Source: Isoetes taiwanensis (lineage: Eukaryota > Streptophyta > Lycopodiopsida > Isoetales > Isoetaceae). Taken from it: a stretch of 64,000 bases of DNA. Within the stretch, counting starts at the first letter, position 1. Every line of letters starts with the position of its first letter. Position numbers and translations under genes: made by a program. Below, in pieces: positions 1 to 64,000 of this stretch. A model generated the notes under the pieces. That model saw only the letters and a program-made list of their open reading frames with translations, was not told where the DNA came from and did no database searches. The stretch spans positions 2,242,896 through 2,306,895 of the forward strand of contig JAJEKV010000085.1 in NCBI GenBank assembly GCA_021234155.1. Direction: 5' to 3'.

Positions 1-1671
1 ATCATATGCCACCATGGTGTCAAACACCAAATGTGCGCTTTTCACACACCCGCTCTTGCCGTACATATTAAGAAGAGCATTTCCCATGTCAAGATCTAGC
101 AAAATAGAATGTTTTAAAAGATATGAATGAACTAAGGTACCATTGATTAGATCAACAAGGTCAGCACAGGCTTCAAGAATGCTAATGACAGTAGGATCGT
201 CCACCTTTACTCCTTCCTGATTCATTTGGTATAATAAGCTCATTGCATCCTTCTGACATCTATGTTGAGCATAAAGTGCAAGCATTGCATTCCAGCTAAT
301 TATGTTTCTGTGGGACATTTTATCAAAAACCCTCTGTGCATCTTCAAGCCTCCTACAGGCCCCATACATGGTAATTAAAGCAGTTGCCAGAGCAGTTCCA
401 GGTTCAGGATTTGTGAGAACGTGTGTCAGCTTACCTTCTCCTAGGTATCTTAAACTAGCACATGCACCCAAGATTGCAACAAAGGTAACATCATTTGGTA
501 TAAACCCTTTCTTTCTCATCTGCCGGAAAGTTTGAAATGCTTCTTTGTTATACTCATGATGTATGCACGCCGAAATCATTGAATTCCATGATGCAATATT
601 CAATATGCTCATTCGATGGAAAATCTTGTGTGCATCTATCAGACTACCAAGCTTGGAGTACATATTGATCAGGCCATTCTCTACATTCACATCAGAGTCT
701 AAATGATAGCTAATGATAAGAAGATGAATAATTCTTCCCTCGCCAAGCCTTTCACATGCATCCATGGCACTAATAAATGTCATCATGTTTGGCTTCATAC
801 CCTCTGTCTGCATTTGCAATAATAGGCAGAAGGCTTGCTTGCCACATGTATTTTGTGCATACGCTTCCATCATGGAATTCCACAAATTAATGTCCTTTCC
901 TGGTGTGGTATCAAATATATATCTTCCATAATCTGAATTCCCACATTTACCATACATGTTAATAACAGAGCACCTCACAGCCAAATTGTGCTTTGTGTTG
1001 TTCTCCAAAATGTGTGCATATATCAAGTTTCCATCTGCAAGAGCCGCCGGACTGAAGCAGGAATTAGGGAGTATAATGTATGTGATGGTATCAGGAGTCT
1101 CACCCTCCTCTTGCATTTGTCGAAAGAGTTGAAGAGCTTTGGTTCCATCTCCATGTTGCACATATGCAGCAAGCATGGCATTCCAGGTAACCAAATTTCT
1201 TTCATACATGACATCAAAGACCTTGCGGCCTTCTTCTGGACACCCACACTTGCCATACATATTGATCAGATTATTGCATAAATATGTATCTTGTTCAAGC
1301 CCATTTTGAATAATGTAACCATGGATTCTCTGGCCTTCTTCTAAGGACTTTGTCTTAGAACATCTCTGTAAGAGACAAGCAAAACTATCTGCATCACATT
1401 GACCATTCCATCCCTCTATACTACGCAACCACTCCTCCAGCGTACCCAGCTTATGCAATACATGTGGATCTCTTATCAAATTTGGGTTGATCGCCAAGCA
1501 CACAGAGTTCAGATGCAATTTTCTCGTAAATTCAAGCCTATTTAACAGCTGAGCAACTGCTTCAAGTGAGGAAAAGGGAGAAGATGTACCTTGTTTAGTA
1601 TTGATATGAAAGTATATTGTTGCCGAAACTGAAGGTGAATTAACTATCTTGATGCGTCTAGCTAGCGTCAT
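1..1671 (-). CDS. PLS-class pentatricopeptide repeat protein, partial (C-terminus outside window)
   Basis: An uninterrupted frame of 557 codons runs from an ATG at 1671-1669 to the left edge. This ATG is the first methionine after an in-frame TAA about 23 codons upstream. After a leader of roughly 90 residues, repeats of about 35 residues follow, with the plant PLS signatures NLINMYGKCG, ARxxFD-like, LVTWNAMLAAYVQHG, ALQLFRQMQEEG and PDTITY, repeated at least six times. PPR proteins of this class bind organellar RNA one base per repeat and usually act in mitochondrial or plastid C-to-U editing. Any E/E+/DYW tail would lie beyond the window, so the subclass is unknown. The leader is rich in Ser, Thr and Arg, which fits an organelle-targeting peptide, but this is inferred. 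No intron is seen. This is the only clearly intact host gene in the window. Confidence 0.93.
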   Translation of the reverse strand, partial: MTLARRIKIVNSPSVSATIYFHINTKQGTSSPFSSLEAVAQLLNRLEFTRKLHLNSVCLAINPNLIRDPHVLHKLGTLEEWLRSIEGWNGQCDADSFACLLQRCSKTKSLEEGQRIHGYIIQNGLEQDTYLCNNLINMYGKCGCPEEGRKVFDVMYERNLVTWNAMLAAYVQHGDGTKALQLFRQMQEEGETPDTITYIILPNSCFSPAALADGNLIYAHILENNTKHNLAVRCSVINMYGKCGNSDYGRYIFDTTPGKDINLWNSMMEAYAQNTCGKQAFCLLLQMQTEGMKPNMMTFISAMDACERLGEGRIIHLLIISYHLDSDVNVENGLINMYSKLGSLIDAHKIFHRMSILNIASWNSMISACIHHEYNKEAFQTFRQMRKKGFIPNDVTFVAILGACASLRYLGEGKLTHVLTNPEPGTALATALITMYGACRRLEDAQRVFDKMSHRNIISWNAMLALYAQHRCQKDAMSLLYQMNQEGVKVDDPTVISILEACADLVDLINGTLVHSYLLKHSILLDLDMGNALLNMYGKSGCVKSAHLVFDTMVAYD

Positions 1672-3090
1672 GCTATACAAAGAATACGGTTTGGCAAGCT
1701 CATGTATAACCAGGAGCTTTGGATCGAGGTATTTTTAGGAGGCTGATCAGAGCCTGCTGTCCATCCTACAATCGTTATTGCCTTTGAACCAATTTGTTAT
1801 GCCTTCATAAGCGACAACAGGAGCGATCCGAAATTGCCACAGAAAGTGTTTTCCCACAGGGATCGGAATTGCCATAAGGGCATTTCAAGAGTTAATCTAA
1901 AACTTAAGGGTAATTAACCAATTTTCAAAACTACAAAATACATTCTACGTTGAGTAGGGGCATTCCATAAATTTTTGAAAAGTTAGGGGTACGTGGCGAG
2001 ATTAGTCAAAACATAAGAGTATTTTGTAGTTTTTCCCTAATTGTTTTGCCAAGAGGGGGATAAAAATTGTTTTTATGCATATCCTCGATATAGGCAATAG
2101 AAGTATCAAAGATGATTACTCCGTTAAGGCTTGTGGATTCAATAACCACAAATGCAGCTACTCCAACAATGCTAGGTTGAAATTCTGCATGGAAATCAAA
2201 CCTTAATACCTTCGTTTGACCTTGATCAAGTGTTGCCAGAAGTAAAGAGTCAACTACTCCTCCTTTCTTTGGAATCATGATCATATATGATGCATATTCA
2301 ACTCCTTCACGATCAAGTGAATTAAGGTCTCCTCCTTGATCTGGAAACAAAATAGAGTTGAGTGCCATAACAAAAAGCCGGAAGTGTTGGAAGTGTTGTG
2401 GGTGCCGGAAGTTTCGTAATCCCAACAAAAAATCAGCTTGATCGTGTTAGAACTTGAGTGCCTCCACCGTTGGCGCTTCCACCGCCTGTGGCGGCGAAGT
2501 AAACCCTCATGGGCGCCTTCCTTGAGGGGAGGGGGGGGGGGAGGCTCTAACCCTATGGGTGCTAAGAAGAAAACAATGGCATCACCCAAAGAAGGGCGAG
2601 GCCATGGAATATGACTCGAGACAATGTTCCCATCTCCTCGTGTTGGTTAATGAATTGAAAGCGTAAATTCGTAACATGAGAACCGGTGATTTCAATGAAG
2701 CAAACCCCTCAAGAGGTATTGCATCAAAATACGATTCTTCAAAGTAAGAATGAGGAATTGGTCACCAAAACTCAACAGCTATGAAGCTTTAGAAATCAAA
2801 CCGCCTCTGTACTTGCAGAGACCACTAAAGAACAAAATGCCGATGCATCAAGAGCATATTACCATCGAAAGCAAGCGTAACAAGAATCTAGATCAATGAA
2901 CCCGAAAATCTCGTGTCTCCCGCGAATTACAAGAGGAAAATGTCTCTTGATGTGATTGATAGATTCTTCAAGGAAACGATGCATTTGCATGATCCACAGT
3001 TGTATCATCAAGAAGACTAGGTAAGCCCAGCATTTCATAACCGGCCCCATTCTTGTCAAATTCAGAAATAAGGATGCGAGAGACTGAGTA
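1672..3090. other. Intergenic / unclassified repeat remnant
   Basis: This contains the upstream flank of the PPR gene and no convincing gene. A minus-strand frame at 2006-2428 (140 codons) is open, but I do not recognise its product. At about 2690-2890 the plus strand could encode a Gln/Glu/Asn-rich coiled-coil-like stretch with stops, possibly the decayed N-terminal part of LINE ORF1 that leads into the element starting near 3.09 kb. A G-run at 2527-2541 may be unreliable. Confidence 0.4.
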
Positions 3091-3273
3091 ATGCACAATA
3101 GAAGCATATTGAAAGGCGAGAAAGGCATATGGTTGGAGGCAGATTTAACTCCTATACAGCTTGAAGTCCGAAAGAAAGAATGGCAGAAGGTTATGGAAGC
3201 AAGAAACACCGGAGTTATAGCATATCTGGATAAGAGTGGCAAAGCAGTGATAACCAACAGGAAAAGAAATTAG
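3091..3273 (+). pseudogene. LINE ORF1 C-terminal fragment
   Basis: Sixty codons with the pattern WLEADLTPIQLEVRKKEW and then a Gly-containing tail ending in KAVITNRKRN resemble the end of plant LINE ORF1 proteins, where a 'lT..Q...R.e...a...G' stretch precedes ORF2. ORF1 proteins are RNA-binding chaperones of the LINE particle. It ends 13 bases before the ORF2 endonuclease frame, the normal LINE spacing. Upstream parts are not recognisable. Confidence 0.55.
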
Positions 3274-3285
3274 GAAGTTAGGGCC

Positions 3286-6200
3286 TTGAAGGTTAGCTTA
3301 TGGAATGCTCATGGATTACATCAAGTAAAGATAGCAGCTACATGCCAAGTTTGGAATCAACAAGATATTTTACTGTTTACAGAGACATGGGAACACCAGA
3401 CTCGTCCATTGCCAGAGATACCAGGATTTATGCTGATAGGGAATGTATGGAATGAAAAAGGAAGTAATGTAGGACGAGGATTTGGAGGCATAGCAATATA
3501 TAGTAGGAAGGAAATAGCACAGGAACTCCAATTGATATCAGCAGATATAAATAAGCAATTTTTATGGCTAAAGATTAAAGATATTTATTTGGGAGTCTGC
3601 TATTTTGCCCCTATCAATCGATTTTAAGCACATATGATAAGCCAGGTTTTGATAAATCAGATCCATTCCAGGCACTTTGTACAGAAGCTTTGAAGCATGG
3701 TAAAAATGGATAGGATAGGATATGATAGGTTTTTAGCGTCCACGGAGACCAACTGGCCTATGGGAGAAGTTTTGTTGTTGGGAGACTTCAATGCAAGAAT
3801 AGGTAACAAGCAATCTATAAAATTCGAAAATATCATAGATGTCCAGCTACAAGAGGTGGAAGAACCATTGTTTCAGAGGACATCAGAAGATACCACCAGT
3901 AATTTCATGGGCGAAATGCTCCTAGAGATGTATACAATCTGCAATTGGAAAATTCTGAATGGTACAAGAATGTTTGAGCGCTCAGGAGATTGTACATGCA
4001 GCAACCATGCTGGATCCAGTGCCATAGACTATCTATTAGCAAGAAATGGTGATGTAATTCAAGATTTTAGACTAGGTAAGAAACTACTTGAGTCGGATCA
4101 TAAGCCTTTGTTTGTAGAAATAAGGGTGGCATGCACCACAGTGGCGAATGACACTGCGTTCCAACCGAGGCTTAAGGTTCAATATACACTTAACGGAATA
4201 TATGAAAGCCAAGTGGAGAGGTTGATGTCCTCCATGACATGGAAAGGGGAACTTCAGGCAGATGCTCGGCAATTCTCCCAGGCGGTACTCCGTGCAGCAG
4301 AGCAGACGTTCGGCTACACCAGGAAACGCCCACTTGGTAGACCTATCAATGCATGGTGGGATAGTGATTGTCAGCAAGCACGAGCAAAGCTGCCTGCAAA
4401 CTGCATACAGAAGCCAAAGTGGTATAAAGCATTGGTAAGACAAAAAAAGCGAGCCTTTTTCAGGAACCAGCAGCTAAAATTAACAGATCAACTTATGGAA
4501 TCTCCAAAGACCTTTTGGAGAGCAAGACAAGGAAGACCAACTGCGCCTAATCTGGATTTTGATGAGCTCCTAAGTTTAGTTAAAAGTATCTATGCTATTG
4601 AAGAGACAGAAAACATGCAATTTTTGGCCACCAACATAAATATGTTTACTGAGGCAGAGGTCAGGGAGACATTATCAGAAATGGATAACAATAAGGCACA
4701 CGATGTAGATGGCTTGTGCATTGAATTGTTTAAATGGGGAGGCCATCAGACCCTTACCATTCTGACACGTTTGTTAAATCAAAGCCTCAGATATGGGCTT
4801 CCAGGGTGTTGGAGGTGAATCGAGTACATCCAATTTATAAAACATAAGACAAGAAATTGGCACAAAACTATAGAACCGTTTTAATTGGGAGCACTTTCAC
4901 CAAGCTTTTGGGTACGTTGTTGGAGAGTAAATTGAACATATGGGCTGAAGAACAGGGCAAGCGTTCTCAGTACCAAGCTGTTGTTAGAAGAGGGCACAAT
5001 ACTTTAGATCATGCACTAACGCTCCGTGTCTTGATAGAACGGGCGAAGGAACCGAATAAAGCTCTATACGTTGCTTTCGTTGATTTTGCGAAAGCATTTG
5101 ATACGGTTTCCAGGAAGGGTTTAGGTGAGAGAATAACACGATTAGGTGTCCCTGATGAACTCAAAGGAGCGATATCTCAGTTATACTCTGAAGTTTTGGT
5201 GACATTAACCAGGGATATGAGCACATTGGTCAGGAATACCATTGGGGTCTACCAAGGCTGCCCGCTGTCACCTACTTTGTTCGGGCTCTTCATCGATGTA
5301 CTTGACGAATGGTTGCGTGCACATGCTCTATCAGGTACTTTGCTTGGGGGTTATGTCATACAATTGTTATTATATACAGATGATGTGGTTTTACTAGCTA
5401 ATAAGAAAGCAGTTCTGCAAGCTCATTTAGACAGGTTGGAACAGTTTTGTATAGCAAAACGAATGAGAGTGAATGTGGCAAAGACAAAAATCATGGTTTT
5501 TGGAACCAAGGACAGGCCAAGTTTTCAATATAAGGGACATGAGATCGAGACAGTGGAATGTTTCAAATACTTAGGCATTGATTTTGCTTCTAAATATAGC
5601 TGGAAGGAGTGCATAAGAAGGCGGGTGACGGGGAGGGAAATCCGCTTTATATGCCATGCTTTCAAAGTGCTCAAGATTGTTCCTCAATGACTGCAAATCA
5701 AGAAACACCCGTATAAAACCTTGGTTCAGACAGTGATTTTGTATGGCTCACCCATTTGGGGGTCCAAGATTTCTAGAAGCTATGGGGACAGATTGAATCA
5801 GTCCAGAAGCTCTTCTTGTGTGGAGAGCTGGGTATTAAGAATACCATACCATACGCAATAATGCTGGCCGAGACGGGAATGTTTCCCCTTGAATTAGAAG
5901 CTCTCTATCAGACAATTAATTTTGTCAATAGAGTTCGGGAGCAGCCAAACAACAGGTTATCACATCAAGCTTTATTGACATCAACCAATCGTGGGTGGTT
6001 TCATGATATGAAAGAATGGGCAAGCCGCTCGGGAGTGACGGAGGCGAACCGGCCAAGAGACAAGGAGGAGACTCGAGCAATGGCGAGCGGCTTGCAATCC
6101 AGTCATACGGGCAAAACAAAGGGGCGCAGGATGTCACACTATAGGCTATCACCAATCGGGATGGAACATTATGGGGACCAAAGGTATCTCTCCACAAACA

Positions 6201-6380
6201 TGCCAAGATGCTCGTGCAAATTATAGCAAGATATCGGGTCAGTTCTGATAGGTTAGAGGTGAAACAGCCGGGTGGTCCAAGATTTCAGCGTAAAAATCGG
6301 CTTTGTAAACTCGCAACACAAACAAAGATTGAGGATGAAGATCATGTTTTTTGGTCTCCATATATAAGGTTATCGGGATA
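3286..6380 (+). pseudogene. LINE ORF2: AP-endonuclease and reverse transcriptase, frameshifted
   Basis: The endonuclease domain starts with LKVSLWNAHG (the WNxxG type), then DILLFTETW (catalytic E), GGIAIYSRK, LLLGDFNARIG (catalytic D and N) and SAIDYLLA and LESDHKPLFVEI (the SDH motif). The reverse transcriptase shows NNKAHDVDGL, QYQAVVRRGHNT, VAFVDFAKAFDTVSR (motif A), YQGCPLSPTLFGLFID (motif B) and LLYTDDVVLLA (motif C, TDD in place of the usual ADD). A C-terminal CCHC-type motif is degraded at about 6300-6360. There are frame breaks at 3627/3697, 4818/4857, 5690/5816 and after 6226. Function would have been target-primed reverse transcription; this copy cannot encode a full protein. Confidence 0.88.
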
Positions 6381-6514
6381 ATTTCGGTATCCATGTGGAG
6401 AATTTTCGATCTCTATTTACTTTAGATTTGGTTAAAATAGGTTCATATATAAAAGCAGTAGAAGAACATCGTACATTCATATTGAAACTGTAAAAGGTAA
6501 CAGTGTATTCAGGC

Positions 6515-6567
6515 TCCATGGCCTTCAAGGCCCCAGAGGGCATTGAATTTATTATTATTATTATTAT
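6515..6567 (+). repeat. LINE 3' end: GGCC hairpin plus (ATT)n tail
   Basis: CATGGCCTTCAAGGCC forms a short stem-loop, followed by CCAGAGGGCATTGAAT and then ATT repeats from 6548 to 6567. The same arrangement (CATAGGCC, short loop, GGCCTC, GTGGACG, then a microsatellite) ends the LINE copies at about 23680 and 24872, with a different repeat unit in each. This supports it as the LINE 3' terminus. Confidence 0.7.
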
Positions 6568-7519
6568 AAACGCTGCCAACATATCAGAAATGAATGCCAC
6601 TTGATGAAGTGTTGCTACATTGCTTGAAAATGGGGAGAGGAAGGCCACATCAAGATATCCTGGCTCAATGGCTGAGGTATCTATTAATCCTTGCTTGGAA
6701 GGTGCTGGAATATCAGAAATTGGCATCCATTTATTGGATTCTACTGCATCGTCTGATATCCAGAAAGTAGAAGAATCTAAATCCACTACTTCATGCTTAC
6801 TAGGAAGAGATAATCTGCTGCCAATGTGTTTTTCCCCCTCATCGTGCTCATCCCCATTCAGGGTAGATTGAGTCTTTGAATGTCCTGCTGCAAAGAGAGT
6901 GGCATGATCATCTTTACCTGCATCTTGCCTTGTCATGATCTCCTTAATAGAAGCGATTGCTTGATGGAAGCCCATATCTTTGTCTTGCATGAAGCTGCTG
7001 CACAAAGAATCAAATGCATTAGGTAATGACCTGAGGAAGAAAAATAGTTGCATCGATTGTGAGATCTAATGCTGTTCTCCAAAAGCTTCAATCTGCTGGA
7101 AGGCGTGCTTCATGTGATCTGAGAACTCGTCAAGACTTTCAGCAGTCTCGTCCCAGCACATATCCATCAGCTCTGCATACAAGTGCCCAATCTTATGGAT
7201 CTTTTGGACATGCTTCTCAATGAGAGCATGCCACAAATCGTGGTTGTTCTCTTGCTGGAACTCATCAAGGATAGAGTCAACTACGGAGAGCCCGATATAT
7301 GCCATCGCCTTGTCATCTCGGCCCTGCCAAGCATGCAAATCAATATAATATTTTTGCATCTGGTGCAGGTTCTTGACCATTGACAATTCCCCAAACTCCT
7401 TCATATCTGAGAATGAAAATCATTATGCTTTTCCATTGCTGGAAACCTGTGCCGTCAAAGATTTGAATCGCATAACCGCCAGGGAAGGTAATCTGGTTGT
7501 AGCTTGCATCCTTCTCCAT
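6568..7519 (-). pseudogene. Copia gag (UBN2/retrotran_gag type), broken
   Basis: The frame starts with an ATG at 7519-7517, 39 bases after the primer site. It shows the copia gag pattern: FDGTGFQQWKSIMIFILRYE, LWxIVNGQEPAP-like, RDDKAMAYIGLSVVDSIL, then SLDEFSDHMKHAFQQI and FLRSLPNAFDSLCSS. There is an in-frame stop at about 7340 and a frame change at about 7060. The frame remains open to 6370, but codons below 6568 are LINE tail read by chance (a run of isoleucines). The protein would form the virus-like particle of the element. No protease motif was recognised before the break. Confidence 0.75.
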
Positions 7520-7557
7520 TGCTGTGTTGATCTTGAACCAATCTCAGCACACCTAGT

Positions 7558-7569
7558 GCTCTGATACCA
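7558..7569 (-). promoter_or_regulatory. Primer-binding site for tRNA-iMet
   Basis: On the minus strand the 12 bases read TGGTATCAGAGC, the classic plant copia primer site, immediately following the LTR end. Confidence 0.85.
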
Positions 7570-7880
7570 TGTCAAGGTTGCACCAAAAAAGGGAGAGAAG
7601 GGGATGCACACCAATATCCGAGAGCGCAAGCTCCCAAAACAAAGGCAAACTGGAATTGTATTCAATGTTGTGTATCAATACATGAAGTACAATGATATAA
7701 ACCAAATGGTATTATCCGTTCACCCACCGCCCACTAATAATAGCCGTTACTTAGTTGGGTCGGTGCTCAGTATTGATAAGGTGCTGACTCTGTTCAGTTC
7801 AGCACTTTCTCAGCACCACTGTGCTGAGTGCTGAGTCGCTGCTTCAACACGTCTAGCAAGATGGTGGTCTCGATATCACA
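7570..7880 (-). repeat. Copia 5' LTR (311 bp)
   Basis: The segment has TG...CA ends in both orientations and directly abuts a perfect 12-base tRNA-iMet primer-binding site. Its length of 311 bp is typical of copia elements. The other LTR is not in the window, so the limits rest on the TG/CA ends and the primer site. Confidence 0.72.
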
Positions 7881-8689
7881 TATATCTTGACAGATTCAAG
7901 GATCTAGTCTGGGTAGAGGCACTTTCGACTCACGAGTCGAGTCGACTTGCAAGTATAGGTTGCCAGAGGGGTTAGTATGGATTGCGGCATATCTTGACTC
8001 GTGAGTCGAGAATCCAGCTTGTAGAGTATCAAGGACCATTATGTCAAATGGGAGTGCCGAGTACTATCAGTGGGAACGCCCCTTACTGAGAATAAAATTG
8101 TGATAGGTGCCAACTACATAAGGTAACTTTGGCATTTCCCAAAGCTTTCTCAAGCGAGAAAGCCTCAGGTCATTTGTTCTTGTCCTATTGTGAGACTTTC
8201 TTGACTCGCAAGTCGAGAATGCCCCTAGATCGTACGTAGTTGTCCTTCTTGTTGTCATGAAACTACACAAAAACAAGAGGAATATATAGAAAATGCGAAA
8301 GAAATACGCAAGAAATATGCCAAAAACAGGGAAGAATTTGATATATAATAAAGAAACAAGAATACAATTGCTCAAAGGCAAGCAGGAACACAAGACAAAT
8401 ATCTAGAAGGCTCAAGACTGACGTTGAACCAGAATATCCATACTAGCGTCAAAGACCTCGTTACATACTGGAAAATGGGCCTCTTTTCTGCAAAATGCAT
8501 GTGGGATATACACCCAAGTTCTAGAATGTTCCAGGAACCTCCTGGACATCAGTATGCATGAAGAAAGATGCAAAGTAATCTCTTCAATAAGTATTGGTAG
8601 TGAACTTGACAAAGGTGTTTGACTCACAGATAGAAGATTGTGAGTATAAACTCTACCTCATGCAACTATCTTTTGCATCCATATAGTCA
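7881..8689. other. No gene; palindromic CTCGACTCG..CGAGTCGAG sites
   Basis: No coding signal was recognised. Three degenerate copies of the palindrome CTCGACTCGCGAGTCGAG lie at about 7926-7948, 7994-8013 and 8201-8222. The same motif is dense at 14.3-14.8 kb. The right part (8.3-8.7 kb) may be the 3' untranslated or LTR part of the gypsy element whose pol ends at 8690, but no LTR partner is seen. Confidence 0.5.
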
Positions 8690-9720
8690 TCACACCATCC
8701 CCATCCTACGACGACGACAAGTCTTCGGAGCTGGAGCCGGGGTACTCGAATTTAGCTTATCTGGGTAACGTCGGTAAAAATTTGCAATTTTATCAAGCGC
8801 ATTATTAGTCAGATTCTCAGCAGGTACCCAGGTTCTATCACTTGGTGAGTAACCTTCCCAAGCGACAAAGTAATACAATCGCCAACGCAGCAACTTGGAG
8901 TTTAAAAGCTCGTGAACCTCAAACTCCTCATGATCATCCATTTCCACTGGTGGTGGTGGCGGAGGAATGCGATCTGGGAAAGAATTAATTGCGTAGGGCT
9001 CCAAGAGTGAAATATGAAATGTGGAATGGAAACAAACAGTTGGAGTGAGCTCGAACCAGAATGCCACATCGCTGATCTGGGCCGAGATCCAATAAAGGGC
9101 CAAGGTGGCGACAATCAAGCTTATTGCAGGGACCTAAGTAAGAAGGTCCCTATGGAGAAGCCAGACAAGGTCACCAACATGAAATGTAGGAGCTACCTGC
9201 CGAATGTCGATAGCGCTGCTGTGCCTGGAGAAGATGGTGTTGAAGATCTAATTGAAGTGCCTTGAGTTTCTCAAGTTTGGATCCAACATTAGGATTCATA
9301 GAGTCACTGCCAGCAACGCCAAAGGAACACCAAAGGATCAATGAGAATGTTGGCCAGAGTTTAGAAAGAACGGAGTATGGCCAGTAGAAGCATGTACTAA
9401 GTTATTATAGGCAAACTCGGCTAGTGGAAGATAATCAACTCAATCATCATGTTGATAACTGATAAAGCACCTCAAATATTGCTCCAGAGTCTGATTAGTG
9501 TGCTCCACTTGCCCATTACTTTCTAGATGATGACTGGATGTTAGTCGGATGTTAGTGGGAGTTCAATATGCAATAACTCCAACATCCGCTTCCAAAAACC
9601 TGTGACGAACTGGGGTCCACAATCGATGACAATATTGTCTGGCAGTCCATGAAGTCTGTCTACTTCATGAAGCAAAATATAGGAAAATTTGCAGAATGCC
9701 ATTTCCTTGTTGGATTCCTT
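8690..9720 (-). pseudogene. Gypsy integrase C-terminal half with chromodomain
   Basis: The piece starts at the LINE junction. It carries LHGLPDNIVIDCGPQFVTGFW (second D region, with CGPQF in place of the usual DRGPQF or RGxxF) at about 9690-9560. There is a break at about 9540-9120, and then the C-terminal domain with FHISLLEPYA and a chromodomain with LLRWRLYYFVAWEGYSPSDR and TWVPAENLTN (the WEGY..S..TWVP signature) at about 8950-8770, and a basic tail ending at 8690. Chromodomains steer integration to methylated-histone chromatin. Confidence 0.85.
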
Positions 9721-10771
9721 TTCCCTAGCATCTGGTATTTTTGTGGGTTGGCAGAAGTGTACAGCACTATGGGCTTTGGACTCTCCAGTTCCACCATGTG
9801 TAGCTACCTTTCCATGGAAGATCCTTCCCCATGGTAAAGCAACCAAACTTCTGGTATCCCCAGTAGGGTGTTCATATCTCATCGAGATCGTGGGAGGCAA
9901 GATTAAGGGCTTGGAAAAGCACCTTTTTGGTGGTCCACGGGGCTTTCCATGGCGGGATCTAATTGTTGTGGCTAAGTCAGTTTTAAGCAGCACTCATGTG
10001 TATATGGCTTCGTTCATGTTGGCTCCACAGTCAAAGATACAACTTCGTCGGGGTTGTCGAAACTTCATCCGGGGGAACAGGAGGAGGGTGCTTCTTTGTC
10101 AAAAGTCGGGCTTGGGAAAAGTGCATGTTGCCAAAGCATTTTGGTGGCCTTGGAATGATTAATTTTCTTTTGCAGAGCAAGGTGATGATTTCTAAGTTCA
10201 TTTGGAGAATTTTGAATAATGTGGATGAGTCCCCGGGTTCCCGCCTTGTTTATCAGTCTTTGCAAATGTGCATTTCTTTTGGATCTCGGTCTCTTAGGCC
10301 ACTTTTCCCCTGGGCTCTGTTCTATCCACTGACGGCATACCCTAATGCATCCCCATTTCTTAGAGGATTGCTAGTTGCATGGGAGACTGCATAATCTCGC
10401 TTTCATTTTCACCATCTTTGCGCACACTAGCATGACCGCAAGTTGTTGGTGGATTCCATTGGATGGTGGTCCTCTTGTTTCAGTCCACCCATTGACGCAG
10501 TCATTATGGAGAGCAGCAGTGTGCATATGATATCCGATTGGTATAATAATCAAAGGCGATTCTTTCGACATGGGAGGAGTTTAGAGCTAAGTTCCTCCTT
10601 TTAAGGTGGGATCGAGCTATTTGGCAGAAGGTGTCTTCAATTCTTCCCCCAGTAGCACAAGTGGATGACCCCCAGCCGTGGGTAGTTCATGAGCATGTCA
10701 AAGCGATAAGTTGGTGAATTCCATGTACAAGGTCTTGCTTTGATCTTGACGCCTTTGCCTCCTTCGTCCAA

Positions 10772-11316
10772 GTGGCCTTTGGTCATTCCCTGTGGATCGC
10801 GAAAAGCAAGTGTGGAAGTGGGTATGGGATAAACTACTCCATCCCAAAGTATCTGCTTTTATGGTGGCAAGTCACTCATCGTTGTTCAAAGTTAATATTC
10901 TCGGGTGCACTGATTTTCGGTCCAGAGGTGTCTCGGCTTTGTCCCTTATGTGCACGCGGAGGGACGGTGACAATTGAGCATTGCTTCTTCCTATGTAGAC
11001 ATGTCAGACATGTTGGTTGTGGCTTCAAGGCCTCTTTCATTGCAATTTGAATAGCCAGCAGGTGTTATTAGCAGTTTATCCAAGTAGTTGAGATAATTTA
11101 GCAAAAAGGGCCTTTCATTTGGCTTCTGCATGGATCATCTGGTCCATTTGGAAAAGAAGGAATCTTCTCATATTCAAAGGTCTTGCTTGTTCAGATGCAC
11201 AGGTCCTTCTTGATGCCCAACAACGAATTGTCAAAGCATTCAGGTGCTCATCAATTGCTAATGAGGTGAAGAGCCGTATTTGGGAGCACTATCTTCAGAT
11301 TCATACTTACTTATGA
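10772..11316 (+). pseudogene. LINE zf-RVT and C-terminal domain
   Basis: The segment contains a CxxC...H....C zinc motif (CPLCARGGTVTIEHCFFLC), the usual plant LINE 'zinc-binding in reverse transcriptase' domain, preceded by WWQVTHRC-type text and followed by AWIIWSIWKRRNLLIFKG. A frame break near 11050 separates the two parts. Confidence 0.75.
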
Positions 11317-11455
11317 GTTTTTGCTTGCTCTTCATATTGTTTAGATGTTGTATTTGAGTGGGGTGGTTTTGCTCTAGTGGACATTCTCTCCACTGAGTTA
11401 TTAGTCCCCATTATACTCTGTAACTTTCTCTGGATAATAAAAACTCAAGTCCTTC

Positions 11456-11473
11456 AAAAAAAAAAAAAAAAAA
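11456..11473 (+). repeat. LINE poly(A) tail
   Basis: Eighteen adenines directly follow GTCCTTCA and end exactly where the gypsy integrase frame resumes. This marks the 3' end of the LINE. Confidence 0.85.
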
Positions 11474-11474
11474 T

Positions 11475-11870
11475 ATCAGCCTTCACTAGTAATGATGACG
11501 TCGCAGTGAATTAAATGAGCCATCTTAGAGAATCGATGAACAACGACCGTGATGCCATCATGTGCCCGAGAGAGTGGCAGCCCCGGAATAAAATCCACAG
11601 AAATACTCTTCCAAGGACCATCTGGAACAGGCAGTGGCTGCAGAAGATCATGAGGAAGATGTCTCGGAAGCTTTGCTCGACAGCCGATATCACAGGATCG
11701 AACAAAAACTTTGACAAAGCGACGAAATCCAGGCCACCAATACTTCCGACTAATAAGTTCAAGAGTCCTGGCTACTCCAAAATGTCCAGCCATAGGTGAG
11801 TCATGACAAGCGCGAAGAACCCGAAGTCGGGAAGCACCATCTAGAACATACAGAAGCCTATCGCGGACCT
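11475..11870 (-). pseudogene. Gypsy integrase N-terminal half
   Basis: The frame reads HDSPMAGHFGVARTLELI, then KYWWPGF and CDIGCRAK (HHCC zinc finger, with one Cys shifted or lost), PLPVPDGPWKSISVDFIPGL (first catalytic D of the DDE triad) and FSKMAHLIHC. The open frame begins upstream of the methionine at 11793. It ends where the LINE poly(A) begins. Integrase joins element DNA to the host chromosome. Confidence 0.85.
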
Positions 11871-13279
11871 AGTTTAGACCCTTTAGTCCTACTAGCTGCG
11901 TCCTATCATAGAGCCCACCAAGCTATGGAGGCTATGGGGTGACTGAGCACCACATAACGGGGTTAGTGGCAAGTGGAGGGAGGTCCCTGCTGAGCGCGGC
12001 TACTGGGGACCTATAATGGACTAGGCTTATAGTTGGTCACTTCGTGTGGACCGAGTATGGGTCCAACACTTCTTGTGTCAATAGTGTCACTCTGACTCTC
12101 AAGAACTGCAGATGTTCTCTTGTTTTGGGAAGTTCAGTCAGGTACGGACGTGTATCACCACGATCCTCTAGCCACCCATGAAGCCATTATTCCTTGGGAA
12201 GGGGAGATGCAACACTTCTTACCTTGTCAGACCAAGAAAATGCAACCCGGAGTAGCCTCATTGGCTGATACCATGGGACTGCATCTCCAGCAGGTTACAG
12301 TCCCGTTGGAGTCTGATTTAGCCTATCTGCAAAGTATGCACAGGAGGAACGGATGGAGTGGTCAACCCTAGACCCTTAGCCATTGTCTATAGCCAGCCCC
12401 GCCATTATTATATCTCAGTCTGCTCTATCTTAAGGCCCAGTCGTCAGTCGACATCCCTTATGAGTCTGAGCTTGGGTAAGAGCTTATATGTTTTACGCTA
12501 TGTCGATATCTATGATGGATCTATGGATGGATAGATGTGCTACCCTTTGGGGTAGTTGGTTATGTTATGTTGTTTTGTCAGTGCTCATATAGGACAGGCA
12601 TGCAAGACGCCTCCGTGTTTCCCTACCCGTGTCCTGGCCATCCTAGGAATGGGGCAGACGAAGGGCCCATGTAGCAGATGATGCTGGATGGGGGATTTTC
12701 AGTAGAATATATGGCTGAGCGTCGCATACTTTGTGGGGAGCATCACAATAGTACCAGAGCCATGTTCTTGGTTGACCAAGAGCTAGCACTGGCCATAATG
12801 GGCCTAGTAAGGTATGGAATGGGAATTCCAACCTTGAATCTCGATGGTGGGAGGAAAACAAAATTGCCAAGTAGCAGGGTCGTAGAGTCAGGTTAAGTTA
12901 TAGACTCAGGGAAAACAGAATGAGTCAAAGAAACATTCTAGTAAATTTGGAGTGGAAATTATGCATCAACACCAAATTCCACATAAAATGGGTTGAAAAA
13001 TCGTCCAAATCAGAGACTCTGGTGAAATATGGTGTAAATTCATAATTAAAATAACCACTAGAAATTCAAAAATAAAAAATTGTAAGGGTATAACCATTAA
13101 TGAGGGTGACTCGTTAATAATGGTAATAATGGCAAAGAAATATTCCTTCACATGTGCGAGCATCTTTCCCTTTTTAAATGCCATTTTAACCCCGTTTTTC
13201 CTAATTTCACCTTAAACCTACTTTCTCGAGCCTAGGGAGTTCTCTAGCTTAATGTAATTAGTTTTCCTAACAACAAGAC
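11871..13279. other. Unclassified, LTR-like or 5' untranslated sequence
   Basis: No recognisable protein. A plus-strand frame at 12120-12371 is open (83 codons) but matches nothing I know. The text is of LTR-leader character (GAGCTTATATGTTTT near 12480 could act as a TATA element), and it precedes the frame that begins at 13280. No paired LTR was found. Confidence 0.35.
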
Positions 13280-13760
13280 ATGGTACACACCAAATGCACA
13301 GAAAGGATGGTTAGGAGCCCAAGAAAGACGCCCAGCATCACAGAGATAACAGCAAGAAGTAGCAAGAAGATCCCGGAGCATCTGCGTCTAAGAACAGGCG
13401 AGGGCGACGAACTAAACGGCTTGGACTCCCCCGACAAGTCTTATCACACCATGAATGAGCAAGTCTCAAGTGGCTCGTCCGAAGCGACTTAGCAAACGGA
13501 GGAGACCATCGCACGAGAGACACTCTCCGGGAGCGAGGGGAGGTGGCAACAGCAGCGTAGCAGGTGGCCTCGAGGAAGAGGAAGGGAAAAGAGAAGGTGG
13601 TCAAATGGGAAGAAGAAAGGGAAGGGAGAGAAAGGTGGGAGAGAAGAACCAAATGCAGGGAAGATTGCGGGGAACAATGCACATTGAAGAACCCTGGAGG
13701 AAGAGGGCCGAATCGGAAGAAGAAGAGGAGGAAGAGGTGGAAGAGGAGCCGAAGGGGGAA

Positions 13761-13785
13761 AAGTCGTATTTAATTAAAGTGGGAC
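13761..13785 (+). repeat. Left terminal inverted repeat
   Basis: These 25 bases are a perfect inverted match to 17330-17354. GGGAA precedes them directly. Confidence 0.85.
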
Positions 13786-14304
13786 TCATTCCATTCCCAT
13801 TTTTTTTCGGAACCCTGTTAATTTACATGAAAAGGAGCACCCCGACCCGAAAACTATCCTTAATTCGATTTTTTGTCTAGAACTCTGCATCGAAGCTTTC
13901 CTCCAGTTTTCCCTGGTTAGCAAGTCGAGAACAAGAACAATGCAACTGAAACAAAGGAAATTCATTAAAGATTGAAACCAAAGTTCTAGATTGAAACCAA
14001 AGTTTACAATGGTTGAAGATACCATGATGGTCGGGCTGACACAAATATTACATCATCTTCGCACACAGACCACCTACTGGGAACAACATGCAGAGCAAGG
14101 TCTGAGGCGTTCCAAGCCACAAGAGCAACTTGAAGAGAATAGAAATCTGAACACGCTTAGCCCCGACATGGCTCCCGATCATGTCCTTCCGTTTCGCGAT
14201 TTGTACTGGGAAAGGCAAAATCAAGTTAGTGCAAGTGATGCTACAGACAATACAAATAAGAAAACAACCAGTTCTAAGGGCCATTTCTGAAGAATGTAGG
14301 TATG

Positions 14305-14750
14305 AGGCCTTTCTCGACTCGCGAGTCGAGAAAGGCCCCTCTGATGTAGCTTAGAGACAAAAAAAAAAAAAAAGAAAAAAAAATTCCTTCTTTTTCTAAG
14401 TAGGCAAAAAAAAAAAAATTTTTGAGGGCCTTTCTCGACTCGCGAGTCGAGAAAGACCCTCAAGGCCCCTCTAATGGCCTTTCTCGACTCGCGAGTCGAG
14501 AAACGTAGCTCTGAGTAAAAAAAAAAATTTTTTTTTTCCTTTTTTTAACTAGGAAAAAAAAAGTTTTTTTTTCAAGAAGATTTTTTTTAAGGGCCTTTCT
14601 CGACTCGTGGGTCGAGAAAAGCATCTGAGAGTAAAAAAACGCAGTTTTGGGGGGTTGAGAAAGGAAGCTCAAAGTGAAAAACAGAGTTCTGAGGTCGAGA
14701 AACGCAGTCCTGAGGACCTTTCTCGACTCAAGAAGTCGAAAAAGCATTTC
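14305..14750. repeat. Cluster of palindromes around CTCGACTCGCGAGTCGAG
   Basis: Five copies lie at about 14307-14338 (a perfect 32-base palindrome with GGCC at both ends), 14425-14460, 14477-14504, 14593-14620 and 14717-14745, the last two degenerate. A and T homopolymer tracts separate them. A further copy is at 16777-16800, and degenerate copies lie at 7.9-8.2 kb outside the TIR element. Each could extrude as a hairpin or be a dimeric protein-binding site; no function is shown. Confidence 0.85.
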
Positions 14751-15007
14751 GGGGTGGAAAAACAGATTCTGAGGTTCAAGAAATGCGTTGCCCCTACGAT
14801 ATAATTTCTAGCTCCAATCTCATAGAGCACCAATCATGACTAACTGGACCAGCAATGGTATTTTCTATGTATTTTCTAATGCACACCATATCTTATGCAT
14901 TTATTATGTATACATATACGAAAAAATAGACCCTGCCCCTTTTATAATATATCAATGTTTACCCATAGCTTATTTCAAATATAGATTTTCCAAATGGGAC
15001 ACTATGT

Positions 15008-15290
15008 ACTATATATTTTTCAATAAGCACAATATCCTTAACCACAATATTCTATGCATTTTTTTTATGAAAAATGGCCTCTCCATATATTACTATATAT
15101 TTTTCAATAAGCACAATATCCTATATTATGTATTTTCCAACAAGCACAATATTCTATGCATTTTTTATGAAAAATGCCCTCTCCATGTATTACTATATAT
15201 TTTTTAATAAGCACAATATCCTAATATTATGTATTTTCCAATAACCACAATATTCTATGCATTTTTATGAAAAATCAACATGTATTTCCT
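15008..15290 (+). repeat. AT-rich tandem repeat, about 3 units of 85-100 bp
   Basis: Units begin with TACTATATATTTTTCAATAA near 15008, 15092 and 15190. Each holds CACAATATTCTATGCATTTT and ATGAAAAAT. The units differ by small indels. Confidence 0.75.
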
Positions 15291-15982
15291 ATGGAAAAAA
15301 ATGGACCCTCCCCGCTCTTTTTACCCCGCTCTTTTTTCCCGCCCATACTTAAAATTTGAAATTTAGTACATACCAATTTGGTACATACCTTTGGGACGGT
15401 TTCGGAGTCCTGCCATCGTGGATACCCATCAACGGCTATGGCGTTCTTGTTCTTCAGGCGGCTATGGCGTTCTTGTTCTTCAGGCTATGGCAGAACCGGC
15501 TATGGCGATAGGATGAGGATGGCTTTTTTTTATTCCGACTATGAAACCTTGCATGAAGGCATAACAAAAACATCTGCCACAAGACAGATTTGCACAAAAA
15601 ATCCGCATTCTGGCTTGCTCGTTCTTCGACGGCTTTGGCGGATTTTGCCTACTACGGTCGACATCTCATGGGTCTTTTACTGAGCCCAAGCTTTTCTTTC
15701 TTATCACATCCTCTCACTGTTAATCGGCACTGGCCTTGGTGCAAGAAATAAAATGGTGTACCTGGGAACCTTCTGCTTGAGGAAGCCATGTGGAAATAGT
15801 CAGGCTATAGCGCCAAAGCTTGAGCTCCTAAACCTTTGGAGCATTGGGACGATTCTACGGGCTGCGGGGCATTTACAAATTAATAACCACATTTTCCATC
15901 GTTGCTTTCCCTTTTTGAGCCTCTTGAACTTCTTGGTCCGGACTGGTGCCATTGTTGGTGGAGCCGATGGCCCTTCACGCCG

Positions 15983-16080
15983 CGCCTTCCTCAAGATAAG
16001 CCTTCGGATCAAGCCTTCCTCAAGATAAGCCTCGGATCTCGCCTTCCTCAAGATAAGCCTCGGATAAGCCTTCCTCATTC
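15983..16080 (+). repeat. Short tandem repeat, CTTCCTCAAGATAAGCCT units
   Basis: Four to five imperfect units of about 24 bp built on GCCTTCCTCAAGATAAGCC occur in a row. A second short duplication (GGCTATTCTTGCGAAGAGAA) lies at 16700-16745. Confidence 0.75.
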
Positions 16081-16929
16081 CTTGTTATATTCTTAGCGTT
16101 TTGGGTGGGCATGATCGTCAGCAATGACAGCTTGGCTTCAACAAAGGAAACCCTTGCAGTGTGCTTTTCAAAGCATTTTTCGGTTTCATTGAGCAGTAAA
16201 AATAAACGAAATGAGGATGCTATTGTAGAGTCTTTGTGCGAACTGGCCTTGGTAAAGCTTGGAATTTCTGCTTATGAAGCTTCTTCTGGCTAGATTCGTT
16301 ATCTCATAAAGTGCCCAAATCTCGATCATCTGACTCCATATCTGTTCTAGTCTTAGAATTAGAATTTCTAGACCCAAGATACCAAGCGGGATGCCGTGTT
16401 TTTTTCTCGGCAAGAAGCCCAAGAAGTCAGACTGCTGGCTATGGCTATGGCGATGTCACTTCCGCTTTGCTAAATACACCGCACTGTTTCTTCTGTTTGT
16501 TTTGTTTACCTACTTCTTCCATCCGACTACTACCCACTTCTTAGAGTCCTCTTAGAGCCCTCTGTTTCTCGGCAATATTCCGACCTTCCATTTGGTGGAT
16601 TTGAAGACGAAAAGAGAACTTTGAAGACGAAAAAGAGAACCTCCTGTTTCTCAAAGACTCGACCCTCCATTTGGGCGGATTTGAAGACGAAAAGAGAAGC
16701 TTGGCTATTCTTGCGAAGAGAAGGTTGGCTATTCTTGCGAAGAGAAGGTTGCCTTAAGAGAAGGTTGCCTTATGGCTTCTCGACTAGTGAGTCGAGAAGG
16801 TTGAGAATACTAAATATTTAATTTAGTAATAATTTATTTATTTATTTTTATAATATTTAATTTTTATTTTTAATATGAGATTTAATTTCTCTTTAATTTA
16901 CAATATTTAATTTTCATTTATTTTTTGAA

Positions 16930-17232
16930 GGGGAGATCTCTCCCCCTCCAAACTCTCTTTGCCCCTTTCATCCTTGTCCCTAACCCTCCCCCTTTGCCCA
17001 ACCTCCCTCCATCATCTCCTTCCCCTCCCCTTTTTGCTTTCCCTAAACCCCTCTCCTCTCTCTCGTTGCTTCTCTCCCCTCCTCTCCCCCTCCCCCGCCT
17101 CTCCTACCTCTCCCCCTCCCTCCTCCCTCTCCCCTGCTCCTTTACCTCCCTCCCTTCGTCCCTCCCTCCTCCCTTCTATCTCCCCTTCCTTCCTACCATT
17201 CTTTCTCCATCGTCTCCCCTTCTTTTCTCGGT
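16930..17232 (+). repeat. Pyrimidine-rich (CCCTCT) low-complexity tract
   Basis: About 300 bases of almost pure C and T on the plus strand. Long open frames through it on both strands are composition artefacts. Confidence 0.85.
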
Positions 17233-17329
17233 TTGTTGTTTGTAAATTTCTATTCAAGCAATCAATTCAGAAATTTTTTTTCTGGGGTATGAGTCCCATT
17301 TTCAGTCCGAGTCCCAAAATTCGAGATTT

Positions 17330-17354
17330 GTCCCACTTTAATTAAATACGACTT
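17330..17354 (-). repeat. Right terminal inverted repeat
   Basis: These 25 bases are a perfect inverted match to 13761-13785. GGGAA follows at 17355-17359. Confidence 0.85.
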
Positions 17355-17910
17355 GGGAACAAGAAGAAGAGGAACCGGAGGAAGAAGTTAAGGAAACCTC
17401 GAACCCCAATGCCAAATCACCTTACCCCAAGTGGCCAAGCCATCTAAAGCGACCAAGAAGCAAAGGGTGGGGGAGAGACCCTTCAAACTCAAGCATGACA
17501 TCGAGTTTGAGAGGAAGAAGGCGGCCTTTAAGGTCTACTTCTGGCGATGGTCAAGGTATAATGGTTGGTACTGCAAGCAGAATATGTAGAAGTTCATAAA
17601 GGGTGGGTGGCAAGCCAAAGAACCAACCAAAGACCCCTCCATCTCGACCAACGACACTGAAGAAGGTCCACCATGAACCCCATTCCAACCTTTTGATCCG
17701 GAAGGCGCCTTTTGAATGGCTGCCATGAGAAATAATGCAAGACTTCATGACAGACTATCGTGTTACACCCGCGCATTGCAAGAAGCAACAGAAGCAGAAT
17801 TGATGCAACTTTTTGAAGAGGGCAACCTATACGCCATCCACGCAAAAAGAGTGGTGGTGATGCCCAAAAATTCGCACCTAGCTCTAAGAATAGAAAGGGA
17901 TAAAATTTAG

Positions 17911-19115
17911 CAGGATTTTGTGTAAAGTTTTGACTTAATTATGTATATATTTCGACTTAATAATAATTGCAAAATCTTTCCTATCTAAAATGGTAAAATG
18001 GCCCGGATCATTCGCGCCAAAGGTCTTTCCGACTCGAAAACCCCTTTCGCACGGAGTAACTCGATTTGTCCAAATTTGTACTTAAAAGTGTCAGATTAAG
18101 ACGAAATAAGATAGTATATATGCTAGAATTGAGCAAATTTGCATGTAGCACCTTAAATCACCCAAAAAGTTCAAGTATTGACCAAAAGGGACCCACCCGG
18201 GTCACTCTGTGCCAAATGCCTTTCCGAGAGTCTCGGAAATACCTTTTACGTGGAGTAACTTGGTTTGGCCAAATTTGATCCAAAATTGTCCAAAACTCAA
18301 CCAATAAATCACTCCAATGTGTTTCTTGCTAGATTAACACTTCGAATAAGTGAGATTGACCCAGCTCTCAGAACATAGAGCTCATAAGGGGACCTCATTT
18401 GACTCTTTTCTTCACCAAACTTACTCTCACTTTGCTTGGGCAATTTTTCAATCATTTTGCAATCTTTCCAAACTATTTTCTACCCTAGTCTCTGCTCAAG
18501 GCACCTACCAACTTCCTCGAATGGTACAATAGCACCAACCATATAAGCGCAGTGCTCATCAAAGAGGCCTTCCAGGTGTTCGACCACCACTTTGATCTGC
18601 ATGCAACACTGATAAAGGACACCCTTCTACACCGACATCATATGTCAGTATGACCAGCAAATCCTACCTTAGAAAGTTAGCTTTCCACCAAGGGGAGAGA
18701 AATGAGTTTTCTTATAGTCTCAGTCAAGTCTTGGGCAGGGGTGCAAGGGTCAAGAACCAGATTGGAATTTGACGAGGAACATGCCAGATTACATGAGCTA
18801 CAAAGCGCAAATGCATAGTATGTCATTGCACGCAACCCTAGTAACATTCATGCACTTCAAGGCCATCAACAAAGTGGGAGAACCTTCCATACAACCATTG
18901 GATCTAGCATCCCTGAACACAAGGGTGAATCAATGTTTCATCCAAGAGCTCGACTCTACCGAATATGTCTAACACAGTACATCCTTGGGAGCACCTCAAC
19001 TTGAGGGAGGCTATGAAAAAGTTGAGGAGCAAGACGCAGAAGAGGAAGAAAGGCTAGTGGAGAGAATGAGAGGGCAGCTTGAGAGGCAGGATGAAGAATT
19101 GAGAAGAGCCACACC
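17911..19115 (+). other. Gag-like remnant with a duplicated leader segment
   Basis: A segment with GGAGTAACTCGATTTGTCCA at about 18053 recurs as GGAGTAACTTGGTTTGGCCA at about 18252, a roughly 200-bp imperfect tandem duplication. From 18.5 to 19.1 kb, scattered frames give text such as EFDEEHARLHELQ and a Glu/Arg-rich coil ending at about 19115. It resembles a retrotransposon gag, but the frames are broken and no defining motif is present. Confidence 0.35.
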
Positions 19116-20950
19116 ACAGATAGGCATAACTGCCTTGTCTCAAACTAGCAAGTTGTGCACCGTCTCCGAAATGAGACATGCAGATGGATTGGAGAGCCAC
19201 GCCAGTACAGGGTTTAAGAGTGGTTTTGACCCATTCCATGTCATCCCAAATAGTAAGTGCTATCACTAGACCCCATACTTCCATTCCGTACAGAAGCATT
19301 GGCTCCATCAACACCCTAAACAATTGCGACTGGTGTGACCAGTCATAAAGTCTTGTTTTGTGCACAGTTATTCTGCATTGCATAGAAAGATTTCCAACCT
19401 GCCACCACTCGCTGTCTAATACAAGTATCTCAGCATATTATTGTAGTGAACTCCACTTCCAAATACTTGTATGACTGCACTACCTCCACATATTGGTCTT
19501 GGTAAGTGAAGCAAGGATGTCCCTATTGCCTCAAAATGGCACAAGTAGCACCTTGGTTTTGGCTAAGCTGACATATTTATGCATATTGCCTAGTAGAAGG
19601 TACTCAAGGCGTCCAGGTGCTGTTGAATGCTCACTGGAGTATATGCTAGGAGATCGACGTCATTCTCATATATGAGCTGCTGGATGATATGTAGTGAGCA
19701 AGTCTACCTCCTCACCTCCATGCTGTATGAGACAGTCCCTCAACTGATCAATGTACCTCTGAAGAGTGTCTATGAGATACTAGGCTAGACTTCAATACTG
19801 CTATGGATGACGCTTCCCGAGGGTTGCATTTAGGCAGAGCAAGTTTCTGTCCTCTGGAACTCTCAACCTCATCAATATTCCCCACTGCTTCTCCCTAGGG
19901 ACCATGTCAAAAGCTTTCGCAAAGTTCACAAAGCAAACCTGTTTGTACCAGTGCGCGAACTTCAGTTTCTTTTGCCCATGCCGTCAATTGCTGCTCGATG
20001 ATTTTGACAATAAGGAGCTGACCATAATTGTGCAGTAGCTGTAGTAGGGCAGTGTGGATCATCCGCCTTATGTATAGGGACTACTCTATCGACGGTCCAT
20101 TGTGAGGGAAAGTCTTCTAGGAGGGCCAATAGTTTTGACAATAAGGAGCTGATGATGATCGTGCGGTAGTTGCCAGGGCAGTATGGATCACCCCCCTTAT
20201 GTATAGAATCTACTCTGCTAGCATTCCATTGGGGGGGAATCTTCTAGAAGGGTCCGATTGAACAACCTTGTAAGTATCGAGATGATCTGTGGGTCAAGCC
20301 ACATTAGAAGTTCTGTTTACACGCCATCCAAATCTGCAACCTTGCTATTTTGCAAGATAATGTAAGCCTTTTGTGACGTCCTCCTTTGTTATGAGCAGTG
20401 ATGGGCCGTCTTGAAGTAGCACCTCATTACAAACTCCGCCAGGATTATAGAGCTGCATCAGCACCTGGTTTCACTGGTCCTCAAAAATGTTGCCAATTGG
20501 TTGTGTAGATCTCTCAAGGCACCGCTTTTCACAAAAAAAAAAAAAAATAATAATAATAATAATAATAAAATTGGGGTGTCGATCAAGTAAAATAAAACAT
20601 CTCCTGCTAGTGGTCTGCCTTATATTGTTCTCTCTTGCCCTTGATAAAAACTCTGTATTATTTGATCACCTGCACTTTGGGAATGGGGTCAATTACTAGC
20701 CTAAGCTGGCATTTAAGCTCCTTGCACTCAGCATTAAACCACTTGTTTCAAGGGAAGCTTGCTGAAGGTCTTCTTGCCTGTCTCCTCCCAAAGGATCTTT
20801 TTGCAGTGCATTGAGAAGGATTATATTTCTTCATAGGCAGATGGGGATGCAGGTAGCATTACGGGCCCCATTCCAATGTGGGATGTATGTGGTGTTCATA
20901 ATGTGTTGTCTTGACCTGTTCAAGGGCGCTGGCATCCCAAACTTGCTTCC
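19115..20950 (-). mobile_element. LINE fragment (reverse transcriptase to C-terminus), decayed
   Basis: On the minus strand about 19.95 kb gives FVNFAKAFDMVPREKQWG (motif A with conserved FAKAFD), about 20.3 kb gives KVADLDGV (the DGI/DGV region), and 19383-19054 gives LYDWSHQSQLFRVLMEPMLL and YGMEVWG. The last matches the plus-strand LINE at 22.6 kb (YDWAHQSHLFKVLVEPVLLY), so both belong to one family. The order is normal for a minus-strand LINE. There are many frame breaks. A (TTA)n plus A-run at 20534-20567 lies inside and may be the tail of another, inserted copy. Confidence 0.75.
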
Positions 20951-22264
20951 AACTAGATGGATTGTATAGGAGCATAAGAAGTTTCAATAAAAGTATATTG
21001 CACAACATGCACCTACATGTCATTATTTGAAGAGGGAATAATGGAATAGAATCTATCCAATCTAAATCACATAAGAGAGAATATAATAAAGTTCATAACA
21101 AATAGAAAGTGAGGGTTAATAAAGTAGAGCTTATGTTTGCCTTTGAATGTCAAGGTGATTGGATGCCGAAATTTAAAAGTTTTCCAGATTTCAAGGTGTA
21201 AAATTTGTTGATAATGTATCAGACAATATAGAATGCAAGAACGCAATAAAGAACGGGCAAGAATACAATGGAATGCAATAATACAAAGGGAGTTGAAGCA
21301 AGCACTAACTTGCCAGGTTTTCCATGCAACGCCATGCACCGGCAACCTAGCAAAACTTTATTGAATAGAAAAGTCTACGAGTATGGACCATGCGAAATGC
21401 AAAATGATAGATTCAATCTCTGTCTCCACTTCAATTCAATCTCTATTTGAGTTGATTCTGATGCCGTTATTGTAGAATGCAGAAGAAAAATTCCTGCCCA
21501 CCTTCTGTGAATTATGGAAATGTTTCTTGGTTTTGTCTCTATTTTTCCTTTTCCTTTTCGAATATTGCCTTTTTATTATAGATTATTTAATTCTTTGCTT
21601 TTTGCTCTAATGTATATAAATAATGCTATATATTAACTATTGGCTTTAATATACTATTTAAGGGTTTTTGAAATCCTTGTCCTTATTTTCAAGGTTTCTT
21701 ATTTTTTTGCCCTTTCAAAGGAAAGGGCATTTTTTTATGCCACCCTTATTCATAATGGCTATAATTTTTGGGTTGTCCCTAGGGAGGCACACACTTGCTC
21801 ATGTGGGTTTTTAGCATATTCTAGGTATATGCTAGTATATGCCTAAAATATTCTAAGAACCTCTCCAAACTTGCTATTGTCGTTGATATACTGGTCACCG
21901 CTATTGATGCGCGAGGGCGGCGCTTGCTCTTCATACCATGTAACTGAATGCTCAGTTTTTGTGTGCCGAGGAAGAACCACACTAAATCCAATCATCGAGA
22001 GCCCAAATCGAGATACATGCGCCTGAAGCTCCAACAGATCTGTGAAATGAAATGGGAGCAAAATGACAAAATATGGCATTAAGGGTTTCAACAAGAACCA
22101 AGAGAGCAGAGATCCCTATTTGAAGATTTAGATTAGGATTATTTCACACTTCCAGAAGGAGGCTATTGAAGTGACTCTTAGGCATGGAAGTCTGGCATTG
22201 CAATGGCAATCTTGGGATAATTTTCCGGCGAGTTTTTCCTTCCATCTCCTTTAGATTTTAGGGC
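20951..22264. other. No gene recognised
   Basis: AT-rich sequence with no convincing frame, repeat pair or RNA gene on either strand. The flanks are LINE fragments. Confidence 0.5.
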
Positions 22265-22703
22265 TTTCAGATATTTGCTTTATGCATGTGGTATCATTGA
22301 GGCATCACCAGTATGCAAGTTGTATTGTTCTTCCATTCTTAAGCGACTGATCCTGGACACATTCTGCCAAGCGACTGATATGCGCGTCAATCTGGCCAAG
22401 ACTAAGGTGGTTTTCATATCATCTTCACGTCAGCCGAAGGTCCCCTCCTTCAGTTACCAAGGCCAGAATGTGGAAATTGCATCCACATACAAGTATTTGG
22501 GAGTGGAGTTTCCTTCTACTATATGCACTGGGACACATCCATACGACTACGAGTGACGGCAGGCTGGAAGGCACTATATGCAATGCAAAACAATAGTTAT
22601 AGAGCGGAGTTGTATGATTGGGCCCATCAGTCACACCTATTCAAGGTCTTAGTAGAGCCTGTCCTTTTATACGGGGTGGAAGCATGGGGTCCAGTAGTAT
22701 CAC

Positions 22704-23483
22704 TTGCTATATGACTTGGAGCAGGTCCAGAAAGCCTTCTTGGTACGAGCACTAGGGGTGAAGTCAACAGTCCCATATCAAATTCTACTGCAGGAGACAG
22801 GATTCTTGCCTCTTCAGAGGACGGCCCTTGATCGCCACATTGTCTATTTTCAGAAGGTGGTCAATATGGACGATGCTCGTCTCCCTAAACTAGCTTATAT
22901 CATGGCAATGGGGCCGCAGCGCCTCAAGGCATGCTGGAGGGAAAAGAGAGCTCAATGGATGGCTAGATGGAATGTGCAGGAGCACAGGTGCATACATCTG
23001 CAAACAGAGGCAGATCGCCATAGCTTGAGGCAATATCTTGACGCTTGCTTCCTCAGCAAGCTTTGGGATGCCAATGCCCTTGAACATGTCAAGATACCAC
23101 ACTACCAGCGCCACATAAATCCCACATTGGAACGAGGCCCGCAATGCTACCTGCGCACCCACTTGCCCATGAAAAGGCGCAGACTCATTGCTTCCATTCG
23201 CACAAGGGCACATCATCTTCGAATTGAGATGGGCAGGTGGATTGGTGAGCCACGCCAGGACAGGCTCTGTCAATGCTGCCACATGGGAGTCATTGAGGAT
23301 GAATCTCACACCCTTCAAAGTTGCCCAGCATATGATCAAATTCGGACCCGCTATGCTGAGTTGGTCAGGCCTGGCCAGTCGTTACATGTGACATTGAGCA
23401 CAGCATCCGTACGGGTGCTGGGATCATACCTTCAGGAGGTTATGGACATGCGAGATCAGCTATGTCCTCGGGCACACACTTGA
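22704..23483 (+). pseudogene. LINE ORF2 C-terminal domain, open for 259 codons
   Basis: The frame begins in LEQVQKAFLVRALGVKSTVP, continues through a basic helical region and HLRIEMGRW, and ends with a zinc motif CQCCHMGVIEDESHTLQSC (CxxC...H....C). It stops with TGA at 23483. The same order is seen in the 24.2-kb copy. The domain is the C-terminal RNA-binding part of LINE ORF2; the catalytic parts are absent. Confidence 0.8.
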
Positions 23484-23614
23484 CATGTATATATACATTG
23501 ATGTATACATGTACAGTTTGACAGCATTCTTATTACTGCCACGGTTTTTCCCTCGAAAACCCTTCGGGGCGGGGGTTTTTTAACCCGGACAGTAATAAGT
23601 TTGCTGCGCTCCTT

Positions 23615-23680
23615 ATGGGTCCCATAGGCCGATTGGCCTCAGTGGACGATAAAATATCATTCTCATTCTCATTCTCATCA
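23615..23680 (+). repeat. LINE 3' end: GGCC hairpin plus (CATTCT)n
   Basis: CCCATAGGCCGATTGGCCTC forms a five-base-pair stem with a four-base loop. It is followed by AGTGGACGATAAAAT and the hexamer repeat. The layout is the same as in the copy ending at 24872. Confidence 0.72.
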
Positions 23681-24199
23681 TGTATGGTAATTTCCTTAGT
23701 GATCTGAAAATATTCAAGTGCAAGGTGCTCAATAGATATACAACAAGATGCATATAGTAAATGTAGTTTCGTTGGAACATGTGGACTAGCGTATTCATTT
23801 ATGCTGGAAGATAGGTATACCATCTTTAAAAAGAAGCCAATGTAACCTCCTATATTGGAGGTCTTGATGCATGCATATTGGAGGTTTTGATGCATGTTGG
23901 CTATAAAAATTACTCATGGGGCACATTTAATTGTTTGTCTTAGTGATTAGTAATGGCATGCAATCATGACATGTCTACATTAGGCTGAGCTAGGATTTTA
24001 TTGAGGATGATAATTAATTCTTTTCATCAGCGTGCAAACCATGACGTGTAAAAATAGTGATACCGATTTTCTTCCGGAAGCGGCAAGCCCTAGATAAATT
24101 GAATGCATGATAACTGGTTAACTTGACTTCACAATTGGTAAGACACATAGATGCTGGCTATATCATTGACTTACAAAATCTATAATATCTAGATATCTC

Positions 24200-24872
24200 T
24201 TCTATAGGTCGCGCAGAATGGGCAATTGGATGCGGGCTATGCTGCCACTCTGTGGGATGCCTCTACTCTTGCAAAGCCCAAGACAGAGCACTATCACGCT
24301 CAGATTAATCCCAGCCTTGAGCATGGACCCCATCGGTACTTGAAAGCACACATCTCTGTGAAGAAACGGAGAGCTATTGCCGCCATAAGGACGGGTTCCC
24401 ATTACCTCAGAATTGAGACAGGTCGCTGGGGGGTGAATGGCGGGCACGGGATCCCCAGGGAGGAGAGGATATGTCAGTGTTGTGAGATGCACGTGATAGA
24501 GGATGAGCACCATGCCCTCCAGCGGTGCCCAGCATATGCCCATGTCCGAGCAGTGCACACTGATCTTAGATGCTCTGACACACCGCTACATCAGTTACTC
24601 GCATCACCTATGGTAGCGCGACTGGGAGCTTACATCCTGCAGATTTCGGCCGTCAGACTTGCTCTTCTGGGGCATGGTATTTGAGAGCCTACTGTTAGGG
24701 TTTTTCCTCCCAAGTGGGGGTTTTTTCATCCCGGTAGTAGGGTTCTACTGTACAGTTACATTGTTTGTTTTTGGTGTTGGGGTTTTTGGCTTTTTTGCCT
24801 GTTCTGTGCCGTCTCATAGGCCTCTGGCCTCCGTGGACGTTAAAATAAACTTCCTTCCTTCCTTCCTTCCTT
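24200..24872 (+). mobile_element. LINE, 5'-truncated, with (CTTC)n tail
   Basis: A short copy of the same LINE family begins near 24200 in the C-terminal domain. The open frame 24226-24684 contains GSHYLRIETGRW and the zinc motif CQCCEMHVIEDEHHALQRC. It ends with the hairpin AGGCCTCTGGCCT, CCGTGGACGTTAAAATAAA and (CTTC)n at 24851-24872. It is the least decayed of the fragments. Confidence 0.82.
24226..24684 (+). pseudogene. LINE ORF2 C-terminal fragment, intact to its stop
   Basis: This open frame of 152 codons aligns with residues at 23040-23480 of the upstream copy (shared PSLEHGPHRYLKAH versus PTLERGPQCYLRTH). It shows a complete CxxC...H....C zinc motif. The copy has no catalytic part and is not expected to be active. 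Confidence 0.78.
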
Positions 24873-26260
24873 TACAGAAAGTTAATTAAATATTGTGCTA
24901 TTCTCAACAATAGGGATGTCTAGTGAGTGACAACATGAATTAATTTGTCATTTGTCTTTCCAGTCCAATCAAAAACATTGCGTTAACTGATGGAAATAAT
25001 CTCCCTCCCTATTCATTTGTAGACATTGTTTCCATTCTTTTTCATACTAGAACAACTTTATATAATGTGAATGCTATGATCAAAATCGTTGAGCACATTC
25101 TTCACGAGAAAACTTGAGCATTTGAAGATGTTGTCTAAAAAAGGACATTTATTAGGGTTCTTTGAACTTTAAAACACTTATCTGGTCTTTCCCAAATTCG
25201 CGCGACATGACATAAATCATACCAAAGGATGCAAAATCCACTGCTCTATTCAACTATTTATTCGCCTCATCATATTGGAGGAATTGCAGATAGTTGCAGA
25301 GAAAATAACCAAATATAACATATTATTGTAAACTATATACATGTTCTTTTGGAAATTTTTAACATAAAAGATTAAAATGTAGATTCAAAAGCCATCTTGT
25401 TAGTTTTTATAGGAAGGAGGACGAAATCATCAATAACATATTTATTTAGATGAAGATGGCAACCACCATGCCTCAATCAATATGAAACAATACAGTTAAA
25501 AAAATGCAAACACAACCTCAGAGTATTGAAGGGCAATCCTTCATGCGCATCACATTATTTTGCCTTATCTTAAAGGGTCGAAGGCCTGTTTAAGGGTAGA
25601 CAGGCCATGAAAGTTGATCACTGGATGGGAGACATGGAATCTCAGTGCTTTTCTGATACTTGCTAATTTTGAGGAGAGCTGTAATACCAAGTTTTGACTT
25701 CGACCCCCCTCCCCCCCTCTTTTGACTTCGTCTCTGCATTGGAGGAGACCTTCCTGTTTAGATTAGATGAGGTACCTTCTTTTTCTGGCCTCGGAGGAAG
25801 AGAATCTCAATCAGAGACTTCCAATCCGCTCAAAGGATACAAAGTAATGTGTTCAATCGGCCTAACACCACCTATGATGATAGGAACCTGTAAACTCCCA
25901 GTTGTATTTGCAAAACATCCGTCAAGATATGAGACAAACAAACACAAATCCATCCCTTAAGGGCAAAGCTCAATACCTAACCGGGCTATCCTGAGCAAGA
26001 AAATCTCTAGAACAACGTCGATTGAGGATTTTGCTGCTTGTTATATTGGTCGCAGAAGTAGTATCGGTTGTCGAAGATGGTCGCCATATTACTGTAGCAG
26101 TCAGGGTCTGTCTCTTATTATTCGCTGTCTGTCCTTGAATAGTCAAATAATTAAATATAGCCCTCTAGGCCAATAAAGCACAATTTCATTAAAATGAGAA
26201 ATTTCGTGATTCCAATTAGGAACGAAAATCCTTTTTAGTCCATTTTATGCCAATTTTTTG
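24873..26260. other. No gene; possible 5S rRNA-like trace at 25600-25670
   Basis: Mostly AT-rich and non-coding on both strands. Around 25620-25665 the text ATCACTGGATGGGAGAC, followed by GGAATCTCAGTG, is reminiscent of the 3' half of plant 5S rRNA (ACTAGGATGGGTGACC, then GGGAAGTCC). That could be a 5S-derived SINE or chance. A plus-strand frame at 25694-25960 is not recognised. Confidence 0.3.
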
Positions 26261-26498
26261 AGCAATTATGGCGCCATTTAGAAAAAATATGCCTCTAAAA
26301 CGTCATTTATTGGCGCCATTAAAAATACTAACAGTGCATATAAAGAAGCTAAAGAAACACAACATCACAAAATTAGTTAAAAATTCCAAATTCATAGATT
26401 TGCATATCAAAAAATTTGCCACAACAGGCAAGGACTCGAAAGAGAGAGTCTGTTTACAAAAGTATTATTGTACAATTTAAATACCAATCACACAAAAT

Positions 26499-28075
26499 TC
26501 AGGGTTCCGCATCAGGATCAGGTTCCACATCAGGATCAGGTTCCGTATTGCCAGGGCCATGGCTAGAAGAAGCAACCATAGGATCTCCCTGAAAGCTCTC
26601 GAACGCTGTGGCAGTGAAATTGGGATCACTAAGAAAGTCCAGATCGAATTGTGTGTTCTTGATCACATCATAGTCCACATCGGGTGGAGCTTCGGGCATC
26701 TCTGGATTAGGTGGATCTACAGCTTCTTCAACAACATCACCTTTTGTCTCTGTAGGAACTGCTGCGATGATAGGATTCAGTAGGCGGTCAAGCCTATCCC
26801 TATCAAGAATTCCCCTTAGGCACTCCTGCTTAACCGGGTCACTTTCGAACACAATGCAAAATCTCTTATTCATCAATGAAGCCCGGCCAAAAGAACCACA
26901 AGAGAAGTAATCAAACACCCCTGTTCCTGGCGGTACCATTTTCTGCACGAGGTAGGAGCATGTGGCAGGCCCCAACTGGTTTCTCATGATTATGTCCCCC
27001 GCAAGCCTTGCCACCAGACTGAATCTGCCGTTGCGAGCTTTCGCCATAGCCTCGGTCTCCCCCTCTTCGCCTTCTTCAGGGGCACAGAACCGGTGGCGCT
27101 CTTGAGGATGATCGTTGAAGGGGAATTTGAGGTCAATTTCATCGACAGGGATGACCTGCGCAGTGGCCTGAATTTTTGTGGCGCATACACTAGTGCATGG
27201 ACATCCCGAACTCCCCGAGGCAGCGGATTTTTGTATTCGCCCTCATACGTGCCAATAAAAACTCGATCTGGAATCCGGATCATCCAACACGATGAAATCA
27301 AAAAGTTATGCTCTGGCCTTGCAAAGACCACTATCCAGAAAGAATCAGCTGTGGTGTTCTTTACAACTGTGTTAAAAAAATTAGATAGTGTGGTTTTGTC
27401 CCACATTGGAAATATGCCTCTAGTATCCAGGGCAATCAAGGATACTGGTACAGGAGTGCATCTAACTTGCCCCCATCGTGCAATCGGTTCAACTTTGCAA
27501 CGAAGTCTTCAAGATCCTCTCTCGCAAGACAAAGATTGCGTATGAATCTTGCCAAGGCTGGTGGCACGTTACCGAAAATGCCTTCCTTGCCCACTCCAGT
27601 TTCAACCCACTTACTATGCAAGGTCGGTATCCTCGAAGCCCGGCACGGCAGCACAGAGATTAGTGAAGGATTTGAACTTCCTCGGAAAATTATCCTTCAC
27701 ATATTCAAAAATCTCCTTCTTCAAGAAAGATATGGATCTTAGTGTCTTTGCCCTTGTCTTGAAGAAGTGCTTACATGTATAATCATTGGTGACCTTGACG
27801 AAGGTCTTCTCATCCAGCACTTCCTGGAACAGAACCCGACAGTCTTCGTAGTCAAGCCCCCTCATGCACCTCAGGTAGGTCTGACTGAAGTAGTCAGATT
27901 CTTTTGCCCAGTTACAGGTAATAGTTTGACCCTTGTTGTCTTTTAGCTTGCCAGATTTCCACAAGTTCCATAGGGACATGAATAACTGGAAAATATCCTC
28001 TGGCATGAAGACCCACTGGTTGAAATCTTTTGGATGCTTACCACGCATGGTAACTTCAGCCAAAGCCAGATAACG
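26499..28075 (-). pseudogene. Beta-class DNA amino-methyltransferase-like domain
   Basis: Downstream of the 28196-28076 intron the frame (28075-27614) gives YLALAEVTMRGKHPKDFNQW and LRCMRGLDYEDCRVLF. After a frame change it gives GVGKEGIFGNVPPALARF, then IALDTRGIFPMWDKTTLSNF (27450-27380), FWIVVFARPEHNFLI and VRDVHALVYAPQKF. In a third frame (27047-26499) it gives MAKARNGRFSLVARLAGD, VPPGTGVFDYFSCGSFGRA and RFCIVFESDPVKQECLRGIL. The last two are the SAM-binding motif I and motif II of beta-class N4/N6 methyltransferases. In motif IV the expected DPPY/SPPW reads DTRG, so catalysis is doubtful. The acidic tail ends in repeats of PDPD. It ends at TGA 26501-26499. Confidence 0.6.
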
Positions 28076-28196
28076 CTGGAAACAACAAGAAGTTAGCCTT
28101 GAACATTTAATGAGCAAATGGCGCCATGGCGCCATTTCCTCACTAAATGGCGCCACGGCGCCATTTGCTAATCTTGCCAACAATTACAATATGTAC
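28076..28196 (-). other. 121-bp intron carrying two palindrome copies
   Basis: The donor AAA|GTACAT and acceptor TTGTTGTTTCCAG|CG join SEPYK to RYLALAEV in phase 0. Two palindromes (28116-28137 perfect, 28145-28166 with one change) lie inside. An intron this short with two palindromes is unusual. Confidence 0.65.
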
Positions 28197-28439
28197 TTTG
28201 TATGGTTCTGAGCGTGACTGCCCGCGTCCCGATGGATCAGGCTTCCCGCATAGAGCATATTGCTGCCGCAGGTGGGTTATGTTATCAATGAAGGGCTCTT
28301 TGAAAATAGTTTTCGCAGTGATATCATTGACTTCACAACTGAGCTGCAGGCATTCCTGTTCGTTGACTGTGCCAGATAACACTCGGCAATTCCATTGAAG
28401 ATAAATCTTTGACATTTGCTCTTGGGACTTTGTTGTGCT

Positions 28440-28645
28440 GAGTCTTCTACATACAAGCTGAGCAGCCATAACTGAATGATTGCCATTCACTATATAATAG
28501 TGCATCCCCATGAGGTCATCCTCGGTTTTCCAAGCGACCCGGTTTGTTTGTGAGGGGATTGAATGGAATCACATCAGCGGAGGAACACCGGATGTGGGTC
28601 TCTCTCGAAAGGACTCCACTAACGCTTTGACGTGCTCCATATTCC
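28440..28645 (-). pseudogene. ParB/Srx-like domain (GNHS motif)
   Basis: Two blocks fit the ParB N-terminal/sulfiredoxin fold: VKALVESFRERPTSG (the 'hV..L..Sf' helix) and, after a frameshift, a segment with VIPFNP, N-K-P, WKTEDDLMG and YYIVNGNHSVMAAQL. GNHS corresponds to the GxHR nucleotide-binding motif of ParB, with Arg replaced by Ser. The two blocks are in different frames, apparently because of single-base changes near 28575 and 28540. Confidence 0.55.
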
Positions 28646-28802
28646 TTGGTCTAGATGTCGATTTGCTGGCCCTTGATATAGTTTGAACACGCCTATTTTT
28701 TTTTTATAAATGTGACACCTAGAGGAAACAGATGCCTTGGATCGTAAAATTTTTTTGCGTGTATTCTTTTGCCAGCTTTTTCCTCCTCTCGACCTTTCCA
28801 CC

Positions 28803-29417
28803 TTAAGATTTGCAGGCACCTCTAGCAAGTCTTTGAGCTATTCTTAATGTGAGCTTTTTTAACAGCTTCTTAATGGGGACCCTTTTGGCCGGTGTGTCCG
28901 CAGGATCCTGGCTATGCCTTGGGCTTGGAGGTTCACCACCACTTCTAGGACTTCCAGCAGGACTTGGAGTCCGAGTCGCTCTCCTTTGTTTTTTAGGTGT
29001 CCTCTCCTTCTCAGAGGTCTCCAGCCTGTGCTTCTTCTTCTTTTTCCCATCCATTTCCTCTGTCTCCACTTCCTTTCCCTCCTTTTCCTGTCTCGCATTT
29101 CCTTCCTTCTGCCCCTTGCCTTCCCTATCCTTTTCTTTCCTTTCCCTTTTCTTTTCCTTCTTTTCTTTCTCTTCCTTCTCTTCCTTTTCCTTCTCTTCCT
29201 TCTCTTCCTTTTCCTTCGCTTGCTTCTTTTCCTTCTTTTCCTTATCTGGATCTTTGTGATCTTTTCTCTTAACTTTCCTCTTGCTCGCCGCCTTTCCTTC
29301 CTCAGTTTCCTGGCCAACATCCTCAGTAGAAGATGAGGAGTCTTTGTCGGCTGCAGGTGTCTCCTTAGTTTGTCTTGTCTTCTTCTTGCTAACTGTTTTT
29401 AGCCAGGCCGTGTCCAC
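28803..29417 (-). CDS. K/E-rich charged segment of the ParB-methyltransferase-like protein
   Basis: This frame is open for 204 codons. After VDTAWLKTVSKKKTR-like text it becomes a run of KEKEEKEEKEK-type repeats, then a Ser/Pro-rich part (RTPSPAGSPRSGG) and a basic end (KKLLKKLTLRIAQRLARG). It looks like a flexible, nuclear, highly charged linker and could form a single alpha-helix. The plus-strand Ser/Phe/Leu-rich frames here are shadows. It lies directly upstream of the ParB-like part. Confidence 0.5.
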   Translation of the reverse strand: MDTAWLKTVSKKKTRQTKETPAADKDSSSSTEDVGQETEEGKAASKRKVKRKDHKDPDKEKKEKKQAKEKEEKEEKEKEEKEEKEKKEKKRERKEKDREGKGQKEGNARQEKEGKEVETEEMDGKKKKKHRLETSEKERTPKKQRRATRTPSPAGSPRSGGEPPSPRHSQDPADTPAKRVPIKKLLKKLTLRIAQRLARGACKS

Positions 29418-29984
29418 AATGGTGGGTAGTTTCTGCTGGGCTAATGCCTTGACAACGAATGAAGGCGAAGTTTTTCACTTCGCTCATCCGATTCGCGAAG
29501 AATCATAAAGCCCCTCAAGATTTCTTGTGGGCCTTTGATGTCGGCTTCTTCAAAGTTTGTTGTAATGACGGCAGCGTATCAAAATTTTGCTTCTTCACCG
29601 AACCAGCTACATTTGCAATACTAGCGACATTCTACGGGGATCATAAAACTTCCAAATCCACATAGTAGACAATTATTCTCCGCTTCAAAGTATCCTCACG
29701 ACCACCCGGATCCAATCCTCGCGACCGCTCTTGGCAACCATCTTCATGTGGACCAAGATACACGGCCGGGTAAATTCCTACAAGCTTCGGTCTGTCTCCC
29801 TTATAAGGAGGCAGAGCTCTCTTCTGCAGCCTCCTTTTCGAGCCTCAGAGTAGAGGGGCTCACCCGCGATTACTTCCATGCACCAAGCATTGCCTATCGG
29901 CGATGATAGTCCGGGTCGATTGAAATTGTGTTTCCGCCTTGCGCAACATAGCCGCAACAAAGGGGCATCGGAACAAAGAGGCAT

Positions 29985-30550
29985 CGATAAATAGTTTTAA
30001 CAAGCAAAGTGCGGCATAATCGGTTGGGTAGGCAAATGGTGCCGCGGGTGCCATTTGCATCCGAGTCCAAATGCATAAGCACATGGAGGCGGTTCGTATG
30101 CCTTTCCCTGCGTTTGGTCGCAGAGGCCTCCACCCAGTCCAAACCCCTCCCCTTCGCAATATTCGAGGAAGATGGTTCGAAGGAGAGTGGCTCGGACTGG
30201 GTGGAGGCACCTGCGACTCGTAGGAGAGTGCACTACAGAACGCAACACAACGAGAAGCGAGCTACCTCAATGCTGATACATATGTGACTGTCTCTGTCGT
30301 TTGCTTAGTCGTCTGGTTTTAACAAGCAGGCAGACCAGATGACTAGGCAAGGCGCCATTTGCATCCGAGTTCAGTGCATAAGCAAATGGAAGCAGTTCGA
30401 ATGCATTTCCCTGTGTTTGGTCGCAGAGGCCTCCACCCAGTCCGAGCCCCTCCCCTTCCAAATATTCGCGGAAGATGGTTGGAAGGAGAGTGGCTCTGAC
30501 TGGGTCGAGGCACCTGCGATTTGTAGGAGAATACATATGCGAATGACTCC
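29985..30550 (-). repeat. Two tandem units of about 320 bp, each with a hairpin
   Basis: Unit 1 (about 30000-30240) and unit 2 (about 30318-30545) share GCATCCGAGT, AAATGCATAAGC and CCTCCCCTTC. Unit 1 contains inverted arms CCTCCACCCAGTCC (30127-30140) and GGACTGGGTGGAGG (30194-30207). Unit 2 has a similar but imperfect pair (30430-30446, 30494-30510). All lie in the first intron of the minus-strand gene. Open frames here in all directions come from the inverted repeat symmetry. Confidence 0.7.
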
Positions 30551-30579
30551 ATTAGTGTTAATGGACTGGACGCAGATAA

Positions 30580-30930
30580 AAATGGCGCCATGGCACCATT
30601 TGCCAACAACAAGTCCCAAATGTATTCTAATAAACATCAAATAGCGCCATGGCGCCATTTGCCAACAACAAAGGCCCTATGGTAAGCTAATAGACATCAA
30701 ATGGCGCCATGGCGCCATTTGCCAACAACAAAGCCCTATGGTAAGCTAATAGACATCAAATGGCGCCATGGCGCCATTTGGTAGCAACAAGACCCTAGAG
30801 TAAGCTACCAGGCATCCTAAAGTAAGCTAAGACTCCTAAAGTGCACTCAGGCATCCAAATGGCGCCATTTGTCAACTAAAAGACCCTAAAGTGGTTACCA
30901 GGCATCTAAATAGCGCGGTGGCACCATTTA
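30580..30930. repeat. Palindrome array, about 60-bp period
   Basis: Copies of the 22-base palindrome containing ATGGCGCCATGGCGCCAT lie at 30580-30601 (one change), 30639-30660 (one change), 30699-30720 (perfect) and 30758-30779 (perfect). They are separated by TTGCCAACAACAA, CCTATGGTAAGCTAATAG-type spacers. Shorter remnants lie at about 30858 and 30909. The array is in intron 1 of the minus gene. Confidence 0.88.
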
Positions 30931-30963
30931 GCCCAAACAAAACAATGCAAGTAGATGACATAC

Positions 30964-31030
30964 CTGTCCCTTGAGGTGCGCTAGCCGCTGTCTCCACATT
31001 CTGAGGAGCTCCAGAATTGTCGATTTCCAT
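30964..31030 (-). CDS. Exon 1 of the ParB-methyltransferase-like gene
   Basis: An ATG at 31030-31028 opens 22 codons plus one base. The exon ends at G followed by GTATGTCATC, a strong plant donor site. The same ATG and donor context is visible in the second copy near 63341-63270. The corresponding acceptor was not pinned down. Confidence 0.55.
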
Positions 31031-31988
31031 TTCGAGCGCCTTGAATTTGGTCCGAAAACTGGTGTGTATCTAGATGTGTTGAGGCGCTGAACTGTGGGGA
31101 AATGGCGCCAGAAAACACTAAAAACAAAGGACTCAGAAGGGTTGCTTTAGGCGCTGGGCGCTAGGCGCTGGCGGCTAGGCGCTGGGCGCTGGCGGCTAAG
31201 GTCGAGGCGCTAGGAGCTGGAATCGAAAACGAAAAAACCGAATGAGAAGCTTCAGAAAAACAATTAGGCATAACAAACTTTACGCCGGGCGCCATTGCAC
31301 TGTACCACAAAGCGCCAACTAGGGCCCGTGGCTGTCCAGGCGCCCATGCCCGTGGCGGTCCAGGCGCCCATGCCCGCCCATGCACGTGGCGGTCCAGGCG
31401 CCCATGCCCGCCACAATTTGAATTTTGAAATTCGAATATTTCCCGCCCTAACGCCTGCCCGCCCAAATTTGAACATAAAATTCAAAATTCCCGCCCGCCC
31501 GAAATTAACATAAAAGTCAAAATTCCCACCAGAATTGAAATTTGATTGCCACACTGTCAAATTTGAATCGTCCGCTTTTAAAATTGTACTTTGCATTTAA
31601 AGCTCCCTCTTTGTCACCGTGCTCCCACTTAATGCGACCATGCCACGATCATGCGACGTTTTTGCGTGCCTGTTCAGCGCTTCGAATCCGCTTTGTTCGT
31701 CTCGGCTTCCGCGCATAAAGTAGCGCTTCTTTTCTTAAGCCTAAGCGAGAAACTTTGCAAAGCGCATCGCGTCTTTGTCGCCAGCGCTTTCTTCTTGGCG
31801 CTCACAGAAATCCCAGGTGATTCTTGGCGCTTTCTTCTTGGCGAATCCTTCTTGGCGCTTTCTTCTTGGCGAATCCTTCTTGGCGCTTTCTTCTTGGCGA
31901 ACTCTTCTTGGCTCCATTCTTTTTTATTAATATATCTGCTGGGATCAGCTTGATTTTCTGCTCCATCTATCGCCCGTGACATACCACT
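31031..31988. promoter_or_regulatory. Bidirectional promoter region between the two divergent genes
   Basis: The 958 bases separate the two start codons. They contain GGCGCT repeats (31150-31220), imperfect repeats of GGCGGTCCAGGCGCCCATGC (31310-31410) and TTCTTGGCGCTTTCTTCTTG units (31815-31910). No clear TATA box was assigned. Shared control of both genes is inferred from the arrangement only. Confidence 0.45.
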
Positions 31989-32008
31989 ATGGATCTATCT
32001 AATATCAA

Positions 32009-32648
32009 GTAAGTCCACTGTTTCTGGTATGAATTCTGTTCTATTGCTGCCATGTGTATAGCGTGTTCAAATGCTGATATGAATGCTGCTAGGAAACTAA
32101 GAACCTTGGTTTCAATTGCAAAGTTGGCATGGGGTGCCCATGTTATGCATGCCTGCTACAGCAATGGGAGCAAGAATGCATAACATAGGCACCTCGTGTA
32201 GATTTTGTGATGGAGCTAAGCCAAATCGCCCCATGTGACCAACTTGGATCAAATGGCGCCATGGCGCCATTCTATTCCAAATACACCCTTAAAATGGTGT
32301 GTTGGTCTTAATGGCGCCATAGCGCCATTCGATTGAAAATGGTGCACGGCTGAAATGTAAATTTGAAGCCAAATGGAGCCATGGCGCCATTTGGTCGAAA
32401 TGGTGCACTTGGATCAAATGGCGCCACGCCATTTGTTCCAAATTCACACCTATGAATGTGCCATAGGTGTGAATTTGATCAAATAACCATGGCTTATTTG
32501 ATCCAAGTGCACTGCCGTTCGATCAAATGGCAAATTTAGACCAAAATTTATTCTTTTGTACTAAATGGCACCATTTTCGCTTATTTATTGCTTATTTTTC
32601 GTCTATTTCATATGTTCTAAAAAGTGTCGCCTTGCTTGAATGAAACAG
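32009..32648 (+). other. Intron 1 of the DUF7869-like gene with palindromes and a nested hairpin
   Basis: The donor AATATCAA|GTAAGT and acceptor TGAAACAG join in frame (AA|G). Palindromes lie at 32251-32272 and 32371-32392 (each with one change) and 32311-32330 (with one change). A nested inverted repeat lies at 32403-32512: outer arms GTGCACTTGGATCAAAT and inner arms CAAATTCACACCTATG (32439-32454 and 32462-32477). Confidence 0.68.
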
Positions 32649-33266
32649 GTTCAATTTTCCCCCTGCACAACCTATTCGCCTGAAGGACAATTGTTGCCCT
32701 GGGACATATTTTGAATAGAACCACTCTTCATGGGAAGGAAATAGATCCTTCAAATGTAGCTATTGAGGTCACTGAGTCCGTGGATCCCATCGATCGAAGC
32801 TTCCAGCCCCATGAGGGGGGCGATAACATTGGTGAAGCAAGAGGGCACATTCATTCAAAGGCCTAAGAGGGATGTAAAATAAAATGAGTGCCCCTCAAGT
32901 GAAGATACGTCTTCGAGATCCCTGAATTTGCCCTCTTCAGCAGAGGGATTCATCTAGTAGTACACCATCCGGCCAAGAGTCCCACCGGACATCGGTTTCA
33001 CTGCTCCCGTGGGTGAACCAAGCAACACAGCAACAAATGAAGAAGACGAGATCATAGTAGAGGAGATTGGAGGTCATGAGAATCTAGCTGCCCGTCTTGG
33101 TCTCATGTTGTTTAAGCCTGAAGATGAGACAGTCTACTACTCGCAAACAGATCTACTAGGTTTGCCATGCTACATTCTTCATTCCTGCATTGGATCTAAA
33201 TATTCGGAGGCGAATATAGTCTTTAGTGATCCTCAGGATGCTATAGACGATGAGTTCTTGGGTGTA

Positions 33267-33517
33267 GGGCAAAAGTATGCTGGTGGGTATCAAAAGCATG
33301 CGTCCGGACGCATGCTGACAGCACTCATATAGCACCCCATATGGCAGCTTGTTTAGGGTGTTACTGGTACTAGCAAATGGTAATTAGGTAATCAATAGAA
33401 ATATGTAACAGCTCCAATGAATGACAAGTGGAATACTATGATAGAATAGTACATCTAGGGTGCTGATCTAAGTGCTGGGGCCGCGTTTTTTTGATACCCA
33501 CCAGCATACTTTTGCCC
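33267..33517. mobile_element. MITE, 251 bp, 29-bp terminal inverted repeats, TGTA flanks
   Basis: GGGCAAAAGTATGCTGG and 12 further bases (33267-33295) are exactly inverted at 33489-33517. TGTA flanks both ends (33263-33266, 33518-33521). It lies in the DUF7869-like coding region. Removing the element and one TGTA joins the upstream frame (33009 onward) in phase with the downstream frame (33540 onward), so the site was coding before insertion. No protein is encoded. Confidence 0.85.
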
Positions 33518-34374
33518 TGTATCAAAGGTCGGGCTTTCAGTGGGTAACATAATAGATCCAACGGGAAACCAAAATATCAGGTCATGTCATGCTTGTGCTG
33601 AGAGGCCTATAGCTAACAGTCTAGTAACCTGGGAGACCCGTGATGTTTTGCTTCATGATGGTAGGACAGTTTCACAACATTTACAAGCTCGAGCTGCTCT
33701 CGAACAGGATGACTTAGAAGTTGAGTGCTTGGAAGCTGATGTTGAGAAGCAATTCAAGAGGAAAAAGAAATATACATATGTGAAGAGGGTCGGAGGAAAC
33801 CAAAGGGGATAGCAAGGAGGAGAGGATGTGCGCCCAAGTCAATCAAGAGTGCTCTAAAATCAACATGCCGCAAGGACGAATGTGTCAAAAACTGAGCCGA
33901 GCAAGTATATGCCTTAAGAAAAGAATTTTATTCTCAATCAAGCAAAGGCCGTGGATTACGCTTGTTTTTGATGTGTTGAGTGTAACTTATAATCGGGCAA
34001 TGGAGGCGAAAAGTAGTGGTCTCCTCGGAGTGGAGTGTCACATTCGCATGGCGCCGCGGGCTTTAGGAGTTGCTCACCACGCTTTTATAGTTGGAGGAAG
34101 AGGTTCGAAAGTTAGGTGGAAAACGGGCGAGCATGGTAATACAGGCTCTAAGAAGCCTAGATCCGCGGACACTAGCTACGTAAAAGTGTGCTTGATACCT
34201 TCATTAGTGAGAATGCGAGAGCATTCCACATAGAAGCAAAAAAAAAGGATGATATAAGGGAGAATGTTCGAAACTTCCTTCCATTCTTAATAAGAAGAGC
34301 ATACATAAGGAAGTGGGTGCCGTGGTGGAAGAATTGACAGAAACGAGTGTAACCTTGCCCTCTTTTTACAATAT

Positions 34375-35304
34375 TTGGAAGAAGGAGTTTCCGGGGACGC
34401 CGCCATAGCAAAAATACAAAGATTCTCCAAGTGTAACATATATGTAGTCATCAAGCGTAAATTGGAAAGAACAAAAGATACAAGGGAGATGCGAACCTTT
34501 CAATTCAATCTACGGGCACATATGTTGGAACAACGCTCCTGTAGGAGTCAATATTGGCATTGGCGTGCATTATCACATCGTTCGGCAGAAAGTCACCTTT
34601 GCATAATACATGATAAGATGGATCAGGTCAAAACACTCACACCAAGAAGTCACCATCTCGCAAAGTCTGTTTGGAGAGGAGATCGCTTGAAGAGCAGCTT
34701 GACAGGAGCATTGACACATGGTCATGGTGGACGGGCTTATGGCCATTTCTCTCTTGATCTTTGGAAGGATGACTCAAACTTTCATGTTGGATCACTTTCT
34801 AGGATCCTACACTATCTTGAGTTGCCGGAAGAAGACAAGTGTGGTGATCTGTGTGGAAGCAGAACTACAGATTGCAAATTGATGCAAGCCCTAAAAGATA
34901 CTCGACCACTGCAGCATAAGCTAGCACAGACACAAGAGAAGATGCCTTCATCTTCTAGTGCCAACTTAGAAGGCTTCAATCCTCTTCCTCGAAATCTCTA
35001 CTTACAGTTGGATAATGCATCTGGTCAAAATAAAAATAGATATGTGTTCTCCTACCTCTCTTATTTGACATGGCTTAAGGTATTCGATGAGATTCAGGTT
35101 GGCTTCATGATGGTTGGGCATACTCATGACGATATTGATGCATTGTTTGGGAACTTTTCGACGTTAATGAGTTCATCGGATGCTCTAACTTTGCCCTCGA
35201 GTTGCTTTACTTGTTTAGCAAGTGCAATGCAAAGTCTCCTGCTCCATATTTTGTGGATGAAGTTCCGGATTGAAAGGCTTTGTCAAGGGATATATCCCCG
35301 ATAA
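34375..35304 (+). pseudogene. Core domain of the DUF7869-like protein (309 codons open)
   Basis: The conserved core is unbroken here: RFSKCN at the start, a spaced H..Q..CRSQYWHWRALS block, HDKMDQ, a His-rich linker (LTGALTHGHGGRAYG), QLDNASGQNKNRYVFSYLSY and MVGHTHDDIDALFGNFSTLM. The end of the frame (35220-35304) is already out of phase with the family. Confidence 0.72.
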
Positions 35305-36151
35305 AGGCCAACGCCTAACAGCCATACCGACCCATTGCTATTCCGATTTAAAATGGATGGGAAATGGCCCATTATGCAATATAAGATGCGGCCAACCCAT
35401 AAAGAGTGGATTCCGTAAAAAGGAATAAGAATGTGGAAGGAGGATGAAAATGGTGAGCCAACGCTACCAACGGGGGTGCCTAAAAATATCCCTCCAAGGA
35501 AGACATTGAAAGATCTCCCCGGCTCGCGCAGAAAAGATCAGCAAGTACATAGCATTATGGAATTCCTTCGCAAAAATCAAGAAGATAGCGCGGTTTGCAC
35601 GACAAAGACAAAGCAACTATGGATTACTTCGAACGAGATTCTTGTGTGTTTGGAAGATGTATCTCCGGGATCGACCTCAAAATGATAACTTTTGGTTGCG
35701 CATAAGGCAAGAACCTCTACAAGTGCATTTACTCCGTAGGTCGATGAAGCCACTGCTTGTAAGACCTTTGCCTACGACAGGGCTGCCAGATGGGCGCTCG
35801 TTGCCTATGGATGAGTTCGATCCTCATGCACATGTTACTTAAAGGTATATTTGTTTTAGTCCGACCTGAAGACAATGAAACTCCAACGTGGTTGGGCTTT
35901 ACAGAAGAAGATGCCATCCTAGATCCAGAGTCTACCAATTATGGTCACATTTATGTATCATGGTGGATGCCTCGTTGGTCGTGACTATACAGTTGCTTAA
36001 CTAAACGCTACATCCCAATCCATCATCAGATCCATCAAGGTATGAGAAGTTAGATGTCATATATTATGCATGGGATGCAAATGGCAAAAGTCCAAGACTC
36101 TTCGTGATTCCAAAATACATTGTTGACATGTGGGGACATAGCATTAGTTAA

Positions 36152-36690
36152 AAGCTCTCAATCTCACCATGTTCTCGATAATTATGTATGTAATTTCTTT
36201 TGCTATAATACTTAAGCATTTTGGACAATTAATACATTGTCGATACATCAATTAGCTTTCATTATGCTTATACTAACATCCTTACATCTTTTATAATAGG
36301 TGTTTAATACACATCATTACATCTGATGCACACATTATTGATGGCATACATATAATTTAGATGCACATATTATTGATGGCATTATAGTCGATGATTCACT
36401 CATCTTCAATCCCTCGCTAACGGATCGATTCAGCTCATAGGCACGACGCTCGGAGAAGCCAAAGAAGATGGATCACAACACGAGTAAGGCCGTGGCAATG
36501 ACACTCGTGACCATCAGCTTTTGGATTGCAAGTAGGATCCAAATTTTAACTGCTTTTATGTATGCACCAACAATATCATTGTAGCTCATGGAGCAAAGAA
36601 TGGTCTCAAACCGATCTTCATACTCATAGATATTATAAGCCATGGGAGATGAATGACTTCTACCAATCGAATGGAGCTGCTTTTATAGTC
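36152..36690. other. 3' flank of the DUF7869-like gene, no gene recognised
   Basis: AT-rich. TGATGCACACATTATTGATGGCAT repeats once (about 36326 and 36360) as a short tandem duplication. No terminal inverted repeat to the left side of the two-gene element was recognised. Confidence 0.4.
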
Positions 36691-36691
36691 G

Positions 36692-36822
36692 CTGTAGAAT
36701 TATTGGTATAATACTTCAGCATTATTGGTATTATACGTGAGCATTATTGGTATTATACCTCAGCATTATTGGTATTATACTTCAACATTATTGGTATTAT
36801 ACTTCAACATTATTGATTCAGA
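36692..36822 (+). repeat. 22-bp tandem repeat
   Basis: About six units of ATTATTGGTATTATACTTCA with small changes follow each other. Confidence 0.85.
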
Positions 36823-36879
36823 GCTATAAATTCTTTTTACCTTGCTTTCACTTCTCACTTTTCACCTTGCTACTTGATC

Positions 36880-37395
36880 TTGATCCTTGCTTCTTGCTCC
36901 TTCATCTTCCTTGTTCCTTGATCTTCTTGCTACTTGATCTTCCTTGTTCCATGATCTTCTTGCTACTTGATCTTCTTCTTTGCTACTGTTGGATCTTGAT
37001 CCTTGTTCGAATCCTTGCTACTTCATTCCCCCGTGCTCCTTGCTACTTGATCTTGTTCCTTGCTCTTGATCTTGCTACTTGATCTTGTTCCTTGCTACTT
37101 GATCTTGATCCTTGCTTCTTGCTCCTTGATCTTCCTTGTTCCTTGATCTTCTTTGCTACTTGATCTTGTTCCCTTGCTCTTGATCTTGCTACTTGATCTT
37201 GTTCCTTGCTACTTGATCTTGATCCTTGCTTCTTGCTCCTTGATCTTCCTTGTTCCTTGATCTTCTTGCTACTTGATCTTCCTTGTTCATTGCATCTTGC
37301 TACTTGATCTTGATCCTTGTTCCTTGCTACTTCATTCCCGCAAGCTTCTTGCTACTTGATCTTGTTGCTTGCTCTTGAACTTGCTACTTGCTCGC
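36880..37395 (+). repeat. Degenerate tandem repeat CTTGCTACTTGATCTTGATC
   Basis: About 500 bases are built of CTTG, CTAC, ATCTTG and TTCC words with a higher-order period. A block around 37075-37150 recurs at about 37190-37270. Frames through it are artefacts. Confidence 0.85.
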
Positions 37396-37970
37396 CCTCC
37401 GTTCCTTGTTCGCCTTCTGGGTGATCCTTGCTTGCTTTTTGCAAATGATTGGACCCAATCCTCCATGGGCTACCTGTAAGGCCTTCTCCAAGCATGCCCC
37501 TGCATTCAGGCAGCCTAGAATGGATGAGCTATGGGACCATTTCTTGGAGTGGAGGTTGCGCCACAGTCCCACCAAGGAGCTTACAATGGAGTTGATCAAC
37601 TTCATTCTGAGCGATTTGATTGTGTTCATGATCCACCTGATGGAAATTAATCCATCCGAATGTTATAGGAGACTTGCAAATGAGGGGAATTCTTGAACCC
37701 CTCTTTATCCGACGAGATGCTACAAAGAATTGAGGCCTCTTTTCGTATGGGATATTTAGCACACTCTCCTGGATGCATACATATCGTAGTTCATTCATGA
37801 AATTTCTAAGGGACAGATGTATGGCCTTATTAGGGTGTACTACAACGAAAGTACAACGGTTTTGTGGAGTTGGGTCCGCTTCTTCCGTGGAGTGTCATCC
37901 CGTGGAATTACTTTTTCTAATGACTAGGTACCCCATATGGTGGGAAGAATCAGGGTCGGGAGGAGCATGA
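37388..37970 (+). CDS. Hypothetical protein, two frames, function unknown
   Basis: The frame 37388-37696 (102 codons) has non-repetitive composition from about 37440 on (MIGPNPPWATCKAF, RMDELWDHFLEWRL, LTMELINFILSDLIVF, SECYRRLANEG). A second frame, 37773-37970, gives FMKFLRDRCMALLG and could be the continuation after a frame change near 37690. I do not recognise it. It lies between the tandem repeats and gypsy element A and may be an additional transposon protein or a gag start. Confidence 0.35.
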
Positions 37971-37999
37971 GCTCTTGACTCCTAACCCGTGATGCATGG

Positions 38000-38838
38000 G
38001 TTAGACCTCGCAGCAAAGGGAAAGGGGAAGGGAAGGGGTTAGGAACCCGGGGAAGGTTACTAGGGACATACATAGTTCATACTTCGGTCTCTATTGTGTT
38101 TGGAAGTTGGTATATGATACCGCGGTTATTATGTTCTCTAAATATTCATGTATGTATGATACACGGTATCAAGTAGTCCCTGGCCTCCCGGCACAGACTA
38201 TTCATGCATACATGCACTGTGTCAAGCTCAAGGATCCTCTTTGCTACCCGGGTCGGCCATCAAAGGCTCTGCCAAGACCAGGCACCAGACCACGCAGCCA
38301 AAAGCCCGTGGGTCATTAACAAGAGGCGCCGCCGCACAAGTGACGGCCCGGCCACCGCCTCGCCAAGCCGTTGTCGGGTGATTCTAGGCACTTCAAGAGG
38401 CACCGCCAACATTCCTCAGAAATCAGGCCTCCTTCCAAGAGTCCAAGCACCGAGATCGCCGAGTGTCTATATTGGGCCCAAGGCCGCTGTACTATATATA
38501 TGAGTAGAGCTAGCACATGAGTTTTTAGATGAGTTTTGAGTCTTGTCTCCTTTCTTTTCTATCATTAGAGCTCATGTATTTTCATCATTGATATCAAGGA
38601 AGCTTATCATCTTTTCTCTCATTTGTTCTTTCTTCTTCTTCTTCTCTTCTTGCAAATCCAACTCTAACTCAACCTCAATATCCTCACTATACCGCTTCCC
38701 GGCCCAGCCAAGCACTTTCACATCTACCTTTCGGGACTCGAAACCGACTTATCCCACCTTTGGCAACACGAAAAGGCAAACCGTTAGGACCAAAGTGCTC
38801 AGCCCACATGGAAGAATTTGAGGCTCTAGCTGTCCTAA
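38000..38838 (+). other. Candidate LTR or leader of gypsy element A
   Basis: CTGTACTATATATATGAGTAGAG near 38485 looks like an LTR TATA box, followed by a T/C-rich stretch and TTC repeats (38620-38650) before the gag-like text. No second copy was found near 43.8-44.4 kb, and no standard primer site is visible, so this remains a guess. Confidence 0.3.
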
Positions 38839-41269
38839 ATGGTCAAATGCGCAACCTCAACTGAAATTCCACATCTTTTTCCACCACCCCCGCGGGGCCT
38901 TTCTCATCAATGGCTCATGTCCAACAAAAGCCATTGGAAACAAGACTGGTCCAAAATGCGAATCGCTTTTGCCTCTATTATGGCACCACGGATGATGATC
39001 AACTTCATCTCAAGCAACTCAATGAACTTCAACAAGAGCCCACTTGAGTCCGCCCCGGATTTTATGGATCGACTTCACATTCGCTAAGTAAGCTCAAGGA
39101 GTACCCCACACACAGCCAGATTTTGGTCTGGTTTCTCCAAGGACTTCCTCCCCCGCTATTCGACTTCATGATCAATACCGCGGCCCAAAGACTTTGAGCA
39201 GGCTATCGACCTTTGTCAATCACTCACAATGTTTCTCCCGGTATGGGCTCTTCAAGAGCTCCCGCTCATTCCACTCGGCCATGGTTCCACAAACGGGCCG
39301 TTCAAAATTTCAACACGCTAATCCACAAATAAGTACCAAATCTGGTGCCATATTTGCAAATACCAAGGCCATTTGGCCAATGAGTGCAACTCCACCAATG
39401 GCCCGCCTCATTGCAAGCGATGCAACATGTGCAATCATGCCACTAAGAGTGCACTCGCACTCATCCCACACCGCTCCGCAACAAAATGGTTTATCAAGTG
39501 CAAACTACACCTCAAAGAATAATCGCGACTATCGCCAGCCACCACTTCAAAAGTGCCCACGAACTCTATCAAAGAATGGAGCAAACCACGGGATCCAAAC
39601 CAACGCCCTCCTTTTGATCCTTCTAAAGCTCGTTATCACACATCCAAGAATGGGGTCATACCACCACCACGGCGGTCCTCAACTTCCACAAGTTCGTGCA
39701 TGTTTCGGCACAAATCGTACCACATCGGTCCGCCACGGGCTTACCAACTCGGCTTGCTAATGGCAAACAAGGCCCGAGACCGTTCTTAAGAAGCCACCAA
39801 GAGCGCCAAGAATCACGCTTATCAACCAGCTCCAAAGAAATCAACCTCACTGGATCAACAAGCCCAAGAGGAAATTTTTCGTGCACTTAATCCTCCAAAT
39901 TCAGCCTGGCCAAATTGGGTTGGTTTAGTTTCCCGCACACCAAGGCCTCACGCCCTTGACCATTATTCAATGGCATGCAACCCGCCTTTGCAGCTGACAC
40001 CATTCCTCATGAGGACGAAAAAAGGTTCACTTTGCACCTGACTTGAGAAGCTCATGCCACATGTCATGCCCAAAGTTCGACAAAGCATTTTAAACCTCAT
40101 GCAAGCTGCCAAGGCCGCACCTTGGCAAATGTTCATGCCACCACTAGAGCTCAACAAAGACAAGATACCCCTTCAACATCTCAACCTCCACGCCTCGACG
40201 TATCCCAATATAGCCGGGCCGAGGTTGACTTACTCAAAGAAGTTGCTGCTTCCCCGCGACTCCCCGCACTGCTGGAACCAAGCAGACTTTTTCTCATGTG
40301 CCTCTCGAACTCCAAGAGGAGCTAGCCAAGATCAAAAATTCCTTTAAGCTTGGCCACCATTTTGAAACTCGGCCCGCCTCAAGGACTGTTACCACTCCCA
40401 ACCGCTTTAGTTGGGGCTGTGGTTACCTCTACACCCACGGTCCATGCCACGGTGGGTAATCAAGAAGTCAACCATGTTCAAATAGATGGAGGTAGCGCAG
40501 CCAATCTCATCACTGGATAAACTCCGCAAACAAATGGGCATCACACAACTCTTTTCGTGTCCCATATGACATCAAATTGGCTAATGGCCATATCACGCGA
40601 CCTCAAGGCCACACCTATTCTTCACATCAACATTGGTGATCTCCGCTTCCCCATGGAATTTGGAGTTTGGAAAGTCGGGCGAAGATCCGTGTGACTATGA
40701 AATGCTGGTCGGGCTGACCTTTTCTCCGCCAGCAAAGAGTATCCATTATCGGGCCACGGACCGCTTAGTCATCACCGATGGTCATCTCAATGCCACCATG
40801 GACTTGCAAACGAGGTGATCATTTCGCTGGACAATGCGGAACCCTCTCTCGCATTACGCATTCAAGAAGCTCGTAATATTTATCAAGTTCGTGCTCCACC
40901 GCGAAGCGCCCGGCTATCCTACCCGAATATGCCGATCCTTGGGGAGAAATGACTTTGATCAGAACCAGGACTGTGGCTGCTTTGTTTGACCCCTAACGCC
41001 TCTGTAATCGAATCCAACGCTGATCACTTTTCGTGATGCCGCACCTCCCCGCAACTCCTTGATGTACACGCTTGCCATGAAGCAACCTCTCGCTTGGATG
41101 AAACCGAAAGCAACCCCTCTTTTTTCACTAAAGTGCCACGATCCGTTATGCTCAACCTCCCCGCACACATTGTCCAGATAATTGAAGTCATACCCTATAT
41201 TCGTCCTCAAGTCGAAATTGTGGACGCCGGCAAGAATAATCAACTGCCCCGATTACGCCAATTTTCCTA

Positions 41270-42060
41270 GCCCTTATCGTGAATAAAAATACAAGCTATT
41301 CAAAAAATTCAAACACATTTTCGCGAGTTACAAAGATCTTCGGGAATCAACAAAAGCTTGGGGAACTCACCATTCCTACCAAATCTGATGCACGCACTGC
41401 TGTAGCAACGACAGCACCGCTCAACCCTAATTACCGCGGATCGCTGCCAAGGCGAAATTGACAAACTCCTTGCTGCAGGTTTGATCTATGAGGTCAAACA
41501 TTCTGAATGGGTGAGCCCCATCGCCATTGCCCTTAAACACAATGGTAAGATCCGGCGTCCTGTGGACTATCTGAACTCAATCAGGCCACGGAGCGTGATC
41601 ATTTTCCACTTCCCTTCACGCACTGTGCCCGAAGAGGTGGCCGGACATGAGATGTACTCCTTTATGGATGGTTTTTCCGCTACAATCAGATCTCAATCAA
41701 AGAATCTGATCAACTCAAGACTACCTTCACCACCCCGTAAGGCACTTTTGCCTATAAGGTGGTTCCTTTTGGACTATCAAACTCTCCATCAACGCTTCAA
41801 CGATCATGCTCTCGCTTTTCATGATTTCATGAAGGAAAATCCCTTCTTGCAAATTTTTCAAGATGACTTCTCTCTACGCCTCCATGGCTGACCATTTGGA
41901 TAAATTGGAACTCGCCTTCCAAAAATGTGATGAGTCCGCATTAGTCTCAACTCGAAATGCACCTTTAAGGCCACCTCCTGTTCCTCATAGGGCCATGTTG
42001 TCGCCAGAAAGCGTATCACCACGATCCCCGCCAAAATCGCTTGTGTGCTCAAGGCTCAAG
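41270..42060 (+). pseudogene. Element A reverse transcriptase
   Basis: In successive frames: YEVKHSEWVSPIAIALKHNG, RRPVDYLNSI, MYSFMDGFS (motif A), then in a shifted frame TTFTTP, VVPFGLSNSPST (motif B) and FQDDFSLYAS-like text with DHLDKLELAFQKC (motif C, with DD). These are standard gypsy signatures. The upstream SLGNSPFLPNLMHAL-like text is the usual linker. Confidence 0.8.
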
Positions 42061-43109
42061 CACCAGCCAATATCAAGGAGACACGCTTTTCCGGTAAGGT
42101 CAATTATTACTCCACCTTCATACCGACTAGCAGCTATTGCAGATCCCATTCATAAACTCACGGGTGACGAATCTACCGGGCTTGAATTCCTGCGGATGTC
42201 GCTTTCCAAAAGTCAAGCTTTTGCTTACTCAGCACCGGGTTCTTGTTCCTCCTCAATGGGACAAGCCCTTTCACGCTCATGTCGATGTCTCGCCGCTTTG
42301 CTATTACGCCGTTTCTTTCAAGCATATGATGCGCATTAATCGACAAAACCAAATCGCTACGCCAGCCGAAAACTCAATTTTGCCTGAGCGCAACTATTCT
42401 CGCCACCTGAGCGTGAAGCTTTGGGTCTCATTTTCTGGTCCAACGCCTTCCGCCATTACCTTTTGGCAAATAAATCAAGTTCTTTGTGGACCACCAAGCA
42501 CTCCTATATTTAATCAACAAGTCCACGCCCACGGGCCGCATTGCTCGTTGGGTCCTTCTTGTCCAAGAATTTGCTCCTTTGAAATCGCTCATAAGGCCGA
42601 CAAAATCTCATGTCGTTCGGATTATCTTTTCACGATCCACACGATGATCCTCCCACCGAGTCTCGTGACGCCTTTCCCCGGGATGCTCAGCTTTTTTCGT
42701 CCACGGCAACACCACATTGGTTCCATGATTTTCAGCAAGATCTCCTTACAGTGCTCTTCCACCGTAAGACGAGACGCCTTCCCCGCCAAGCGACAATCCC
42801 ATCGCCATCAATTTCTCCGAGAGGTCCGCGGACTACACCATGGTTGCGTGACATCTCTACAAAAGGGTAAGGACACCATCCTTCGACGCCGGTTCTACCT
42901 CATGAAGTTCCGTGATATTGTTCGAAAGCTCATCAAGGACTCTGGTGGTGGTCATTTTCATGGTGACACCCACAAAGACGCAAAAATCCTTCTCAAGGGT
43001 ATTATTGGCCCACGCTTCTTCAAAGATGCTCACGCCCACGCCAAGACGCGTGACGCTTGCCGGGTGGGACGCGACGCCCGCGTGACGCTTCTTCCCTTGA
43101 CGCCGGCCA

Positions 43110-43800
43110 CGCCCACTTCCCTTCAAAGAAATGGGGAATGGACTTTGTGGGACCCATAGATCCTCCCGCTACGGCACACCCGCGTCTCGACATACATTCC
43201 CGGTTCTCACCGACCACGCACCAAATGGGCGGAAGCTTGTGCACTTCCGCATAACACCGCCGCTAGCACAGCCTAGGGTCCTCTATCAACAAATTATCAC
43301 ACGATTCGGCTGCCCCACGGAGCTGGTCGGACGTGGTGTCCATTTCATCAATCATACTATCAAGGAGCCGACGGATTATCTCCCCGATACATCATCACAA
43401 GAGCACACCTACTATCCTCAAGGTAATGGTTTGGGCGTAGCACCAACAAAACTCGGGTCACCATTCTCAAGAAAATTTGTGACGCTTCCCGCATTGCATT
43501 GGCGTACAAAACTTCCTACCGTTCTTTGGGCCTACAATACTTGTTTCAAAATTGCTACCGGCCACACTTTTTTAAATTGGTTTATGGTCAGGAAGCTCTC
43601 ATGCCGTTTGAATACATCCTTCCAACACTCCGGTTTCAACTGGCTACTGCTCTGATAAGGCCATTGACACAATTGTTGACCAACAAGACGATCCTAGAGA
43701 AGATTCTGAAAATGAGCCATCCGACTATGCCACCACTACAAACGACGCTGAAAGCTCGCAGCCTAAAAATGAGAAGTCCTTGATCGAAGATAAAAAGTAA
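43110..43800 (+). pseudogene. Element A integrase
   Basis: WGMDFVGPIDPPATAHPRLD (first catalytic D), then LTDHAPNG (second D region), ITRFGCPTELVGRGVHFIN, YYPQGNG, LWAYNTCFKIATGHT and YGQEALMPFEYILPTLRFQL appear in alternating frames. They correspond to the gypsy integrase core and C-terminal domain. The end is Asp/Glu/Ser-rich. Confidence 0.8.
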
Positions 43801-44436
43801 GGTCAGGGACCTTCAAGACTTATTTAAAGGTTCAATGTTTTCATATTAATGTGTGTTTTATATTGAAAAAGCCAAAAAAATTATAAAAGTGAAAAATAAA
43901 AAAAAGGGCAAATGGGAATTGATTTTCCGTGAGACAATAGTGAAGAGTTTTTGCAAAGGCTTTGGCAAGAAGCTCGATGGAGGTTAATGCTGCTACGTGG
44001 AGGCAGTTGCAAGGAAAAGCGGTGGTGTTCCATGGTCTTGGGAAAGTTCTAGAAGTTTTCGGAGCGGTTCCAGCATCGTGGGAGCAGTTTGGGAACGGAT
44101 TTTGCACCAGGGTTGTGACCTATTTAAGGTCTGAATATGTATGTAAAAGGGAGCTTGTGAGAGAGGATTATATGCTGTTGTATTACCTTGTCTATTGTTG
44201 AATGGAAATCATGCTCATTTGCCCAATTGTGCCTCGATGTTTGCATTATTCCTTGCAATTTTGGTGTTTGTAAGCATGACTTTCACATCACAAGCTATGA
44301 TGAAATGGTTGTGAGCTGTTTATACTAAGCATAACTCAGATCCTTACATCCATACATGTTATATTTGCATGCATTTCAGAATTGAGCTATGATGGATATA
44401 TTAACAATGGAAGATGTGGAGGCTATCTTTGAGAGT

Positions 44437-46049
44437 TGTGACGCTCCCGGAATATATACGACCCTCGGACGTATACATACGGGGACTTTCCCCCCCCATG
44501 GCGACCATCTCACCATGAGCAGGGCCCTCCGTCTATTTCGGGCCATCTATGAAATGTGGCCCGAAGAAGGACACGGAGGGGTCATTCGGCCCACGCCTTC
44601 AATGGGACTCCTACGTCGCGGAAGCATGAATCCAAGGGTTAGCACACAAAGATGAATATATATAAATAACCACCACGGAAGGGTGGCGATCCATCCAAAA
44701 TACCAACGCATAGATCATGCATCTAATCCTAAGAAAACACCCAAACCCCGTGTTCTACCCCTGCTCGCCTCCGTGGGGATCGACCGACGGCCGGCCTCAA
44801 GAGATCACAGATCGAAGTCTTGGCATGGCGCTATCGGCATAGAACATTGGCTAGGGTTGTCCACTCCATCCGCTCTCCCCAGGCACACTTTGGTGATGGG
44901 TCAATTCATGCTATGGCTTTGCTATAGCCTTCCCGAGACGCAAACTCGTGGCATCACCCTCCGAGCCTACTCCGTGTTCATGACGCCTGTCCGATGAGGC
45001 AGGGCCGGGAAGCGCCCCTTCCGTAATCACAAAGGGTTCCATGGGTGAGCTAGAGAATACGCGTCGCATCACACCCCTCGCATCCGCATCTCGAATTTAC
45101 TCACCCTAAATCTACTCAAAGTGCAAGGTGCTCCATACGGATTACACCTTCCCACCCGTGGAGTGTCGTAACTCCATACCGGCCCTCTACGCGGACCGCC
45201 ATCGCCCTAGCCCACTCAGGAGTCTCGTGAGCCTTGTATGCTCATGCAAGACCCCACCCCTCATGTCACCACACTGTTCCTTTGTCCGGGTGCTAAGCCG
45301 CACCATAGCATCTAGGACCCGGGGGTTCTTGTGCACAGCCGCATCTAATGGGACTTTACAGTATGCCATCTAGGAGCATACTACTTTACACCTGCCTCGA
45401 GGCCTCTACCCCCGCAACCCGCTTCGTGAGTCGATCAAACAAAGAACCAACAATCCATCCTTTCGTGAGTAAGAACCGTAATTGAATATAAAGAGAACTT
45501 GTTTGTACAATCAAGGGTTAGTTTCTATGATTGAATTACAAAGAGAACGTAGAAAAGACGGACACAACCAAGTGTTAACTAGAATTCACATAGCCACCTA
45601 CCTGAATTCGGGCCGACTCATTCCCATGGGGCTTCCATCTCCTCGGGCGGTTGAAGATTCACCGCGGGCTTCACAGGGACGACCGGTATGGTGGTTCTCT
45701 CCAGTGGTTGATGGCTCCAGCCCCGGCCTTCCTTGGTCGACATCTTTAGGAGTCAATCCCAGTGGATAGGGGTCAAGTTGGCATCCAAACTTGGCAACCC
45801 CCCATGCTGCCCAATCGACAAAGGGGGCAGGTGGCTTCCTAATTGGTAATTATCCTAATTTCCTAGGTTATAGGTTATTATTATTAATGTGTTAAATTAG
45901 CATAGCTAATTTAATCCTTTGTAAGGTAACCCCTAGGTTGCAATTAAGTTCCCATACCCCCATGGTAGTGTACCTTTAGGGAGTGACGCGGCTTGTATTT
46001 GTAATGCGTCCCGTGATAGTAGACCGTGATAAATACGCGGAACGCCACA
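44437..46049 (-). repeat. Element F 3' LTR
   Basis: It matches 55871-57490 over its length. On the minus strand it starts TGTGGCGTTCCGCG, next to the polypurine tract, and ends at AGAGT. The two LTRs differ mostly by 1-3 base indels at C/G-rich sites. Confidence 0.9.
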
Positions 46050-46061
46050 TTCTCCCCTCCT
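46050..46061 (-). promoter_or_regulatory. Element F polypurine tract
   Basis: On the minus strand AGGAGGGGAGAA immediately precedes the 3' LTR start TGTGGCG. It would prime plus-strand DNA synthesis. Confidence 0.85.
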
Positions 46062-46675
46062 AAAAATAATGTCGCCCTCAAAGATTAGGGTTAGCTAATT
46101 GAATACATATACGTGAAGCAATCAATTAGAGAATGGAGTTAAGAATATAACATTAATACGCTGAGATTATAGTAATTTAGATAGTAATACATTGAAGTTA
46201 AAATATCAAAGTACAAGCACACTCGATACAAACTTATGATCAAAGGAGTTTAGGACCGAGTCCCATTTAAAACATTCTCGACAACAAAATTCATACATGT
46301 AGACAAAACCAATACGTGACAAGTTGGGTCATCGCCAATCCTCTATACAAGCAAGTGTGTGACGAATTGTTTATTGGCCCGCATGTAAGCATATATCCGT
46401 AGGTTAATAATATGATTAAGTTGTGGGTTGAAGGACCACCCCCCCAAATAAAAGAAAAAAGTATCTAGAAGGAATCTATCATGTGTACGGCTTGCAATTC
46501 ATTGTGGCATGAGGAATGGTTCGGGGCCCTCAGATAGCCTAATGAACGGAGTCTATTTACTAGATGCCTTCCTAGCAATTCGCGGCCATGTCAACATCAA
46601 CAATACACCACGCCCCCTAGAGAACACGGTTAAGGTGATCTCATCATCGGTTATTACTATCATATAATGATGCGC

Positions 46676-49600
46676 CTACCCCCTAAAACATGATTCTCGG
46701 TCAATCAAGCCTTCAAGCTTACCGAGCGGGTTGATAGCATCGCTGATGGTGCGGCCTTGAGATTCCCGCATGAAGTCCGGATAGTGCTTCTCAAGGTCTA
46801 TCTTCATCACCCGTAGCATCTTCTTCAACCGTAAGTGCTTCCACTTGACCAAGTATTGCAACATTTGAGTCCTTCCCCGTCCGCTTTGTAAGCTCGATCA
46901 AGAAGAGCTTTCGCACTATTTCCAAATGCTTCGGCCATTTCTAGGAGGGTAGGGTATCCAAAACCTCCTCCTCGATCGTGGGTGTGTTGCTTCGTAAGAC
47001 TCACGGAAAGACCTTGTGGATCTTCGCCGGGTGGCAAGTCCAAGCGAGATGCCCGTTTCCTCCCACACGCTCAAGAATCATGAACGGCCCAGCCCATCCG
47101 GTGCCAACTTCTTACAGCTACCAATTTTAAGCTTGGCTTGTTTTACTTTGATCTTAAGCCAAACCGACTCACCCACTGAAGATTCGTGGGGTTCGTGCTT
47201 ATCCGCTAGACTCTTCTCGACGACTCATGGGGCCAATAAGTAACCCCCGAACTTTTCCACTAAGGCCCGTGATTTCTAAAAGGAGTTGTTGAGAGACCTC
47301 CACTTTAGAAACAGGATTATGCCATGTGTCCGAGTAAGACATTGGTAGCCATAATTTATCATGAAAGGAGACATTCTAGAAGACTCCTCGCTTAAAATCG
47401 CTGTAGGCTTAATTCTACCAAGTAAATATAATCCTACCATTGTGATCGCTTACTCCATACATAGCTTCTTAGCATGTCTTCGATAATAATGATTGACACG
47501 CTCGCTTGACCATCCGGCCTGAGGATGGTAGGTCAGTACTCATGGCAAGCTTGGTCTGATGGTGGCTAAGAAATCCTTCCGTAATGCACCGACAAACTTA
47601 GGATCCCTATCCGATACAATTACTCTGCGATCCCGCGTAACCTGAAAAATTTCCTTTGCAAAGAGCAAGGCGGTGTCGGCGGTGTCCGTGGGTGCGACAT
47701 GGCGTGAAGTGAGCCATCTTTGATAATTTGTCGAATTACCCACCATTAAGGCATCATACCCACGGAGAGTACGCGGAAGCCCCACAATGAAATCCATGGT
47801 TATGACTTCCCACTTGGCGCTGGGCACATCCAAAGGTTGCAACTCCCCAGAACTCTTAATTGCTCCGCCTTTGGTTTGCCGACAAACCCGACAATCGCTT
47901 TGATGTACCTAGCAATATCCTTCTTCATGGAAGGCCAAAAATAGCCGGAGCGGATCTTAAAGTAAGTTTTCATAAAACCCGCATGTCCTCGCTATAGGGC
48001 TGTTGTGTGTGTCATGGAGAATCGCCTTTCGCCCCCAAGTCACTGAACACACAACTTATCTTTGTAATATAATAAATTGCCCTCCTTCTTATATGAACTA
48101 ATGCCTCACGTTTCTATCGGCACGGGCTTCCCTACCCAAACTTTCCTCCCAAATATTACGTAATTCGATCTCGTGGGCCAAGGTCCGCTTCTATCCGCTT
48201 CCCAAACTCGGCCGGTGAGTGTGGAAATGGCATTACAATGGGTGCGGGTTATGAAGGGATGACGGACAAAGCATCCGCGAACCACATTGTGCTTTCCCCG
48301 GCTTGTATACAATCCAAGTCATATTCCTCGAGGAATTCCATCCATCTTCACCGACGGAGATTCAGATTTGGTCGGTGGATAGATAGCGGAGACTCGATGA
48401 TCCGTGATCCAGCCGGAAATCTTCTACCAAGAAGGTAGTGTTCCAAATACGGAGAGCACGCATAACCGCTAGCAACTCCTCGATCATGGTAGGATATCGC
48501 CGCTCGCATCGCTTCATCTTCTTTGAATCGTAGCAACAACTCTCCCTCCTCGCATTAAGACACCACCGTAGCTATCTTTACTCGCGACGGGTGGCTACCG
48601 ATTTATCCTTTTCCGATCGCAAGGTAAGGACTGGTGCAGATGTTAAAGCATCCTTGAGTTTCGAAAGTTTCGACTTGACTTTTGTTTTCCAATGTTCCAT
48701 CCAATCCTTTACTTTCGCATGCCTTGTGAGATTAGTAAGAGGTGCGGCAATTGTTGCAAAGTCCTTGACAAATTTCCGATAATATCCCCGCGAGTCCCAA
48801 GAAACTCCTGACCTCAAACATTAGCCGGAATGGGCCAATCCTTTATCGCTTCTATATTAGTCGGATCTCAGAGTAATTCCTTCACACAGATAATATGCCC
48901 CAAATAGTCTACCCTGAGAGTGGCTTAACTTGCATTTAGAGAACTTGGCAAAGAGTCGATGGCTTTTAGCTTTTGCAAAGCTAATCAAGATGTTGTTCAT
49001 GTTGCTGCAAGGTTTTACTATAGATGAGAATGTCATCAAAGAAAATGACAACAAAGTCATCCAAGTATTGGCGAAGATGTCATTCATCAACCGCGATAAA
49101 CGCTGTGGGCGCTTGGTCAATCCAAAAGGCATGACAAAGGAATTCGAATGCCCATATCCGGTACGAAAAAGCGTACTTTATGGATGTCCTGCTCCTTAAT
49201 CCTTATCCGATGGTACCGGAGCGAAATCAATTTTGAGAAATATTTTGCTCCTTGTAATCGGGTCCATAAGATCATCCGCCTCTAGGCAAAGCATAGCGAT
49301 TCTTGATGGTATGCTTATTGAGTTGCCTATAATCAATACACATCCTTAAGGAGCCATCTTTTCTTCTTGACAAAAGAATAGGAGCACCAAAGGGTGAAAC
49401 ATCAAATAATAAACCCCACATTCAAGAACCTTGTAGTAAATTTCTTAAGCTCGCTTAACCCCGAGGACTCATTCATTCAGACGGGGTTTTGCCGGTAGGC
49501 TTAGTACCCGGGTTCAAGAGTTATCTCACATTCCACCCTCTAAAAGGAGGAAGCTTGTGGATCTCTATCCGAAAAAGATCGCTAAATTCTCAAGAAGGGT

Positions 49601-50330
49601 AGCAATGTCCGGCGGTAAAGCCGCCGACATTTGTCGCTGCTTGAGTCCGACTCAATGGAAGCAAGTTTAATGAGGCAAAGAAGTTCATTCCGCGATAGCT
49701 TTTCCTAGCTGCTTTAATCGACATTGACTCGCATGACGGAGTGTAATGAATCACCTTTTATCGCCATATCGCGCTCCATTAGCGGCGAAGGTGACCTCCC
49801 CGCTTCGCGCAGCCTATGTGGGCCCCGGCAGACGCTAAAAACTCCATTCCCACAATAAGATCATATTTGCCAATGTCCATTAGCTCGCACCCCCAAGGCA
49901 ACCGGGTGCACCTCGCAACCGCATTTTAAGGTTAATACGGGGCGCCATGAGTGTGTCTGATCTACCCGCTAGCTAATGTGGACCGGGCTTAGGTCGGATT
50001 TCAACGCTTTCCACCGCAAAGACTGGCCATTCTAGGAGAAGCAAAATTATGTGTACTACCCGTCCATCAAAATTATGAAGGGCTTACCGCCTACTTGGCC
50101 TATTGTAGAAATAATGTATATTGACTTTCGCTAAGGTTCGCTTCTATAGCTGCAAGAATATGAGACGACCATGAATGTACTACTGGAGCCTCGCCTTCCG
50201 CAAAGAAGGTTGGACTCCAAATCTTCCCAATCCAGTCGGCCATGGCCATTGAGTAGCAAGCGTGACGTGACGGGCACTTCTCGCATGAAGTGTCCAGCCC
50301 TCATGCACCAGTAGCATGCCTTATCCCGGC
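46676..50330 (-). pseudogene. Element F protease, reverse transcriptase, integrase and chromodomain-like end
   Basis: Minus strand, in order: zinc knuckle CYWCMRAGHFMRE (about 50320-50280), protease end YDLIVGMEFLAS (about 49860), RT pieces with PFGLTKRPQRLSRLMNDIF (49132 down) and FAKFSKCKLSHSQ, then RNase H start with GYYRKFVKDFATIAAPLTNL (48790-48720), integrase with WEVITMDFIVGLPRTLRGYD (47810), RVIVSDRDPKF and at the end YLVKWKHLRLKK and DLEKHYPDF, which fit a chromodomain (W..L..ATWE.......YP.F). These belong to the chromovirus group. The frames alternate throughout. Confidence 0.8.
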
Positions 50331-53300
50331 TGAGCTGTTCTTCCGCCTCTTTAGGAATGGACCTGTGAAGAGGCCCCCAATTTCCTTACCAGCATTGTTC
50401 TCGCTTTATCCGGGCGTAAAAGCAACTTTTCTTTCTCCCGGCCCATAGGAATTACAGCCGAGGGCCCCCGACTTGGGCTTAATCCGGGTTTGTAAGGTGT
50501 GGACGGCCGTGGTCGCGAAAAGGAGCGGTCGCGGATACCGGTTCTTGGCGTATCTTCCTCTTAAGGCTTAATGCCTTAGCTCGGCCAAGCATCGACTTTG
50601 GGTCGATAGCCTTGACCATCTCGCTTTAATAGATGGGGCCAACCCTTCAATGTAGCCCCTCCCGCTTTTTTCTCATTCATTCCCCGCACATACAACCTCA
50701 AACGCATGAATTCGCCGCTGTAGGCCTGCACGGACATGCCCTTTCGTTTCTAACCTCGTGAGAAGGTCTCAATCTGCTGGCATTTGCAAGACGAGGCACG
50801 AATGCGCATTTAAAAGCCTTAGCAAACTTCCCCAACTTGCATCCGCCCTATCCGTGTGTTTAGCTCAAGCGAACCCCTTCCACCAAATACGGGCAGCTCC
50901 GTAAGGTTCAGAGGTGGCGACCTTCCCTCAGATCTTTCTCCGCCATTCCATAGGACTTCCCGATTCCTTCATTTCGCCTAACCAAGATTCCGCGATTCAA
51001 GCCTCCCTCCGATTTCCCATCAAACCGCGCCAACTTCCTGCTCTTCCATATACTAGTGATAGTCGATCATCAATGCTTTTCTGCATTCCTTATCCTTACG
51101 CTTTGAATGGTCACCGGCCCCGATAACGAGGAACCCCAAGAACCCGGTGGTTGAATGTGAGGAAGCGGCTTATCCTTAGAGGAACTTCGATGACGCTTTA
51201 GCATGAGTGCTCCTCTCACGTGCATGTGGCTAGCTCCCGGGAGGAGATGGTCACAGTGTGGGACTCAATGGTCGCGAGGTAATTCCGTCCGCCCTCCCCG
51301 AAAGTATGTGGCAAAGGGGATTGGTATGCAACACATAAGCCCTCAGAATCCCCGGCCGAAGGTTTTTTTCATTAACATCAATTCCTCGCTCAGGTGATTT
51401 ACCGGGCGCTGGAGGGTGTTTCTGCCAAGCTACGCATAACCGCCTATAGGAGTCATTCATGAATATATAAGCAGATTTACATTAATGTGCAATCCCTTTT
51501 AAGTTAATTGAACAAAAGTATATACAAACAAGACAATATTTGTATTTCATTCAAGTTGATTCTAACAACGTTGATTGATACATGGATTGAGACAAAAGTA
51601 GGTATGATACAATGGGAACTTTTAAAGTTCTACCGCACACACAGCGAATCCACAAATAAATCGAAAACATAACGGAAGAGACTGCTTTAGGGTTGGCGAA
51701 GGGGTACAGGATCGCAGAAGGGTACTCCCCGCATGCTCGGACAAGTTTATAGCGCGCCCAGGCTTGGACAATGATTGCTTGGTACTCCCATGTTGGGCTG
51801 ATAATCAGAAGGTTAAAGAGCCTTCGTGATCGCATAAAAGAGTTGCCAAAGATGGTCGCTTGGCCCCAAAGGCTTCGTGGCTCGTCATATTCCAATAGTC
51901 CTGTGTACGACATGTGGTCATCTTCGATCCTCGAAAGCTCGATCCCCGAGGATGTTAACTATTCTAGCTCCCTTTGTCGTGGTCATAGAGTTCCCCCGTG
52001 GCGTGGTTCGCTTTCACAGCTTCCTCCCACTGATATTCACCATATCTCTCGCCATAGTCCTGGTCCGGCGCCCGATCGCCTCCCTAACCATGTCGGTGAT
52101 TCTTTCCTCATACTCCCAAATGGTTTCCTCTCAGAACATAGTTGGAGTGAATAGAGAACATTTTGTAATTCCACTATACCCTAAACTTTAATGCTTTGGA
52201 AGAGGATGTCATAAAACAATTTAGTTATACTCATCAAGAGAACTTTGTATTTAATAAGTAGATAAGGTACACATTGTCCAATATGGTTTAAACAATTACC
52301 AATCCAAAATCTCATAAATACATGTATATATATATAGTACTTTTAGTTCAGAACTAGGCCCCGCCTCTTTATCCTTAGCCCTAGGAGGTGGGGAGGCGGG
52401 TCGGTGTCGCAGCAGAAGCACCCTGTGGTCCACCGTGGGTCAGCCGCAAATAGATGCAACCTCCGGGTGGATAGGCAACGCCAATGGGGCTGCCGTGGAG
52501 GAGCTTCATGCCCATCCAAGGCGCAATATCTTGGCCCAAGGCCGTAAGGGCAAGATCCCGTCAGACGAAAGTACATACGCAAACGCACGATAGGGAAGCT
52601 TCTTGTACTTTCCATGAGTGTAGAAAGTGCACCTGAGGACCCACCATGAAGCTTCAGCTCCCCTAAGTCCCGGCTATGAAGAGAACCGCCTGCATTTGAA
52701 GGGCCGACAAAAAAGAAACGGGTGAGGTGTTACACCAAAGACCTTCCCTTTGGAGTTTCTCGCGATGCGCCACTTCCTTATCCAAGTCCATGGGGACTTC
52801 TTCCTCCTTGAGCTCCCTTGTCCTCCTTCTTATGCGCAGGTTATGATATAAATCTTCACCCCTCATCATCCGAAGCCCAGGGAACCTCAACCATATTGAT
52901 GTTTGGGACGCGAGGTCCCATAGCCGAAAGGCATCTCGCGCAAGGCGGCCGGGTTCCTCGTGATCACAAAGTCGCCAAGACGCATAGAGTCTCCACCGGG
53001 CTCTAGGGTCTCCCCGACGAATCGGGCAGCTAGCCGCGTGCACCTCCTCGAGGAAGCTCTTCAGAGTGAAGTCGATGAAATCATCCATACAATACCCGCA
53101 AGCTCATAAAGTACATGGTCTTTGCGCTATGCCTAAAACCGCCACTACGCGGATACGCCCGCATAATATCATCCAAGAGAAGGTATTCCCGCCTCGGTGA
53201 TAAATAACCGAAGGCCGCCTAACCCCGACAAGCCTATAGATTGGTCACGGCGCTGCGGTAGCTCCTCCGCTAGTTTTTCCAACGCAAAGTCGCCCATCCC

Positions 53301-55854
53301 TATATGCTCGCTATCCCCTCCTGAGGATTCTCGCAGCTTGCCCTTTCTCTCACGGGTAAGGTTTCATCCTCAACGCATTGGTCCATGAGGATGGCTAGAG
53401 CGAAAAGTAGCTTCCAGATATCGCCGCCCCCGATGCGCGGACCACCGGTAGGTGTGTTTACCCCATCTGAGTTTCCCTTCAAGACGCCATAGGGCATGTG
53501 TCCCCCCACCTAGCATCCGGCCGAACTATCTCCGCGCTTCCAAGTACAAGTGGGGAGGATCCCTAGAGGAATACACGTGAGGAAGCATTTCCTCCATGTA
53601 AAGTCAAGGAATCCGCATAGTCCTGATGTCACGATGTTGGCAAGGAGGTCTATGCGCGGCATAGCAAAGGTCGCAGCAGTCGGCGGGGAACTCAGGATCC
53701 CATTTCTCCCATCAAGGTACTGTGCAAAGAAGGTCGGGCGGCGCAGCCATGGCTTAGAAGGGAGGGAGAGAGGAAAGAAGCGCTTAAAATAACCCTACAA
53801 ATTTCTTTTAAACCCTCTTAATAAAGTCGACGGGCAAGATTTTATTTTAAATTTAACATGGAAAAAAACATTAAACTTTTAATTCAAAATGAAAGCTTCT
53901 TTATTAATTATCACAAAAAAAAATATACACAATTGGATCCCCGCAAGTAGGTTATTGTTGCCCGTATCCTACTTCTGCCAGGGCCAAATCCTTAGGGCAT
54001 TATGGTGACCCTCTCTTATGGATAGCAAAGGTTGGCGCCACTTTCAAAAGTGCTACAAGTAGGCTTCAAGAAATTTCTTGAGCCAAAATTGCAAAGGTCC
54101 GAAACGAGATCGGCCTTTAAATTGCCGCGGCGATCTCCGCATCAGCCCCCGAAAAGGCAGCTTTCCCCGACGTAAGGTCCGCGGATTCTGGAAATTTGGC
54201 GGATCTCCCGCGAATGCCACTTTGCACCGGTCGGAACCGATGAGGCTTCCGGCGCGGGTCGAGGCCCCGGTCGATGTTGGCACTGCCTTTAGCCCCAAAG
54301 AACCGGCCGGAGTTATCCACTTCACTTCCCTCCTGGAAGCCGCCTTCCCCAAAAGCCCCGGCAGCTTTTAACTTATCCTTGTATTGGATCGCCGGCTTTA
54401 TGGGTTCCCTTCCTCCCGAGCTTAACGGTGATGCTGGTTTTGGGTTCGGCCACCCTCGATGCACCTCCTCCCCGCTGGTCCCGGCCGATCTTGTCGGCCC
54501 CGGCCCTCTTGCTCCAACTTCTTCCCGAGCCCCTCCTTAGGTCTTCTTGATCTGAGCAAAAGTTGGGTCATGCACCGCGATTAAGTTCGGCGGGTACCTT
54601 TGTGGCCGAAGACCCATATCTATCCAATAGTTGTCGATAGTCTATGCCGATGTCGGGATTTCTCCCCATACAAAGTCGCTGGGAACCCCATGCCATTGGT
54701 ATGGGGAACCTCAATGGTTTCGCCATCGATGACGGGTAAAGCCGCCTCCCAGGTAACCAGATTCCCTACCCCCGCCGTCAGGTCGACCGCCGATTTCCCG
54801 CGGGTCGCCTTTCCCCGCAAAACCCCTAATCCGCTGGGCCTCCCGCCCCCGACATCTTCCTCCTCCGTGATGGCCTTCCCCGCTCGAGGATAAAATTTGA
54901 TGAGCATCATCACCATGTCGCTGCTCAACAAGGGTATATGGGAGTCGGCGAGGGTTCAAATGGATGAGGAATGGCTCGAGAAGCGATAGACAGATATGGA
55001 ATCCTATCGCTGTTCTCAAACCTATTGACCAGCTCATCCAACAAGATGTCGGCGAGGGCTGGGTCAAGAGTCATGTGCTTAGCAATCATGGCGTGATCTC
55101 CACGATGCTCATGGTGGTTGGATCCGAGCTCTTGGTGGTGATGGCCATAGGAATAGTGAGGCGCTTGGCAAATAAGAGGATAGCAAAGGGGGCGCTCGAT
55201 GCACAAGGCACAAGGGCGAGGATCAAGGTCCTGGCCTCGGGTGGCGGCGAGGGCGTGCTCAGTGGGTTGGAGGCTAAGAAGCAAAAACAAATGACGTAAA
55301 ATGGTTTGCTAAACGCCAATTAACTTTAAGATTTCAAAATTTTTCCTTATTAACTTCAAAATTTTATTATTAAAAATATACGGAATAATACGCCACATAC
55401 GGGGCTTCACATGGCATTATATTATACTTCTCGGCCGACCGGTGTCGCCGAATGCAAGCGGCGCCTCGAAGTTGACTGGGCGGGCCCGCTGCTGACTGAA
55501 GTCCGATTAGTCGGGCGCCGAAAGATTTCGGGCGCTTAACTTGATCAGCAGTTTATAAAAAGCAAGCGGCGCCGATTCGCTTTTGGGCCCGCCTGACTAT
55601 TTTTCACCGAGTTGACTGCTCTAGGGTAATTCGAAAAGCCCCAATCCAATGGAGCCATCATCTTTGTCATTTGAGTTACCCATCGCACCGCTAGGCCTCC
55701 AATCTTGGCCCTCCACTTCAAAGCTACAATTTCTTAACTTAACCTAACACCAAACCAAACAACAAAGAGAACTAACGACACATTGACTTAGCCTCCTCCT
55801 AACTACCGCTACGAAGTTAGTGTTTGGCGCTGCTATGATTTCAACAACCGGAAA
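50331..55854 (-). other. Element F gag and unassigned 5' internal region
   Basis: Gag is expected upstream of the zinc knuckle (50.3-51.4 kb) but frames are too broken to confirm. Between about 51.5 and 55.3 kb there are minus-strand open frames (53088-52663, 55067-54711) without recognised motifs, and two AT-rich junction-like zones (51450-51560, 53800-53950). It may be an extra element ORF or another nested insertion. Confidence 0.35.
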
Positions 55855-55870
55855 TCACGGCTCGATACCA
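55855..55870 (-). promoter_or_regulatory. Element F primer-binding site (tRNA-iMet)
   Basis: On the minus strand it reads TGGTATCGAGCCGTGA, matching the tRNA-iMet primer site of plant chromoviruses with one base lost after TGGTATC, directly after the LTR. Confidence 0.85.
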
Positions 55871-57490
55871 CCGGACGCCTTCTAATATATATACGCACTT
55901 CTGACGATACATACGGGACTTTCCCCATGGCTAACCATCTCACTATGAGCGTGGCCCTCCGCCTATTTCGGCCATCTATGAAATGTGGGTCCAAGAAGGA
56001 CACGAGGGGTCATTCGCCCACGCCTTTCAATGGGACTCCTACGTCAAGAAGCATGAATCCAAGGGTTAGCACACAAGATGAATATATATAAATAACCACC
56101 ACGGCGCTGGGTGGCGATCCATCCAAAAATACCAACGCATAGATCATGCATCTTAATCCTAAGAAAACACCCAAACCCCGTGTTCTACCCCGCTCCGCAT
56201 CCGTGGGGATCGGGACCGACGGGCCGGGCCTCAAGAGATCAGCAGACCGAAGTCTTGGCATGGCGCTATCGGCATAGAACATTGGCTAGGTTGTCCACTC
56301 CATCCGCCTTCTCCTCAGGTACACTTTGCGATGGGTCAATTCATGCTATGGCTTTGCTATAGCCTTCCGAGACGCAAACTCGTGGCATCACCCCTCGAGC
56401 CTACCTGTGTTCATGACGCCCGGTCCGATGAGGCGTGCCTGGAAGCTGCCCCTTCCGTAATCACAATGGGTTCCATGGGTGAGCTAGAGAATACGCGGCC
56501 GATCAGCTTAATACCCCGCATCCGCACTCCACTTACTCACCCTAAATCTACTCAAAGTGCAAGGTGCTCCATACGGATCACACCTTCCCACCTGTGGGAG
56601 TGTCGCATCCATTGGCCTCGCCCCTCTACGCGACCTGGCCATCGCCTAGCCCACCAGAGGGAGTCTCAGAGCCTTGTATGCTCATGCAAGACCCCACCCC
56701 TCATGTCACCACACGGTTCCTTTGTCCGGGTGCTGCCGACTATAGCATCTAGGACCCTGTGGGTTCTGTGCACAAAGCCGCGATCTAATGGGACTTTTTA
56801 CAGGGCTTATCTAGGAGCATACCACTTTTACACCTTACCTCGTTCGAGGCCTCTACCCCCGTAATCCCTTCGCTTCAGAAGTCGATCAAACAAAGAACCA
56901 ACAATCCATCCTTTCTCGTGAGTAAGAACCGTAATTGAATATAAAGAGAACTTGTTTGTACAATCAAGGGTTAGTTTCTATGATTGAATTACAAAGAGAA
57001 CGAGAAAGACGGACACAAATCCAAGTGTTAACTAGAATTCACATAGCCACCTACCTCACTCAAGCCGACTCATTCCCATGGGGCTTCCATCTCCCTGCTG
57101 TTGAAGATTCACCAAATGGGGCTTCACAGGGACCTACCGTATGGTGGTTCTCTCAGTGGTTGATGGCGCCAGCTCCCGCCTTCCTTGGTCGATCTTTAGA
57201 GTCAATCCTGTGGATAGGGGTCAAGTTGGCATCCAAACTTGGGTAACCCCCATGCCGCCTAATCGACAAAGGTGTATGCTTTCCTAATTGGTAATTATCC
57301 TAATTTCCTAGGTTATAGGTTATTATTATTAATGTGTTAAATTAGCATAGCTAATTTAACTTTTGTAAGGTAACCCCCTAGGTTGCAATTAAGTTCCATA
57401 CCCCCATGGTAGTGTAATCCTTTAGGAGTGACGGTTTGTATTTGTAATGTCCCGTATAGTAGATCGTGATAAATACGCGGGAACGCCACA
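55871..57490 (-). repeat. Element F 5' LTR
   Basis: It starts on the minus strand with TGTGGCGTTCCCGCG at 57490 and ends next to the primer site at 55870. The inner end reads CCGG rather than the TGTG of the other LTR on the plus strand, probably an error or mutation. A TATATATAAATAA segment (about 56083-56096) may serve as the TATA box. Confidence 0.88.
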
Positions 57491-57587
57491 AGAGTACCCC
57501 TAAGTCTTAGCTATGTAATGATTCCGGTTTTCATGATTGTGCTTTTCTCTGTGTATGGTAAGAGGGGTGAGAGACTCTTAACATATT

Positions 57588-57605
57588 TTGGTTCCGCTGT
57601 CGGGA
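57588..57605 (+). promoter_or_regulatory. Primer-binding site, tRNA-Asp type (degenerate)
   Basis: TTGGTTCCGCTGTCGGGA resembles TTGGCGCCGTTGCCGGGGA of Athila-like gypsy elements, and lies a few bases after an ACA end expected of an LTR. Confidence 0.55.
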
Positions 57606-60600
57606 CCCATAACATAGCTGATGCATTCATTGAGGAGTATTAAAAAGAGTTATGTAAGAAAGAGAAATGTCTAGTTGCTAAAATATCCACAGGTGGAATT
57701 TGTCCTAAAAAGCCATTAGCTTATGTGATACCTACTTCTTTCCTTAAAATGATGATCAAGGAAGTACCTAAAGTTGCTAAACCCACTAGAAAGATGAGAG
57801 GAAGTGTCACCCAAGCTTTAAGCAAACTGGAGCTATCATAGCGGCAGGAAATTCAGTCTGTATCAGACTTGAATATCTCAGTCTAGACTTGTTATTTTAA
57901 ACTGAAATTTTACAGGACTTAGAACAATGAGTAAGGTACCAGCCTGCCAAAATTCAGAACTTAATTCCAAGCATTAGTGATGGTATCATTAAAGTTGTAC
58001 CTGCTGTCCAGAAATTTCTGTACAGTAAAAAGTACCCAGAACTCTGATATATGTATAAGAGTCTTGGTTGAGGAACGCAAGAAGAGACAAGAGACAAGAG
58101 AGAAACAAGAGAAGGAAAGATCTGAGAGAAGGGCTAGGAGAGAAGCCCAAAAAATTACAAGAAGTAAGAGCATCACAGATTTTACCCGACATTCAAAAAA
58201 ATCTTTAGGGATGAGTACTTCCCACCATAGATATCCCAAATATGGTCGGAAAAGATAAGGATACAAAATCCTAAAACTTGTATTATGCAGTTTTGAAACA
58301 ATAAGCACATTAAATGGGGATACTAGTGATGATGTAAGAATAGCTTTTATTCCCTACTACGTTGGAGGGAAAAAATAGCAAATTGGGTCTTATGAGAACA
58401 CATGGACAATGTTAAAACATGGGCTGCGTCTTTAAAGAGAAGTTTTTGGAAGCATCTCCCACACTGCTGCCTACTACGAAGAGATTTCATGAATTAAAAC
58501 CATACAGATTCAATCTAGTGAGAAACCAAAGGACTTTGCCATTAGAGTTTAATTAGTAGCAAATTGAGTCCTAAGCCCATACGTAAGACATAGTTATTGG
58601 TTTTGTACAGGATTTCAGTATTTAATTAAGCAACAATTCCTGAATTAGAAGGTCCGAGACCTTAGATAAGGCAAGGGCTCAAGAGGCCGGGCCGAGATCA
58701 CTCAATTCTGAAGTGCCGAAGGGTAAAAAAGATTTGGAGCATATAGTGCAAAAGAAAGTAAAACCAAGAGGTGAAAGAGTCAAAGATTTGCAATTTAAAT
58801 TGCAAAGCATGGAGGAAAACGCCAAAAGATTGGCAAGTCGAGATAAAAAATAGAAGTTATGTGTGGTGTAATAAATGCCTAAACCGCATTATGCAAATGA
58901 AATGTGGACATCTATAGGGGAAAACATTGTCACATCCGGTAATAAGGACAATCAATTTAAAACTAAAGATTGTTACTTTAATGCAAGAAACAACAAGGAA
59001 AAGTAACTACAGAGGCTTATGCCGCGGTGGTCGAAGCCGCCAAGGAAGAAAAGAGGTTACCAAATAGAGGCCGGAAATGTGGCACTAAAGGGCATTTCAG
59101 CAAGAGAGTGCAAAGCCCCCAATCAGAAAGGAGACCGTGGACTAAGAAAGTTGAGACCAAGGTAGAAGAAGCCCGATGGTCAGCGGGAAGAGAACGCGAA
59201 GGAAGTAAAATGTTGTTACAAGAGGTAAAGCTCAAAGAGAAGGGATTCATGTTGAAAAGATTCCTATAGAAAATCTACCACCGAAGAAAAAAAAATAGAA
59301 ATATACCCTAATGTGAAGAGGGGGAAGTCAAGTTTGAATGAACTAGAGAGCAAATTCATGAACTAGCTTAACTCAAATTTACCCCTCACAAGTAGAAGAT
59401 GAAGATATCACACATTTAAGCAAATTTAAAAGACCAAGTGAGGAAAATGTTGATTCCCACCCCGTTAAAAATTGATAGCAAAGTACTTTCCAGTGATTTA
59501 AGGAATTTCAAAAGATGGATGAATGTGATAATGATCTCCAAAAGTTGGAGTGAACGGATACAAGAAGCTACGGTAATTTATAACTATTGAGGTGATAGCC
59601 AAGTACATACCAAGCATGGGAATACCGTGATCATTGTATGAGAAGCAACATGTTTTCACCGCCTTTTCGACCGAGCCAATGGACAAACAAACTCCCACAT
59701 TGACATTGGAAATAAAAGAGCAATGTTATACATAGGGTTCCAATTGATGGTGCCGAGTTAATATTTAAGCGGTCGACAAATAGAAAAAAAACTCAAACTA
59801 GGGCCGCTTACATGTCGTCAGATCTTTCCATGTTCGAATGGCGCATCAACGCCAAGTTGAACCCCTAGGCATTGTAAAGGAAGTTCCTTTTACAATTGCC
59901 GCTTAAACTTCCAGCAAGATTTTTGTTATCCGATACAAAAACAGAACACCGGACTATCAAATTTTACTTGGTAGACCATGGCTCGTGGCAGCCCAAGTTT
60001 TACACGACATTGGTCTGATAACTCAATAAGGCTCAATAACTAAGGTAAAATCACCAAAATTGATTTGCTCATGAAATGCAACAATTTTTAGTGGAGCAAC
60101 CAGTCTTTTTCCGGATAGTGAAGTTGAGGATGACCTCTATGAGGAATTTGAAAATGATGAAGATTTCTATAATGTGCTACCAAGAGAATCTGAAATATTA
60201 TCTTCGACTCTAAACATGTTACATGGCTCGAGCTCGTATAAAAGCAAGGTGCTTTGAACAACACAAGGAGTTGTTTGTTCTAGAGTCCGCATCAGCACAT
60301 CAAATGGAAAATAACATTTTGCATCCTCATCTTGGCACTCCGTGAAACTGAACCACCAATTTAGAACCGGGCGACGCCACAAGCGAAGTTCGCCTTGGCC
60401 TGAATTTACCATCGTGGATTCGCGGATAATGCTTTACAATTACTTCAGCAATACAAGGATGTGTTTGCATGGAGGCATACGATTTAAGAGGCATTGACCC
60501 AGAAATTTGCTAAAATGAGGATACCATTGGTGCCTTCATGCTAAACTGGGCCTATCAAAGGCTTATCGCGATGAACCCAAACTTTGCCTTAAGTGTAAAA

Positions 60601-60633
60601 AGAAGAAACGTAAACCAAGGTAGCATATTAACG
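57606..60633 (+). pseudogene. Element E gag, protease and start of reverse transcriptase
   Basis: A charged Arg/Glu helix (58050-58200, RQETREKQEKERSERRARRE), a zinc knuckle-like RKCGTKGHFSKR (59070-59110, last Cys lost), a protease end ILLGRPWL (about 59965) and a DVFAWRHT..GIDPE segment (about 60455-60500) that leads into reverse transcriptase. Stops and shifts are frequent. Gag and protease are typical for Athila/Tat-like gypsy. The catalytic RT motifs are beyond the truncation. Confidence 0.65.
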
Positions 60634-63600
60634 CGGTGGGTTATGTTATCAATGAAGGGCTCTTTGAAAATAGTGTTACAGTATCATTGACTTCCTGGCG
60701 AGCTGCGGGCATTCCTGACCGTTGATTGTGCGGATAACGCACAAACTTAATTCCGTTGAAGATAAATCTTTGACATTTTGCTCTTTGAGGACTTTTCTTT
60801 GTGCAGTGCTTCACCGCACAAGCTGAGCAGCCATAAGCGAATGATTGCCATTCACTATATAATAGTGCATCCCCATGAGGTCATCCTCGGTTTTCAAAGC
60901 GACGGTTTGTTTGTGAGGGATTGAATGGAATCACATCGTGGGAGTGAACCTTTGGATGTGGGTCTCTCGAAAGGACTCCACTAGCGTTTTGGCGTGCTCC
61001 ATATTCCTTGGTCTAGATGTCAGATTTCTTTGGCCCTTGATATAGTTTGAACCGTCTATTTTTTATAAATGTGACACCTAGAGGAAGCGGATGCGGTGAT
61101 CGTAAATTTTTTGCGGTGTATTCTTTCGGAGTCTTTTCCTCTTGACCTTTCCACCTTAAGATTTGCGGGCACCTCTAGCAAGTGTTGAGCTATTCTTAAT
61201 GTGAGCTTCTTTGGCTCGGCTTCTTAATGGGGACCCTTTTGGCGGTGTGTCGCGGGGATCAGCTATGCCTTGGGCTTGGAGGTTCACCACCACTTCTAGG
61301 ACTTCAGCAGGGACTTGGGTCCGAGTGGCTCTCCTTTGTTTTAGGTGTCCTCTCCTTCTCGGAGGTCTCCGGCTGTGCTTCTTCTTCTTTTTCCCATCCA
61401 TTTCCTCTGTCTCCACTTCCTTTCCCTCCTTTTTCTGTCTCGCCTTTCCTTCCTTTGCCTGCCGCCCCTTACCTTTTCTTCCCTTTCCTTTTTTTCTTTT
61501 CCTTTTCTTTTCCTTCTTTTCTTTCTCTTCCTTCTCTTCCTTTTCCTTCTCTTCCTTCTCTTCCTTTTCTTCGCTTGCTTCTTTTCCTTCTTTTTCCTTA
61601 TCACGGATCTTTGTGATCTTTTCTCTTAACTTTTCTTGCTCGCCGCCTTTCCTTCCTCAGTTTCTGGCCAACATCCTCGATTAGAAGATGAGGAGTCTTT
61701 GTCGATTTCGCAGTGTCTCCTTGGATTGGTCTTGTCTTCTTCTTGCTAACCTTGTTTTTAGCGGTAGTGTCCACAATGGTGGGTAACCCTGTTGGGCTAA
61801 TGCCTTGACAACGAATGGCGAGTTTTGACTTCGTTCATCCGATTGCGAAGAATCATAAAGCCCCTCAAGATTTCTTGTGGGCCTTTGATGTCGGCTTCTT
61901 CAAAAGGCTGTTAATACGGCAGCGGCCTTGACCTTGCTTCTTTGCCCGAACCGGCTACATTTTGCAATGCTAGCGGACATTATGATTGGGATCATAAAAC
62001 TTCAGGTCCACATAGTAGACAATTATTCTCTGCTTCAAAGTATCCTCACGGACCACCGGATCAATCCTCGCGACGCTCTTGGCAACCATCTTCATGTGGA
62101 CCAAGATACCGGGGCGAGTAAATTAAATCAAGTTAGGGGTGTCTCCCTTATAAGAGGCCCGAGCTCTCTTCTCGCGATCTCCTTTTCGAGCCTGTAGCGG
62201 TAGAGGGCTCACCGCATTACTTCCATGCACCAGTGCACGTCTGCTCGGCATGATAGATGCGGTGGGATTGAAATTGTGTTCGCCGCGTAACATACCGCAA
62301 CAAAGGGGCATGGTAACAAAAGAGGCATCGGTAAATGGTTTTAACAAGCGGTGCGAACAATCCGGTTGTGGTAGGCAAATGGTGCAAAATGTGCCATTTG
62401 CAGACCGAAGTCCAGTGCATAAGCACATGGGGCGGTTCGTATGCCTTTCCATGCGTTTGGTTCGGGAGGCCTCACCAGTCAAACCCCTCCCCTTCCCAAT
62501 ATTCGAGGAAGATAAGTTGGAAGGAGAGTGGCTCGAGGCGGGTGGAGGCACTGACTTTCGAGGGAAGTGCACTACGTAACATAACACAACGCCGACTACC
62601 CATACATATGTGACTGTCCTTTGCTTAGTCGTCTGGTTTTAAAAAGCGGGCAGAACCCGGATGACTCAGGCGGCGCCATTTGCATCCGAGTTGGTACATA
62701 AGCAAATGGAAGCAGTTCGAATGCATTTCCACTGTGTTTGGTCCGAAGGCCTCCACCGGTCGAGCCCTCCCCTTCCAAATATTCGCGGAAGATGGTTGGA
62801 AGGAGAGTGGCTCTAATCCAGGCACTACGATTTGTGGAAGAATACATATGCGAATGACTCCATTAGTGTTAATGGATGGGCCTTGAATAAAAATGCGCCA
62901 TGGCACCATTTTAACAACAAGTCCCAAATGTATTCTAATAAACATCAAATGCGCCATGGCCATTTACTTAACAACAAAGGCCCTATGGTAAGCTAATAGA
63001 CATCAAATGGCCATGCCAAGCCATTTGACAACTTAACAAACCCTATGGTAAGCTAATAGACATCAAATGGCCATGGGCCATTTTAGTAACAACTAAGACC
63101 CTAGAGTAAGCTACCGGGCATCCTAAAGTAAGCTAAGACTCCTAAAGTGCACTCGGGCATCAAATGCCATGGCCATTTTGTCAACTAAAGACCCTAAAGT
63201 GGTTACCGGGGCATCTAAATGGCCAGGTTGGCACCATTTAGCCCAAACAAAACAATGCAAGTAGATGACATACTGTCCCTTGAGGTCGCTTAGCGGCCCT
63301 GTCTCCACGATACGAGGAGCTCGAATTGTCGATTTCCATTTCGGCTTTTGAATTTGGTCTGAAAACTGGTGTGTATCTAGATGTGTTGAGGCTGAGCGTG
63401 GGGAAATGGCCCGAGAAAAACACTAAAAACAAAGGACTCGAAGGGTTGCTTTAAAGGGCGCTATTTGGCGGCTACTAATTTAAGGCTAAGGTCAGGCGCT
63501 AGGAGCTGGAATCGAAAGCGAAAAACCGAATGAGAAGCGGAAAAAACAATTAGGCATAACAAACTTTGGTACTGCGTGTACCAACTAGGCGGCCAACTAG

Positions 63601-64000
63601 GACCCATGCGAATCCCGCCCATGCCATGCCCGTGAAGTGGCTGTCGTGTCCCATGCCGCCCATGCGGCCATGCGCGTGGTCCGGCCCATGCCCATACAAT
63701 TTGAATTTTGAAATTGAATATTTCCCGCCCTAACCTTTGCCGCCCAAATTTGAACATAAAATTCAAAATTCCGCCCCCCCCAATTAACATAAAAGTCAAA
63801 ATTCCACCCGTAAATTGAAATTTGGCGCCCACACATCCCAAATTTGAATCGTAAAGCTTTTAAAATTGTACTTTGCATTTAAAGCTCCCTCTTTGTCACC
63901 GCCGTGCTCCCCTTAATGCGACCATGCCACGATTTTGAACGTTTTTTTCATGCGGTTCGAGCGCTTCGAATCCGCTGTTAGTCTCGGTTGCCCCGCTTCG
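60634..64000 (-). pseudogene. Second, partial copy of the ParB-methyltransferase-like gene (5' part), many indels
   Basis: From GGTGGGTTATGTTATCAATG at about 60636 the sequence is collinear with 28270-31730 of the first copy to the right edge. It includes the ParB-like GNHS region (about 60850), the charged segment (61100-61650), the hairpin units (62.2-62.85 kb), the palindrome array (62.9-63.2 kb), exon 1 (about 63341-63270) and part of the promoter region. Palindromes are shortened here, for example ATGGCCATGGGCCATT in place of ATGGCGCCATGGCGCC. The C-terminal methyltransferase domain is missing because the copy begins inside the exon after the GNHS block. In places this copy keeps frames that the first has lost, for example around RIDPVVREDTLKQRI. 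Confidence 0.85.

Follow-up and report, generated by a model that had tools for sequence, protein, structure and literature searches.

A quillwort DNA transposon family with a DUF7869 gene, a ParB/methyltransferase-like accessory gene and a conserved array of dyad sites

Two divergent genes with predicted introns lie side by side in a 64,000-nucleotide stretch of the Isoetes taiwanensis genome (contig JAJEKV010000085.1; this whole stretch is called the window), which raises the question whether they form one mobile unit and what the left, accessory gene might do in it. A first-pass annotation had proposed a transposon bearing both genes. Comparison of copies from the 1.66 Gb Isoetes taiwanensis assembly agrees with this: the two-gene unit belongs to a DNA transposon family characterised by short inverted repeats and 4-bp target duplications. 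Six complete copies of 11.2-14.0 kb, all of subfamily A, carry AAGCACAATTTCATT terminal inverted repeats at both ends, with one mismatch in one of the 12 ends. The 4-bp target site duplication is exact in five of these copies and agrees at three of four bases in the remaining one. Subfamily B is represented by one complete copy that was read, and its duplication, read from the flanks, is ACAA. Two complete 3-kb derivatives, L018 and L014, keep the ends and the dyad sites described below and little else of the element, and their flanks show duplications of TATA and TTTT, respectively. The right end of a third derivative, L010, was looked for and not found.

Altogether, pairing 150 listed genome places of each gene gave at least 37 accessory-DUF7869 pairs no more than 20 kb apart, where chance would give about 0.5; 36 of the pairs are divergent. 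We also checked whether the genes occur independently of each other without common boundaries, and this is not the pattern found. The first 14 loci were picked up via the palindrome, so these 14 are no unbiased sample.

The window copy is larger than the 26262..36151 originally assigned to it (Table 1). It stops at 38166, approximately 149 bp before the right end of the C78 copy, and its own right end is missing. The small insertion nested at 33267..33517 is absent from all 11 other copies with an alignment spanning that point. The second copy of the left arm that had been noticed 32 kb away was recovered at 60635-63996 and is 84% identical to the window copy across 3.5 kb. The Sola superfamily is defined, in the available part of its description, by 4-bp target duplications and terminal inverted repeats of at least 11 bp (PMC10741241); the target duplications and repeat length of our element fit, with its transposase named only as DUF7869.

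Table 1. Features of the window copy and of its partial second copy (window positions).
Feature	Position	Strand	Basis
Transposon, window copy, subfamily A	26176..38166	.	ends of copies compared
Left terminal inverted repeat	26176..26204	+	26/29 bp match to C78 copy right end
Accessory gene, likely methyltransferase-fold part, motifs IV (DTRG) and I degenerate	26499..27508	-	
Accessory gene, middle exon, part	27614..28075	-	frame, splice site by eye, homologous frames
Accessory gene, predicted intron, dyad sites 28116 and 28145	28076..28196	-	
Accessory gene, ParB-like exon (IVNGNHSVMAAQLV)	28197..28568	-	
Accessory protein N-terminal region, lysine/glutamate-rich	28803..29474	-	reading frame
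Dyad array in accessory gene intron 1 (30580, 30639, 30699, 30758, 30908)	30580..30929	.	
Accessory gene, predicted first coding exon, GT donor 30963	30964..31030	-	
Region between predicted start codons, presumed shared promoter	31031..31988	.	
Presumed transposase gene, predicted first coding exon	31989..32008	+	
Presumed transposase gene, predicted intron 1, dyad sites 32251, 32309, 32371	32009..32648	+	
Nested small inverted-repeat insertion, TGTA duplication	33267..33517	.	copy alignments
Presumed transposase gene, frame with DUF7869 core	34309..35304	+	Pfam match, alignment
Tandem repeat array, right arm of element	36865..37393	.	
Second partial copy, accessory-gene arm	60635..63996	-	

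The divergent arrangement was found as first annotated, with predicted start codons at 31030 (-) and 31989 (+) and 959 bp between them. The predicted introns 28076-28196 of the accessory gene and 32009-32648 of the transposase gene have GT and AG ends (placed by eye), and a clear donor for the predicted accessory intron 1 is present at 30963. The predicted transposase exon 31989..32008 is identical in all three copies checked. The frame of the right gene matches PF25273 (DUF7869) with an E value of 1.5e-34 and contains the blocks HDKMDQ, QLDN..NKNR and VGHTHDDID, as had been noted. An alignment of 20 rows, some of them partial, shows that the D is nearly invariant in IIHDKMD and invariant in QLDN and GHTHDDID, residues that might form the acidic triad expected of a DDE/DDD transposase; 36 DUF7869 relatives were found in other genomes. 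The DUF7869 protein is presumed to be a cut-and-paste transposase.

The left gene had been read as a ParB-methyltransferase fusion. The methyltransferase half of that reading stands as likely: the C-terminal part of the accessory protein is predicted to have the fold of N4/N6 DNA methyltransferases. A fold model was made from the L013 copy, with low confidence (pLDDT 45.7). In Pfam hmmscan, one subfamily B piece matched PF01555 (N6_N4_Mtase) with 17.3 bits and an E value of 0.0047, under the 26.7-bit cut-off, and the other B pieces and subfamily A gave no such hit. These several weak tests agree with one another. An NCBIfam search with the accessory protein gave no relevant match, and among 5.8 billion proteins searched for relatives, none of 7,381 candidates reached E≤1.

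In N4/N6 methyltransferases, the catalytic motif IV is (D/N/S)PP(Y/F/W) and motif I is FxGxG. The likely fold and the motif order, IV before I, are those of the beta-class DNA amino-methyltransferases (RsrI, CcrM, MboIIA), but unlike these the accessory protein does not retain the catalytic DPPY and FxGxG. Where the phage methylases compared have DPPY, subfamily A reads DTRG and subfamily B reads DARQ (NARQ in one B locus), and motif I is altered to FSCGS or FSGGA in the majority of copies read. Since DPPY is replaced in two old subfamilies, the accessory protein is probably no active methylase, and the proposal that it marks the DNA of the element by methylation is unsupported for the same reason. 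In the window copy, the methyltransferase-fold part (26499..27508) is also disrupted by frameshifts.

The ParB half of the earlier reading is consistent with motif and order and not proven. A helix, the 'VINGNHSVSAAQLV' box and a following helix come in a ParB-box-like order, as in the ParB/Srx N-terminal domain (PF02195), but a statistically sound match to that domain is absent. Pfam hmmscan gave no ParB match for this part at E values up to 10. Aligned by hhalign with 120 PF02195 proteins, the ParB box was the best segment, scoring 19.7 versus 10.5-17.4 for eight controls, with a probability of only 1.5%. A structure model of poor quality matched nothing in Foldseek at E≤0.001, and the 42 rows listed for it include no ParB entry. 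The ParB alignment, used to search PDB sequences, gave 14 matches, none of them ParB, the best lying in the lysine-rich part. In tblastn searches against phages and plasmids, the ParB-like part of L031 found no match and that of L034 found four, with E values of 4-9. The idea that the phage methylases are ParB fusions was ruled out for the two checked, which Pfam shows to be methylases without ParB.

The accessory gene is under purifying selection in subfamily B, where dN/dS is 0.12-0.23 in the ParB-like part and 0.17-0.25 in the middle and the start of the methyltransferase part; this summary excludes pairs with saturated dS and high values from few codons. The end of the B methyltransferase part gives 0.77, from a 71-codon piece only. 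Values in subfamily A are 0.31-0.88, the highest coming from one pair of 41 codons (A_win/A_C223) and the other pairs giving 0.31-0.51. An exchange of accessory genes between the two subfamilies was also considered and is unsupported, because both genes are close to saturation at synonymous sites.

The palindrome reported from the introns of both genes was found in predicted introns of each. It is a 22-bp dyad, AAATGGCGC-N4-GCGCCATTT, whose gap is constant at 4 bp; a perfect 22-mer, taken as the site at first, was superseded by the N4 dyad after subfamily B had been read, in which the gap letters are variable. When gaps of 0-30 were scored, 83 of 158 half-site pairs had the 4-bp gap (second commonest gap: 8). 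With up to two mismatches allowed, the window copy has ten dyad sites, and none occurs in the 45.6 kb of the window outside this copy and the second copy, nor across 20 dinucleotide shuffles. By the same measure, seven A copies have 5-14 sites each, the one complete B copy has six, and two derivatives have five and four. In both subfamilies the dyads lie in the same three predicted introns, and they are retained in the 3-kb derivatives, which lack most of both genes.

VANDALs are Mutator-type transposons, and the Arabidopsis element VANDAL21 resembles ours in encoding an accessory protein and in having motif arrays in its own non-coding regions. According to the part of the account available, the short motif bound by VANC21 is tandemly repeated in introns and other non-coding parts of the transposon that encodes it, and DNA methylation is lost there through VANC (PMC5735166). 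Binding and methylation loss are demonstrated for the Arabidopsis system, whereas for our protein site binding is a proposal. Closer in gene content is Sola1-1_Ec32, a giant Sola-1 transposon of 21.5 kb from Ectocarpus (PMC12477816). As far as its published description goes, it is likewise a DNA transposon of more than 10 kb, in which the transposase and a gene for ParB-like plus N4/N6 methyltransferase domains lie on opposite strands; unlike ours, it has a brown-alga host and its protein is described as a predicted methylase, and the available part of the Sola-1 account describes no site array (PMC12477816). Fungal TET/JBP transposons, as partly described, are also DNA transposons with a DNA-modification gene, but of another enzyme and in another host (PMC12730594).

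Our analysis leans towards the accessory protein being a self-targeting, dyad-binding accessory factor that is VANC-like in action. Which protein binds the dyads, and what binding does, we infer. The accessory protein would be a dimeric, sequence-specific DNA binder that recognises the dyads clustered in introns to either side of the presumed shared promoter, and it would work in cis on its own element and in trans on derivatives lacking the genes. Binding would most likely protect the element from silencing and keep up its expression or, as the next most likely outcome, might aid assembly of the transposition complex. A more specific version, put forward tentatively, is that in this land-plant transposon a prokaryote-like ParB-methyltransferase has lost catalysis and become an anti-silencing factor with parS-like site binding, which recognises the dyad arrays in its own introns. 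It would then be a counterpart of VANC that arose independently from different parts.

It is rather unlikely that the transposase itself binds the dyads as internal or enhancer-like sites, with the accessory protein assisting in the assembly or targeting of the transposition complex. L014 and L018 retain ends and sites and little else, as would be expected if the sites were needed for movement, but the dyads are internal, mostly intronic and away from the ends, and no tie of DUF7869 proteins to such sites is known to us. Marking of the element by an active N4/N6 methyltransferase would suit the predicted amino-methyltransferase fold and the Ectocarpus protein, a predicted methylase in the available account (PMC12477816); with DPPY changed in both subfamilies and motif I in most copies, this is improbable. 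We give as little credence to palindromes that function at the RNA level, by forming intron hairpins whose loop has four bases, or as sites for host factors: they do lie in predicted introns and the 4-base gap suits a hairpin loop, but the half-site letters are conserved between subfamilies beyond pairing alone, and the sites persist in derivatives without most of both genes. That two immobile host genes are neighbours by chance is refuted by the common ends, target duplications and many copies, and no evidence in its favour was found.

Since algal DNA transposons with ParB-methyltransferase genes have already been published, the quillwort element is a variant of these; new are its land-plant host, its degenerate enzyme and its conserved site array. 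To our knowledge, molecular detail on how transposons escape silencing is available for few systems. If the preferred reading of a dyad-binding accessory factor is true, ParB-methyltransferase accessory genes reach from algae into land plants, and the element suggests that such accessory proteins can act without methylating. Because both the protein and the 22-bp site are defined, and the site follows a simple rule (a fixed 4-bp gap of variable letters), this would be directly testable in a seed-free vascular plant.

The two-gene locus is a transposon. The palindrome of the dyad site, used as a genome-wide query, returned 957 exact 22-mers, and the reversed control returned none. We read 14 loci, a biased choice as these were the first places listed by the palindrome search. 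Both gene arms of the window could be aligned in 11 of the 14 (further stretches were read for some); at L010, L014 and L018 little beyond the ends aligned. Alignment of copies, as suggested in the first-pass annotation, defined terminal inverted repeats and target duplications. The left inverted repeat starts at window position 26176 and the right end, measured on another genomic copy (C78), lies approximately 149 bp past the truncation point of the window copy. Six copies are complete (11,203 to 14,000 bp) and carry AAGCACAATTTCATT at all 12 ends, with one mismatch at one end; left and right inverted repeats are identical at 26 of 29 bp. Exact 4-bp target duplications flank five of the six (TATA, AGAA, TATA, TAAA and CTAT), and the duplication of the sixth agrees at three of four bases. 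These duplications are compatible with Sola, for which 4-bp target duplications are described (PMC10741241).

The accessory gene and the DUF7869 gene travel together. Genome searches with the ParB-like exon and the DUF7869 core scored 150 of 2,897 and 150 of 11,403 candidates, respectively, the latter listing 150 places. Among the 150 × 150 listed places, 37 accessory/DUF7869 pairs lie at most 20 kb apart (chance expectation 0.55), 36 of the 37 in divergent orientation and 31 of these 36 with a spacing of 4.4–6.9 kb. The earlier proposal of a mobile element with both genes is thus borne out by common inverted repeats, 4-bp duplications and divergent pairing. No listed partner was found for 114 of the 150 listed DUF7869 places, which is not a count of single-gene elements because each list covers 150 places and some copies are decayed; elements with one gene only may be among them. 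One locus (L011) is a decayed copy in which much of the accessory gene is gone.

L018 (2,919 bp) and L014 (3,042 bp) are complete derivatives. They have the left 147 bp and the right 140 bp in common with subfamily A, to which the window copy belongs, keep a stretch of approximately 165 bp at 70% identity where exon 2 of the transposase gene begins, and show further short matching stretches around ends and sites. The right end of L010 was not found. Members of this family are 83–92% identical in longer aligned stretches; the transposon ends and two dyad-site clusters are kept, and most of both genes is absent. The derivatives were presumably moved in trans.

Derivative elements and other repeats (window positions unless a locus is named)
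Feature	Position	Strand	Remark
~3-kb derivative family	L018 4217-7135; L014 3409-6450; L010 from 6333	L010 on -	two complete
Nested inverted-repeat insertion, 251 bp, ends GGGCAAAAGTATGCTGGTGGGTATC	33267-33517		TGTA duplication; inside transposase gene
Tandem repeats, 7-33 bp, CTTGATCTTGCTACTTG-like	36865-37393		right arm of element
Two direct repeats, 1.6 kb	44452-46049 and 55887-57490		88% identical, 11.4 kb apart
Non-LTR retrotransposon-like frames (endonuclease and reverse transcriptase)	3274-5690 and 22221-23483		by eye from translations
Short repeats in the region flanked by the start codons	31150-31220; 31821-31912		GGCGCT-rich; TTGGCGC-rich

The nested insertion is missing from all 11 other copies with alignments reaching that point. 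The right-arm tandem repeats also occur in other copies, with variable length, and the two direct repeats are possibly the long terminal repeats of one retroelement.

Three loci of a second, older subfamily (B) were read, which share 54–57% identity with the window in the ParB-like exon. For one of them the complete element was read (11,657 bp, ACAA duplication), with inverted repeats related to those of A (AAGCA[GA]AGTTTCATTAAAGTTGGAA) and a transposase core 83% identical to that of the window over 209 codons. At element positions 4651-4792 it has GGCGCTTC repeats, in a region comparable to the stretch between the start codons in the window. Compared between A and B, both genes show a proportion of synonymous differences of 0.73–0.92, which is near saturation; the nonsynonymous proportion is 0.12 in the transposase core, 0.32–0.35 in the ParB-like part and 0.36–0.43 in the middle and methyltransferase parts of the accessory gene. 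The two genes therefore probably have a long shared history, and the accessory gene evolves faster. In subfamily B, purifying selection acts on the accessory gene, with dN/dS values of 0.12–0.23 (243–246 codons) and 0.17–0.25 (200–321 codons). In A they are 0.31–0.51, with an outlier of 0.88 on 41 codons, as would be expected if many copies are decaying.

The common form of the dyad site in A is AAATGGCGC-CATG-GCGCCATTT. In B, the half-sites of A flank six gap strings (CGCT, AGCG, ATTG, AGTG, GGGT and ACCC), which are four kinds when either strand is read and 4 bp long throughout. Across ten elements (up to 3 mismatches, gaps 0 to 30), 83 of 158 half-site pairs have a gap of 4; the runners-up, 5 and 25, have 8 pairs each. 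When at most 2 mismatches are allowed, each of seven A copies has 5–14 sites, B has 6, and the two derivatives have 5 and 4; none was found in 45.6 kb of window sequence beyond the element and the second, partial copy of its accessory-gene arm, or in 20 shuffles of each element. A and B have sites at three matching places, namely the intron that separates the ParB-like exon from the middle exon (where some A copies have none), accessory intron 1 and transposase intron 1. Of the 48 neighbour-site spacings below 200 bp, 31 are 26–30 or 58–62 bp; tandem duplication of a 59-bp unit explains much of this in A. A dimeric DNA-binding protein would require just such a constant gap with varying gap letters, but this is not proof of one.

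The order of the accessory segment NPEHVRKLCKSFAEDPHPVFTPADVVPF ... YVINGNHSVSAAQLV ... LSDLDLLQLSVDVND is like that of ParB N-terminal domains. A profile comparison against 120 PF02195 proteins picked the ParB box, but with a probability of 1.5%; the score of 19.7 exceeds the 10.5–17.4 of eight controls by a small margin. The predicted model of this part was of poor quality and gave no match in a structure search. Motif and order fit the proposed ParB similarity, and we call the segment ParB-like with reservation.

A literature search with most subscription journals outside its range gave no mention of DUF7869 and, among the matches listed, no land-plant report of such an element. In Arabidopsis, the protein VANC21 binds a short motif; VANC21 and VANB21 have tandem repeats bearing this motif in their introns, VANA21 has them upstream, and VANC causes DNA methylation to be lost throughout its element (PMC5735166). 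As in the VANC system, the Isoetes accessory gene is carried by the transposon itself, and motif arrays occupy introns next to the presumed promoter. The main rival explanation is that the accessory protein and the dyad sites help transposition. Because the layout is the same in kind as that of VANC21, we favour self-targeted anti-silencing, in which the accessory protein would act against the silencing of its own element.
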